From the NCBI GenBank assembly GCA_902728285.1, contig CACVBU010001138.1:1110906-1174905 (forward strand): a stretch of 64,000 nt of DNA. Direction: 5' to 3'. Positions within the stretch are counted from its first letter, which is position 1. Every line of letters starts with the position of its first letter. Shown here piece by piece: positions 1-64,000 of this stretch. The notes beneath the pieces are model-generated. The model was not told where the DNA came from, made no database searches, and saw nothing but the letters and a program-made list of their open reading frames with translations. Origin of the DNA: Clytia hemisphaerica (Eukaryota; Cnidaria; Hydrozoa; Leptothecata; Clytiidae). Both the position numbers and the translations under genes were made by a program.

Positions 1-249
1 TTTCTTTGGAACCTCAGACGATTACAAGTAATTCTACATAACTCAAACCCTTTGTTAATGATGACTCCGTAACACATTTTCGTTTCTCCCATTCTCGCAA
101 TTTCCTAACGTTTCCTTATAAGCAACTCCCCGTTAATCAGAAATCTTTTTAAATCGAAGGACAAAGTGTTTGAAAGATTATGGGGGCTATAGACAAGATT
201 CACAGATAAAGAATTACATCTGTTTTTCATCTCTTCTTTGTGTTTCCAG

Positions 250-3191
250 GACTGGGAAGGTCGTGTCAGCATTGGCAAGTTCTATGATACAGCTGAAAAT
301 GGAGATTACCTTGAGGGTCGATCGTTCCAAGGGATCCTTGATGAACTTTTCATATACAATAGAGCATTGTCTCAAATTGAAATTAGTCGGCTTAGCCAAA
401 TTTGTGATTTTCGTCGAGTAGATTTATACTACACTTTTGACAACATAAAAGGTGATAAACTATATGACCAATCAGGTCTAGCGAATTTTGGAAAAATTAC
501 CAAGACTTTGGACACAGTTCCAGGTTATTGTGGGAACGCGTTGAACTTCACTTCCGAGAGTTATATTGAATTGAGTGGGGATGAGTTTCGACAAAAACCA
601 GCAAATGCGATTTCCATTGCTGTATGGATCCGTCTTAACACGAATAGGTAAGACTACTACTGTAAACAACGTCCCCGGTTGATATTTCTGTAAAACCGGG
701 TCTAAGCATGACTTTTAAATTTCATTCCTCAGCAATGTTTTGTTGATTTAGTCAGCTTTCTATCATAATTTCAAATTTGTGCAAAAGGCAATCAGAATGA
801 TTAGAATTGCTCCGTCCAGAGGAGATTTTGCTGAAAATAATCACGGCATGGACTACAGAAAGAAAATCGTAATGTAATGCTAATGGTCCCAGATTTCAAA
901 AAGGATGTACAGTGGGGTCTCCATAACTCGAACACGCACGGGGAATTGAAATTTGTTCGAGACTGATTTGTAGGGCACTGTAATCTCATGGGCCCCGGCG
1001 AGCCATTTTGAGTGAGTGGGCCAACATTTTAGAAAAAAATGTCGCCCACCATGGTTGGGCGACGAAGAAAATTTTTCACTTTTTACACCCCCAAAACACC
1101 TTAAACGATATCTATTTGGGGAGAATAATAGTTTTTGTGGTTTGATTTGGTCTTAAACCAGCTTAAAATAGTAACTTTTAAAAACGTATGACATGGTCTA
1201 CCAAAAAGTGGAGGGGGCCATGGACCCCCGGCCCCCCCGTTGACGGGGCCCATGTAACTTAAGGGACAAGAAAACTTCAAAGTAATCAGACATTAGAGTA
1301 ATAAAGGTTCGAGTTCTGAAGATTGCAGTGTATTTCAATTTCAGTGTTTTCAGAAAAACGAATAGATATTTAATAGGTCAACGTTTGAAAACGAAAGTAA
1401 AGGTTAGAAAAAGAAACAGAACCACTGTCGTGGGTTTGTGTATACGAATTTATGGCTTGGATTCACACTTGTGCCAATAACGGTTTTATTAGTAATATGG
1501 TAGGAACTTAACCTTGTTATATTATTTTTTAAGTGAATTAAGTGACGTGACAAGAGGCATGTATGAAATTTGATAACCGGATATTTAGGAATTAGAAAAC
1601 CTTTGACAGGTTGAGAGAAAGCTGAGAGTGTATCAAGTGTCACCTGATGCGCAAACTCCTACAAAACCGCAAGTAGGTTAAGAAGCTCGGATCTGTTTGA
1701 GGATGCCAGAAGTCTATTAAGCCTGGAAACGTACGTGAGTATGTAGCTCTTGCATGGATTTTCAGATCACGTAGTCATAATTCCAAAATTAACTATTTGA
1801 CAGATATCGTCATAAAAAGATAATTTAACTTCAAGCAAGAAACCATTACAAACAAAATGACTTCCGCAGTTTAAAAAAAGTACTGCAGATAATAAGTATT
1901 CAGTCGATATTTTGCCTTATTCAAGCCTACAATTCGATTATTTCTGTACTTTGAACTGGAATAATCGTCCCTTGAGAGACAAAAACCTTATATAATTCTG
2001 CATAATTTAAAGCCTTTTCTAATTCGAAAAAAAAGGCAAAAAGAAAATCGGAAATCACTTACTTCGACTCCTTTGTTGATGAAGTTGACGTTAGCAACCA
2101 AAAAACAATTTTGTCATTCCCTCTTAGCAACCAAAACAATGTGCCGGCATCTGTCTTATAATTATAATTTTCTTGCCAATGATTACGGTTGTGGTTTTAT
2201 TCAATTTCCTGTTTCATTAATTAATAGCACTGGAAAAAAAAATGAAAGAAAATTGAGTCAAATGACAAAGGCGTTCTGTGGGAACATTTTGATTACTTTT
2301 GTGTCTTTCATCGTGGATTTGTCATTGTGTAATTATTCGAATAAACTCGTGATATTCATGACACATTGATTACAATATGGAGGCACGTCGGAAAAAACCC
2401 ACTAGACCATGCTTACTCTAGAGATCTTCTTGGGATGTTTCAGTATAAAACGTTATGTTATTAATATAATGAATTCTACTTTATCTGTTAGGAAAAGAGG
2501 ACAAAAAAAGTCCCTTCACCAAGTAGTATGTAAAGAGTAAATACATTCCAGATTCAAACATTTGTTAATGACTGTATTACAACATCTGATATACAGTAGA
2601 GTTTCTTTAAACATGAATCTTCATAACTCGAACAAGTTTTACAATCCCTTCAGTTAACAATGTCTACAAAACTTACCCCACAACTCGAACAAATTTGTGT
2701 TGTCCGTGCGTGTTCGAATTATTGCGACTCCACTGTATTTAATAAAGTGACTGAAATATTTTTTCATTTTTTTTAGGGATCGACACCAGCTTTTCAACAC
2801 AATCGGAAGTCGCTCGTTGCACAAGCATGATCAGTACGATTTCTCAGTCATCAATGGTCAAATTAAATGGTTTCATCGTGATCACTTAGGGAAAATCGTA
2901 TTCGACATCGATACTTTTGCTGTAGTGAAACCAAGACAATGGGTACACTTAATAGCGACTTATGATTCGCAAGAGAATAAAGCACAAGTATACTTAGATG
3001 GACATTTGGTGAAAGAAATAGACGGTACTGGCTATTTGTCACAAGATTGGGGCCATTTTGCCGGTATCGGAAAACACTATTATGAGAATAGATATTTTTC
3101 AGGAGCTATTGATGAGTTGATGATGTTTAATTATGCATTACCATTTGATGAGGTTGGGTATGTTTATAAAAAACAATGTGCTGTAAAATAA
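250..3191 (+). CDS. LamG/concanavalin-like domain protein, last two exons (gene enters from the left)
   Basis: Two coding exons, 250-647 and 2777-3191. The first follows a tttccag acceptor at 248-249 and ends at a gtaag donor at 648; the second follows a T-rich acceptor ending at 2776. The phases join (two bases plus one make an Arg codon), and the frame ends at TAA 3189-3191, overlapped by an AATAAA. The first exon opens with the end of one LamG-like jelly-roll repeat (FQGILDELFIYNRAL). It then starts a second repeat (LYYTFDN..., GNALNFT..., IAVWIRLNT), which the second exon completes (QVYLDGHLV, FSGAIDELMMFNYAL). The repeated 'DEL(F/M)(I/M)(Y/F)N.AL' endings are typical of LamG-like sugar- or protein-binding domains of secreted or surface proteins. 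The N-terminus, any signal peptide and total length lie outside the window, so the protein itself cannot be named. The intron at 648-2776 carries pogo-type mini-elements. Confidence 0.8.
910..980. mobile_element. Pogo/Tigger-like mini-element, internally deleted
   Basis: A 71-bp segment bounded by TA on both sides begins CAGTGGGGTCTCCATAACTC and ends GGGCACTG. The terminal CAGTG...CACTG with a TA duplication, and the 'ataactcgaac' motif shared with the element at 2594-2735, fit pogo/Tc1-type miniature elements. It lies in the LamG-gene intron. Confidence 0.55.
987..1254. mobile_element. Short inverted-repeat element with GC-rich ends
   Basis: The left end starts CATGGGCCCCGG and the right end finishes CGGGGCCCATG, an inverted pair of about 11-12 bp enclosing 268 bp. 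Neighbouring G/C runs (ggagggggccatggaccccc) add internal palindromes. No coding content and no clear target duplication were seen, so the mobile nature is inferred from the ends only. Confidence 0.35.
2594..2735. mobile_element. Pogo/Tigger-like MITE
   Basis: 142 bp flanked by TA at 2592-2593 and 2736-2737. The left end reads CAGTAGAGTTTC and the right end GCGACTCCACTG, imperfect inverted ends. Two 'aactcgaacaa' motifs lie inside, shared with the shorter element at 910-980. It sits 41 bp upstream of the LamG-gene exon at 2777, close to the acceptor tract. Confidence 0.6.
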
Positions 3192-5701
3192 AAGAAGAAG
3201 TAGTGAACAGGTGATGAGTGCCGAAAGAGTCATTTCAATGGAGCATTTGTTTTACGGAGCTAGCTTTCAAAGAGGAAATAAAATAAAAGAGAGCAAAAGA
3301 CAAATCGTACTGATATTCCCGATTAAAAGTTTTACATATTGTGAGTACCAAATTAGCATATGAGATTCTGGAAATACCGCCATATCAGCTTCTATGGCAT
3401 ACATGACAAAAGAGAATGGAGACGCGAAAGAATATGGCAGTGCACAAACAATACAGGAATGTTTTAAGTTTGGCGGTGACGATGGTTCATCAAGATTGAG
3501 CCGTAATATCATTTCAATGTGTTCACAATATTTTTTCAAATTCTGAAACCAAAGAATAATTTGTTTGGTGTTCAAATAAATATTACTAACAAACAATTTG
3601 AATAAACAATTAATAAGCTAAAAAAATGTTTTGTAAATTACATTATGAAAAAAACAAAAAAAACACTAACAAACAATAAAATATGACGTCGTCAAACTAA
3701 AAGTCGGAAGGTTCTTGTTTGGTTAATCTGTTTACTAGAAGGCCTAAGGGATACCAGGAAAGATCTATTGAAAATCCAGGCATCTCTATTTCTAGAGCAT
3801 ATGCAGATCATATAGGAAATCGTGACATTTCTTTGTAGCGGATCGGCTTCAGACATTTGCTCATCTTATTTAGGAGCTCACTTGTGAGATTTCCTGTTAA
3901 AGGATTAAAGGAGAAAGAAAATAGGAGAAAAGGTTTCAGATTACTTCCTCTCGTTTGAGTGCTATTTATGAAAACAAAAACAGTTATTTTCGTCTTGTCC
4001 GAGCTCGTACTCATTTCTAAGGATACGTTTTCATAATGACCCGGGCCGTCACGGGGCGATTAAAAACACGAGAGTTGACCCTTATACGTTGCTGACTTTA
4101 TTGTGTTCATAATCCCTGAAGGTAGTTTTTAAAACCCGACCAAGCCATACATTTTGATCGGAGTTTTTAGTGGTACCACTTCTCAATGTGGGTGTAAATT
4201 GCACCGAGAGCACTAGATTTCTTTTCATTAAAAACTATTAATGTAGCACCATTGTTGTAAGCACTGCACTGGTTTCTTTCCGGGTACCGCTTTTCTAAAA
4301 ACTCATATCAAAGATAGCGTTTATAAAGGTCAGTGGTCAGTGCCACTCAACAACACTCAGTATCACAGATTGTTAAACCTACAGCAGAGTAACCAACCGA
4401 CTTAAATATTAAATTTACCAACCAAAAAAAATAATTATACACCATATCAATATTATCCGAATATACAAAAAAATATGTACATGAAACAATAAATTTATAT
4501 TATATTATTCATTAAATGTGGACATAGACAATAACTAACCCTCAAAAGGACATATAAGGAATTCTACACCACAAGTTTCACTTTTAACTCTAACAAGGTT
4601 TTTATGATTAAGGTAGACTTGAATTGCCGAAGGTAGTGGAAGCAGTATTGTCCAAGTCTAAGCTCTAAGTTCTTAAACAGTACTTTAAATCAACAAAAAC
4701 ATACGTGTGCATTCACTTTAATGCTATTAAAGAATTATTACGTACATCGTCTAAAATGATTTCGATAGCTCTCAAGTACAATACGAGAAAAAGTGTTTTA
4801 AGCTAAAAAGAATGGTGCTAATGTTGCATTGATTTCAATATGCCTATCTAAGTATTGAAACTATACTAAATTCAAAAACTGAATTCTTGAATGCACAAAT
4901 CATAAGTCATAACAATTGACTGAAATTTTGAACTATCTAAAATACTGTAAAAATAATTGAGAAAAAAACACAAACCACTGAAGGCCTGGCGAAGGGACAG
5001 TAATATAATTAAAGTATTCTAGAAGAAGATGTAGCAACAAAAATAAGAAAGAAATAAGTGGTACAAGAACAATTCTATAGGATGTCAAGACGAATGATAA
5101 AGTGAAAAAAGACCTAAATCCCTCCAAAAGCACCCAGCTTTATTTGATCAATCAAATGATGTTTCAAGTTAAATTATTATTTGAGCAATTCTAATATAGG
5201 CCTTGGGAAGACCAAAAATGAATTTTCAAAAGAAAATGACACTTTACTAAAAAACATCTTAAACCAGATGACCCGGCTAGATCAAAGACCATTCTAAAAA
5301 TGCTGAAAATCTAACCTAAACCCATCACATAGCTAACTAATACACTACGAAAAAGTGAAATAATGTGAAAATGTATATCTAGTTAAAAATCTAAATTTAA
5401 GCATTGGAAAAATTCAACAGAAACTATCATCATTGTTTAAAATGCTTTAGAAAAATTAACATAGACCTATCTAAGGATAAATTGAATTGGGAATTTTTGA
5501 AATTGAAAAATTGAAATAAATTGCTTGAAAAATTAAATAAATTGCTTGAAAAATTGCACTACCTAGGAAAATAATTTAACAGAATCGAGTATGGTACAAA
5601 ACAAACCATTAAGTTTTAAAATGCAATAGCATCTTTAGGCTGGGTTTCCAGTAGTGCCACAGAAAATCTTTCCATGGCTTTTAGTAAGAAATCGACCTTT
5701 C
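3192..5701. other. Intergenic, AT-rich, no gene recognised
   Basis: Between the end of the LamG gene and the presumed 3' end of the AEBP2-like gene. A second AATAAA occurs near 3277. Around 5510-5560 a short local duplication of 'aaattgcttgaaaaatt' is visible. Open frames here are short and show no recognisable protein motif. Confidence 0.5.
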
Positions 5702-5707
5702 TTTATT
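5702..5707 (-). promoter_or_regulatory. Possible polyadenylation signal of the AEBP2-like gene
   Basis: TTTATT on the plus strand gives AATAAA on the minus strand, about 330 bases beyond the AEBP2-like stop codon. The motif is common in AT-rich DNA, so this is a placement guess. Confidence 0.25.
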
Positions 5708-6040
5708 TGACATTTCTCAAATAAAAGTGTAGTTCTTGCCTGAATCAAGCTAAAAACTTTGAATCTGTTTTTCCTGGCCAACATTAACAAAATGGACGAG
5801 AAAAAGTCAATTAAAACGGATAAGCTTGGCTAAAACACTTAATTCAATGTATCCTGGAAAGAATTTCCCTGACTTCTTCTAAAGCAGCCTATTCTCTAGT
5901 AGATGTTTTCTCACCACTGGGAACCCAGACTTCGCCATTCTTGCTCTATCTGATAGAACTTGGTGTTATAAGAAGGATGTATGAGTGGAAACTTACATAA
6001 AGCTTCCTGAAAGAAATCGAGATGCACAAATTCAAAAGGA

Positions 6041-8444
6041 TCACTTTCGTTTCTTGCGACGTCGAATGCTTGAAGCATGTTCGGAATCGTATAGTTTATT
6101 TTTGATATCGACCGGCATGTCCCTCATCGGGATTTCAACGTGAGAATGTTTACGTTTTCGAAATTCATTGCTGTCACACCAGAATGAAGAGCGAGGGAAT
6201 CTAAAAATAAAGATGATCTTACTGGTTAAAGAGGGTGTTCAGGTTTAGAAAAGCTCGCACGTTTCTTTCCAGCTAAGGGAGTCAAAATTTATATTTGGAC
6301 AAACGAACTACTTATTACTACACTTTCCACTACAATACTTTTTGGAAACATAACTATATTAGGTATTCAGAGGTATTTAATAAAAAATAAATTGAGCTCA
6401 ATTGAAGACATAAAATCCCTATAGTTAGTTACAAGGTGAAAGACTGATTCACGACTTACAAACAATAGATTGTTTGAAAACTGTCATTTTAAGTGATGAT
6501 GGACATGAAGAGGTGTGAAAGAAACAACACATTGGAAATGAATGCAAAAACAATATGCGCAAGAATACCATTAAAGTCTAACTCACAAATTATTGAGTGA
6601 AGGGGTCAATAACATTTCGGTTATACCATTACTGCCGGACCTCCTTCCTATCACCTAAGGAAAAAAATGGAGCCAAGGTAACAAAAATAATACAATTTCA
6701 ATCTCCTGGTTTTTCAGGAAAACAATACTCACTTAGAATTAGAAGCATAATAGAGCATCGAAAATATCTCTCAAGTTAATTCTTATCATAATGAACAAAA
6801 AAAAAACACATACATTTTACCTCTCTTAACTGTAACAATTAACAATTAATTCTGGCAATACAAAAAAGTTTGAATTACCTCTCTACAGTACGCTACCAAA
6901 TCTCATAAGGAATATTCTAAATACACTTACCTTGTGGTCAATACGAAAAGCTTTATCTAAATATCCAGAATTAGTAGAGGGATCAAAGGTGGATTTTTGA
7001 ATCTTCTTTTTCACATAATTGTATGTCTTGGTCGTGAACGTATGATGATCTGAGAACATAAAAATATGCAAAAAGTGAATTTCATGACGTCAACAATCTC
7101 TCAGGCAGAGTTGAGTAGTATCGCAAAAAACAAACAGTAATTAAATAAGAAACAGATGGCACTGTTCCAGGAGACATTATTTTGATTGCCTATTGCGATT
7201 TATTTTGTAAAACGAGAACAAACAATAATAAAGCGAAATTCCATCTTTATGAGAAATGCTTCGGACTTACTTTCACGAAAATCTGTATGTTTGCCAACTG
7301 ATACGTTTGGTATTGAGGCGTTGTCAAAAATGATCTCTTCACCCAGACTGCTGCTACCACTACTACAAAATGTACCACTACTTGATTCTGAACAAGTACT
7401 CAAAGTTGCACTTAATTGTCTTTTAGTTTTATTTAATTCTTCCTTCCTAGCTGCTTCATGTGTTAAGACACAAGCACGTCTAACGCGACTTTCATTAAAA
7501 TGTGTTGGGACATGTCTTGCTAGTCCATTCTGTGTACTAAATGTCATATCACAACCAAGAATAACACATTTAAATGGCTTCAAATCGCAATGACGTAAAA
7601 CATGCTTTGATAGCCATTTAAAAGAACACGATTGATTCAAAAACTTGCAATCTCTCCACATACAACTACAGTTGTCACTTTCCTCACAACTAACCAAGTG
7701 AGATGATTCAACATGGTCTGTAAGGTCTTCTGCATTAATAAATGAAAGCCTACAATCGCCCCATTCACAATTTACTCTAGATTGAGGATTGTTGTTTAAC
7801 ACAGGAATATTCAGCTTTTTTGTATCTAATCTAATGTCTATTGGTTCATTGAACATATTTGTCATCCTATCCACTAATGGTTTGTCGATTTCAATGTCCC
7901 TTTTCTTCATGTTGTGGATATACTGAAGGCGCTGAGAAGATCTAAGGACATATTCTTTCGGCTTATCATCTTCAGGATCATTTATGTTCTTTTTTCGATG
8001 ATTATTCTTCTCTACTCTTGGTTTGGAACGTTCATTTTTTATTGGTGACAAATGAGTTTGTCTCTTGCAAGACTGATTTAAACATCCTCCATTGATTTGA
8101 GCTGTTTTATTAACTCTTTTGAACCCGTTAGGACATTTGCATGATATCTGTTCTTTTCCCTTAGTCAATTTCCTCATGATCTTCTCATTTGATGGAACTA
8201 TAATATTGGAAGCTTTGACATCATCAGCTTTCCTTGTTTTGTTATTCTTAGCTATACGATGCAAGTCTCTAATCTGATGACCGTTAATGAAGTTAATAAC
8301 TTTCGCAGGGTCAGATAGTGATTCCGTACTGCATTTCACTTTGGAGCCTTTATTCACCTTGGAGATTTGTTGAATCAATGCCTTCTTACATCCATTCGAT
8401 TTGTAGAAATGCTTTTGGTAGCCGTTCAACTCATTCTCCAACAT
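6041..8444 (-). CDS. AEBP2: AEBP2-like PRC2 cofactor, four coding exons
   Basis: Coding exons, in transcript order: 8444-7271, 7049-6931, 6654-6587 and 6200-6041. Every border has GT/AG (gtaagt, gtaagt, gtgagt donors; ttctcag, ccttag, tttttag acceptors). Phases join without a stop to give 506 residues. The long first exon holds three C2H2 fingers at about residues 226-249, 261-285 and 293-315, the last running into GLARHVPTHF, a hallmark of AEBP2/Drosophila Jing. The three short exons encode a C-terminal segment whose spacing (VIGRRSG, an LL, an F..FW, a K...V....P, then a basic RRRKKRK end) follows the AEBP2 C-terminal domain that contacts SUZ12/RBBP4-type PRC2 subunits. A Cys cluster near residues 102-126 (SCKCPNGF...CLNQSCK) is extra. 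Expected to be nuclear, linking DNA to H3K27 methylation. A 5' non-coding exon may exist upstream of 8444. Confidence 0.82.
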
Positions 8445-8459
8445 GATTTATTTGTAGGT

Positions 8460-9975
8460 ATATTATGTCATTGGCAATCAGCATTATCTAATGCTGAAAA
8501 AGGATAATTTTTGTCTTATTAAAATTGCTATAAAATTTTGCCTACAAGAGGTATTTCTATTCCTGGACATTTTGTCCAAACACTGATATCCCTCCTTTAA
8601 TTTTAGCTACCTTTTCTTATTTATTTATCAAGCTTATTTATTATCACAAAGTGTGTACAATTATTTATTATTACAAAGTGTGCGCAATTTATACTTCCTC
8701 CATGGAAAAAAAGATTTCTTGGTAAAACAGTGACACTTTAAATTAGATACCCAATTCTTGAAGAACCAATCCTGGTCAAGAGATCTTTTACCGTCTGCAT
8801 TGTCTCTGTTTATCTCAAGATTTTAACTTTACTGATTAACATTGGAGGGTACCCTGGTGTTGGCTGATGCAATTTCCCCCTCAAAAAAGTTCTGACGTTA
8901 AAAAGTTGAAAGGCAATTCAAAGGTTTCAAAATCCAGGACAGGTGAAATCTTATGTTTTTTTTTATCGTCTTATCTTTCAAATAAAAAACCAGACAATGA
9001 TGATGCTATCATGAAGCATTGAAAGGGGCTTCCTCTGCCTATTTGTAAGATTTCCAGCTCCCCTATAGGTCAAGATCAAAATGCCTTGATTCAAATTTAA
9101 GAAACTACTTGAAGTAGAGCTTAATCAAAAAATAGTGTTTTGCAAATCGAATTTTCAGGTTATTTGCTATGAAGTTGCAAAAGCAATAAAAGTCACTTAT
9201 GGTTTTCTCTTCTTCAGACTGGACTTAAAGAATGTTGGTTTGCCATCAGCTGATTCTAGATTTTAGAGGTGAGCCCAATGGGTCAGAATTTCTTTTTTTA
9301 ACGATTTAGGTGATTTTGAAATGAAAGTGGAAGAGCTAGAAGGGAATTCTTGATTCTTTACGCTTAGATAGAACAAGACAGACAGGGTAGAGGTTTGGAT
9401 TTGAAGAAAGAACTGCTTTAAGTTTAAAAGGCAATTTGGGTAAAGTCAGTCAGCTGATATCAAATCAATATTTTCCAGCCTTATCATCCTTCAAATTTGA
9501 AAAACTTAAATTCCCTTTACCTCATAAAGGGACAAGACTGTGTCCCATGTTAGGAAATCGAATATTGATGAGGTTAACATCAAACCTCTTGGCTATTACA
9601 ATTTCCTTTACCAGTGAACAGTAAAAAGAGAGAACTGGTTAACCAAGGAGTAAGGATATCAATTAACATGGATGAAAGCTTGAGTTAACAAGTTAATGAT
9701 GGTATTTTTTCAGGATTCAAACTAATTTTAACATATCTAAAATGACATATTTGAACTGAAAGAAAATAAAAAAGGTGAAACAAGGTTCACATTCACTTTA
9801 TTAAAGTAACATTGGTTGAAGATTCTCCTAAAATCTAAAAAAATTAATAAACGCCCGGAGCATTTATTCGAAGTGATACTGTGAGCACAATTCTTATTTA
9901 AAATAAATGAGTGTAGCAGAAAAATGAAAAATCATATTCATTATTCACCTGACCTGGGGTACTTAGCCTAATGAA
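8460..9975. other. Intergenic, no gene recognised
   Basis: AT-rich sequence upstream of the AEBP2-like start. It contains a short direct duplication of 'tttattatcacaaagtgtg' and 'tttattattacaaagtgtg' around 8638-8685. Promoter elements for the AEBP2-like gene may lie here, but none is distinctive. Confidence 0.4.
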
Positions 9976-10546
9976 CAGGGGGGGGGTCGGTACTAAAATC
10001 TCAGACATACACGAGTACTAAAAGGATTTTCGCTAATTTTTGACATACCCCCACCTATTTTTTCGAAAATGTTATTTTAGTACACATGTACTAAAATTAT
10101 TTTGAACAATTTAACATAGATACCACCCATTTTATGCCCTTTTACGGCTTTAAATTTACCAAAATGGGGTCATTGTTACAAACCTAGTCGAATTTAGTGC
10201 ATCAATCTGCAAAATAATATAATTTTATTACTAAACTGTGCTGAACTGTACATAAAAATATTTTCAAAAAATATTTAAAAATTTGGAAAAGTTCTGAAAG
10301 ATTTCTGCAGATTTTTTCGAAAATTCCTGAAAAAAAAAATCAAATTTTTTCCAAAATTGTTAAAAAAAAACTCCATTTTGGCTGATTTTAGAACAAAATA
10401 CTAAGATTTTTCAAAAATTTCTTTAAGAGACCACCCTTTTTAGTATTTTAGTACACATGGTACTAAAATTATTTTTGAGCTTTTTTGCATACCACCACGT
10501 CACTAAATGTCATGATGTCTGAGATTTTAGTACCGACCCCCCCCTG
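9976..10546. mobile_element. hAT-like non-autonomous element
   Basis: 571 bp with near-perfect inverted ends: CAGGGGGGGGGTCGGTACTA at the left and its complement finishing CCGACCCCCCCCTG at the right, continuing inward through 'aaaatctcagacat'. It is flanked by identical TAATGAA at 9969-9975 and 10547-10553. CAGGG termini suggest hAT, although hAT usually duplicates 8 bp and only 7 are seen. The interior is AT-rich with repeated 'tagtacacatg.tactaaaatta' blocks and no coding. Confidence 0.7.
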
Positions 10547-11186
10547 TAATGAAAGGTATGTGCCAGAATCATGCCATCCTTCTGATTCAATCATTATCAG
10601 TATTAATTGGTATCAGTCTGCATTCAGCTTTGTGTATGTATGGTGAAAATAAGAACATGATTTAGGGACATTTTTAGGCTGAAAACTCAAAAAGCTAAAA
10701 ATATCTGAATTGTTCAAACATTTTGGATGTTCTTGTAATATAAAAGTGCATTATCAACTTTAACAATTTATCCTCATTCCTAACAGGTTTTCGAACCAAA
10801 CCTTTGTAGCTTTTTGCTCCATGAGCACCATAATAACCCTGATTTCAAAAATGGAGCATTCTTATTTGTTTTTTGATTTGAGGAGTTAGATCATTATATG
10901 CTTTATTCAACATGACATCTATTATCAAAAGCTCTATTAAAATTAAATTTAAAAAAGGATTAAAAATATTGCAGGTATATACCCCCACCTTAAAGGATTT
11001 TACAAATCAAGGTGGAGGCTGACAAGAGATTTCAGGTGGCGTAACCCTATGAAGGTTGGTGTGGCCATGTTGCGCACTTCTACCTTGAGTGGTGGCTTAA
11101 ATTAAAGAAAGACAGTCAAGTATGAAGCCCAGGAGGCAAACTGGTCACAAAGTCATTTTAATTGTTGTCTGTTCAGTGGGATGTAT

Positions 11187-11616
11187 AACCGTCATAGTTT
11201 GCAGAGGGGTATGAACCCCCCTAGGTTTATTTCATCCCCCCCTATATACCCATCCCCCCCTTTTGTAATGAAATCTTATCCCCCCCTTTTTTTTTACAGA
11301 AAATCCGTTTCGAAGGAAACTCGCTTTCCCACCTACCAGCAAAATTATCAACAAGAAAGAGTATGAAGTATTATAGTCACGAGCCAACAATGACAGAATA
11401 TAACTAGCGTTTTTCATTAATCTTGATCATTTTAAAATCTAATCTAAAATGTGTGTGTTCTGTTGAAAGTTCTTCAGGTCCCCCCCTTTTTTATTTGACC
11501 CCCCCTACATTCCCATCCCCCCTAGTTTTTTCGGCAGATCTTGGTACCCCCCCTACAAAGGCCCTCCAGAAAGTTGGCATCCCCCTATTAAAAAGGGGGG
11601 TGCAAACTATGACCGT
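11187..11616. mobile_element. Foldback element with C-run interior
   Basis: The ends ACCGTCATAGTTTGCA (left) and TGCAAACTATGACCGT (right) form an inverted pair of about 16 bp with one mismatch. The interior has recurrent 'atcccccccct' runs interrupted by unrelated sequence containing 'aaggaaactcgc'. Open frames crossing it on both strands are low-complexity Pro/Gly translations and are not called as genes. Confidence 0.45.
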
Positions 11617-12471
11617 AGCATGGGCCAAAAAGTAGTCTTGTTTCCGGAAATGCAGGTGACAAAAAAAAACTCACCCGGGCGACTGCAAAAATTTTTTTCC
11701 TTCACATTTTTAGATTTTTCTTACACTCTTGATTTTTTTCTCTTTCTATTTCAATTTTATATTAAAAATGTCTGCGATCAAACGCACGTGGAATAAACAA
11801 AAGCATTGTTAGAACAAACAACGAATGAAAATAAAAGAGAAAGGGAAAATCATTTATATTTACGATTGATGTCACAAATATCATACAATACAAAGATTTA
11901 AGAACATTCGTTCATCTTTGCTGTATATTATTTACTCTGTTACAAAACTTTTGTGTTTTCTTGAGAAAACGTTTTGCTTTTTGAGTCTAGTCTGGAGATC
12001 CATACTCTCTATTCAAACTTGCACACATAAGCAAAAATTCCATCAGAAGCTACCCAGTGAGAATATAGTATTTATGACCCAGTTTGGATATGTTTACATT
12101 TGATTTGAACTTCATGCCAAAAAAGCCGTTGATAAGGTTAGCCAATCAGATTTGCGCACTTCCAATCAAAACAATAGTATCACGTGATTTCAACAATTGT
12201 TTAACAGCCAATAGAATTTTGCGACCAGATTTGGCATCTACAAAAATACCTGACTACTCATTTCTATATTATTAAATTGTTTTAACTAAATGCTTTACTT
12301 TGAAACCACACGAACAGAGTAGACGGGTCTCCCAGCTATTTTGAGCCTAGTTGTCTGAAATATTCAGTTTGAAAAAGAAATCTATTAATTGCGGCCAGGT
12401 GACTTTCAAAAATAAGTTCATTCGGCTGATTTCTGGAAACAAGACATCTTTTTTTTAGCCATACTAACTAA
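11617..12471. other. Intergenic, no gene recognised
   Basis: AT-rich, with short open frames lacking motifs. No repeat structure was evident apart from poly-A and poly-T runs near 11660-11740. Confidence 0.4.
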
Positions 12472-13387
12472 CCGTGAGATCGGGTAACTTGCATCAGTGG
12501 AGGCTAACATGCATAGCCCTCAAATGAATGACCTGGCTGGTCATTAAAATACAACTATGCAGCTCCGCTTGCAGCTCTACTCTACCATTTTTGTTTTGAT
12601 TTAACTTTGTATTTTAATGACCAGCCAGGTTTTTCATTTGAGGGCTATGCACTGACTGATGCAAGTTACCCGATCTCACGGTACGACCACGGAGTATAAC
12701 TTCAACCTCTTAATATACTACCGTGAGATCGGGTAACTTGCATCAGTGGAGACTAACATGCATAGCCCTCAAATGAATGACCTGGCTGGTCATTAAAATA
12801 TAAAATTAAATCATAACAAAAATGGTAAAGTAGAGCTGCAAGCAGAGCTGTACCGCGAAGTCGGGTAACTTGCATCAGTGGAGGCTAACATGCATAGCCC
12901 TCAAATGACTGACCAATCAAAGCAGAAAAATTTCAAAACAAATGAACTACGCAGCTTTGGTCGCAGCTCTACTCTACCATTTTTGTTTTGATTTAACTTT
13001 GTATTTTAAGGACCAGCCAAGTCATTCATCGGGTAACTTGCATCAGTGGAGGCTAACATGCATTGCCCTCAAATGAATGACCTGGCTGGTCATTAAAATA
13101 TAAAATTAAATCAAAACAAAAATGGTAAAGTAGAGCTGCGAGCAGAGCTGTACCGTGAAGTCGGGTAACTTGCATCCAGTGGGAGGCTAACATGCATAGC
13201 CCTCAAATGACTGACCAATCAAAGCAGCAAAATTTCAAAACAAATGAACTACGCAGCTTTGGTTGCAGCTCTACTCTACCATTTTTGTTTTGATTTAACT
13301 TTGTATTTTAAGGATTTTTGAGGGCTCTGAATTTTGAGGGCTATGAATGTTAGCCTCCACTGATGCAAGTTACCCGACTTCACAGTA
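12472..13387. repeat. Cluster of nested MITEs with CCGTGAGATCGGGTAAC ends
   Basis: A complete foldback copy spans 12472-12681 (CCGTGAGATCGGGTAACTTG ... GATCTCACGG, TA following). A second starts at 12721 after TA. Further copies or half-copies begin near 12854, 13028 and 13155, and the cluster closes with GTTACCCGACTTCACAG at about 13386. Each unit has a 'gcatcagtggaggctaacatgc' subterminal block and an AT-rich core with 'accatttttgttttgattt' in one orientation or the other. The half-copies look like one element inserted into, or recombined with, another. Confidence 0.7.
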
Positions 13388-14503
13388 GTTTGTTCCAGTA
13401 GACTCTTTGTGCTTCGATCCCTGAACAATGATCCTGTACTGACATCTTTTAATGAGTAGCACTAAATTAATTGGTCATTACAAAAGAAGAAACAAAGCAA
13501 CAGTGAATTTTCCTAAAGAAAATGGCGGTAAATTTTTAGATTTTTAGCTTACCGTTAAAAGAACAAAAATTTTTGACATTTGAGGGGCATTTTCCATTGT
13601 TCAGGAGTCTCTTGAAACTTTTGTACGTGAATTGAACCTTACAAAGATGTTAAAACGTTGTTTATGTTTATAGTAAGATTTTGACAAGATCTTACAGTTG
13701 TGACTGTGTAGGTAAATGCTCTAAAAAATACAACAAACACACGAATAAAATTTCTGCAGGCACGAGGAAATCATACACCATTTATAACATCACAAACTAT
13801 TCATTTATAAATCAATCATTTTTTTTTATTTTAAAAATTTCCAGTGATATCATGATATCATCATCAGCTGACGGACGATGACGACCATCGTTGTCTTCTT
13901 TAAAAAAAAACACCGACATACCGGGCTTTTGTTCGAAAATTGTTTTCACGGCACCGAGATCTAGATTTTACAAAGTTGTCGATCGGTAGAAACTTTTGTT
14001 TGGCTCCAATCAAAGAAGGTTTTCCAATCGAGTGTGGTGTACCACTTGGTTTCTTCAGTTTATTTACCAAGAGTCCCATATCATTTCAGAAGGCTTCCTT
14101 TTCAAATTGCAAGCAAGGCGTCTGTTGCTGTCTACCGTTTGCGCGTTTGCATCGTAAGTCCTCCTAAAATCAGCGTTTGCTTAGACTAAAACTAGCGCTT
14201 CTGAAATGAAATATGCTTTTAGGGATGACTACTTAATCGTATTGTTTCTTTCATTTGTAGTCTTTCTGGTAGCTAGCCAGTTCAATGCTTATTACTTGTA
14301 CTTTCTGCTGATCATGAACTTATGGGGTTATTTTCTTCCCAAACTATTAGGTGTTTCTACCTTTCCTTTCTAAATGAAAAGTGTTCTTCTTTCTTACCGT
14401 AAGTTGGTCTAATATCAACATCCCTCGTCTAATTCTGACACCCTTCTCTTCTTTAGAGACAGGAATAATATGAAAGTTTGAATCACTGACTGAAAAAGGA
14501 TTA

Positions 14504-14685
14504 TAGACCTTTTTTTAAAGAGGCAGCCATGTTGAATAATTATGTACTCCAGCATAAAAACAATGATACAGCTATGCATAATTACTGTATCGTGCATATT
14601 TTAAAAATTATCCATGGCTGTATCATTGTTTTTATGCTGGAGTACATAATTATTCAACATGACTGCCTCTTTTAAAAAAGGTCTA
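14504..14685. mobile_element. Near-perfect foldback MITE
   Basis: 182 bp. The left arm runs from TAGACC through the 'gttgaataattatgtactc' block to 'aatgatacagc', and the right arm is its almost exact complement ending GGTCTA. The arms are about 70 bp with very few mismatches, so the copy is recent or under gene conversion. A loop of about 40 bases separates them. Confidence 0.65.
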
Positions 14686-14865
14686 TTCCTCCCTAACCAC
14701 TAAGCAAAGAAAATTTTTTTGATCTTTCTATGAATTTCAGCTGATAAAAAGTGTGTCGGTAGATAGAGGGATTTCGACATTAGACCAAGTAACGGTAGTA
14801 GATAAATCGACTTTAAGTACTGCATTAAGCGTTGTTTATTGACACTCATTTTGTTTCTTTTACAG

Positions 14866-15719
14866 CGCTATTACTGCACATAGGTTGCTGCAATTTGCTG
14901 CTTCTTGCTTGCTAATACAAATTTCACTGCAAAGATCTTGCTGCTAATCGCGTATCCCAAAGGCAGCACATGGTACTGTTTGAAATGGACGGCCAAAAGA
15001 ATAATGAGTGTAGAGATTTTTTAAGAGGTGTCTGTAATCGAGGAAGCTCTTGCAAGTTTTTCCATCCGCCAGATGCAAATATAATAAAGAAAGAGAACAA
15101 GCTTCCTATTTGCAAGGACTTTCAAAACAAAGGCTGCGAGAGAAAAATGTGTAAATTTTTGCATATTTCACAACAAGAGGAGGAGGAGTATAATGCTTCT
15201 GGTATTCTTCCTGCACATGGCGGTCGGCCTGACAAAGTGCGATCATTAGGAATGCCTGGCGGTAGAGGAGGAGGCCCTAGGCCTATGCACCCTCCAGCTT
15301 CTGATGCGTGCAAAGATTTTATGAACGGTGTTTGCAATCGCGGTAATCGATGTAAATTCAGTCATATTAATGAGGAAAGTCCAAATTATGGCAAAAGGAG
15401 ACGTAACGATTTTGGGGGTCCAGGTGAGTACATGGGTGGTGGTCAAGGCCAAGGACATCTCGCGGAAGATAATGAAATGCTACGACGTAAAATTTCAGAT
15501 TTGCAAAGACAAGTTATAGACTTACGACAAATGAATGACACTCTCTATGAGCAAAATAGCAAATACAGATTGCAATTGCGAGGAGGTCCAGGAACAGCTC
15601 CTCCACCAGCAACAGGCCAGGGTGCTAACCCTGCTTATGGCAGCGGGTCTTTCGCAGGTCCTGCAGCTACAGGAGGGGGTAATCAATATTCATCGTTTGA
15701 TGGCTACTCTAAATTTTAG
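14866..15719 (+). CDS. ZC3H10: ZC3H10-like CCCH zinc-finger protein
   Basis: The coding frame is 14970-15719, 249 residues. The exon appears to start at 14866 after a T-rich tttacag acceptor, so 14866-14969 is 5' UTR. Three CCCH fingers are visible: C14-C22-C28-H32, C48-C56-C61-H65 and C114-C122-C128-H132. Fingers 1 and 3 share 'C+DF...VCNRG..CKF.H', which is characteristic of ZC3H10. A KRRR basic patch follows finger 3, then a coiled coil at about residues 164-203 (NEMLRRKISDLQRQVIDLRQ) and a Gly/Pro-rich tail. Vertebrate ZC3H10 is longer, as I recall over 400 residues, the difference being low-complexity tail. The expected role is RNA binding, including microRNA processing; this is known for the family, not seen here. 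A second in-frame Met at 14985 is an alternative start. Confidence 0.85.
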
Positions 15720-15928
15720 CTTGAACAATATGATATTGTTTTTGTAAATATTGTCTCAATTTCATGCTAAGATTTTCATAATTAGAACTTTATGATTTTT
15801 ACTAGGAATTTTATGTTTTTATAAGAGCTAACAAGAAAATTGATTACTTGGTCTCAATTTAATTCCTAAGCTTGATGGACTGACTACCTGCTTTCACTTT
15901 TTATGAACCTTAACATTCATTTTTAAAT

Positions 15929-16911
15929 TTAGTGAGGTCTGTTAGCACAAAAATACTTCAGATGGTGATTAAAGCATGAAATTTGGCACAGATGATCCTT
16001 AGAGGGTCTAAAACTTAATTTTAAACAGTAACACCAAATTTTGCCACGTGGCCACCAGCCAGATGACGTCATCAGGTGGCTTAGCAAAAATTTATTTTTT
16101 TGAAAATATTTAAAATCTGACGGTATCAGCGGAAAGAGCATGAAATGCTGATGAAAATCGAGGTATAAAACATGCCTTCAAAATCTTCCAATCAAAAGTT
16201 ATGAAGGTTTAAAGTTTTGTGTTGACGTCACCATAAGCCTTTCCAGGCAAAACCTAAAATCCCGTAATAACGGAACTAGTTGACCAAATTTAGTGTTTTA
16301 TACATGAATCCATGTCAAGATTTGAAGTTCCATCTGATGCTTGGGTCTAAACAACATAGGAAGTCTTAAAATATACAAAAAAATTAGTCCACTGTCCTCC
16401 TGAAGGGAGAACGCTGTGTTGATTTGCCTTGTAAAGCTCAAAATCTAAGTTTTAGTATTCTGTAGGATTTAAAGCTTTTAATTCAATTTGACCATCGGAA
16501 TCGGAAAAAGCAATGAATTTTGATATGAATTCATGTATAAAACATGAAATTTGGTCAATTTGTACCAAAATTACGAGTTTTTAAGTTTTGCCTGGAAAGG
16601 CTTATGATGACGTCATCAAAAAACTTTCCACCTCCATAACTTTTGATTGGAAGATTTTCAAGGCATGTTTTATACCTCAATTTTTATCAGCATTTCATGC
16701 TCTTTCCGCTGGAGCCATCAGATTTTGAATATTTTCAAAAAAATAATTATTTGCCCAGCCACCTGATGACATCATCTGGCAGGTGGCAAAATTTGGTGTT
16801 ACTGTTTGAAATTAAGTTTTAGACCCTCTAAGGATCATCTGTGCCAAATTTCATGCTTTAATCACCATCTGAAGTATTCTTACGTTTTTATGTGTTACCC
16901 GACCTCACTAA
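15929..16911. mobile_element. Large foldback element with about 400-bp arms
   Basis: The left arm (15931 to about 16330) and right arm (about 16500 to 16909) are inverted copies. Shared blocks include the 'agcatgaaatttggcacaga' region, 'gatgacgtcatcaggtgg', 'agcatgaaatgctgatgaaa' and 'aaaacatgccttcaaaatct'. The ends are GTGAGGTCTG...CGACCTCAC, bounded by TA at 15930-15931 and 16909-16910. The right terminus reads GTGAGGTCGGGTAAC inward, the same core as the 12.5-13.4 kb cluster. It lies just 3' of the ZC3H10-like stop and could be transcribed in its 3' UTR as a long hairpin. Confidence 0.7.
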
Positions 16912-18215
16912 TTAGCCGTCAGTTAAATTACAAATTGGAAGTAACTTTCTGAAAATTTATGAACGTTTAATTTTAAGTCGATCAAATTTAATGACTGTTA
17001 TATATAATAATTGGACAGAAATTCTTATTTCTACATACATGTTTTTTCTTCATATGAAGGTTCAGATTTGCAGAATTCCTACCCGTAACATAAGCATATA
17101 TGTCAGCTTGGAATATTTTTCAAGTTGTCATTTTTTATCTGTTTAAAAAGGTTTGGTAGAGGTCAAGTAAAAAAAGACCAGGGGCGGATACAGGAATTTT
17201 TATCACTGTGTGAAAATTCTGGTTTACCCCGATTTTCCAGTATAATCCCGATTTTTGAATCCGATAATTGAAGGATTACTCTACCCCATCGCTACATGCC
17301 ACACACATGTATATATCTTTGATTCACTCTACTTATAAGAGCACAGAATCATAGTTTCAAAATGTTCTTGTAAAAAACTTTAGATCAGGCTCAGAAAGAG
17401 TGAAAACTTCGTGATTTGTTTACACGTAAATCGCGATAGTGTGAAGGGTATGAACTAGGTCAGCGTGTTTCAAACACACTGTTGGCGATCGCTTATTTCC
17501 GACAAAATCATCGGAGAAAGAACCTTCTGTAGTGTTCACTAAGAAATTAATTTTCACTTTGTCCATTTTTTCGTTTAGTTGTAGAAGGGCAAGGTTGATG
17601 GCTTATTACCGATTACTTTACACCCTGCGATGCGGATCTGTCTCTGATAAATTATAAAGTCGAGTAAAATGGTCGAGTAAACCTTACCTCTTTAAAAGCT
17701 ACTTTATTGTTGATAGGTTTTATTGGCCATGCAATTTCAATTCGGGACACTTATTTTACTATCAAAATCGTTGTAGTAAAAAACAAAATGTTGACGCATG
17801 CGTTTTAAAACAGCTGTGAAATTATTGTCTCGCTTAAAGTAAATCAATTTAACAGCTCTAAGCATAATGTGGCATAATGGACATGATAAATGAGACGAAC
17901 ATTGAAATGATAGGGGAATGACGTCATAAACCATACAAAAGTGATGAATACAATAGACTACTTAAGGCTGTTATACATTTTATTTGATCTGCAATTTTTG
18001 CCATTATTAGTCAGTACATAACACATGATCAAAGCAAAAGTAAAGCGTAGACCCTAGAGAAAAAAGTTACACTTTGAGGAAGGGGATGTGATATAGCCTG
18101 AAAAAATTTTAAAATCTCTCCTATTCAGACAAAATTTTTTTTTTTTTTCAAATCCCTTTAATCACCATAAAATATAAAATATCTCTGTTTTGTTTACAAT
18201 GTTAAAGGTTATACA
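16912..18215. other. Intergenic with an hAT-like left end at 17179
   Basis: CAGGGGCGGATACAGGAATT at 17179 resembles the left terminus of widespread hAT-type miniature elements. I did not find a matching right end, so it is probably truncated. No gene is recognised. TGACGTCA occurs at 17919. Confidence 0.35.
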
Positions 18216-18779
18216 TTTTTCTTTCTTTTTTTTTATATATACATATGGGTGTTGTGTGCGACAGTGTGTATCGGAAAGAGGGACCAATCTTAAACAAGCG
18301 GGGCCTATCCGGATGGAAAGAGTGGTCTCTCCCTCGTAAAACCCACAGACGCCACAACGCCCTATAGGAAAATCACTGAGCGGATGTGGATATCAGGGGA
18401 ATCCCCTTCGAAAAAAAGAAAAAAAAAATAAATAAATTGTAAGCGGACCTAGATGGAAGCATAAGAGAATAATATAAGGACGTAAACAAATCAAGGTTGA
18501 TGAAAATCAAAGAGTTGCAAAGTTGACAAAATGGCACTGGAGGGATAACTAGTTTAGGCACGTAATTTTAGTGAAAATAGGATTAAAGAGGCTTACAAGA
18601 AATTTTGATATCTAAAGTAATCTATAGAAAACATCTTATAATCATTATTTACTAAAATATAAAAAGGAGATCAGACATTCCTTTGGATTTTTGCCTCAAG
18701 CAGTGATTTAAAGGCTGCTCTGTGTTCTAGGATGTGCCAGTTCTGTAAATAAAGTTTACATTGGGATATTTCAGGTTCC

Positions 18780-21450
18780 TCAACTTCCACAGGACTGATG
18801 GTTGAGTACGTAGTGATGTTTCCGAGCAGACCATTTGTTATGTCTAAGTCGTTTAAAATGTACTGCTGGAAAAAAAGTGTTCAAAATGGAAAACGATCTT
18901 TGTTCTGAGTTCAGCGATGCGATATACAGGAGATGTTGTCGTAATGTATGATTCTTCAAAAGTTGATTTATGAGCAATATCTGACGTTTTCGAATGATTG
19001 ACTCTATGTCTGGAATTCTGCAAATTTTATTCATCAAGTTGCGACTGTGTTTCGACACTCCAAGTAGAGACTTGAGGCTAGAACGTGCCTGGGCTTCCAG
19101 TTGGATTTTATCAGAAGCTGTAAGATCTAAAATTTCCATACCGTACAATAATTTGGGTACTACAATCGTCTGGAATAGGTTTGTGATGATGTTTGGATGA
19201 GTGTTCCTTACGCCAGCTGAAATCAGTGATGACGTGACTGCCCACATCTCTGCTAGTCGTGTGTCCTTGTGAGCTTTAAGTTGGAGCAGACTGTTTTTTG
19301 TTTCCCACTTGAATCCAAGATGTTCGAGAGTTTTCTTTGGATAGACTTTTTGTCCGTACAATTCAAGATGTGGGGACATGATCTGATAATTCCCTGATGT
19401 ACAGAATTGGGTTTTTCGGTGGTTGAATTTAAGACCGTGTGCTTGTCCGTATTCTACGCATTCATCTACCAATGCTTGAAGCGATTTTAAAGTTGGACTA
19501 ATGAGAATGATGTCATCAGCATACACGATCATGGAGGTGTTGATGTTGCCCAGAAAAGTTCCAATTTCGAGAGATTTAACACTTTTCAGTAATCCATCTG
19601 TGTAATAGTTGTACAGGTATGGCGAAAGAAGAGAGCCTTGTTTAACTCCCTGGCTAAGTTTAAAAGGATCTGATCTGTGATCTCTGTACAAAACTGAAGA
19701 TTCGCTGTTGAGGTAGAGTTGAATTAATACCTTAAGCACTGTGGGTGGAATGTCAACTCTTGAGCATAATTTTTCAAATAGTTTCCCCCAATTACAACAG
19801 TCAAATGCCTTCTCCGCGTCAAGGCTGCATAAGTATATCGATGATCCATTCTTGTTGTAGTGTTTAATCGTGTCCTGTATAAGTATTTCCGCATGAATTG
19901 ATGAGGATCCGGAAGCGAATCCAAATTGTGATGTATCGTGATCCTTGATCGTAGGACACTTTTGCAGAATGATGATTTCGATAATCTTTGTGAGAATGGG
20001 AATGATAGATATCCCACGGTAGTTATTCGGGTCATTTAACGATTTCTTGTGTGATTTCACTAGGGGTATAATTCAATGGATGTAAACATTTCACGGACTT
20101 TTCTTAAGTGTTATTGTTCCCTGTGATTGGAAAATTTTATTGATAAGGTTGAAAAGTTTTTGTGTTGGGTTACTATTCATTTTGATATTTTTCCAGTATG
20201 TTCTTGGATTAGATTTTCGTATTTTTTTCTGTGTTAATATAGTGTTCAAAGTTGGATTGATTTTTGCAACGTTTGGCCATGGTTCTAAAACTCTTTCTAG
20301 CGTACAGATATCTTTGGTACGTGACATCATTCTGGCAACGAGGGAAATTCTTGTCTCTCCAGAGGTTAAACATTTGGTTTAGTTTGGTACGTGCCTTGGT
20401 GAGATCTGGGTTCCACCATTTCTTAGCTGGAAATTGGAAAGCTGTGGTATTAAATTGATGGTAACTTTCTGAGGCACATTGGAGGAAAAGATTGTTAAGA
20501 TTGTTTATGTCAGTCTGTAGATTTGTTGTGTCGGGTTGGAGTTGAATGGAAGCTGAGACTTTGTGCTTGTAGATAGAGAGAAATTGCTCATTTCGCCAGA
20601 CATAATTTGGAATGTGTACTAGTTCGTGTGGTTCTTCATTCTGTATGCGTGGTTCTATTGAGGTAGAATTGCGAGGTAAGTCTAGGATTGCGGTGACTGG
20701 CAGGTGGTCACTGGTATTTGTGGCTGATGGATTTAGCACTGCAGAGTCGACTGTTAGATTTGTGAGTCCATTGGAAATGAGGATGTGGTCAATGTAAGAG
20801 TGATTGGGTAGCGATAAGTGTTGGTACGTATACTTTGGTCCATTTCCAATTGTCATATCGATAGGGGTTAGATTGTGTTCTTCTATGAATTCTGTGAGGC
20901 ATTTCGAGAGTCTATTTTGTTGGGCCATGCGGGAGGTGACTGGTACTATAGGACAGGATTGGAAATCGCCAAGTATTAACGATTCACAGGAGTCCATGAA
21001 TTGTTCTGTTATGCCAGAAAGTGCTGCTAATTGTGATTTATATATGTCGATGCAATCTGGGTTTGCCGATAATGACTGCAGGTAAACTCCTGAAATTAGC
21101 ATATGAGAGTCATTTGGTGATGTTGCTTTTACTGTAGTTAAGAAGTCTTCTTGAATGATAGTTGTGATGGTTTTGAATGAATGTTTTCTAAGCAGTAGAG
21201 CGGAGCCTCCGTATGGTCTTCCGGTGCAGTTTTTTTTAGCCGGTTGGAATATGATTTTAAAGTTATTCTTGTAACATTGGAGGAGATGCTCCTCAGCTTT
21301 GGTTATCCATAGTTCATTTAAGTAAATACAGTCGAATTTGTGTGATAAGTTGTCAACGTATAGACTATTTGCTTTGTAACCGCCACAGTTAAGAGTTATG
21401 AAGCGATGTTTAACAGTGGCGGAAAGTTCTTGTTTATTGCCATCCATCAT
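18780..21450 (-). pseudogene. LINE ORF2: endonuclease-reverse transcriptase, frameshifted
   Basis: From 21450 down to 20209 the frame encodes an exonuclease-endonuclease-phosphatase domain with GDFQSCP, YIDHILIS and SDHLPV, the catalytic Asp/His blocks. Near 20230 the frame shifts by one into 'KKIRKSNPRTYWKNIK'. Two TGA stops follow near 20064-20093. The reverse transcriptase then runs from about 20060 to 18780 with NNYRGISI, AEKAFDC, GVKQGSLLSPYLYN and the catalytic VYADD, followed by a thumb-like region. The clade is not clear to me; it differs from the CR1-like LINEs at 32.7 and 59 kb. The copy is dead. Confidence 0.8.
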
Positions 21451-22761
21451 TAAAAGAGTCCCAGTTATTTTGATGAGTATATTGATCCCTATGATTATAT
21501 CTGTAGTGTTGAATGTATTCCTGGTTGGGGTCTTGGTATGAGTTGCTGTGAGAATTGGTGTTTGAGTGAGTTGTACGGTTTCCTCCTAATCTCTGCGGTT
21601 GAGGGTTACCTTTCATGAATGTGGTTTTTTGTCTCCTAAATGGTTTTACGACAAGTCCTTGGAACCAGTTGGCTGGATCTAAAGCTCTCTCTTTATCGTT
21701 TAAATCAACATCGATACGTACTGATTTGTTGAATTTATTTTGTCTATTCAGTTCAATGTCAATGACATGTACTCTTGCTTCTTTTTCGACTGAATTTTTT
21801 ATATCTGATAGGTTTGCTGATGGATGATAGCCTCCTACAAATATTGAGAATGGTTTGGGGTTGCCTATGATGGTATTGGAGATTTGGTTTTTTTTTCTTT
21901 CCCCCAAATATAACTGTGTTTTTGCTTGGGTTGGTTGAATCCTTTTGGGTGTGGTTCTGATTCTGATGCAACTGAGTGGTTTAGCGGAATGTCTCTTATG
22001 GCCTGTGAGTAGGTACTACGAGGGTATTGGTTCAAAGGCGGTGTCCTGCTATTTTGGTGATGTTGTTTACTGCTGAAGCTTCCAGTGGAGTTCTTTGTTG
22101 GGCTTGAGTACTTTGTTGGACTTGGGGCATTGTGTTTAATGGTATCGGGGATATTGGAAACGATCCGGTTTGGTATTTGTTTAATGTTTAATAGTTTCTC
22201 CAATTTCTCTTCGAGGTTCTTCATTCTGGAAATTGCTGTATCTGACTTTTGTTCCAGTTTGGCGAGATAGGATCTTAGATTTTTGTTGTCTTCGTGTAAG
22301 TTTTTGTTTGTCTCTATCAACTCATGCATTTTATCAATAATTTTCGAGCTAAGATTGTCTGTAATGGCAGGGTACTTGACATATGTTGGTTTAAGGATAT
22401 CGGAAGCAAGTTTTGGGGTGATATTGTTTTCAAATATGCACAATCCAATATTGTAGATATCATGACATACGTTTGTTTGCTTCTTTCGTGACTTCAGATG
22501 AGTTTTGGGGTCTCTTTCGCTTAGGTTGAATCCATTTTCTATGAGATAGTCATTTTCAAAGTTTGCAATAAACATGTCGAAAAGTTGCTCTCTCAATTTT
22601 TCGACTGTCGCGGTATTTATCTCGTCAAGCAATTTAATCAATGTTTGTTTTGGTGTCCTGTAGATGGACTGCAGCTTATTTATGAAAATAGTGGACGGTT
22701 CTTCTCCATTTTCTCCGATGGAGTGGATAATGAAGTTGATTTCAGTAAGCGTGTCCGCCAT
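21434..22761 (-). pseudogene. LINE ORF1: coiled coil plus RRM-like nucleic-acid-binding protein, frameshifted
   Basis: The likely start is the Met at 22761 (MADTLTEIN); the frame is open further upstream, but that part overlaps other sequence. There is a heptad region at about 22315-22200 (NKNLHEDNKNLRSYLAKLEQ, then MKNLEEKLEKLL) and a Ser/Pro/Asn-rich linker. After a one-base shift in an A-run near 21890 comes an RRM-like segment (PFSIFVGGYHP...SVRIDVDL...GLVVKPFRR). An Asn/His/Gln-rich tail ends at 21434. Coiled coil plus RRM is a known ORF1 layout in non-LTR elements. The homopolymer frameshift could also be an assembly error. Confidence 0.65.
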
Positions 22762-22851
22762 CTTGTCTTGTTTTGTCGCGCAAGTATTGTGAGGATCATT
22801 ACCATCTTCTGGGTCATCTTCGTTATTTACTTCATTATTTTTGTAGTAGCT

Positions 22852-23187
22852 AAAGACATTGAAAATAACATCTTTTGCTACAAATTGTTTGACGTTTGAG
22901 ACGCCTTTCCCTTTTTCATTGTGAGAATGCCACATAAAGATAGTAATTTACCATCAATCATCTTTTACAGTTCTATATGTTCTGAGGTCCTATGCATTGC
23001 TAGATGCACTCTTCTTTTTGAAGATGTTCTGCCCAGAATTTCAGAACTTTTCAAGCGCATGCTCAATCCGGGAGCTGAAAGATCTTTTTTGCGAAAACAA
23101 ATTGTAAAGTGTTTTGATAGATTTCCAGAGACTTTTATGAAATTTGGAGAATCTTTAAATGATTTTTTAGCGCAACTGCATTTTTGA
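22852..23187 (+). pseudogene. Penelope-like RT fragment (family B), C-terminal part
   Basis: The frame reads KDIENNIFCYKLFDV, a TGA stop, then DAFPFFIVRMPHKDSNLPSI and on through LFKRMLNPGAERSFLRKQIV to a stop at 23187. 'KLFDKRDAFPF.IVRMP' is repeated in the fragment at 41937-42236, which supplies the upstream catalytic part of the same family. It starts exactly where the LINE at 18.2-22.85 kb ends, so the LINE either inserted into it or was joined to it by deletion. Confidence 0.6.
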
Positions 23188-24293
23188 AAAATTTAAACAT
23201 TTTTCTATATTATGTATTGTATGTTAGTTTTCTCAGTCATTTTTATTTTTCTTTCTTTCCCGTGCAGACGGCTGCACGGACTTTAGGTGTCGAACCGGGT
23301 TCTGGGCCTACTTTTTGAAAATTTTTGTTTTTTGATACTTGTATTTTGTCGTTTGTCTTGTTCTTGTCTCTTTGAACTTGTTTGTTTTGTCTGTTGTTTC
23401 ACCCCTTTTTTGTTTCTTTGTATTTGTGTGCAAGTTTCTAATACATTGAGTGCTTCAAAAATATAAAAATTGAAAATGGTCTCATCAAAAGTCTTTAAAA
23501 GTTTAAAAGTGGTTGTTTGAGCCTACAGTATACACAACAGCCCAAATGTTATACGTACATTTCAGGAAGATGTCGAGAATTTCCACAACCAAAAACAGCA
23601 CAGTGCTCACGTCCACCCATTTGAAAAGTTTAATCAACAATCAGATAAATTTCAAAGTTAGTAAAGGCTTTAATATCTTCAGATTTATTTCGCAAAACTT
23701 CAGAAAACTGCTTGATGTGAAGTTATTCGCTTCAAGATGGCCGATTTGTTTTGATCGCGTCCCCGAATATATCCCAGAATGCTTTGCGCGAAAAAAATTC
23801 ACGGAAAGCCGATATCGTCTATTAGTTTCTTGTGTTCAATACACATCAAAAGAAATTTTTCTTTTACCTATAAATTTTGATGGAATTCTTCAATCTTTAT
23901 AAATTTGTATCGTTGGAGAGATATTTGTGAGTGGAATAATTTGAAATAAAAAAGTATTTTAAAAATTCCAAAAAAGAGACGAAAATAACGAAGAAAAAAA
24001 TTAAGATCTTGTAGAAAAGTGGCTATAACTTTCATTTTCACAGGAGAGATTCTTTGATCTTAGGAGGTCATCACTGTGAAAAAAATTCACTAACACATTT
24101 ATTCAATATAAATCTAAGAAAAGTTTGAAAATCTCTCATTAATCTCTCAAGTTATGATACAAATTTAATAATTGATTGACCCCAAAAAACTGCAGAAAAC
24201 AGCGTTTTTAGACGTCAGTCAGCCAACAAAAATCATAAAAAATGAAATACGTTTATACCTAAACTACTTATAACTTTGTTTGATATCTTTTAA
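23188..24293. other. Intergenic, no gene supported
   Basis: T-rich stretches at 23230-23420, then AT-rich sequence. One open frame at 23513-23902 has no motif I recognise and no strong splice context. Confidence 0.35.
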
Positions 24294-24832
24294 CAGTCAG
24301 GAACAGTCGCCTTATTAGGAGACGCCTCCTGATTAGGAGACCCGTCTCCTAATCAGGAGGTTCCGGGTGTAATTATCTCGTGAACGAGCAAACTGCGCAT
24401 GATTTGATTGCTCCCAATGGAAAGAGCACAAAAAATTGATTCCATATGGTGATTTTCAGAAAAATCCACCGGTGGAATCAATCACAATTCTAATAATCCA
24501 TAAGAACCAATCAGAAGTAAGAATCTGTCTTCTGAACAAAAGCGTCTCAAAAAGAAAAATGGCGGACATGAAAAAAATCAAGAGGGGCTTCCTTGTAGTG
24601 CTTTATATTAGGATTGTGATCGATTGCACCGAGAAATTTTGATAATTTTTTTAAAACTTTACCAATTCGAGGCTGCTCTTTCCATTAAAACTAGTTTCAA
24701 AATGCGCGGAAAAGCCTAAAACCCTTAAAATTGGGATCAAAGTTTTATGTCTCCTAATTAGGAGACGGGTCTCCTAATCAAGCGACCCCAAGCGACCTAC
24801 ATGTCTCCTAATCAGGCGACTGTTCCTGACTG
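24294..24832. mobile_element. Non-autonomous DNA element with TTTAA duplication
   Basis: 539 bp with inverted ends CAGTCAGGAACAGTCGCC and GGCGACTGTTCCTGACTG, flanked by TTTAA at 24289-24293 and 24833-24837. Inside the ends lie repeated palindromic blocks 'tctcctaatcaggag' and 'ggagacccgtctcctaat' in both orientations. No coding. Superfamily uncertain. Confidence 0.65.
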
Positions 24833-25157
24833 TTTAACTGAATGATTATATTTGAGAAATTTTATAAAAAATTCGTCTATGGGCCGCTTCGCTCCCCTCA
24901 AGATACTTTGCAGGGTTAGGGCACCTTAAATAAATGGACTAATTCTCACGTGGGCTTTTTTCACGAATTAAGAGTCTGATGTTTTCGAGCGGATTCACTT
25001 GTGACTTTAGATGCCACAAAAAATTTGTTCCTGTACGCAGCAGAAGAAAAACTGGATATTTCCTCAGAAGGAGTATAAAAATATACTCAGGGTGAAGAGT
25101 AACGTGCGTAACTTTTTGTGGGATAAAAAATAGATTAAAAAGAAACACCGTGGACAT

Positions 25158-25544
25158 TTGTGTCCTAATTGTATTGAAATGGGGCAAGGTGTTCGTGCTA
25201 AAGAAACCAAGTCTGGCGAGAATGTACTTATAAACTTAGACGAGTTGAAAAGTGACATAAAAAAATACATAAAAACACTGCGGAATCATGAAGTGTTGTT
25301 TGATCTGCTGACCTATAATCCAAAATTTTGGCTGAAATGTCGTCCAAAGTCTGTGCTTTTATTTTGTGACAAACTTTTTGGTGCTAAGGGTAGGGTACAT
25401 GTACGGCCTTCATGGGCGAAAGTTGGTCCTTCCACTTTCTTCCTGCTCAATTCGGTATCTTCACGGTTAACGAGATGTAAGACAACGACCAACATTTTTG
25501 GTAGACTTTCCCCTGGAGGCTGCTCTCAGCATATAGTCAACTAG
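25158..25544 (+). CDS. Unrecognised open frame, possible upstream exon
   Basis: 128 codons beginning CPNCIEMGQGVRAKE and containing a charged helix (LDELKSDIKKYIKTLRNHEV) and a Trp/Lys/Cys stretch (YNPKFWLKCRPKSVLLFCDK). The codon composition looks protein-like in the first two thirds. No family is recognised. It precedes the multi-exon gene at 26656-30167 on the same strand and could be an early exon of it or a separate relic. No convincing splice sites pin it down. Confidence 0.25.
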   Translation: MCPNCIEMGQGVRAKETKSGENVLINLDELKSDIKKYIKTLRNHEVLFDLLTYNPKFWLKCRPKSVLLFCDKLFGAKGRVHVRPSWAKVGPSTFFLLNSVSSRLTRCKTTTNIFGRLSPGGCSQHIVN

Positions 25545-26655
25545 CTAAAGGAAGAGACTGCATCTCCACTTTTGTCACTGCCACGTGTCGACTTTAAGGC
25601 CATGGTGGACAACACACAGAAAATTGGCAAAACTTGGCAACTGAAGTTGGCTTCGACCTAGCCTGGATATCCAGCCCGTAAATTTTTTTTGATTTTGATA
25701 TTTCTTATGTTTACGGTCTGGTTTACCTAGATCGTCTGCATTCTCATTTGAGGATGATTATGCGGATATTCTGATTGGTTGGTCCAAGCGAATCAGAGAT
25801 CTGAATGGTGGCGCGCACATAAGAAATTATGCAAACCGACTTGAAGTGTTCGCCTAAATAGTTAGGTGGACAGCGCGGGCGCTCAGCAAGGCGCATACGC
25901 TGCTATGCAAATCTCCCTGACTTTTCGTCTTCGAAGCAAATAACAATAGAATATCTAATTATCTCCCTTGGGTGTTTGAAAACGCTTCCAAATAAAAATA
26001 ACAATAATGGTAGGGAAGAAGTGGGAAGATCAAATCATGGGAATTTTTAGATGTTCTTGTTGTTTTCTTTTCAATTACTTGCTTAGATATTCTTGCTTTA
26101 ATCTTCTTAATGAATTGGTTGCATTGTGTAAAGAACTAAAAAGGTATATCTTTATTTTGCTTCAATTCTTCTTTTCTGTTTGCCAATTTTGTATTGCTGT
26201 TTTTGGTTGGATTTTGGAAAAAAAAATTCTCCAAAATTCACTTTGCACTTTTTGTTTAAACAGACTTTCCACCACACTTTCTATATTTTATGGTCAAGGC
26301 TGCCATTCTAAATTGATTTATCACTGCTGGGGTACCATCTTGAAATCATGCATGTCATTATGTGCGTATATTCATTTTCAGCCATCGGATTCATGCAGGA
26401 AAATCTGAACCAAGCTCTATAATTTTAGAACTTTGTCTGGCTGAGGTAAAATTTTGAGCTTGGATTTCCTTTGACCGCTCCGTCGAGTGTAATTACATGT
26501 CATGTTAGTACGAAGCCCTCTTCAAAGTCGACGACAGTAAAGTTCAGTGAGAAAGACCCTCCCAAAAAGTGGGTCCATATGTCATCTTCCTTAAAGGATG
26601 TTAAAGATGTCGAAAAGACGAAGGCATGTTTCGGAAATTGCGAGTTCAATTTCTA

Positions 26656-29600
26656 GAGAAAAGGCTCGCACGGACTGCTGATACAAAAACCAAGGACGAA
26701 GATGTGGAAAGGTACACTGACGTTCTCGCGAAGGCAAAGATGGTGAAATATTGCGTGGAATGTGCTTGTGAAAATAACAAAAATCACCATGTAAAAGCGA
26801 CTTTTAAAGCACAAGTAAATCCTAAATGAATGCACCTTGAAATAGGCTATGATATACGGCAGGTCCAAAATGCATAAAACATAATGCATATTGCATAATG
26901 CATAATGCATAATATTTGAAAAATATCAATTTTAGAGGCTATAATAAGGAGAATTTGAAAGGTAATACTTTCAACTAAACAAATATACCATTTTCTACCA
27001 GAAAATAAAGGGTACAAAGCTGTAAATTTGAATTTTGGATGATGAAGAAAATCCATGATCCACTGAAAATGCTTGTCGCCATTTTGATTTTCATAGTTGT
27101 ATTTTACAGAACGTAGTATAGTGTAGAAAAAACACGAAAATATCTCCTCCGTATATTACTTTTCTAACTCGAAAACGTAAATTTTATAGCAAGATCTTTA
27201 TATTCTGGGTTTTCTCAGAGATCTTTTCAAACAATTGCTAATAAATTTCAACGTGTTTTTCCCTATATCCAGCCAATATAAATTAAAGAGCTTCATTCGA
27301 AAGCTAGATCAAAGAAAATAGACTCTTTTTACATTCGAATGTTTATGTGTTTACTTTTTTTGAGGAAGAAGTGGAAAACCATTCTGATCTGTTGTCTTCC
27401 TTCTTATTATTTATGCTGACGGAAAACCCTTTGTTGTTATTATTCGAATGTTTTCTCTTTCGTTCGGATTCGAAAAGTAAATATCATGTCTGGGGAAATC
27501 CCTCTGATTGAAATGTTTATGTACTTTTATAAAAGAGGTTTTCGCGGTTTTAGCCTCTACAAAGGAGAGTTTTAGAAAATATAAAATCGTTCTGTAAATT
27601 ACACAATACTATTATGCATTATGCAATATGCATTATGTTTTATGCATTTTGTACCTGCCGCTATGATATATGAGATTTAGAAAGAATAATGCATAGCAAC
27701 TGCCAAAGAACGCTACTCATACTACTACACTCTAGTAAATGGGCAAAGAGTACTACCAATTTGTTTTAGCAAAACTTTGAAGGAATATCAGCGGGACTGA
27801 TTTAATTATCGGTTGATTTATGTTATTATTACTTTTCAGATATGTAAGTATTGCAAAAGCGAGCTCGAAGGATGCAATGTGACACTTGATTCGACAGGAG
27901 AACAAGTTATTTTAGGAGATTACTTTTCGGGGATTTGCGCATCTGGAGTGGAGAAGCTTGAACTTCACATTGGCGATCCTAATTTTGCAAATCCCAAATC
28001 GTATGAACCAGTATCGAAACTACTTCGTGAGGTTGGCAGCCGGGCTGGTTGGTACTTCAGTGAATTATTGGCAGTAGACCCTCAAAATCATAGCCTATCT
28101 ATATCCTAACATGCGATTTTCGATCACTTTGTACAGGTGAAAGATGTGCTGTGACATTTGTCCGCACTATTTAATATTTGCATTGACTGTCGTCACATAT
28201 CTTTGAACTTTAGTAGCTTTAGTCTGGCTCTTTCCCAATCTTTAGGTATTAAACGTTATCACACTGGAACGCGAGAGTGGTTGTTATTGGAAGTTGATGG
28301 AACTATATACAGCATGGTTATAGAAATGATTTTCTCCAGTTTTGTCTGTGAAGTTTGTATGCGCTGTTTTCATGGCTCACATATGTTTGATGTAAGTTTG
28401 AAAGTGTCACGAAGTTATTTTGGGTTTTGTTCTGTTCACTATGGAATACCTCAAGCAATGACATCTATATCTTCCTTACTTCTTACTGTATACATCTAAC
28501 ACGCGTGCTCTGCCTTTTCGAATTTTCAAAATTTTCATTTGTTGTTTAGTTCTACTGTGTAAAAAGTACTGTCCACATTTAAACTGTAATAGGAACACGA
28601 TTGCGACACGGTTAAAAAGAAGATGACGAAATCCCAAAATAAGAAACGTATTCGCACGCGCGAATTCGACTGGTTGGTTCCAATAGTGGGGCTATTGCAT
28701 TTTGAAATGAACATATGTAATTGCCAATATGAATTGGCAGGTAATATGCTCTCTGGTTTAAGGCATGCAATGTTACTCAATGTAAATAACATAGTCTTCC
28801 ATGTCACTGTATGTCCACCATGGTGATATTTAATGCTTTTTCAATTTAGGTGTTTTGCAAAAGAATCTATATAGAGCTTGGGTTCAAAACAGACAAGGCA
28901 CAGGCAATGATGCATGCATGCAAAGACCACCATAAAGCTTGGCAATTTGCTTTTGTAAACGAATCCTTGGCTTTGTATGAAAAGACAGCTCGCCAGCATT
29001 CCATTCCTGACTATATGTCCTGGTTTATTGATCAACCAGATAATCATCGTTTTCTTAGTTCAATGATGCTGGACTACCTGTTTTCAATCATGGTCCTCTG
29101 CGTTAGCGTTCGGAGAAACTGTTTTGATGGTTAATTCTTTTTGCATATTTCAGATCGTTTACCAATTCCTTTACTTTCTACCCAAAACCCACAATTTTGA
29201 TTTCAATTGCTTATGAAAGGAGTATACTACAACATTTTGCATATTGTTTCAATATCTTTATGAAGGTTACCTTTGGAAATGATACCACGTAATAAGTAAA
29301 ATGATCTTGCTCTGTTGCATAACGTATTATATTAAATACTTGATTACATGAATTTTGATCGCCTTAGAGAAGTTTCGTGACCTATTCTTTGTCCGCCACC
29401 ACCCCTACTACCAAAAGATCACATACCATCTCAACATTTTGGAGACAATGTCTGAAGGAATTAAAGAGCTGTCTGTGGAGCATATGGCAGGCAGTATTTC
29501 TGGACTGAAGGACTCTGCTCAGGGTGGTAAGAAAAGTCCATTCGTCTTAAGTTTGTACTCTTCTTTGCTACCATTTGGTAGCCATTTTCAAGGAACGGAA

Positions 29601-30167
29601 TAAGTCATGGTCGCACTGAATAAATATAGTGCACACTTAAAGCCAATGGAATTGAATTCAATTTTCATATGTGAAGCGTGTTATTCATCATATTTATGAC
29701 TTAATGTAATGTTTCTTATGGATACACTCCGGTTTTGCAAGTAGTGGCGGAAATCGGGGTGTTTTCGTGGAAAACATTACATTACGTCTTCAATATCACG
29801 AATAAAGACAGAGCGAATCAGCTACACTTTTATGTTAAATAAAACTACTTTCTTACACGCTTCACCTCTAAATTGTCATGCACTGCCCAGTCCAAAACAC
29901 ACAAAACTAACATACTTTGAAATTATTTGATATGGTTAAGGAGATGCCATCACGGAGGAAATTAACAAATGCGTGAAGTCGTGGCTTCCTGCCGATGGTG
30001 TTTCGACTGAAGAACATTGGACCGAGAGTACACGGTTGCTCCAAAATATTGACAAGGTAGTCCAAGCATGTTTTAAAGTATTTACATATGCCCCGGTTCA
30101 AAAAGTATGCCAATTACAAGAACCTAGTTGGACATTGGTCCGTGGCTCATGTGCCCAAGGACGATAG
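26656..30167 (+). CDS. Multi-exon gene of unknown function, probably from a multicopy, transposon-like family
   Basis: Exons: about 26656-26814, 27840-28026, 28246-28391, 28850-29129, 29368-29526 and 29941-30167 (stop). All internal junctions have GT/AG, and the phases join exactly (0, 1, 0, 1, 1). This is strong evidence for a real spliced gene. The second exon has ICKYCKSELEGC and the third has FVCEVCMRCFHG, a possible Cys-rich finger with KYCVECAC at the end of the first. Later come KFRDLFFVRHHPYYQKI and DAITEEINKCVKSWLP, then GVSTEEHWTES. From memory, unverified, similar RHxxYxxI ... WLPxGxxTxxxW modules occur in uncharacterised multicopy cnidarian proteins. The 5' end is unresolved: an open frame at 26471-26655 reads plausibly, but a one-base frame change near 26655 separates it. 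The largest intron holds the element at 26857-27660. A decayed gene converges on it at 30441. Confidence 0.6.
26857..27660. mobile_element. Non-autonomous element with 10-bp target duplication (Mutator-like?)
   Basis: 804 bp with about 50-bp inverted ends starting CGGCAGGTCCAAAATGCATA and differing by one base near the tip. The ends contain strings of TGCATAATGCATAATGCAT. It is flanked by identical CTATGATATA at 26847-26856 and 27661-27670. A duplication of 9-11 bp is typical of Mutator-like elements. It lies wholly inside an intron of the gene at 26656-30167. No transposase coding was seen. Confidence 0.75.
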
Positions 30168-30440
30168 TTACACGGCCACACCATACTAACAGCCTCAAAA
30201 AAGCGTGATGAAGATGATGCCTACTTTTGCTTCGCAAATTAATTCGGAAATATTAATTGTGATATGATAGAGCCGACCAAAGCAAATTTGTTTAGAAAAA
30301 CAATCTATGAAATAAAATAAAATATAAATTCAGCATATATACATAACATACGAGTACAACTAAAACCAACAACAAATACAACATAAACAAGTAAAGCTAA
30401 AACCAACGCCAAAAACAACATAGACATTCAAAACCAAAAC

Positions 30441-31255
30441 CTAAGACCCGCTAGGACCAGCCTCCCCAGGATCTTTGTGTTTAGGACAAAAGTATTTAAA
30501 CCTATCAAATCCTTTTTCATCAGTTATGTGCCTATTTCCAGTGCAGCGTAGATGTTTCCATGTGTTGCATGGTGCTTCCTCAGTGCCTCAAGAACACCCA
30601 ACCGACCTATTTTGGATCTTCCCGTACAAAACCGCCATTCTCTTGTCCTCTGTTGACAGAAATACCACCTTGCATGTTGCACAGTTATTCTGTACAACCT
30701 GGTTAGCTTTCAGTGTCTTTTTTGCACATTTCTTCGTTTTCTTTGAAGAGGGAAGTCCGACAATGGGTATCTCTGTTCGGATTTTACAGCTCCATTTCGG
30801 GGTCGACCTAAAGACAGGTATTGGTGAATCATGGCATCGTCTGTCATTGTTTTTTCTTGGAACAACTATAGTTAAGGAACTTTTGCATTGGGGATGAACC
30901 AGGGCCGTAAAAGTATGCAAGTGCACAAGAAATCGGCAAATGAGTCAAATATGTTACCTCAAGTCGTTCGCAATTTACTGCGCTGGGTTGATCAATCTCT
31001 CCGGTCTGAGTTTCAACGTCATTTAGCTGCAGAGAGAACGTAAAGAATACATAAAAAACTTTGTTTGACCTTAAGTAAAATGGCATCACGTACTTAAAGT
31101 GGATTGATTTCCATGAGATTTGTTTGTGCGAAGATGTAGAAAACGTCAAAGTTAATCACATACCTCCATCTGTTTCTCATCATACAGAATGTTTCCGTCG
31201 TTGTCCCAAACCTGCCACCGGTTGGTAATCTTAAAGTTAACCGCAATGCCTGATT
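30441..31255 (-). pseudogene. Decayed spliced gene ending in a PHD-finger-like domain
   Basis: Exons 31255-31164, 31026-30958 and a last exon from 30865 join in phase (SGIAVNFKITNRWQVWDNDG..., then LNDVETQTGEIDQPSAV..., then LFQEKTMTDDAMIHQYL). A GRPR AT-hook-like motif and the basic segment QRKRRNVQKR follow. At an A-run near 30718 the frame must shift by one to continue as NNCATCKVVF...VGCS. A TGA then sits where Trp is expected, and the same frame goes on with APCNTWKHLRCTG and FKYFCPKHKD to TAG at 30441. The pattern C..C ... C ... C.TW.HLRC ... CP.H looks like a PHD finger. It is tail-to-tail with the gene ending at 30167, 273 bp away. Function is probably chromatin- or DNA-binding; the copy is broken. 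Confidence 0.55.
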
Positions 31256-31302
31256 CTAAGAGAAAAATAGTATTTCATATTTCAGCTCAAGCAACGTCTT
31301 CT

Positions 31303-31972
31303 TGCTTTTTGTGACCATGAACATATAAATGACTGGACATCTATCTTTTATTGTCTCTTTGAAGCGAGCTTCGTTGCCGCCTCTATTTCAAAATTGGCAT
31401 GAAAAATCCGACAATATTCCGTAATAATTTTATTTCTTTGAATTATTTAAGTAAAAGGGTTGATAGAGCTTGAACATTACTCCTTATGCACAAAAAAATT
31501 ATTTTCGAATTTTTTAACAAGTTTGCAATATATTTTATCAACATTTTCAACTCTGAAATGCAAAATTTCAACTGCGTGTATACTTTTGAATCCCTTTTCT
31601 CTTGAAAAAAAATAGCTTGCCAAAGTTGAGAGCCAGTGTCATAAGAATATCTAAATTAGAATGTGACACTTTCTAAAATTATTAGACACTTTTAAGTCAA
31701 AATTTAGAAATATTAGTCGGAGTTTTGACAAGCTGACGATGATTTTGCCTCTGTTATCTTTGCTATGATATAGATAAAAGACTTGAGAAGAGTAGAACAA
31801 CAGAGACTTTTGTCGAAGTTTTGACGTTGTTAGCAAGGTATTCCCAAGTGGTATATCATCAAAATCTATTGTTTCATTTTATCCTTTTAACGAGGCGGCA
31901 ACGAAGCTAGGAGCCCTTTCTACAAAAAGACAAAGGAGATGGATGTCCAGTCGTTTATAGGTTCATGTTGTG
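31303..31972. repeat. Inverted-repeat element, arms about 75 bp
   Basis: The left arm (about 31303-31383) and right arm (about 31892-31972) share 'gaacatataaatgactggac' and its imperfect complement, plus a perfect 17-bp block AGCTTCGTTGCCGCCTC at 31367-31383 with its complement at 31892-31908. The interior is AT-rich. A short open frame starting in the right arm at 31939 is therefore not called a gene. Confidence 0.5.
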
Positions 31973-32710
31973 ACATAACGAATGATGATGACAGTATAGA
32001 ACGTATACGTGGAGCAAACAGGAGTTCCACTTCAGAGGACTTAATTTTGCTTGTACGATGCTTAATGCCCGAATTGAAGATTTTAGGTAGGTTAGGTAAG
32101 GAGCCTCAAGAAATGTGTGGTCGAAGTAAAATGGTATGACATGAGATCTACAATATCAAGTAGGATAGACCTCATGAGCTTACATATTTGGGCCGAGCAA
32201 AACCGCACTAAGTACATTACCGATTACCGCCTTGCAAAAAGGAGATGAACACATGTTCAGGTAGACATTTTTGCTTCCTTAGATGGATTTGTTACACCTC
32301 TTTGGGTCCAAGGCCCAACATCGTTGACAATAAAGTAAGTAACCTAATCTGTAGTTACATCCCTGTGTCACTTAAAATTTAATTGAAAAACTTTCACTCC
32401 AAAACCATCCCTGGAACCCATACAGGAATTATTGGGCTCTGGAAAATAGAATTTTAATACTCATTAGGAATTCTTTAGAAATTTTTATCCCCACCGAGGC
32501 GAAAAATTCCATCGGGGCTGTGATGCAGGGTGTGTAAATTGTGCTTGAGAAGAAAGATTGTACAAGTACCTTCAGAAATTCTTATAATATGTAATTTTTT
32601 GTTCCGAGAAAAAACGAAGATCAGTTTCTTTCATGCGAGGCCCCAATGAAAGCGTTGGTACTTCTCGTACTTGAGCACAAGGAATAATGATTAAGCAATT
32701 TATTTTTTAG

Positions 32711-33915
32711 GCAGATTAATCGGTCCACCGTTACGCAACTGTTGTATTACTTGGATACGTGCTGTGAAAGTACATCGGAGGGAAAAGTGATTGATAGTAT
32801 CTATTTTGATTTCGCAAAGGCCTTTCTTTGACACTGTACCTCATCGTCGTTTATGCCAGAAACTATTAGCATACGGCATAGATGGTCCGATAATGTCTTG
32901 GGTAAAATCATTTTTAACTGGACGAACCCAATCAGTGAAAGTAAATAAATCATTTTCGACAACGGATCACGTGGTTAGTGGTATCCCACAGGGTAGTGTC
33001 CTTGGACCGTTATTGTTCGTTCTTTACATCAACGATCTTCCTGAAAGAGTGATATCATCATTTATACTCCTTTTTGCTGATGACACCAAAATCTTCCAAG
33101 AGGTCAACACTATCGAAGACTCTATTTCCATCCAACAGGATATAGACGCGCTAGTTAAGTGGTCGAAAGAATGGTTATTAAATTTCCATCCCGACAAATG
33201 TCACGTACTAACTATTGGCAAATTCTCTGACATCAAACATGCCTATCCATATTGTTTGGATGGAAATCAGCTTGAACATGTTTTTGAAGAGAAAGATCTT
33301 GGGATTGTGATCGACTCAGAACTTACATTCGAGGAGCATATTGCAAAGCAGGTAAAGAAGGCAAATTCAATACTAGGAGTGATTAACAGGAGCTTTGAAC
33401 ATCTGAATCCATCCATCTTCCTAGTACTATATACTTCGTTTGTCCGTCCGCACTTGGAGTATGCTCAGTCGGTATGGTCACCTAAACTTCGAAAATATGT
33501 TAATTTGATCGAGGGTGTACAAAGACGCGCCACAAAACTCGTGCCTATCTGCAAAGATATGTTCTATGAAGAACGCTTGCGCATACTTGACCTCCCCACG
33601 CTTGAATTCAGGAGACTCTTTTGTGATATGGTCCAAGTATACAAACATCTCCACTACTACGATAAAAATACTCTTCCAAGTAAATTATCGACTCGAACAC
33701 GTCCGAACAGGAGACACAAAGATGAGCTGATACCAAATTTTGGTAAAGATGGATTCCGAGGCGCACAAACCAACTCGTTCTTTTACAGGAGTATACCAAA
33801 CTGGAATAGATTACCAAGATACGTTGTAGAGGCAAAGACTGTCAAAATCTTTAAAGAAAGACTCAACGAAGCTTGGAAAAAACATCCGAAAAGATTCGAG
33901 ACAAGACAATTGTAA
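32711..33915 (+). pseudogene. CR1-like reverse transcriptase, truncated and frameshifted
   Basis: The frame carries SIYFDFAKAF, then a 4-bp duplication (ctttcttt near 32825) shifts it, after which DTVPHRRLCQKLLAYGI resumes. Motifs: SGIPQGSVLGPLLFVLYIND, catalytic FADDTK, then the CR1/jockey-type thumb and C-terminal region (GVQRRATKLV, NWNRLPRYVVEAK) to a stop at 33915. The endonuclease and ORF1 are missing. From DTVPH to the stop the frame is intact for over 360 codons, so this insertion is relatively young. Confidence 0.85.
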
Positions 33916-33961
33916 TCAAGATCCGGTTCTCAGAGGCCCTCGTGTGCCTTGAACTTGTATA

Positions 33962-33992
<31 letters not shown>
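32711..33992 (+). mobile_element. 5'-truncated CR1-like LINE
   Basis: Starts abruptly within the reverse transcriptase (INRSTVTQLLYYLDTCCES) and ends with an (ATT)n tail at 33962-33992 after a short 3' UTR. A simple-repeat tail rather than poly-A is typical of CR1-group elements. No clear target duplication was found. Confidence 0.75.
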
Positions 33993-33994
<2 letters not shown>

Positions 33995-34189
33995 GATCAA
34001 AATCGAAAAGATTTTAGAAGTCATTGATGACGAAGAGTGGAGAGAGAAGTATGTGACGAAAACAAAAAGCCCACAAACCTTAAAAGATGTTTTTCTTGAG
34101 TTTTTAATCGAATTTTACCGTGATTTCTCTCATGTTGAGGAAGTACAGTATGTAGCAGCTGAGGACGTAAACGAGGACGAAGAATAAAC
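33993..34189 (+). CDS. Short acidic C-terminal coding fragment, unrecognised
   Basis: Immediately after the LINE tail an open frame reads KIEKILEVIDDEEWREKYVT, then SPQTLKDVFLEFLIEFYRDF, and ends in an acidic EDVNEDEE before TAA. It looks like the end of a protein-coding exon into which the LINE landed, with the upstream part lost or beyond 32.7 kb. No family recognised. Confidence 0.3.
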
Positions 34190-34665
34190 CAAACGTGATA
34201 ATATTGTACTTTTCGTTGTTTTGCTATTTTTTGTACGCAAAATATTTATATATTTGGGCAAGCTAGTTTTCCATTGTAACAAACGTAGGATTAGGAACGA
34301 AAAAGCGGGAAATAACACAGTCAACCCCTGATTGGGCAGTTGGTGCCCTACATACCTTTTCCGGCAGACTTCCGCTCGCCGAAAATTTTATTTTTGATCT
34401 CCGCCCGTTCATAAAATCAAGACATAAATACATATTTTAGATGAGTTTGTTTACTTATCGCGCCTCCCATTATTATAGACCATGGCCAGCAGATTTCTAA
34501 AGTTTCAAAAATAAAGAAAAAATTCAATTCCGTGAAAAACGTTTTGATATGTTTCTTACTCAATTTGTGGGTGGTGAATCCGAATTTGAATGTTACCAAG
34601 CTCGAAAAACTGCAATTTTTGCGTAATGCGCGATTTTTTGCGTTTTAATGATTTTTGGGTGTCAA

Positions 34666-34797
34666 AGTCTCAACTTTTCTAGATCAAAAGTCATAGACGA
34701 TTTTGTGGTTAAAAATTGATTGAAAATAGGGAATTTCCCCACAATCTGAATAATTTATGCAAAATTATAGCACTTTTGATCTAGAAAAGTTGAGACT
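34666..34797. repeat. Perfect 26-bp inverted repeat, 80-bp spacer
   Basis: The arm at 34666-34691 is exactly complementary to 34772-34797, with the central AGATC palindrome included. No target duplication or coding. It could be the core of a small foldback element or a stable RNA hairpin if transcribed. Confidence 0.5.
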
Positions 34798-37412
34798 GAT
34801 ATAATACATTTTTTGCTCAGTTTGAAGAGCTCTAATACGTGGTTTCAGTCTTGTTTGATTATCAGGTACTAGCCGGTACCCGGCGTCGCATGCCGGTTAA
34901 GCTGTAGCGCTGAACGCACTGACAGTCCTTTGGGTGTTGGCTTGAAAAATGATCAAACCAATAAAAAGATATCTTCAAAGTTTGACTCTAACCCTCCCCC
35001 GGAGATCTTTTTCTCGCATTAAATACGGCGTCCAGTTTTTTACAATTTGAGAAAATGTCATGCTAAAGAGGAGTGAAATGTAGAAATGACAATTCTTTAA
35101 GAAAAGGCGGGAAAACCACAAAAAATGGTGCAACTTTGTTTTTATCAGATTTAAAAAGATAAATAAGTCAATTCTAAATTGCTTTTTTCAAACCCTTGTC
35201 ATAACTTTTCGAAATTAAACATGTAAAATGACGTACAAAGTTTTTAACAGTATCAACCAATTGAATGTTTTTAATGAAGAAAAAGATGGACTAACAACTT
35301 CTTCTCTTGCTTTTTATCGCCCTTTGCTGTTATTGTTCGACAAACTTTTTAATTTTTATGTTTTGATTTACATTATTTGAAATGTTCTTTTCTATAAAAG
35401 AAATTTGTTTTGTTTTGAAAAGAATTCGAATGTCATTAATAAATACGATCGTTAAATGGCTTAAATACCTTCGATTCAAACAAAAGAAAAGAAAAAACAG
35501 GATCGGCCAAAGCTGGGCAGAAATTAAAATTACTAAATGTAGATGGGCCTTTAATTTCTAAACAAAGGCTGAATAAAGTCTTAACCATGCTCTATTCGAT
35601 CTGTCAATCAAAACAAACTTATCGAGAACAAAACATTGCTTGCGAAATCGAAAGTGTGCAAATGGCGCGAATCCAATAGAACAAATTTGTGGAGCAAGAG
35701 ACTAAAAGTCATAATTTTAAAACACAAACAAAGCGAAAACGAAAGTGGTGACACACAGACACACAAAGCACCGCTATTAATATATAGAAGTTATGGCATG
35801 TCTCAAAAACCTGAAAATTACCATAATTTTTAAAGGCCATTGGCCGGCAGAAAATGAGCAAACCAATGATTTGCTACGAAGTGGAAAGTGTCACCCATTG
35901 TCCTCGCGGTGAAGAGTAATAAGCACCACCGGCACTGGGTCACTGAGACAATGGTGTACCGTTTTCCCACTCTTCCCGTATTTAAAAAAGAACTCTTTAA
36001 CAGACATAAGATACACGCGAGACAGGGGTGTGTTGCTTTTCGTAAAAGTAGCCAAAAACATGTCATCATATACGGCTAATAAATGCCATAAAATAATTAA
36101 AGTGTCACCTGTCGTTGTTTATTTTTTATTATTCATAATTTTCGATTTATGCATAAACTTCGTCCACTAAACTCACAAACAGACTCACTATCACTCTACA
36201 CCAAACAAAAAAGTTTTAACAGAGTACGTTGCATATTTTTCAATATAAAAATATTTCATATTTCTTTACAACATGATGTACATAATTCTGTAAATTTTTT
36301 GTTACATTGTATTAATTGATTTTCAGTTCATTTACTCCCAAGATAAATACTTCGCACTTCTAACAACTTTTGTTTTGATAAAACAATCATCGTTCGTTAC
36401 AATTCATTGCACGTCGTGTTTTAGACGATTCCAATTTCAGATAACTTGAGCTCCACCGCAGATGATTGAAAAAGTCAATTCTTCGTGTGCTTTAACTTCA
36501 CAAAGTTCGCCAATCCTGGCGGTGATAAGATTTATATGAGAGTAATCGTCACGAAAAGCGCTAGTAACATATCGAAAAAAGGAGATTCCCAAGATTGGCG
36601 AAGGTATCTTAAATCTTGGTTAAAGAAAATCTCTTTTATCTTTCTTTTTTTTCTATTGTGAATTGCTTACGTCAAGGTACTGCCAGGATCACAGACCCGT
36701 TGGGACCCACTACAAAATTTTGCTGAAACTTTTGTCTCCGCTTGGAAAATGCCCTGTATAAAATTTCATCCTCACAGTGGGAGAAGCTCCACCGGGGCTG
36801 TGACACTGTGACAGGGGTAGGGTTATCTCTCTTTGTACGACTTCACCAGATTTTCAACGACTAGACTAATTGGAGATGTTTAGAAACGATTGGAAACTGG
36901 ACGAGCTCAAATCAATCTTCTTCAAATACATGACTTGAAGTTTTCGTTCCATTTTGAGATTATTTTTAAAATTTTGTGTTGGTATTGGTATTTAAAATAA
37001 TCACTTTCAGAATGAAATAATTTCGTTACAGTAACCTGAAATTGACGTTTCCATACAAGACGTTTTTTGACCTTTTGAATGTTATGAAATGAGACGGATC
37101 ACAAGTATTTTTTTACCTAGAATATATATTCCCAATAACCAAATAACCAAAAGTTGGTTTATTTTTGGTTTAGATGACCTGAGATCAGATTGTGATTGTT
37201 TTCTACCCACCACGCTGAAGCTCTAAAGGGATGGTTGAAAACATACAATCTGACGAATATGCAATCTCGAAATCGTAAGGACCGCGTTCGTCTAAAAGGA
37301 CTGAGGGTGACAACAAAATTGCATGATTGTGTTTATGAATAGGGCGCCTTATCAGTTTTTGACTTTCTGGCGCACAACAAGATTCTTGTTGTAGGATTTT
37401 CCGCGGGAGGAC
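34798..37412. other. Intergenic, no gene recognised
   Basis: AT-rich. A segment near 36660-36830 with 'tccaccggggctgtgacac' resembles 'ttccatcggggctgtgatgc' at about 32507, suggesting a dispersed repeat. Open frames are short and without motifs. Confidence 0.35.
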
Positions 37413-37421
37413 TATTTTCCT

Positions 37422-38856
37422 TAGCCTAGTTAACTAAGCCCGTATTCACAAGGCTAGGACACACGGCTTATGGCAATATAGCATTTCGGCGCTTTAAAGA
37501 TTTTTTATATTTACGGATTTTAAGTTTGCCTTGGAATACTGGCTTAGGGAAAGGGCGCATTCATAATATGAACGCAGGATTCGGTGAGCTTCTGATTGGT
37601 CAGAGTGGGTCACGTGGTAAAAAATCGGGAGTTTTCGTGAGCGATAGAAGTCTATAATTATTTTATCAGAAAACGAGTAGAAGAGGATGGGACTTATTGA
37701 ATGCAAGATCTTTCTTCGATTATATTATGATGTGAGACTATTGCCATGAGAGAGCCGAGAGATATATTTGGAATACTGTATCAGAAAAAGTTTTCAAGAC
37801 CTGATCCCGACCTGATGGTGCTTCTCTTGTTTATGGGAAGAATTGAACTGATGAAGAAAAAAGAATGCTATTCGTCGTAAAGACAGCAAAAGTTGCTTGT
37901 TTCCAGAATGCCAAATAATAAAGTAAAGATTTGTGATTGAACATTGACTATCGTATGTGGCAATATATAAGACTTGTACAGATCCTATGCTGTAGTTCTG
38001 TATTCTGATTGGATTGCATGACATGATATTGTATTATACTGTAATGGATAGATGATAGACAGTTCTTGATTTTTGACTGGTTGTGGTTTCTTGTTGTTTT
38101 ATGAATTTGAGACTTTATGCTCGATTTTACAGACAATGACATCTTTCGTTTTCGAAGAACATAAAATTGTCGGTGCTTATTTTCAGTGACAGCTTTACGA
38201 ATTCAAGACTCAAGAAAATGTTTTTTTTGGGGGGGATTGATTACATTGTTTTGTATACGGTATTTTAGCCTGCGAGTCTAAAGTAATTTTTATTTATTTT
38301 GTTGAAGGTTATTTTTATTATGAGCTTTGTGTAAAAAAACATACAAAATTTTATGTCAAATCACAAAATTATCACTCAAGAAACAAATTTGTCTCTTGTT
38401 GACTTTTCCATAAAATACGAACATAACTTTTTTTTTTAAATGAACAAATTTTTCCTTCACTCTCCATCGGCACACTTTACATAGAATTTAATTTTATATT
38501 TTACAAAAGGAGCGCATAAACTGTAAGACGGAGAGTTTGTTTATCTAATCTTACAATAAGAGCCAATCAGAAGATAGAAAAAAAGACAAAATAAAAAAAT
38601 TCTAAATAATGTTTTGATATTATGTTCTGTGTGTGGTGTGATTTCATATTTTTGATATGAAACGGAATTAAGTCAACGACGAATAATTATGCAAATTATG
38701 TGAGTTTACGTTATCCCTCACCGCGAAATTTGAATTGTCGTTGTTGTCAGTTGATAAGCTACCGAGTTTACTGTCCCTAAGCTAGTCATTCAGTCACAAC
38801 TTAACCATCAGATTTATCCAAGTGACTGAATCAAACTAGCTTAGATTTCTAGGCTA
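37422..38856. mobile_element. 1.4-kb non-autonomous element with 9-bp duplication (left copy)
   Basis: 1435 bp bounded by TAGCCTAG...CTAGGCTA and flanked by identical TATTTTCCT at 37413-37421 and 38857-38865. Outer inverted ends (TAGCCTAGTTAACTAAGC and the complement of CTTAGATTTCTAGGCTA) match at about 13 of 17 positions. Near the right end, CTAAGCTAG...CATTCAGTCAC pairs with GTGACTGAAT...AACTAGCTTAG across a short loop, making a strong hairpin (about 38778-38848). No long coding frame. An inverted copy occupies 58493 to the window edge, so it is a repeat family. The 9-bp duplication points to Mutator-like mobilisation. Confidence 0.75.
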
Positions 38857-38865
38857 TATTTTCCT

Positions 38866-39839
38866 CAGATGTATAATTTTCAAGCGCCTTTAGAGATTTA
38901 CCGTGCGCGTAAGAAAATTATGAACAGCTGTTATCAGGTTAGGTATAGACATCTGCATCTTTTCGAAAATGCGTAAATAATAAATCGTTAATCTTCTTTT
39001 AATTAAAAAAAATTCGTAATTTTTTCACAAAAAAGGTTCGCCTTTTCTTAATTTTGAATTTAACATATCCATAGACAAGAAAATAGTGGATCTTCACTGC
39101 ACGGAGAAATTCTTTTATTTTATTTTCGGAGAAAAGTGGTACTTTTCGTGGCTAAAATTATAATCATCTTGTGCATCAAAATGTTAATTTTTTCGATTTT
39201 AGAAAATTTAAGCTTTCCAAGAGACAGTGAAGATTCACTGTTACTTGTTTTCGCACGGAAGAAAATTCAATGATTTCAAAACAAGAAAACTGAGAGAAAA
39301 GTTAACTTTTCGCCATATATTTTGCGTTAGAGAGGACGACTTTTCATGCAGTGCAAAAACTCACCAACAAACGAAAAATAAATAAACCAGCCGAGACTGG
39401 AAGGTCAGCCAAGCTTAGCTAGATAGCTTTAATAAGTGGGTTAACAGATGTAAGAGATGTACGGAAACAGAGTAGACTAAAAATGTTTAATGTTCAAAAT
39501 GTGAAACATTTGATAACTTGATTTAAAATTATTTAAAACAAGCCTGAGAGCTCCTCAAACCCCCCCCCCACGAGAAGCTCAAAGTGTACTTCTCTTTAGC
39601 ATTGTAGCACTGTTTCTATGACATCAAACAATTAAGCTATAGTTCATTACTACAAATAAAAGAAAAACATATAGCGTAATTAAACTTTTTGTTAATTTCA
39701 TTCCAGTCAGTTATGATACATTTTTTCTGTTGGATGTAGACAATATCCTTATCTGACTAAAGTGTTATACTAGAAATAAATAAGATTGCCAAAACGTCAG
39801 AACCAAAATAAAGATATCCATCAAATATACATAGAAACT
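38866..39839. other. Intergenic, no gene recognised
   Basis: AT-rich with a C-run at 39560-39570. Local reverse-complement similarity between 39095-39150 and 39200-39260 (sequences around 'agtgaagattcac' and 'gtggatcttcactgc') suggests another small foldback. Confidence 0.35.
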
Positions 39840-41460
39840 GTACTTTTTGTTTTACTTGATAAAACTCCAATAACACTTTCAACAAACGAGCTACAAACTT
39901 TAAGTCACAATGCGCAAACTCCAGAAACACACAATTTGCATCAAAAACTTTGCAAAACGTAGTTCATATTTATAACATTTCAACAGGAACTGTATTTTGG
40001 TCGACTTGGTCGAATTACAGAGACCATTTGTCAGTTGTCTGCAAGGCCAATGAGGTACGTAAAAACTGACTGCTATTCAGTCAAAGCCAAAATTTGGCAA
40101 GTTCAGAAAAACATAATTTGCGTCCAGAACTGTTGAACAAAATTGTTTAGTTTTTTAATTATTCAAAAGTCAAAAACCCATTTGTCGTAACTTACTGCAA
40201 TTACATTAAAAACAAGTGATACATTTATGGACCTACCTGAATGAAAAATGAACACGTGAACAATTCCTATGATTCAATCCCGAGAAAAGTTGGTAACGGA
40301 CGAACGAACACAGGTTAATTTATAGGACAACCAGGTAGGTCCAAAAATGTGACTGATCATTGTCCTACTTTGCACTTGAAGCAAAATCACAAAATCTTGA
40401 AAAACACAATTAGCATCCAGTCTCCGTAAATAAATTTTGTAGTTTAGTACCGTCAAGTTACACAGCATACACACAACCATCTTGAAGACTTTGCTGGTCA
40501 CAAATGATAATCGAAAGCAAAACTTAAAATTCATAACCATGCGAGGAAAATCATTTTTTCCTCGTTTTGCTTTAAACTTGCTTTTGATTGGTCTATGAAT
40601 TTGGGTGATTGATTTACCGCCTTGGCGGAATAAACACACGACCATGATCGGTGCATGAATTAATTTCAACTGGGAGTCCTCTGTTCTGTGCCAAGCACTG
40701 GCAGTGTTTTTTAAACTTTAAAACAATGTTAAATGAAGACCAGATTGATCTGTTTGTTATGGCTGTGCAAGTTGTGACGAGAGTGTGCATGTTGTGTGAC
40801 TTGACGGCAGCCCGCTTTCTGCAAGTCTGATAAGAGATATGTATAAACTGTTATCGCAATTCATTCCATTCCATCATTCAATCAAAACGTGCGCCAAGGT
40901 TAGAAAAGGTTAGAAAAACACAATCTACGTCCGGAACTGCGTGAAAAATAGTTTGATCAATTTCAACAAGAACTGTATATATTAATATTAATATAAATGA
41001 TCAAATTCCAAAGACCATTTGGTTCCCTTCATCTGACCGACCCTGATTTACGGTCAGCAGGTAGAGTTGGAGAGTCAGAAAGCTTTTCCGCTGCTTTGCT
41101 GGATTTCCACTGTTGACCTCTGCACGCTCTGTGTTTACAAGTTTTCAAATCGAAGTAGAGAGCCGCATGCCAATGGAGAGTAAACCGAAAACACCAGTTA
41201 ATCCGCGGCTTCTCAATTTTAAAATTCGGATCAGTCCACACAGATTCCCTTTCAACAAGATGTAGCTGCTTCTTAACAGAAAAATATTTTCGACCGACCA
41301 ACCGAACCACTCCCACTTTTTAAAGTAGAAATAACGGGAACCAAACAATTTTTTGCGATTCGCCTTATCAAACACGTCCAAGTCCAAAAAAGCACGATTG
41401 CATCCAGTCTTTATCAAATTTATACAGTAGCTGTACTTTTGTAAACTTTATCAAATTCCA
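39840..41460. repeat. Degenerate dispersed repeat array
   Basis: At least five diverged copies of two linked blocks recur: 'gaaaaacacaatttgcatcc' (near 39930, 40100, 40410, 40915, 41390) and 'caaattccaaagaccatttg' (near 40010, 40995, 41448). 'gaactgtattttg' lies between them in several. Spacing varies from about 100 to 500 bp, so this is not a simple tandem satellite. Open frames inside (for example 40274-40669 and 41029-41417 on the minus strand) are not convincing genes. Confidence 0.45.
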
Positions 41461-41936
41461 ATAACAGTATAACACCATCAATCCCCTAGAGGTAAACAAG
41501 AAAAAATATGTTTTTATTGCAAAAACTATTAAAAAGCAGCAATAAAAAGTATCAGAAAATTCAACATAAACAAAAACTTGAGCAAACGGCTTTAAACCTT
41601 CAAAAGATGTAGAAAAAGAATCCCCTTAATGAAAATAATGTGTTTGATCTGCCGAGTTAAAAAAATAAATGACAGAAATTGAAGCTTGCAACAGATTTAC
41701 ACTGGAAATACTTTGGTACAACACTGACTTAATCGCTTGAGTCGCCATCTTGAAACACTACATTATGATCTGTAAAAACAACGCACGCTAAAAGTACCCA
41801 AAAAGTTAACCCGATCGGAAGAAAGTTTAGAAATCAAAGTGAGATCGGAAAATCGGATTTTTTTTTTGCCGTCTGATGATGATGGAAGAAGAAGAACCGA
41901 ATTTTACGGTTTTGAATGCTCAGCTTAGGCAGACCA

Positions 41937-42236
41937 AAAATGGATTCTGGCATATTAATGTCAATGTGTGGCAATAAACGAACGAACAATAAAAAAAGGG
42001 AAGGCATCGCGTTTGTCAAACAACTTGTAAACAAAAACCCCGTCTTTGATGGAACTGTCAAGATTAAGGAACGAAGCATGAGATCCTGAGCGTTCAACTT
42101 TGAGTTCAAGTTCATCTGCATTGATTTCTCTATATACTGATTCGAACATGTTCCCATCATTTACAGCACATAGATCATCCATGAATCGTTTATATATATA
42201 TTTCGATGGTGTATTGCATTGGCCGCCCACGCTCAA
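41937..42236 (-). pseudogene. Penelope-like RT fragment (family B), catalytic part
   Basis: On the minus strand: YIYKRFMDDLCAVND (catalytic xxDD box), then ELELKVERSGSHASFLNLD, IKDGVFVYKLFDKRDAFPFF and IVR. A four-base duplication (ttcgttcg) then shifts the frame to LPHIDINMPESIF before similarity stops. The same order is continued by the fragment at 22852-23187, showing one family. Both ends are truncated. Confidence 0.65.
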
Positions 42237-43374
42237 AGCTCTAAAGGTGGGTCGGTTTTACAAGTGCAATCGAACTTGGATCCGTTCATACGACGATAAG
42301 TATATAAAAGCTATAAAAAAGATACCCCTGATACCCTTGTGTAAAAGCAAAAGTTTTGAACCCAGTCAAAACAAACAACACTTTAAAAAATGATAACCCC
42401 TAGATGAAACAAGTGTGTCAAATTTTTAAGCAAATTTTGACCATTTTTGAAATACTCAGGTCTCAGATATTGTTAGATTCTAGCTCTCTAAAGTTCTTTG
42501 TGATAAATGTCAAAATAATATATAATCATAATGAATAAAGAAATAAATTTGGGAGACGAGACGAGAAACAAAACACAAACCTTCTAATCTTTTCATTTTC
42601 TGGCATAGATTGTTGATGAAACTCGTTGAAATGTAGCCCTCTAACTTACTCAAATCAATTGACCAATCCTTTTTCGCAATGTTGCTGCTAGTAGCTTGTG
42701 ACATTGTAACGGAATGATCTTTCAATTTGATTTCTCGAATTTTCTTCAACACTTGTTTCCTTGCATTACCTGAGGTAAACACAAATAGATTAAACTATTG
42801 TGTAATAATAAAGTAATCAAACGACATCAGAAAGGACTCAATTATTTAACCAAAAAAGTCGAATGTTTTCGTAATAATATTTTATGTTCACAAGGTTTTC
42901 CTTTGAAAAAATAAAAAAAATAATGAACTTTGACAATCTTTCATTTTTTGACGACGTCATCATTGTATGACGTCATTTTGCCTTAATATCTCCTGATATA
43001 TATTATTTTGACGGCTTTTTGTTTCAGTTTCCATGGCAAGGGGTGGCCTTACCTCTCCAATTTCGATCTTTTTATATTCAAGGAACAATAATCTAATCAT
43101 AAAATCTCTTTACACAGGCTCCTGCACATGGGAAGACTTAGTGGCCTCTACTAGGACTCCCAGGCTTCAAACTTTTTTTCCGAAAGAGCAGGGGAAGCAA
43201 AGAAGATTCTTGCATTTAATAAGGGGCCTTGGTATGATTATGAATGTGTCATTATGAATGGTTCTGCTAGGGGCCTTTATACGCCACCAAAAATTATTCA
43301 TTTGGACTTTTCAATTTTAAAAGGTTTTGCATAAACGTTGACTCCATTCAAAAACATCCTACTTACCACCACTC
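42237..43374. other. No gene supported
   Basis: A minus-strand open frame at 42510-42782 (IREIKLKDHSVTMSQATSSN, then DWSIDLSKLEGYISTSFINN) lies next to plausible splice signals (acctgag near 42767) and may be an exon of an unidentified gene. The rest is AT-rich. TGACGTCA at 42968. Confidence 0.25.
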
Positions 43375-43821
43375 CTAGTATCCTTGCTCTTGAATATGCT
43401 TGCGGTAAACTGTATTGTCCAATACTTTTGAACTGTGATTGACAAACTCCTTGGATTGGTGGTCGATGAAGCTTTTTAACGAGGTAACAAACTCCTTCTC
43501 TTGATATTGTTGCCATTCTTCGATGGCATTGTTGATGCTTTCGTTTGGCTCTGTTTCGGTAGGCCGTGGATGTTGATGAATCTGTCAAAGATTAATTCGT
43601 GTGATTCATATGGTCTATATTTCAAGTGGCACAATAGCTTCATGATGGAAAATGAGTATTTATGATGACCGAAGGTCTTGAAATATAGTAATGCCATACG
43701 ATAACATTTGATGGTTCCCAACTCATCACCCTGTCTGTGTGCATCGTTTATGTTTCCCAAAAGAAGATTCAAGGTGAGAAGGGCTTTATGGTACGATAGA
43801 AGAAAGTTGCAACCATCGTAT
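43375..43821 (-). pseudogene. DUF6589-type gene fragment, frameshifted
   Basis: The exon starts at 43821 after a ctcaatacag acceptor: YDGCNFLLSYHKALLTLNLL, then DELGTIKCYRMALLYFKTFG, HHKYSFSIMKLLCHL and ELIFDRFINIHG. The order 'GD...I+C+....L.+FK..GH.KYS.....LL.......E....+RF+N..G' matches DUF6589, a domain common in cnidarian and fungal transposon-like genes. Near 43575 the frame must move by one to continue as EPNESINNAIEEWQQYQEKE and end in TAG at 43375. Without that shift it would be an intact exon. The catalytic role of the family is not known to me. Confidence 0.6.
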
Positions 43822-45670
43822 CTGTATTGAGAGAAAAATGATAAATAATGAGTTGAATTTGATAATCAACATAAGCAAGTGGGTGGTAGTGAAATTAAAT
43901 CACAAATCACAAAATTGAAATAGGCTCTATCATCATATTTGAAAATGAATCAATTTATCAGAACTTACTGTAGTGTTTTCAAATCATAAATCTAAATATT
44001 TCTAATATTAATACCTGTTATATGAATAAGTATTCATCTCGTGCATGTGATGATCTTTTAAGTTGGCGAATAAATTTGGGCATTCTTTGCAATAATAGTC
44101 CATGAGCTGGAGGTCAAAATGGGCTCAACGAGTGTACCGGATAAATCATATGTAAAAAGTTTCCAAATTTTATGTAGAATAAGAATTTCGATGTCAGCAG
44201 GGTCAAATTAAATGGAATAAGGATTCTGTGACGTCACAATGACACCTGGTGAGAAAAAAAGTTGTGAAAATTTGTCAGACCAAGATTCTACTTTTTGGGA
44301 AATATCTCGGGAATTAAAAGTGGTATTGCTACGAAATTTGGAGCATATGTTCATAACGAGGTGACAATTACATTCAAAGAAGAAAAAACCGAAGAAAATC
44401 GTTTATGACGTCACCAAGGCGTGCCGAAAATGAAAATTGAGGAAAAAAGTAAAATTTTGCCTAAATTTCGATCAAAAGTTAGTGTTAACTAGGCCTGTAC
44501 CGCTCAAAATACGAGAAAAACACAATTTACCACCTATAATCTCATATTACGAAGTAAATACTTCAAAATGAAGTATTTGTTGGGTTTTAAAGGGGCACCA
44601 AAGCATCAAAAATAATTTACGCACATTTTGATCTGTAAATCAGCATTTCCCTAAATTTTGTAAATATTTGAAAAACTAGTCAATTATTGTTCCAAAAAGC
44701 AAATTGATAACTAAAGATTCCTAGATGAAAATGTAAAAGAGTTTAATATATTTTTCAAAAACGGCCCTATGACGTCAGTAAGGGGCGCAAAAATAGAAAA
44801 AATTCAAAATCTTGCCTTTAACTTAGTCAAAAGGTTGAATTCACCTCACCTTAAAGAATTTATCACTTACTTAGTTAGAATTGCTCCATAATTATTGTTC
44901 TTATGAGGCGCCAAACCTTCAAAAACATTACGCTTAATCTTCTCGTAAATCAGAATCTTCCTAATTTTAGTTAAGATTTAATAATGTCAGAAATTTTTAA
45001 GCTATAAGTAGAATCTTATGAAATACCAGATTAAAATGTAAAAATTAGGAATTTTGAAACTTATTAAGGTTAGTTAAACTTGGTAAGGGTTAGCAACAGC
45101 TATTTTGTAAAAGTTAAAATGGAAAATTAGCAGAGGTTTCAGATTTATTAATTGTCCTCGATATCACTCGATATCGACATTCTTTATCACTTTCAACCTC
45201 TTCGTCGTCTTGATCGTTCTCTTCATTATCTCGATTTGCACAACCACACGCATCACAGCATCACATTGCACTTTACAGTCACAGGTTACGAGCGTCAGGA
45301 CCTAAAAATAAATCGATTATTAATAATTAGTAAAATAAAATAATTTTGATTTCAGATATAAGGGCTTTCTAGAAAAAAATTTTCCTTTTGCTAAACACTG
45401 AATAAGGCTGGGTTTTATCAGAAGATAAAATGATAAGAAGTGACTCTTTCCAGTTTTAACTATGAGATGGCTGTGACAAGTATGAATAACTTTACATCAT
45501 CAACAGTCAATGAAATCATCAAGATAGGGTTAGAAAAATATCATAACTTGAAAAGAGACGCTCACATTAAATTAATTATACTCATGACAGATTGCATCAA
45601 TTACGCGTAATTATATCCTTTGTTATCTCATGAAAAGTTACTAGACGTAGAATAGTATACTAAAAATTAC
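43822..45670. other. Noncoding repeat-like stretch rich in TGACGTCA
   Basis: TGACGTCA occurs at 44229, 44406 and 44770, embedded in blocks such as 'ccaaattttatg', 'gggaaatatctcg' and 'gtcaccaaggcg'. Their wording resembles the foldback element at 15.9-16.9 kb and the stretch at 56.9-57.4 kb. Probably a diverged member of the same non-autonomous family. No gene seen. Confidence 0.35.
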
Positions 45671-48014
45671 CTCAGCCAATGCTGGATTGCAAGTCATCCA
45701 ATTAACGAACAGACCACCATCATCGACTCCCCAACCATGATTGGATGGATCACAATCCAAGGATCAAGACACATTCTCCATATTCTTGCTTGATAGTTTG
45801 CACGTTTGTTATGTTGCCGTAACACGTTTTGGCAGGGTGGCAATGATTCTGGTGGTAATTTATCATTCTTCCTGCAATAAATGTTGTATCTCAGGTCATC
45901 AATTGATATTCCCAATTCCAAAGAATTCCCATACATATGGCTGACAAAGGCTTCGAGGATCGACATATTCTCTTCGTCCCAAGTTTAATTAAAACCCTCC
46001 TATCTAATCGTTATTTCATTAAATACACGCACTCTTTTTATAAAAATATACTTCATAAGATTATTTATATTGAGATTGGCCAAAAAATTAAGAATATGGC
46101 AAGAATATCACCATCATGGCTTTGGCAACGGAACCTAAGAATGTCATTTTTTGTCCCAAGTTGTACCAAGTTCTGCAAAGGCTTTGACGTACTCACTTTT
46201 CTGGATCATGACTTTCAGTGGTTTGATCTTGTGACGTCCGGAAAATGCACTAATCGAATCGTAGCTAGTAAAACGATGAAAACCAGGTAAGGCTTGCAAT
46301 AACATTTCTTTGTTGAATTTAAAGTCATCGATGCGCGTGAAGTACGTTTCGCAGACCAGATTCAGATCGACAAGCCTTTTGTGATCTCCAGATCCAGTGA
46401 GGATGAAAATGTTACAACCAATTGCATGTAGATTTGAAGCAGCGAGAATGAATACATCTGTATCACGGGTAGAGATAATGATGTTTTGATATTTTGAGCT
46501 TGCTTCATTTGCGTGCAACAGCTTTCGTGTTCACGTCTCAGTTGAACCGTTGAGATACATAGTCTTGTTATTCAAAAGATGTCGTTTTGTTTTCTAATCA
46601 TTCAAGAAAAATGTAACCAACGTATTCTTGAATTCACCAGATGAAAGAAGCTGGCCCCACTGTTTGATTGGTGCTGTAGAAACGATTTGCTTTACAATCA
46701 TTTCTCCAGTAGATCTTCTTTGACGTTCGATGTCTTTGATTGAGGTGTCGAAGTAGACGTCAAATACGACATCAAGACGAAATGCTGACGGGGAGCCATT
46801 GACGATTGCTTTCAGGAGCTTAGTTGAAAATTGGTCAAATGTCAACCCACTGGACTTGAATTGTCGAACATAAGCCATACCATCAACGATGAAAGCATGG
46901 TCTTTTTGTAGCATTTCAACTGGGACAGTATCTCCTTCAACAGTGTGTAAGAATTTTGACTTTGCTGTTTTCTTAAGGGTACCATCTGGCTCCGATAGCG
47001 AGAGTGGTAATTCAACGAGAGGGAACGAGAGCAACTGTTTGAGATCAACCACTTGACATGGAGCAAATGCTTGAAAAAATAGATTATCTCTCCTGGTCGA
47101 GAAAAGTCATACATTTTGTCATACGGACAGATATGTCCATCTTCTCCATATCAATACGCCATGACCTTTGAACACATCTGTTGCTTCTTGATTGTTTCGC
47201 ACCAAAAATCTCACGATATTTGAAAATGTAAGATAAATAAAGATAAGACAATGTGAAGAGGGTACAAACCGGCATAAGTAGATAAGGGAGGGTGTAGATC
47301 GTTGACCTAGCCCAAGCTTTTGTCAAATTTTTACTGTTAATTCCTTAGCCACCACAGCAATTTATTTCCACTTCACTCAGGTACGGTTATTGTACACCTT
47401 TATATTTCTTTTAAATTAAAGATTTCTGTTTGGTTTCTAAAGCCGGCTTTCTCACACTTTCCGACGACAAAGTTAGCGCGTGTAAAACTTTAGAACAGTA
47501 ACGTCTCTCTGATTGACTCATACAACAAGATCTTTTGGGATGCTAGAAATGTGATATTAAATATTAACATTTTCACTAACCTGTAACATTCGTGTATCTT
47601 CCATCCATTATCTGGCACAAACATATCGTCAATGCTATGTTCGGGATATAGATTGATGTACATTTCTTTTAGCCAAGCATGGTGAAGCTCTGACAAATCG
47701 TGCTTTTGAAATTTACGAGAGAAGAAGATGCCGTTGATTTTGTTTCACTTCATTGAAGCTACATCGTTGAATTTTGAAGAGAACAATTGGAAGTTACAGA
47801 AATTTTGGATAACGATTTCGTTTAAAGATCCGCGTTGTGCAAGTGAATGATTCAGGGAACTGAGACTGGAAGAAAAGTATCGTAATATTCATCGGGAAAA
47901 CTAGTAGAAGTGACGGCAGAATCTCTGTAAAGCCTCTTCATCATTTGCACTTGTATGTTTTTCTTGTTAGTTGGATATGAACCAAGGAGCCCTGTTAATA
48001 TCGCTATGCGGAAA
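45671..48014 (-). pseudogene. Decayed FEN/XPG-like (PIN-fold) nuclease gene of transposon type
   Basis: Minus-strand segments in order: FRIAILTGLLGSYPTNKKNI (48.01 kb), HHAWLKEMYINLYPEHSIDD to a donor at 47580, and MEKMDISVRMTKCMTF (47.1 kb). These are followed by DLKQLLSFPLVELPLSLSEP, AFIVDGMAYV, RLDVVFDVYFDTSIKDIERQ, LLHANEASS, STRDTDVFILAAS, LPGFHRFTSYDSISAF and finally LPPCQNVLRQHNKRANYQAR with IWR and NHGWGVDDGG before a donor at 45670. The VFD....SIK..ER, LLHANEA (EADTR-like) and DTDVFIL blocks mimic the acidic clusters of FEN/XPG nucleases. Damage: stops TAG at 46594 and TGA near 46531, frameshifts near 45755, 47100 and 47860, and the Penelope element inserted at its upstream edge. The catalytic Glu that precedes LLHANEA is replaced by a stop. 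The family is multicopy in cnidarians as I recall; unverified. Confidence 0.6.
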
Positions 48015-48053
48015 TCACTATAATATTTATGATTAATGTTTGCCATATTGATA

Positions 48054-48201
48054 AAATATAAAAAGCAACAACATTTAAAATTAGCAAAAGCTTTTCGGTC
48101 TTTCCATCATCAGTGCTATAGAATAGTAAAATTGAAAATCAAAAAAGTTACAAATTTATTCGTCTAAAATCATTAGAAAGTAATAAAAGAAAGCTATTAA
48201 A
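48054..48201. repeat. Terminal inverted repeat of the Penelope-like element, left
   Basis: The complement of 49970-50117 with about one mismatch, containing 'cttttcggtctttccatcat' and 'tagaatagtaaaattgaaaa'. Confidence 0.8.
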
Positions 48202-48254
48202 AATGAAAAGAGGTATTCTCACGGGATATGTGAATGTCTCTTTTCTATTAAAAT

Positions 48255-48575
48255 CTATGTTACACCATTTCTAAAAAGAATTAAACGAGCAGAGTCGAGT
48301 TGGTCATTTAGACGTGGTCTCTTAAGGGCAATTAATGCGGCTTCCAGATTTTTTCTTAATCGGGTATTCGTGGGAGCGTTTAAGATTATTTTCCATAAGA
48401 ATTCGTGGTCAGGGTGGTTTTTGAGATGCTTTGCAGGTTCAGAGTTGTGCTCAAAGTTATTATGTTCTGACCACCTGGTTTCAACATTACGTTGGGTTTC
48501 GCCGATATAATTCAATCCACAAGAACACCTGCCTTCGTAAATTCTACACGCTGGGTGTGGATTTTTATCCTTCAA
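48255..48575 (-). CDS. GIY-YIG endonuclease domain of the Penelope-like element
   Basis: The frame reads [20 protein letters not shown] (GIY-YIG core), then R..EH in [10 protein letters not shown], a zinc-finger-like Cys pair, and [14 protein letters not shown] near the C-terminus as is usual in this nuclease family. It is separated from the RT frame (ends 48675) by about 100 bp where the reading frame changes and a stop intervenes. The original single polyprotein has therefore lost a frame here. Confidence 0.8.
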
Positions 48576-48674
48576 GTTAAATAACTGTTTTACTTTCTTT
48601 GTTGCCCATTTTATAGCAAAATCAAGTCGTTGGTAAAAAACTTCAATTTTTCAACGAATCGCTTTGCAAGTTGT

Positions 48675-49970
48675 TCATTGGTGTCTGAAAATGGAACCTC
48701 CATGAGTATGAATTTGCGTTTTTCTTTTGAAAAGGAAATCAGGTATGATGCAATCATTAGTTAATTTCGTTTCAAAATCTTTGATGACGCTTTCGGTGAA
48801 TCGAATTGGGTAACCTGCTTCTCTAAACTTTTCTCTAATAATTTCCTTTTCTTTATTGTAATTGTTACTGATTCTATATGATCGATTTAGGTCACCATTG
48901 ATCGTATTACGTTTATACCTTTTAGGCATCTTAGAAGACCAGTGTGTGGGATGCTTGTTCTGTTTCCTGTGTACAGATGTTATAACTTGGCCATTTATCA
49001 GTGTTATATCAGTGTCCAGAAACTTAGTTGGTTGGGTCTCGATTGTAAATCGAATATTTCGGTGGTAATTGTTCATTGATTGAAATAAGTGATCTGGTTC
49101 GTTAATCTTTCTACGTGTGATAATGTCGTCAACATATCTCTTGTAGAAAGGTGGTTTGATCGATTTGACAATTTCGGTCTCCATCTTGGTGAGGAAGATG
49201 TTGGCAAGTGTTACCGATAGTGGTTCACCCATTGTACAACCGTCAGATTGCTTGAAAAAACACGATTGGAAGATGAACGTACTATCAGCAGATAACTTTA
49301 GTAAAAGTCGTTTCATTACCAAACGAGTACATAGTATTGGCAACTTTTTATGTACATATATTTGATCTAGGATATAATCAACTGTATCATTTATTGGAAC
49401 GTTTGTAAACAAAGATTCTACATCATACGAGACATATTCTTCGTCTAATGTGATCGGTGACTGATTTCGAATCATTTCTGGAAAATCTTGTGTGTTATTT
49501 ATTATATAATCATTACATGCGTATAACGGTTTTAGGTATTGTGAAATTACTTGTGCTGCATTATACATGCAAGTGCCCGTTTGAGCGATAATCGGTCTAA
49601 ACTTTATAGATTCGACGGTTATGTCAGAAATATTTGTAAATTTATGAGTTTTTGCTGAACCATAGAGCTTAGCTGGAGCATTTGAAGTTGGACGCATCTT
49701 TTCATAGTGCTCATACTTGCGGAAATTTCGATACAGAAAATCTTGAAAACGTTTCAAATCATTTAAGGTGTTATCGTCTGGGTGTTTGTAAACTCCTTGA
49801 TCAATTCCTTCATTTATCATAGCCCGTAGTTTATTTACATAGTCGACTTTGTTCATAACCACAACGGATGAGTCTTTGTCTCCTGGTATGATAACGATAC
49901 TATCATTATTGATGAGTCTCTTTAAATTAGTGTAAGTGTAATCTTTTGAATCATATATATTTTTCGTGAT
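48675..49970 (-). CDS. Penelope-like reverse transcriptase
   Basis: Open from within the right terminal repeat (KNIYDSKDYTYTNLKRLINN, then DSIVIIPGDKDSSVVVMNKV) to a stop at 48675, about 430 residues. Motifs: PAKLYGSAKTHKF, KFRPIIAQTG, VSYDVESLFTNVPI (RT motif A), DGCTMGEPLSVTLANIFLTK (motif B), KRYVDDII (catalytic YVDD) and TKFLDTDITLINGQV. This is the Penelope/PLE order, distinct from LINE RTs. The frame is uninterrupted over its length. The N-terminal part expected in complete elements is missing, replaced by the inverted repeat. Confidence 0.85.
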   Translation of the reverse strand: MTKNIYDSKDYTYTNLKRLINNDSIVIIPGDKDSSVVVMNKVDYVNKLRAMINEGIDQGVYKHPDDNTLNDLKRFQDFLYRNFRKYEHYEKMRPTSNAPAKLYGSAKTHKFTNISDITVESIKFRPIIAQTGTCMYNAAQVISQYLKPLYACNDYIINNTQDFPEMIRNQSPITLDEEYVSYDVESLFTNVPINDTVDYILDQIYVHKKLPILCTRLVMKRLLLKLSADSTFIFQSCFFKQSDGCTMGEPLSVTLANIFLTKMETEIVKSIKPPFYKRYVDDIITRRKINEPDHLFQSMNNYHRNIRFTIETQPTKFLDTDITLINGQVITSVHRKQNKHPTHWSSKMPKRYKRNTINGDLNRSYRISNNYNKEKEIIREKFREAGYPIRFTESVIKDFETKLTNDCIIPDFLFKRKTQIHTHGGSIFRHQ

Positions 49971-50117
49971 TTAATAGCTTTCTTTTATTACTTTTTAATG
50001 ATTTTAGACGAATGAATTCGTAACTTTTTTGATTTTCAATTTTACTATTCTATAGCACTGATGATGGAAAGACCGAAAAGCTTTTGCTAATTTTAAATGT
50101 TGTTGTTTTTTATATTT
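49970..50117. repeat. Terminal inverted repeat of the Penelope-like element, right
   Basis: The complement of 48054-48201. It carries 'tatagcactgatgatggaaa' and 'gaccgaaaagcttttgc'. The RT frame opens at its inner edge. Confidence 0.8.
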
Positions 50118-50374
50118 CACTATAATATTCATAGCGTGATCAAATTAAATAAATAGAGCTATTGATGCGTTAAATGAATATGATCGTCGGATACTTTTTC
50201 TTCTTTCTCTCTCAGTCTCTCAACATTGTTGGTTTAAGCTCTTTTCACACTCGCTACTTTTGTTTCATGTTTTCCTCCTGTTATTAAAGGAATTATTGGT
50301 TAAAACGGCTTTTCTCTAACTTTTTCAGTTCAGTGCTAAGATTTTCCAATCTGAGATCACAATAACGATCACTC

Positions 50375-50560
50375 TCCTCTCTCTCTCTCTAATTCGAATG
50401 ATTCTCTACACCCATTTCTCTCTCTCATTCAAATAATTCTCTATACCGATCTCACTCTTTCTCTAATTCGAATGATTTTATTCTTCTCTCTCTCTCTTTT
50501 ACTAATTTGAATGGTTCTTTTTGTCAATTGGCCACTTCTTCTAATTCGAAGGATTCGTAT
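50375..50560. repeat. CT-rich tandem repeats with 'taattcgaatgattct' units
   Basis: About five loose copies of (ct)n followed by 'aattcgaatgattct' or a variant, spaced 35-60 bp. Low-complexity pyrimidine tract on the plus strand. Confidence 0.6.
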
Positions 50561-50566
50561 AGAACG

Positions 50567-50745
50567 AACACTTAGAATGAAAGTTTCCGCATTACAGAAT
50601 AGCATATAGGAACACTTAGAATGTAGGTTTTCGCATTACAGAATAGCATACGAACACGTAAGATGAGGGTTTCTGCATTACAGAATAGCATAGATATACT
50701 TGGAATGAAGGTTCCAGCATTACAGAATAACATATATACGTTGAA
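50567..50745. repeat. Four-copy minisatellite, unit about 43 bp
   Basis: The block 'gcattacagaatagcata' occurs four times (last copy 'aataacatat'), each preceded by an 'agaatga.ggtt..' variant. Units differ from each other by 5-10 bases, so the array is old. Units are contiguous and not separated by unique spacers, so it is not CRISPR-like. Confidence 0.7.
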
Positions 50746-52282
50746 TAATTGTGACCTCCCAAGCGATTTGGAGTACAAAAAAAATCAGATCGCACTAGGT
50801 GCGGATAGAGCGGTAAAATGTGCGGCTCGAGAGCGGCGAAGCGGTTATCGAACCGGTTTTAAATACCTCTTTTATCGGTAAATATTGTGTCAGAGTTCTC
50901 TCAAACGTTCCTTCAAAACTTGTGTGATCGATCTTTCTCTGTCTGACCAAAGAGTCTTTTCGAACTTGGACCGGTCTTAGGTGCGATCTTTTGACCGGTC
51001 GAAACGTTTGCCGGCGAACGATAAATCATAACAAACTAGTATATTATTCGGAAAAAGAAAAGAAAGATCCATCCATTTCAAGATTAAGACGCAAACGATC
51101 GACTGAATGTGGCATGTTTTTATTTGTCCTAGTGCTTGATTGATGCCTGGTCTGGAACTACTTACTTGAAGTTTGTCTCGAATTTCAGCTAAAACAGAAT
51201 CTCCTGGGAACCCAACCTTACTGAAGTTTGATTGAAAGCATGTGACTGTGGAGAAAATATCATAGTGAGTACACTTATTATATGCACCTATTTTAGGCCA
51301 GATGCGAGATGGTCGTAAGCAATTATGGGAGCATTTAAAAAGTACGTTCGTCGCTGAGGGAGGAGGGTCGACAAAAAAGCAAACAAAAACAAACAGGGGG
51401 AAGGGGTCAAGTCGATCTGTGTATGGACCGGTTTCATGTTATGTCATTTGTTTACTCACATGACTTACCGTCCAATTTTTTGGAGGCAAAAAGAACATAA
51501 CATTAGCTAGAGGCGAGCAGATTTTTTGTTCTGACGAAGTGGTAACTTATAAGTCGGTCTGGACTTTTGACTTTTTTAAGAATTGGTACTGTTTCTACCT
51601 TGGAAAAGTTTCTGCTCGCGAACGATTGTACGCCAAAAGTAATTCTTCAACAATAATTTCTCTTTGATTTACATTGTCTAAATTCACCAATTATCTTTAA
51701 AGGATATGGTATTTATTTAGAAACATTTCCTTAAAAAACATGTGTTTGAAATTCAACTCTCTCTTTCAATCAATTTTTTTTTTTTGGGGGGGGGGGGTAA
51801 AAATTTGAAATGAGTACGAATGCAGACAAACAAGGGCAAGGGGGTCTGAAAATTTGGATGGACATGCTTTCTGAATGCTCCCTTATATTTTTTCTAATGC
51901 CCAACTGACCTTTTTTTCAGATGCGAAACATTCCCTCCAGATACAATCGATAAGTTTTTCCAATTAATAAAAAAATAAAGTTTAGCCAAAATTTGTGAGA
52001 TGATACTGAAATAATTAAGCTAAGTTATAATGGATTGCTTTGGAAAAAAATTGTGAATTCTGTTTCAAAAGGTTAAAGTTAAAACAGGCATTTTGACTCG
52101 GATGTGTTTACTCTTCAAAAATCTCTTTTGAAAAAATCCAAATCTCATAAATAAATTGTGTTCAGAAAACTTTTTAGAGGAACACTCATAGATAAAATAA
52201 TATAATGTAATTAGTATAGGGATGCTGATTGAAAAGAAAGCAATTGTGAATTTAAAAGAATTTATGAAAAAATTAAAAGTAA
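50746..52282. other. Intergenic, with GC-richer patch 50790-51030
   Basis: The patch contains palindromic 'gaccggtc' twice and 'accggtttt'. The rest is AT-rich, with a T13/G12 run at 51774-51797. No gene recognised. Confidence 0.35.
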
Positions 52283-52438
52283 GGGCCATCCATATAGTAT
52301 GTATGCAGTGAAGGGGGGAGAGGGGGTTTAGCAAAAGCGTACATCTATTGTTTAAATGACATCATTTCTATTGTTCTCTGCGTACAAGGGGGTATCAAAC
52401 TTTTGAAAATCTTTGCGTACGTACTATATGGACGGCCC
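52283..52438. mobile_element. Small MITE with GGGCCATCCATATAGTA ends
   Basis: 156 bp. The left end GGGCCATCCATATAGTATGT pairs with the right end ACGTACTATATGGACGGCCC. The interior has a G-run, 'gcgtacatc' and 'gcgtacaaggggg' blocks in inverted order. GGGCC(A/G)TCCATA(A/T)A-type termini are widespread in invertebrate miniature elements as I recall. Flanking GTA is a possible 3-bp duplication. Confidence 0.55.
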
Positions 52439-52987
52439 GTACCTACAAATACTATAAAGAACTGGGAATGAAAATGAGGTGTGAATTGTTTTGTTGAGCT
52501 TAGAAAAAAATTATTTATCCATTTTTAAATTTGAATGTTTCACAAACATCTCTTTTCGTAAAAGTTTTTCTTTTAAACAAAGGCTGTTTTCTCAAGAAAA
52601 AGAATCCCTCACCTCAAGTGTTTAATACACTAAGAAAAATAAATATAAAAACTGAGAACTTTATAATTACAAGAAACAAAATCCTCAATATATCTTAAAT
52701 TGTAATAAAAACAAACCAAATTGCTTTATTTCAATGATCCAGTCTCAATTATTTTGTTAATCTTGCCATATATCTCTATTTTTGTCCCACAAAGTTGAAA
52801 ATATTAGACTTCCAAAAAAAGAATTCTGGATGAAATTTGTCAGAATTTAAAACACTTCCTTCTCAAATATAGACTATTAAAATAAAGAGAGACAAATACC
52901 AAAATCATGTTAGGTGAGATCAATTTAGTTAGTTGTTTTACATGCCTGACAAAAAATTAAGTTGATTTGGTGATGCTTTTTTAAATT

Positions 52988-52993
52988 TTTATT
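52988..52993 (-). promoter_or_regulatory. Possible polyadenylation signal
   Basis: AATAAA on the minus strand about 75 bases beyond the stop of the 544-residue protein gene. Confidence 0.35.
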
Positions 52994-53068
52994 TTTTCCC
53001 CGACTGACCAGCCCTTTCTTTGGGTTGCTTCTTGACCCATTAAACGACAAAATTAGATTGGCCACACC

Positions 53069-54703
53069 TTAGAGAATTTGTAAAAATTCCTCCAGTTTAC
53101 CTTCTTTTATAAGTTGTGTCCTTAGAGTTTGCCGATGCCGTTTCAATTTTGCAGTCATAGACTGTGCAACAAATGGTTTTAAAGTGGCAGGAACATCAAA
53201 TTTAAGATAAATTGCGTCGTTGATCATTGTCATTGTTCTCTGGTCAAATTGTTGTAACTTTTGACGGCCATTGATGTTGCATGTTAGTTTCTCTTTGATG
53301 GAAAACTTTCCCTTGATCAATTCAAAACCATATTCAGCTGCTAATTTTACTCTTGGATCTTTATTTTCAGATGTTGTTGAAAGAGTCAAAATATCCTCTA
53401 TCTCTTGGGAAGATTGGTTTGATGTCGATGGTGTGTTTCCATGGTGTTGATTTGCTAGATGGTTGAAAGATTGTCGGCTTTGTTCCTGTAGTTGAGCTTG
53501 CTGGCTCTGCTGCTGTAACTGGATATTATTAATTGCAGGCTGTTGTTGAAGATGATGGCTGGAGGCTTGTTGACTTAGTTGCTGGTGGTGATGTTGAGGA
53601 TGTTCATCTGAGCGTGCATTGAAAGGTCTTGAATATTGTGGTGAAATTGTTGACTGTAACTGGGACAAATACGATGGATTGATGCTGTCTGTGTTGATAT
53701 AATTTAAAAATTCATCAGTTTGATTGTTGTTGGTTTGTGCAGAAATCAAAGTGTCCAGTCTGTCTTTTATGCCCTTGAATTCTTCAGTCACGAAAACTCT
53801 GAGTGCTTTGACCTCATCTCTTAGTTCTTCAATGCTTGTAGCAGCAGATGGAGGGTCATGGCGGCTAGGTGATGACCCAATCCTGATAAAATCTGGGGTA
53901 GCATTCCTTGCAATTATTGTTTCAACTGGTGTCTTTTTGCTTGTTTGGTTATTTGGAAGTGGTGTTTTTCCTTCTGATTGTAAGGAAAATGACAATGATC
54001 TCTTTAGTGCATTTTCTGCCAACTTAGAACATTCACCTGATTCATGCGATGCTGAAGCAATAGGCAGGAGACGATCTTGTCCACTGAATGAGGGTAGCAA
54101 ATTTGATCTTGGGGATAACTTAGGTGATGATGTGTTTGACAATTCACTGATTGGGGACAACGTAGAGAATGAATGCTTTGTAAAGGACTGTGCTGGCGAT
54201 GGTGACTTATTTAATGAAGTATTAGACAATTCACTGATTGAGGACAAAGTCGAGAAGGAATGTTTTGTAGAGGACAATGCTGGCGATGATGACTTACTTA
54301 ATGAAGTATCTGATAACTGATTGACTGGGGATGGTGAATGGGATGTCGAGGGCAATTTAGATTGTTCTGTTGATGGTATTGGTGTGGTGGCAGTGACTTC
54401 AGTCAGTTCTTGATTGAAAGAAGATGGTGAATTTCTTGTTGACGATAGAACGGTCTGAGGCTGTGGTGAGTCAACTGGAGGAAGTTTTGATTTTTCGGTG
54501 GACTTGGATGATGATGATGATGATGATGATGGTTTGGATGCGATTTGAGAAGCATCACTTTTGGACGCCTGTGACCTTACCACAAATCTTGGTTTGTTGG
54601 TTTTTGGTGACTTCTCCAAAAAGTTCTTTCGCTCTTTTGTTTTAATCTTTTTGTTCTTGGATAGGTCAACTTTTTCGACCAAGAAACCATTGAAATTGTT
54701 CAT
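53069..54703 (-). CDS. Ser/Gln-rich 544-residue protein with coiled coil and BEN-like C-terminus
   Basis: A single long frame ATG 54703 to stop 53069. An upstream tcttag acceptor at about 54748 keeps the frame open for 14 further codons, so 54703 may be internal. A candidate upstream exon is 55375-55467, encoding Lys/Ser-rich sequence between tttcag and gtaagc, but its phase does not fit directly. Regions: basic N-terminus; Ser runs; an imperfect internal repeat of about 30 residues (KHSFSTLSSISELSNTS and KHSFSTLSPISELSNTS); a coiled coil (SIEELRDEVKALRVFVTEEF); a His/Gln-rich stretch. The conserved-looking C-terminus has KLAAEYGFELIKGKFSIKEK, LTCNING and MINDAIYLKF, whose pattern recalls a BEN domain (DNA binding, often repressors). 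BEN is tentative. No frame damage is seen. Confidence 0.6.
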   Translation of the reverse strand: MNNFNGFLVEKVDLSKNKKIKTKERKNFLEKSPKTNKPRFVVRSQASKSDASQIASKPSSSSSSSSKSTEKSKLPPVDSPQPQTVLSSTRNSPSSFNQELTEVTATTPIPSTEQSKLPSTSHSPSPVNQLSDTSLSKSSSPALSSTKHSFSTLSSISELSNTSLNKSPSPAQSFTKHSFSTLSPISELSNTSSPKLSPRSNLLPSFSGQDRLLPIASASHESGECSKLAENALKRSLSFSLQSEGKTPLPNNQTSKKTPVETIIARNATPDFIRIGSSPSRHDPPSAATSIEELRDEVKALRVFVTEEFKGIKDRLDTLISAQTNNNQTDEFLNYINTDSINPSYLSQLQSTISPQYSRPFNARSDEHPQHHHQQLSQQASSHHLQQQPAINNIQLQQQSQQAQLQEQSRQSFNHLANQHHGNTPSTSNQSSQEIEDILTLSTTSENKDPRVKLAAEYGFELIKGKFSIKEKLTCNINGRQKLQQFDQRTMTMINDAIYLKFDVPATLKPFVAQSMTAKLKRHRQTLRTQLIKEGKLEEFLQIL

Positions 54704-55374
54704 TTTGCTGGCTTGGCGTTCATGAAATGCTTTAATAACATTTTCTAAGAGTTAACAAAAAACAATCCATGTATAAACATGAACATTGGACCAAAGCCGA
54801 AATTCAGCAAAAGAATGCTGACGTCAGCAAAATTTCAAAAAAAAATTCAGAATGATCCTTTTAATGGTGTCCAAATATCATGTTTATACCATTAGACAAA
54901 CTGGTGTTATTTTAAAAACAAGTTTTGCTGACGTCAGCAATTTTTTGGTTTTTCGGGAAAATGAGGGTGTAAACAATTGGGTTAAACCCCTACAGGGAAA
55001 CGTCATCATGGTACCCTTCTTATTCAGTCTTTGCATTTCCGCTGGCTAATGCTTTCCAAAACTTATGGTAATTTTCATTCAAAATCGAATTTTTTTAATA
55101 CGCCCACAGTTCTCTGTGCAAAAATGATTTCTTTTTTGGACATGCCATAAGTTACACAAATCTTAGAAAAAGTAGTGTCGGTTGGGTCCTTGAAACAATA
55201 AATTATTTTTGGTATTGTCTTACAAAGATATTTTTCTCGTTCTCAATTCTAATACATGCATTTACTCTACTTCATCCCTTCAGGTCATATCATGATGAGA
55301 ACAGTTGGACAAAAAACGGTCACTAGCTTCAAATCATCAACTTTGGCATTTTATTAGAAAACGTAAGTCGCTTA

Positions 55375-55467
55375 CTGGTTCTGGACCACTGTTGTCTTTA
55401 ACAGAATCTTTTGCCCTTTCAGATTTGTTTGCTTTTGATTTCGACTTTCCAGTTGATTTTTCTGTTT
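55375..55467 (-). CDS. Candidate 31-codon exon, Lys/Ser-rich
   Basis: On the minus strand, tttcag precedes QTEKSTGKSKSKANKSERAK and gtaagc follows GPEP. Both borders are good and the frame is open. It may be an early exon of the gene at 53069-54703, but the phase would need an intermediate exon or another acceptor. Confidence 0.35.
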
Positions 55468-55618
55468 GCTGAAATTGAAAAATTGAAAAATAAGTATAAC
55501 ATTCAAACTATGGGTTCAGTCAGAAGTAAACTCTAGTCTAGCCCTTCATATAATACTCTCTTATGTCTATTTTAGATCAACGAGCTTGTAACAAAGAGAG
55601 TAATCAATTGTCAGGGGC

Positions 55619-56028
55619 CTATCCAAACAGTTGAAGCTCTTTTGAAGCTTTTAAACCGTCATTAATTTTAGGCCGAAATTTCTTAATATAAAATGACTCT
55701 AAAAAAGATAATTGTGAGCAATTATCATTCATGTCTAAAATTTTACAGTTATTCAATACTGCATTAATCATATGTTCTTTGTGGACGATCCCGTCGGAAT
55801 TATCAAACAACCGAGTGAGAGCAAAAAAGTTTAACGTCATGGAATTTCACAAAGTTTTAAGTGTTGATGCATTGGTTGATCTGCCCTTCTCCCATGCTCA
55901 AGCATTCGGGTTCTAAAACATCTGTCCGTTTTACCGATATACTTCTCTCCACAGCCTGGGCAATTAATTTCATAAATAACATTTGCTTTATGCTCACCCA
56001 AGACCTTATCCTTAGTCGGACAAAACAT
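55619..56028 (-). pseudogene. Penelope-like GIY-YIG fragment (family B), frameshifted
   Basis: Minus strand: KANVIYEINCPGCGEKYIGK, then R.R..EH in RCFRTRMLEHG and HQHLKLCEIP. After a one-frame change near 55838 comes SQLSFLESFYIKKFRPKIND with GLKASKELQLFG at the end. CPGC..KYIGKT with a following RMxEH is the GIY-YIG form of Neptune-like Penelope elements, different from the domain at 48255-48575. I infer it belongs with the RT fragments at 22.9 and 41.9 kb, but no fragment links them directly. Confidence 0.6.
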
Positions 56029-56090
56029 AGATAACTTCTTCTTTTAGCCCTTGAATAGTAAGTAGTATGACATTCATCATATTCGTACAA

Positions 56091-56164
56091 ACAATCACCT
56101 TTTCTCGTCTGATATCATTATTCCAGGAAGTCCAAGATCTATAATATAGGTGTAATCCAAAGGT
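56091..56164 (+). repeat. Direct repeat, copy 1 (copy 2 at 58080-58152)
   Basis: 'cattattccaggaagtccaa' followed by 'gatctataatataggtgtaa' is shared with 58080-58152, where the last block is doubled. A second shared piece, 'aaaattcgcccttcgaatct' (56877) and 'aaaattcgctcttcgaatct' (58170), keeps the same order. The region 56.09-56.9 kb and the one at 58.08-58.2 kb are therefore related copies of one dispersed repeat. Confidence 0.55.
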
Positions 56165-56214
56165 TCCAGATGTTTAAAATTTTCCTGACCTTCAGAGTTT
56201 TAGCGTGTCAGAAG

Positions 56215-57770
56215 AAAATTTCTACCATAAAAGTGATGAAACACCCGGAGGAGAAATTATAACGGCTTGTTGTGGTTGCTTGGCGGATTTAGATGGCATG
56301 TGCAGTTATCTCATTGGAATGAATACTTTCTAAAATTAAAAATGCTGTCACCAAAGGTCTGACTAAACCTTCCAAAACTAGTCAAAAGTCTACTTGGAAT
56401 AATCGATCTCGTGGACGAGCTAATTTTGTTTTTGGTCCAGTTGAAAGTTGTGTTCCAGAAAAGTCATTATTTGAGCGAATCTGACTGCGACCTTAAGGAA
56501 AAAGTAAAAGGTTTCCGAGTGTTTGAGGGGTCCCTCTATAAGCAACATAGTGAAGAACTTAAAGATTCTAAGAAGCTTTGTAATAGACTTTTTCAATGCT
56601 TAAAACCAAATATTCCAAACGTTTTGCTGAATTTATGGAGGAAAAGCCATGAAATAGAAAACAACTTCAAGATTTTGACTTACCAAAAACAATATTTGAA
56701 TCAAAAAAGCACATGCATATAACACTGAATTAAGTCCTAAAGAAAATATTGAACTATTTATAGACCAGCATCCAAGATTCAGAAAAGGCCTTAAAAATGG
56801 TTTTCGTAGGGCACCCCCTTAGATCAGGGCAAATTTTTGATATTATGCTCCTAGTAGGGTGTAGAATTGACAAAAAAAATTCGCCCTTCGAATCTCCTGC
56901 AGTTTTCGAGTGAATCGATTTTTAGTTAATGGATAGAACTTATCAAGGGTCCCCCCTTTACTATCGGTTTTTAGTCTAAAAATCAGATATCTGAGGGTAC
57001 CAACGGATTCAGCGAGAAAAGTAGATAAAGAAAATGGGGTTATTTGTTAAGTTTCGACCACCTGGTGCCAAGATATGGCATTTTTAAGGCAAAAAGTCGA
57101 CGTTTTTGGCGTTTTTCGATGACGTCAGCATTTTACTTGGAGCATTTTCAGAAAAAATCATACCCACAGCTGGATAGCCCTGAATTAGTAGTATCCGAAA
57201 ATGGTATGGTTTGTTAACTTTCGATGTCTAGATTTTGAGATATTTAATTTTTAAGTTGGGTAAATGTGCTGAAAAACTGCTGACTCAGCAAAAAATATCG
57301 ATAATTTCCAATATTTAAAGCAAAATATCTCGAAGTGACACAATTCACTACCTCGGCCGCTGGTCTATTACATACGAATTAAAAATATCTAAAAAAAATA
57401 TCCTAGATCTCAGTGAAGCTACGGCGACAAGGTGAAACAGAAATTTGGAAAAGTCATAGACAAGGTCGGATGATAGCTCCAAACTTTCACTCCATTTTCA
57501 CGAAATGTGCAACACTCCGAAAAAATCCCGAGACTGATTGTACTTCCCTCATGAATTCTCTTTTGGGTAATTAATGCCCATCGGGTAACGAATATGCTAT
57601 AAAACATGGAAATAATTTGGAAGAACGTGCTAGAAGAAGATACTGTTACATCATGAAATCCAAGCAGAAAATTTGAAGTAAAAGAGGCTGGTTTATTTAT
57701 CGGTGGTTCACCAGACGGTCTGGTTTCATGTGTGTGTTGAGGAGAAGGAGTTTTAGAAATTAAATGTACA
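56215..57770 (+). pseudogene. Decayed SWIM zinc finger + YqaJ-type exonuclease gene
   Basis: Plus strand near 56258: ITACCGCLADLDGMCSYLIG, a SWIM-like CxC...C..(H) finger with the His replaced by Tyr. It is followed after a stop by NAVTKGLTKPSKTSQKSTWN with NRS. About 1.3 kb later, EAGLFIGGSPDGLVSCVC, a TGA, then GEGVLEIKC. G.SPDGL ... LE+KC is the YqaJ/lambda-exonuclease-like catalytic pattern (Asp, Glu-x-Lys). The SWIM then YqaJ order is typical of transposon- or virus-derived genes abundant in cnidarians. Between them, 56411-56722 stays open with a Glu/Lys-rich sequence. A TGACGTCA-bearing noncoding block (56.8-57.4 kb) interrupts the gene. Several stops and frameshifts; nonfunctional. Confidence 0.55.
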
Positions 57771-58079
57771 TTCATACATGTCTTCAGTATATGGCCCCAA
57801 AAACGTAGACGGCCCCCAAAACGGAGACGGCCCCCAAAACGGAGGTCGTCATTAAAATGAGGATTCTGACCTGTAGATTCATCAGGATTAGACGATTTTT
57901 GTTTATTTTGAAAGAATGATGGTCATACTTAAAAATGAGCAGGTTTTTGATGGTTTGAGACAGCTTCAAAGTAACATATTTGCGTCTGAAGGAAATATTT
58001 CAACACCAAAATTAGATAAAAATTGCATATAACTCACTCTAACTCCTTGGATAATATATAAAGACCTAAACTTCAGGTA

Positions 58080-58152
58080 GCCAATCACTTTTTTCTCGTT
58101 TGATAGCATTATTCCAGGAAGTCAAAGATCTATAATATAGGTGTAATCCAAA
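58080..58152 (+). repeat. Direct repeat, copy 2
   Basis: See 56091-56164. Here 'atataggtgtaatccaaa' is tandemly doubled. Confidence 0.55.
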
Positions 58153-58798
58153 ATATAGGTGTAATCCAAAATTCGCTCTTCGAATCTTTGTTGAATATAA
58201 CTTGAAAATATGCTTTATCTAGCTATGGATGAGGCTTTCAAGAAAATTGGTCTCGGAAATCGCATAGAACGATTTTAGACTAAACAATAACACCTGATAT
58301 TGTTGATATTTATGTCACAGAGTGATTTTGAGGATGTACGTCTCACATATCGTGGATTGATAACCAAGCTTCGTGTCTTATGTTGCATTTTTGGTTCATC
58401 CCAACCTTAATAAAGAAGTATTGGTGTGTTGGGCACTTCAGTAGATACCAAAAGAAATTCTGGAAACTTTGAAGATATCTGATGGTTTTTATTAGCCTAG
58501 AAATCTAAGCTAGTTTGATTCAGTCACTTGGATAAATCTGATGGTTAAGTTGTGACTGAATAACTAGCTTAGGGACAGTAGCTTATCAACTGACAACAAC
58601 GAAAATTCAAATTTCGCGGCGAGGGATAACGTAAACTCACATAATTTGCATAATTATTCGTCGTTGACTTAAAGGGACCCTCCAGCCTTTTTTAAAGTTC
58701 CTCTCATATCACTGCTAGCATAAAAACATCTACGAAAACGTTTCTCTTTTCCCTCAAAAGCTCCACATAAGGAGATTATGAGCACTTTTTGTTTAACA

Positions 58799-61360
58799 TT
58801 ATTTATTATTATCAATTTATTTTCAGTTGGTAACAACGATAGGACCTAGTGTCCTAAATAGTTACAGCCGTGACCGTTTACTAATAAATTCCAACTTTCA
58901 TAAAAATAGCTATTTACCACAATTTACATAATGGACAAGTACAAAAATTTTCTGGAAGCATTTTTAGCTTTCCCCTAAAAATATTAAATGTTGCAGAGCT
59001 TTTCACATCCTTCGGGAGACGATCCCAGATTAAAGAGCCGACAAAACTCAAAGATTGCAAACCGAACTTGACAGTGTTTGCTGGAGGTAGCATAAGCTGT
59101 TCTCCTCTTCTTAGATTGAAGCCAGAAGTTTTAATGGTAAAAAGTTTTGCTAGAAATAAGGGATTTTGTTTTTTCAAAGTTTTATAGATTTCTTCCAGGA
59201 TTTTAAGAATGAATTTGATGTGAAAAGATGCTGTTTTAGATATAGTTAATAATTGAGATAAACTAGAGTCATGATCTTGATGAACTACAGCCAATGCTCT
59301 ACGTTGAATTTTCTGAATTTGCTTATTGTTGTGTTTTACAAAATTCATCCAGATTAGTGGACAATAGTTAAAGTTTGAGAATATATAGGCGTGGCATAAA
59401 GCCTTCGCCGTTTTCAGAGAAAGAAAGGGGCGGATGCGTCTAAGTGCGCTGATTTTGTTTCCCGCATTTTGGCATTTCAATTCAACGTGAGAGCTAAAGC
59501 GTAGTTTGTCATCAATAAATATACCTAATAGTTTAACCTGATTTTTGACTTTGACTTTGATATTACCTATAGTAAAAATATGTATAGGTTCGAATCTACC
59601 GAGAAACATAACTTGAAACTTGCCAGGGTTAGCAACAAGCCCATTGATCTTAAACCAGTGTAAAATATCTTGAATCTCGATATTAAGTTTCAAAATAACT
59701 TCAGCAAGGGTTTGTGCGATTGCAAAGAGGGTGTTGTCATCGGCAAAGTTACAAAGTTCAACCTCGCGGGTAGAGAGTAAAAGATCGTTTAAAAATATGT
59801 TAAAAAGAATTGGGCCTAAAATGGATCCCTGAGGAACACCCATACTAATAGATAAAAAACTACTTAAACTATTTCCAATTTTAACTCTATGTTGGCGATT
59901 TGTCAAATAATCATATAAAAATAATAGACTATTATGGTTTACACCATATGCTGCTAGCTTTGCGATAAGTAAATCAGGGGGTAGACAATCATAAGCTTTA
60001 GATAAATCCATGAGTACAGTACCCACAATATTTGAATCGTCAAGTGCCCTTTGCCAGAGATGTAATAATCGCAATATAGCATGCTGTGTACTGTGCCCTT
60101 TTCTGAAGCCACACAGTAACTCTGAGAAGCAGTTTTCTAGAAAAGGATTTAACTGTTGGGCAATGATTTTTTCAAATACTTTGGATACTGTAGGAAGTAT
60201 GCTAATAGGTCTGTAGTTTTTAACACTCGTTGGATCGCCTTCTTTGAAGACTGGGGTTATTGTGGCCCGCTTTAAGCGTTCAGGAAAAAGTGCTTGGTTA
60301 AGACAAGAGTTAAAGCAGTTCTTGAGTACAAAAGAACAGATATTAGCAGACTTTTGGAGGAGTTTTGAGCTTACTTCCCCAGATGTAGATTTATTACAAT
60401 TTAATGACATAATCAATTCATGGACAGTTTCGGTGTCAGTATTTGTAAATTCAAAGGAATTATCACCAAAAATGTTTCTGATTTTTATGATACTAGGATG
60501 GTCTAAATATCTTGCAATAGCATTGAGCACCGGGTCACCAATGACCTGCTCAGTGTATTGCGGCCATTCGTAAATATCCAGTGTCTTGGTTATGCCATTA
60601 AAGTAATTATTGAAAAGTTGAGCAGTAGTAATATCACTATTTACAATTTCATCTTTATCAACTAAGATAATCTTTTCCGAAACGGTATGCTTATCTGAAA
60701 AAAAGGGTTTGCATATTTCCCAAAAGTTTTGTCCAGAATTTCCGGGATTTGAGGCAACCGTTTTGAAATAGTTTTCTTAATTTTTCGATTCAAGCTACAA
60801 ACATAGTTTCGCTGTTTATGATAGGCACGCATATCTGAAAAACTGTTGGATCGATGATAGATGTTACGAAGTCTGGACCTTTCCATGATGGCTTTTCGAA
60901 GGGTCCTGTTTATGTGGGGTTTTTCATTCCCACGAATTATCCTTGTTTTTCGAGGTGCATACCTATCTAAAACATCTACGAATTTGTTCTCAAAATCATC
61001 AATTTCATTGATATTTGATGATGTCATTTGTAAAGATAGATCTGTCAAAAAATTATTTTCGACAAAATCATTATAGCATCGATAATTTGCTTTACGCGGT
61101 GGTAATCTAGTATATCTACTTTTGAGCTGGGTGTATATTAAGTGGTGAAAATCACTAAGACCGGTGTCCCAGGTACCTGTCTTCTGCAACCCATATTTTT
61201 GGTTCGAAAGTATTAAATCAATGCGACTTCCTTCAACTTTTTTGAAGCAAGTATTTGTTTTAATGTGACAATATAAAGAATTTTCTTCCAGAAAGTTATT
61301 TAAGATTGGGTTTGTTGGTTCGCAGATAGAGAAAGAAAAATCAATAGTCGCCATCTTGTT
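58799..61360 (-). mobile_element. 5'-truncated CR1/jockey-group LINE nested in the Kolobok-like element
   Basis: The minus-strand coding runs from 61354 to 58914, followed by a 3' UTR ending in an AAT/ATA-type simple tail (plus-strand 'ttatttattattatc' near 58799-58815). It starts inside the endonuclease domain, next to a T-run at 61354-61365. Confidence 0.75.
58914..61354 (-). pseudogene. LINE endonuclease (partial) and reverse transcriptase, one frameshift
   Basis: 61354 downward encodes the endonuclease end (FSFSICEPTNPILNNFLEEN, GSRIDLILSNQ, GLSDFHHLIYTQL). Near 60760 one base shifts the frame to NPGNSGQNFWEICKPFFSDK and on through TTAQLFNNYFNGITKTLDIY. The RT then has KNYRPISILPTVSKVFEKII, FRKGHSTQHA, MDLSKAYDCLPPDLL, MGVPQGSILGPILFNIFLND and catalytic CNFADDNTL, then the thumb (KLLGIFIDD, IQRRALAV) and CPLCKLW at the stop (58914). 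The RT alone is about 620 residues and undamaged after the single shift, so the insertion is fairly recent. Confidence 0.85.
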
Positions 61361-61665
61361 TTTTTTTTGTAATTTTTAACCGGATGCCGAAAGTAATGGG
61401 TTGTGACGTAGATTGTTGTCACATAAGAAGTTGAAAAGCTTATTTTACAGTAAATTCCAGTGAATTGGACTGAGATTAGCAATATAACGTTTTCATTTTT
61501 ATTTGATGTTTTTTTTTCTCCCTTCAAAAAATGAAAAACCTTGTTTCTGAAGCTTTCATATAACTTCATCATTTCATTTTCATGGGTGTTTTGCGATAAA
61601 AATCACGGGAAATACGAGAACGGTTGCAATATATTTTGCCTTTGAATATAGTTCGAGAATGATAC

Positions 61666-62341
61666 GAGAAGCTTGCAGATTGGGCTCCAATGATAGTAAA
61701 TCATTTTTATTGGGCGGCACAAAATTGCAGCGAAAACGGAGAAGAGCTGACAGAGCGGTTTAACAGCGTGATTGTTCACATTGTTGACAGACACGAACTA
61801 GGAAACCACTACACAAGTTCCCCACCCAATGACAAATCACATCAGTATGATTGGCTAAAGGCAGGATCTAAACCACACGAAGCCTTGAAGAAGATTATCT
61901 TTAACGTGGAATTCCAAAAAGGTCTTCGCAAGCTCAATTTAAACGTCTATACAACACACTTGGAGGTTTTCCATGCACTGAAGATAAGGTACCTACCCAA
62001 ATCTATTTTTTTACGAGCAGGATAAAATGGAACGTGGTATGATGCTTGCTGCCTTAGACCACAACCTTAATATCAATAGGGAACAGAAGCAAACGATCAA
62101 AGAGGGAAAGTTAGTAGGGCGATTCAAGATTGCCTATCACAAATACTCCCACCGGTTTGTGGCAAAGCAGGTCAAGAAGGAGAAATCATACGACTTCCTT
62201 CGAGACATTGCTGTTCGATGCTACCACACAGTCGCAGATGGAAATAGGAAGTTCATGACGAAGAGAAAGCGGCTTTACGTTACACCTGCTGATAGGGCTG
62301 CTAGAAAAGAAACTATCGAACGCTCTACAAAGTTTTCCTGA
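61666..62341 (+). pseudogene. Kolobok-type transposase, C-terminal part
   Basis: Starts after a TGA at 61660-61662: EKLADWAPMIVNHFYWAAQN, then VDRHELG, YDWLKAGSKPHEALKKIIFN, TTHLEVFHALKIRYLPKSIF. In a T-run at about 62004 one extra T shifts the frame; the partner frame continues YEQDKMERGMMLAALDHNLN and FKIAYHKYSHRFVAKQVKKE to a stop at 62341. VNH..W ... H.LE..H....++.PK ... M..R..LA.+D.N is the C-terminal pattern I associate with Kolobok/THAP-type transposases. N-terminal THAP and the earlier catalytic residues are absent. Confidence 0.65.
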
Positions 62342-62382
62342 ATGGCAGTGAAAGATAATCAATAGATAGTTAGTTATAGTTC

Positions 62383-62855
62383 TTAGCACACAAGCTGGTA
62401 ATCTTCTACGGACATTCTTTTTTCCTTTGCTATGAGCCCACCAAGTGAAATGTTTATACGCGGCATATCAATAATTTCTGGTAGTAGCTTTGTCACGTGG
62501 AGGCAAGTAATCACTGAATAAATCATGTAAGCAATGCTAACCAAACCCATGTACAGATAAGATTCATCAATAAATTTAGTGAAATCAAGATGTTGAGTTG
62601 CGCATTTATTTCTCTCCATAGCGTAATATGATTCGGCTTTCTTAATTATCTTGTGGCAGCAAATTCATCCTCCTCCCAGAAACCATAGGCTGTCATAACA
62701 CTACATCTATCACATTTACACCAATCATTTCTTTCAGATCTCCCAATTATTTCTGACTGATCTTGTTGATTTGTTCTATTTTCTGGTGTAGTCAATGATT
62801 TACTAGTGGTAGTTGTTTTATCCCCGCTTCGCGTTGGCTGGAACTGCAAACCCAT
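62383..62855 (-). pseudogene. Kolobok second gene: P2X7-C-terminus-like Cys protein, frameshifted
   Basis: Minus strand: MGLQFQPTR, a Thr/Ser/Gln-rich linker, RNDWCKCDRCSVM. After a one-base shift near 62650 comes ICCHKIIKKAESYYAMERNK, then CATQHLDFTKF to a stop at 62383. WCxCxxC ... CC ... C.T.H..F is the Cys pattern of the P2X7 intracellular C-terminal module, which in invertebrates is often encoded by transposons. It converges on the transposase (gap 41 bp). Confidence 0.5.
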
Positions 62856-63580
62856 TATTTTCCTACCTTACATTTTCCTAGGATAATATTTTTGACAAGA
62901 AAAAGTTTTAACCGTTCACAGAAGGGAGAAGAATTGAAAGAAAGATAACTTATCACTAAACAAAAAAGAGAAAAAACTTGAAAAATGACCGAAGGATCCC
63001 TTTAATTCGTTTCATATCAAAAATATGAAATCACACCACACACGGAACATAATATCAAAACATTATTTAGAATTTTTTTATTTTGTCTTTTTTTCTACCT
63101 TCTGATTGGCTCTTATTGTAAGATTAGATAAACAAACTCTCCGTCTTACAGTTTATGCGCTCCTTTTGTAAAATATAAAATGAAATTCTATTGTAAAGTG
63201 TGCCGATGGAGAATGAAGGAAAAATTTGTCCATTTTTTTCAAAAAGTTATGTTCGTGTTTTATGGAGAAGTCAACAAGAGACAAATTCGCTCTTGAGTGA
63301 TGATTTTGTGATTTGACATAAAAGTATTTTGTATGATTTTTACAAAGCTCATCATAAAAATAACCTTCAACAAAATAAATAAAAATTACTTTAGAGTAGC
63401 ATGCTACAATACCGTATACAAAACAATGTAATCAATCCCCCCGAAATAAACATTTTCTTGAGTCTTGAATTCGTATAGCTGCCAATGAAAATAAGCACCG
63501 ACAATTTTATGTTCTTCAAAAACGAAAGATGTCATTGTCTGTAAAATCGAGCATAAAGTCTCAAATTCATAAAACAACAG

Positions 63581-63835
63581 TAAGTAAGTAAGTAAGTAAG
63601 TAAGTAATTTATTTGTCCTAAAAAGCGAGACTAGCGACCACACTCATAGACATAAAGCTAAACTAAGGAGGTGGCCGCACGATATAATTACAAGAAAAGC
63701 TAAGAAAAATAAAGTTACTAAGGTCTTACTAGTAACAAAGTGAAATAAAATTTTTTATAAAATAATTTTCGAAAAATTGGAAAAAATTTTAAAAAAATAA
63801 ATAAAATAAAAACTAAAATAAAAAAAGAAGAAACT
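63581..63835 (-). mobile_element. LINE/SINE 3'-end fragment with (TTAC)n tail
   Basis: Reading minus, A/T-rich sequence is followed by 'gagtgtggtcgctagtctcg' and a (TTAC)n tail (plus-strand TAAG repeats at 63581-63606). The insertion is shown by comparison with the left copy of the 1.4-kb element, where 'aaaacaacaagaaaccacaa' is continuous. The translated tail 'SLFRTNKLLTYLLTYLL' is a common non-LTR 3' end in cnidarian sequence as I recall. Confidence 0.55.
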
Positions 63836-64000
63836 ATTGAAAGAAGCCACAACCAGTCAAAAACCAAGAACTGTCTATCATCTATCCATTACAGTATAAT
63901 ACAATATCATGTCATTCAATCCAATCAGAATACAGAACTACAGCATAGGATCTGTACAAGTACTCAATGAGTCCCATCCTCCTCTACTCGTTTTCTGATA

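Follow-up and report, generated by a model that had tools for sequence, protein, structure and literature searches.

A decayed convergent pair of DUF6589 and PHD-like genes in Clytia hemisphaerica, possibly derived from a DNA transposon

We analyzed a 64-kb stretch of Clytia hemisphaerica DNA (hereafter the window) and found that the region 26,656-31,255 carries two convergent multi-exon reading frames, one on the plus and one on the minus strand. The product of the plus gene matches DUF6589, a Pfam family of unknown function (PF20231), and the minus gene has a PHD-like finger at its end. The explanation that we favor, with about even confidence, is that the locus is a decayed, intron-containing two-gene unit (DUF6589 plus PHD-like), most likely originating from a DNA transposon. 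An earlier note on this DNA had described a tail-to-tail pair separated by 273 bp; our analysis located both spliced frames and confirmed the distance, with the plus stop at 30,165-30,167 and the minus stop at 30,441-30,443.

Spliced chains without a stop were searched for automatically, with a minimum exon length of 90 nt and a requirement for good splice scores. This recovered a plus-strand chain of 661 nt in 4 exons (27,701-30,100) that was equalled by none of 200 dinucleotide shuffles (mean 181, maximum 575), and a minus-strand chain of 338 nt in 3 exons (31,350-30,400) that was equalled by 5 of the 200 shuffles. Because of these requirements, the chains differ from our exon models: the search omits a 69-nt minus exon and cannot take the low-scoring donor with which plus exon 5 ends. 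The GC content of the exons was mostly higher than that of the introns in the plus gene (0.37-0.47 versus 0.29-0.38) and higher in the minus gene (0.45-0.46 versus 0.34-0.39). The plus gene consists of seven exons (26,629-30,056):

26,629-26,814, plus strand: exon 1, of uncertain start, with the frame open from 26,605 and a Cys-rich end VKYCVEC; donor CAA/GTAAAT (4.9); phase 0 junction with exon 2, in phase
27,840-28,047, plus strand: exon 2, ICKYCKSEL...SRAG; acceptor TTTTCAG (4.5), donor CTG/GTTGGT (4.9); ends in phase 1, in phase with exon 3
28,246-28,391, plus strand: exon 3, IKRYHTGTREWLLLEVDGTIYS...FVCEVC; acceptor TCTTTAG (5.1), donor GAT/GTAAGT (7.5)
28,593-28,740, plus strand: exon 4, DUF6589 core motif FDWLVPIVGLLHFEMN; weak acceptor (scores below 3)
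28,850-29,129, plus strand: exon 5; acceptor TTTAG (3.7), weak donor ATG/GTTAAT (1.7); in phase with exon 6
29,368-29,526, plus strand: exon 6, EKFRDLFFVRHHPYYQ...AQGG; weak acceptor (below 3), donor 8.5
29,941-30,056, plus strand: exon 7, DAITEEINKCVKSWLP...NIDK; weak acceptor (below 3); in phase with exon 6

If left unspliced, exon 7 reads through to the plus stop, beyond which an AATAAA lies at 30,311. A longer exon 2 (to 28,136) with a better donor (7.6) was rejected, as it contains a TAA and breaks the phase; the first queries with the spliced plus protein had used this longer exon, with an X at its stop. A dynamic-programming gene model built on it was also dropped, since it required exons of 7 and 8 bp.

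Five of the six exon junctions of the plus gene are in phase. The exception is the exon 4/5 junction, where exon 4, ending at 28,740, finishes in phase 1 and exon 5 has to be entered in phase 0. The better donor of intron 4, at 28,741 (CAG/GTAATA, 7.8 bits), therefore breaks the frame, whereas a weaker one at 28,782 (AAT/GTAAAT, 3.7 bits on our matrix) keeps it open. The earlier description of plus exons joining in phase without a stop thus holds with the weaker donor and fails with the better one, and the plus gene is likely damaged. The same observation bears on another reading, in which the locus holds ordinary host genes, or a DUF6589 gene that was domesticated, and these have become pseudogenes or their splice sites are mis-modelled. 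On this view, the plus gene could still be functional through the donor at 28,782, which gives a stop-free spliced frame, while the better donor argues against it. Intron lengths are ordinary, 109-414 nt once an element nested in intron 1 is subtracted, as expected of host genes. We consider this reading rather unlikely, but a real possibility.

The DUF6589 match of the plus protein has an E value of about 1e-6 to 1e-5 (2.2e-6 to 5.8e-6 in the scans compared with the cut-off) and reaches 25.7-25.8 bits untrimmed and 27.1 bits trimmed, for a Pfam gathering cut-off of 27; the trimming was done once the first profile result was known, and the untrimmed protein stays below the cut-off. The match covers profile positions 129-157 and 309-382, which are collinear, with no profile match between them. 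Separate exons reproduced this order: exon 4 alone matched profile positions 126-156 (E 6.8e-4), and exons 6 and 7 together matched 309-382 (E 0.0068). Exon 3, exon 5, exon 6 or exon 7 taken alone and exons 1-2 gave no match to this profile, and neither did the reversed protein used as a control. Where the earlier note recognized neither protein, the plus protein can now be assigned to a family because of this match. In the collection of papers searched, DUF6589 was named nowhere and the accession PF20231 appeared only in one unrelated match. No transposase or RNase H profile of Pfam matched the plus protein. The predicted fold of exon 5 alone, obtained without relatives, was too poor to interpret (pLDDT 64.4).

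Under the reading that we favor, the DUF6589 protein would be a transposase with a predicted RNase H-type cleavage domain, possibly involving an acidic candidate residue within LLEVDG, together with a G-x-x-H-x-E-M-N block and zinc ligands of the form C-x2-C. The VDG of exon 3 is a candidate acidic site with a putative role. The PHD-like protein may be a chromatin-binding accessory factor. Three exons of its gene were found:

31,164-31,255, minus strand: first exon found, with one leading base that requires an upstream exon; acceptor CTCTTAG (4.5), donor GAG/GTATGT (9.1)
30,958-31,026, minus strand: second exon, joined to the first in phase; acceptor TCTGCAG (3.8), donor GAG/GTAACA (6.8)
30,441-30,807, minus strand: last exon, with the PHD-like finger Cx2Cx25Cx8Cx4Hx2Cx18Cx2H

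The finger matched the Pfam PHD profile with E values of 0.012-0.16, below the cut-off in every scan, and the PHD-like piece found no match in the PDB at E up to 10. The fold predicted for the last exon, again without relatives, was too poor to interpret (pLDDT 39.1). An in-frame TGA lies within the finger, and at the last junction a second exon finishing in phase 0 meets a last exon that needs two leading bases. The minus gene is therefore damaged, by one in-frame stop and one phase clash. Of the spliced minus gene described earlier, the terminal PHD-like finger was found, at sub-threshold level, but the frame is not open. The suggestion that one intact partner had been kept while the other decayed is doubtful in view of the probable frame break in the plus gene as well. 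The two breaks in the minus partner argue against ordinary host genes.

Searches for element borders found none, as also expected of host genes. No inverted repeats of at least 20 bases bracketed the pair at 20-40 kb, nor did any with E below 1e-4 in the whole window, a search that shorter ends would escape; the earlier note had likewise found no terminal repeats of this unit. A direct repeat pair of 29 nt (83%; 25,351-25,379 and 35,322-35,350) does bracket the unit and is probably due to chance. Within the window, no second copy of either gene was found (best other matches at E 0.62 and above). The following other features were found in and around the pair:

26,857-27,660: nested element of 804 bp in intron 1 of the plus gene, whose 50-bp terminal inverted repeats are 98% complementary, bounded by the 10-bp direct repeat CTATGATATA
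31,316-31,967: nested inverted-repeat element of 652 bp, situated immediately upstream of the minus exons and bounded by TTGTGAC (7 bp)
43,479-43,865, minus strand: diverged DUF6589 fragment matching PF20231 profile positions 276-348 (E 6.4e-5 and 4.5e-5)

The surroundings are rich in element remnants, including these nested inverted-repeat elements. One reverse-transcriptase frame was identified in the neighborhood by Pfam, and three more long frames, similar to one another, appear reverse transcriptase-like by eye.

The second DUF6589 fragment lies about 12 kb from the pair and may have a further exon at 44,011-44,124. It showed no similarity to the plus gene by BLAST or phmmer and is a relative rather than a copy of the pair. 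Its presence nearby argues against ordinary host genes. We found no relative of the PHD-like protein next to it, which would suit a reading in which two decayed genes, one for a DUF6589 protein and one with a PHD finger, happened to end up in tail-to-tail orientation within DNA rich in elements. That a single instance of the pair is known here also favors such unrelated neighbors, while the short distance between the two stops and the damage in both genes speak against them; we judge this reading unlikely. That both genes belong to one unit is suggested by their arrangement at this single locus.

The earlier note had also compared the pair with a remnant at 61.7-62.9 kb, presumably a Kolobok element, claimed to show the same tail-to-tail layout of a large protein and a small Cys-rich one. 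A small Cys-containing frame is present (62,649-62,867, minus strand; P2RX7_C, E 0.0011, 19.3 bits, below the cut-off of 23.5), but the large frames have no Pfam match, so that the parallel is lightly supported. No sequence similarity was found between the proposed remnant and the pair.

The layout and the PHD-like finger led us to consider a RAG-like remnant, in which the gene of a large recombinase and a PHD-finger gene converge tail to tail. V(D)J recombination originated from RAG1L-RAG2L elements. Pfam contains RAG profiles, and these were absent among the matches of both genes in scans up to E 10. The PDB contains RAG and Transib chains, and exons 3-7 searched against it at E up to 10 retrieved one chain, an unrelated decarboxylase, and no RAG or Transib chain. 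The three minus exons found gave no kelch match in Pfam. The pair shares with RAGL elements the convergence of two genes, one with a terminal PHD-type finger, and possibly undetectable borders, as numerous intact RAGL pairs without detectable terminal repeats are described in PMC7204232. The ligand spacing of the finger matches neither of the two patterns given there, ..Cx2Cx22C....Cx19Cx2H for vertebrate RAG2 and Cx4-7Cx14-16Cx2-4Cx4Hx2Cx11-18Cx2C for invertebrate RAG2L (PMC7204232), although with its wide gap of Cx25C and its terminal Cx2H it comes closer to the vertebrate pattern. Based on the profiles, the PDB search and the missing kelch match in the three minus exons found, a RAG-like element was rejected; this reading is largely refuted and highly improbable.

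That the pair belongs to Academ, a superfamily of DNA transposons, also appears improbable. In favor of this reading, the plus protein carries a G-x-x-H-x-x-M block that may resemble Academ transposases and share their G-x-x-H motif. A 10-bp duplication flanks the element nested in intron 1, which is not the pair itself; AcademH target-site duplications measure 9-10 bp according to PMC10045372. Academ (AcademH, AcademX) is presented as a DDD/E transposase superfamily in PMC9587614. AcademH has an associated helicase and AcademX a nuclease, whereas the exons of the pair contain neither domain by Pfam; missing exons are possible.

Relatives elsewhere were searched for as well. None was found in viral contigs, by protein or by DNA pattern, nor in phages or plasmids. 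One genome contig (L001) was retrieved by DNA pattern and rejected, its frame being judged a chance match by eye; DUF6589 had no match in the one genome containing it (0/1) and matched in 1 of 14 control genomes, below the cut-off. NCBIfam matched neither of the two proteins (0/2), and Rfam gave no match at gathering scores.

The earlier proposal of an undescribed mobile family draws support from the apparent decay of both genes, the DUF6589 match, the second fragment and the element-rich surroundings, but neither bracketing inverted repeats nor a second copy of the pair was found in the window. A mobile-element origin of the pair is plausible. A more specific version, which we put forward as a distinctly tentative idea, is that DUF6589 is an unrecognized transposase and the locus the remnant of an undescribed transposon with two genes, the PHD-finger partner lying tail to tail with it, in a layout reached independently of RAG1L-RAG2L.

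On present evidence, the locus is a decayed member of DUF6589, a family that is known but uncharacterized. If DUF6589 proves to be a transposase with a chromatin-reading partner, the two-gene layout of RAG type would have a second case, independent of the first, and the DUF6589-PHD pair would then offer a comparison for how such two-gene pairs arise.

The pair consists of a plus-strand gene and a spliced minus-strand gene that face each other tail to tail, and their exons were modelled as follows.

26,629–26,814, plus strand, plus gene exon 1
27,840–28,047, plus strand, plus gene exon 2
28,246–28,391, plus strand, plus gene exon 3
28,593–28,740, plus strand, plus gene exon 4
28,850–29,129, plus strand, plus gene exon 5
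29,368–29,526, plus strand, plus gene exon 6
29,941–30,056, plus strand, plus gene exon 7
31,255–31,164, minus strand, minus gene first exon found
31,026–30,958, minus strand, minus gene second exon
30,807–30,441, minus strand, minus gene last exon

The 273 bp gap reported in the earlier note is correct when measured between the stops of the two genes. We ran an automatic search for stop-free spliced chains, requiring exons of at least 90 nt and good splice scores (from our own approximate matrices); its chains differ from the drawn exon models. The longest chain on the plus strand of 27,701–30,100 reached 661 nt in 4 exons, which none of 200 dinucleotide shuffles matched (mean 181, maximum 575), and the opposite strand gave 196 nt. 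On the minus strand of 31,350–30,400, the chain measured 338 nt in 3 exons, and 5 of 200 shuffles got as far. The gene pair is real and decayed.

The earlier note recognized neither protein; our results showed that the plus protein matches Pfam DUF6589. The whole protein scored 25.7 bits (E 5.8e-6) with the longer exon 2 carrying an X at the stop, and 25.8 bits (E 5.2e-6) in another untrimmed version. A trimmed core reached 27.1 bits (E 2.2e-6) against a cut-off of 27, so that the side of the cut-off depends on trimming, which was chosen after the first result was known. Exon 4 alone matched profile positions 126–156 (E 6.8e-4) and exons 6+7 positions 309–382 (E 0.0068), two stretches collinear with the profile. 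Exon 2 to early exon 5 gave E 0.0079, exons 3–6 a weaker 0.01 and exons 5–7 0.039. The match was absent from exons 1–2, 3, 5, 6 and 7 scanned as separate pieces, and from the reversed protein used as a control. These profile scores place the plus gene in DUF6589 as a borderline case. In the literature searched, mostly open-access and without preprints, DUF6589 is named in no paper, and PF20231 or IPR046496, the accessions of this family, occur in one unrelated physics paper only.

All Pfam PHD matches of the minus protein were below threshold (E 0.16, 0.02, 0.013 and 0.012), and the first half of its PHD-like finger alone gave none. The first two exons found join in phase, the junction to the last exon is out of phase, and a TGA lies in frame within the finger. 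On this evidence, the minus gene is broken. In the plus gene, 5 of 6 junctions are in phase; from its best donor (28,741; 7.8 bits), exon 4 ends in phase 1, whereas exon 5 needs phase 0. Only a weaker donor at 28,782 (3.7 bits) reopens the frame, adding 14 residues; the open frame claimed in the earlier note can thus be drawn, though the best-scoring splice sites do not give it. Exon 5 has a weak donor (1.7), and exons 4, 6 and 7 have weak acceptors (none among those scoring above 3). For exon 2 we chose the inner of two donors (4.9); extended to the outer donor (7.6), the exon would contain a TAA. The plus gene is probably broken too.

RAG-like transposons, as described in PMC7204232, show the same layout, in which a large gene converges on a gene for a PHD-finger protein. 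The ligand spacing of the minus gene finger fits neither pattern in that paper, although a Cx2H end is common to it and vertebrate RAG2. We rejected a RAG-like identity, as profiles, PDB chains, kelch and ligand spacing all stand against it: no RAG profile was among the Pfam matches of the pair, exons 3–7 retrieved no RAG or Transib chain from the PDB at E up to 10, and the minus exons found had no kelch match in Pfam.

Candidate catalytic positions of the plus protein were picked by eye (LLEVDG, GLLHFEMN and TEEINK), and its GxxH block presumably resembles Academ transposases. No helicase or nuclease was matched in the exons of the pair found, so that on these exons the pair does not qualify as Academ; the Academ nuclease is of the XPG type. 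Elsewhere in the window, broken minus-strand frames at 45,117-47,106 (..ISTRDTDVFILAASNLH.., ..GFHRFTSYDSISAFSGRHK.., then a Cys-rich tail) had no Pfam match; in our view they are reminiscent of the XPG-like region in AcademX. PMC10045372 gives duplications of 9–10 bp for AcademH and 3–4 bp for AcademX, with helicase and nuclease.

One Pfam scan of the window found DUF6589 in 1 of 10 proteins, the following fragment.

43,479–43,865, minus strand, second DUF6589 fragment, E 6.4e-5 and 4.5e-5, profile 276–348

With further pieces joined, this fragment gave E 1.5e-4. Since neither BLAST nor phmmer aligned it to the plus gene, it is a distant relative rather than another copy of this unit. Exons 2–7 and the minus protein found no other site in the window better than E 0.62, and none of the viral, phage, plasmid and genome contig collections searched yielded a relative.

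Inverted repeats within 22–36 kb (E <1e-4) were as follows.

24,289–24,837, 549-bp inverted-repeat element (CAGTCAGGAACAGTC..), apparently with TTTAA at each flank
26,857–27,660, 804-bp nested element in intron 1 of the plus gene, 50-bp inverted ends, 98%, CGGCAGGT..
29,681–29,805, inverted repeat
31,316–31,967, 652-bp nested element before the minus exons, gapped inverted ends CATGAAC.., TTGTGAC on both flanks
34,666–34,797, inverted repeat

None brackets the pair in this search, in which ends under about 20 bases escape detection; the earlier note likewise found no terminal repeats of the unit. Among further short repeat pairs, one direct pair (29 nt, 83%; 25,351 and 35,322) does bracket the genes, likely by chance. 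Both the 804-bp element, within the pair, and the 652-bp element, next to it, are evident insertions. The former has ATGCAT-rich ends and an exact 10-bp repeat, CTATGATATA, on both flanks.

Other features of the window were also recorded. On the minus strand, a reverse transcriptase frame at 48,675-49,970 (RVT_1, Pfam E 2.5e-7) is followed by what we take to be a GIY-YIG domain, and 48,255-49,970 is therefore perhaps a Penelope-like element. A small Cys-containing minus-strand frame (62,649-62,867; P2RX7_C sub-threshold, E 0.0011) lies opposite the Kolobok remnant proposed at 61.7-62.9 kb. Translated matches revealed DNA repeated in opposite orientation at 37.8-38.8 kb (37,797-38,782) and 63-64 kb (to 63,995), part of it also at 58.6 kb (from 58,567). 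The plus-strand CCCH zinc-finger gene at 14,916-15,719 (zf-CCCH, Pfam E 2.5e-13) is apparently an ordinary host gene.

Indirect signs, namely the damage to both genes, the DUF6589 relic nearby and the surrounding element remnants, make a DNA transposon a plausible and, on balance, the most likely origin of the pair. The DUF6589 protein would then have served as transposase, and the PHD-like protein may have been its chromatin-binding helper.
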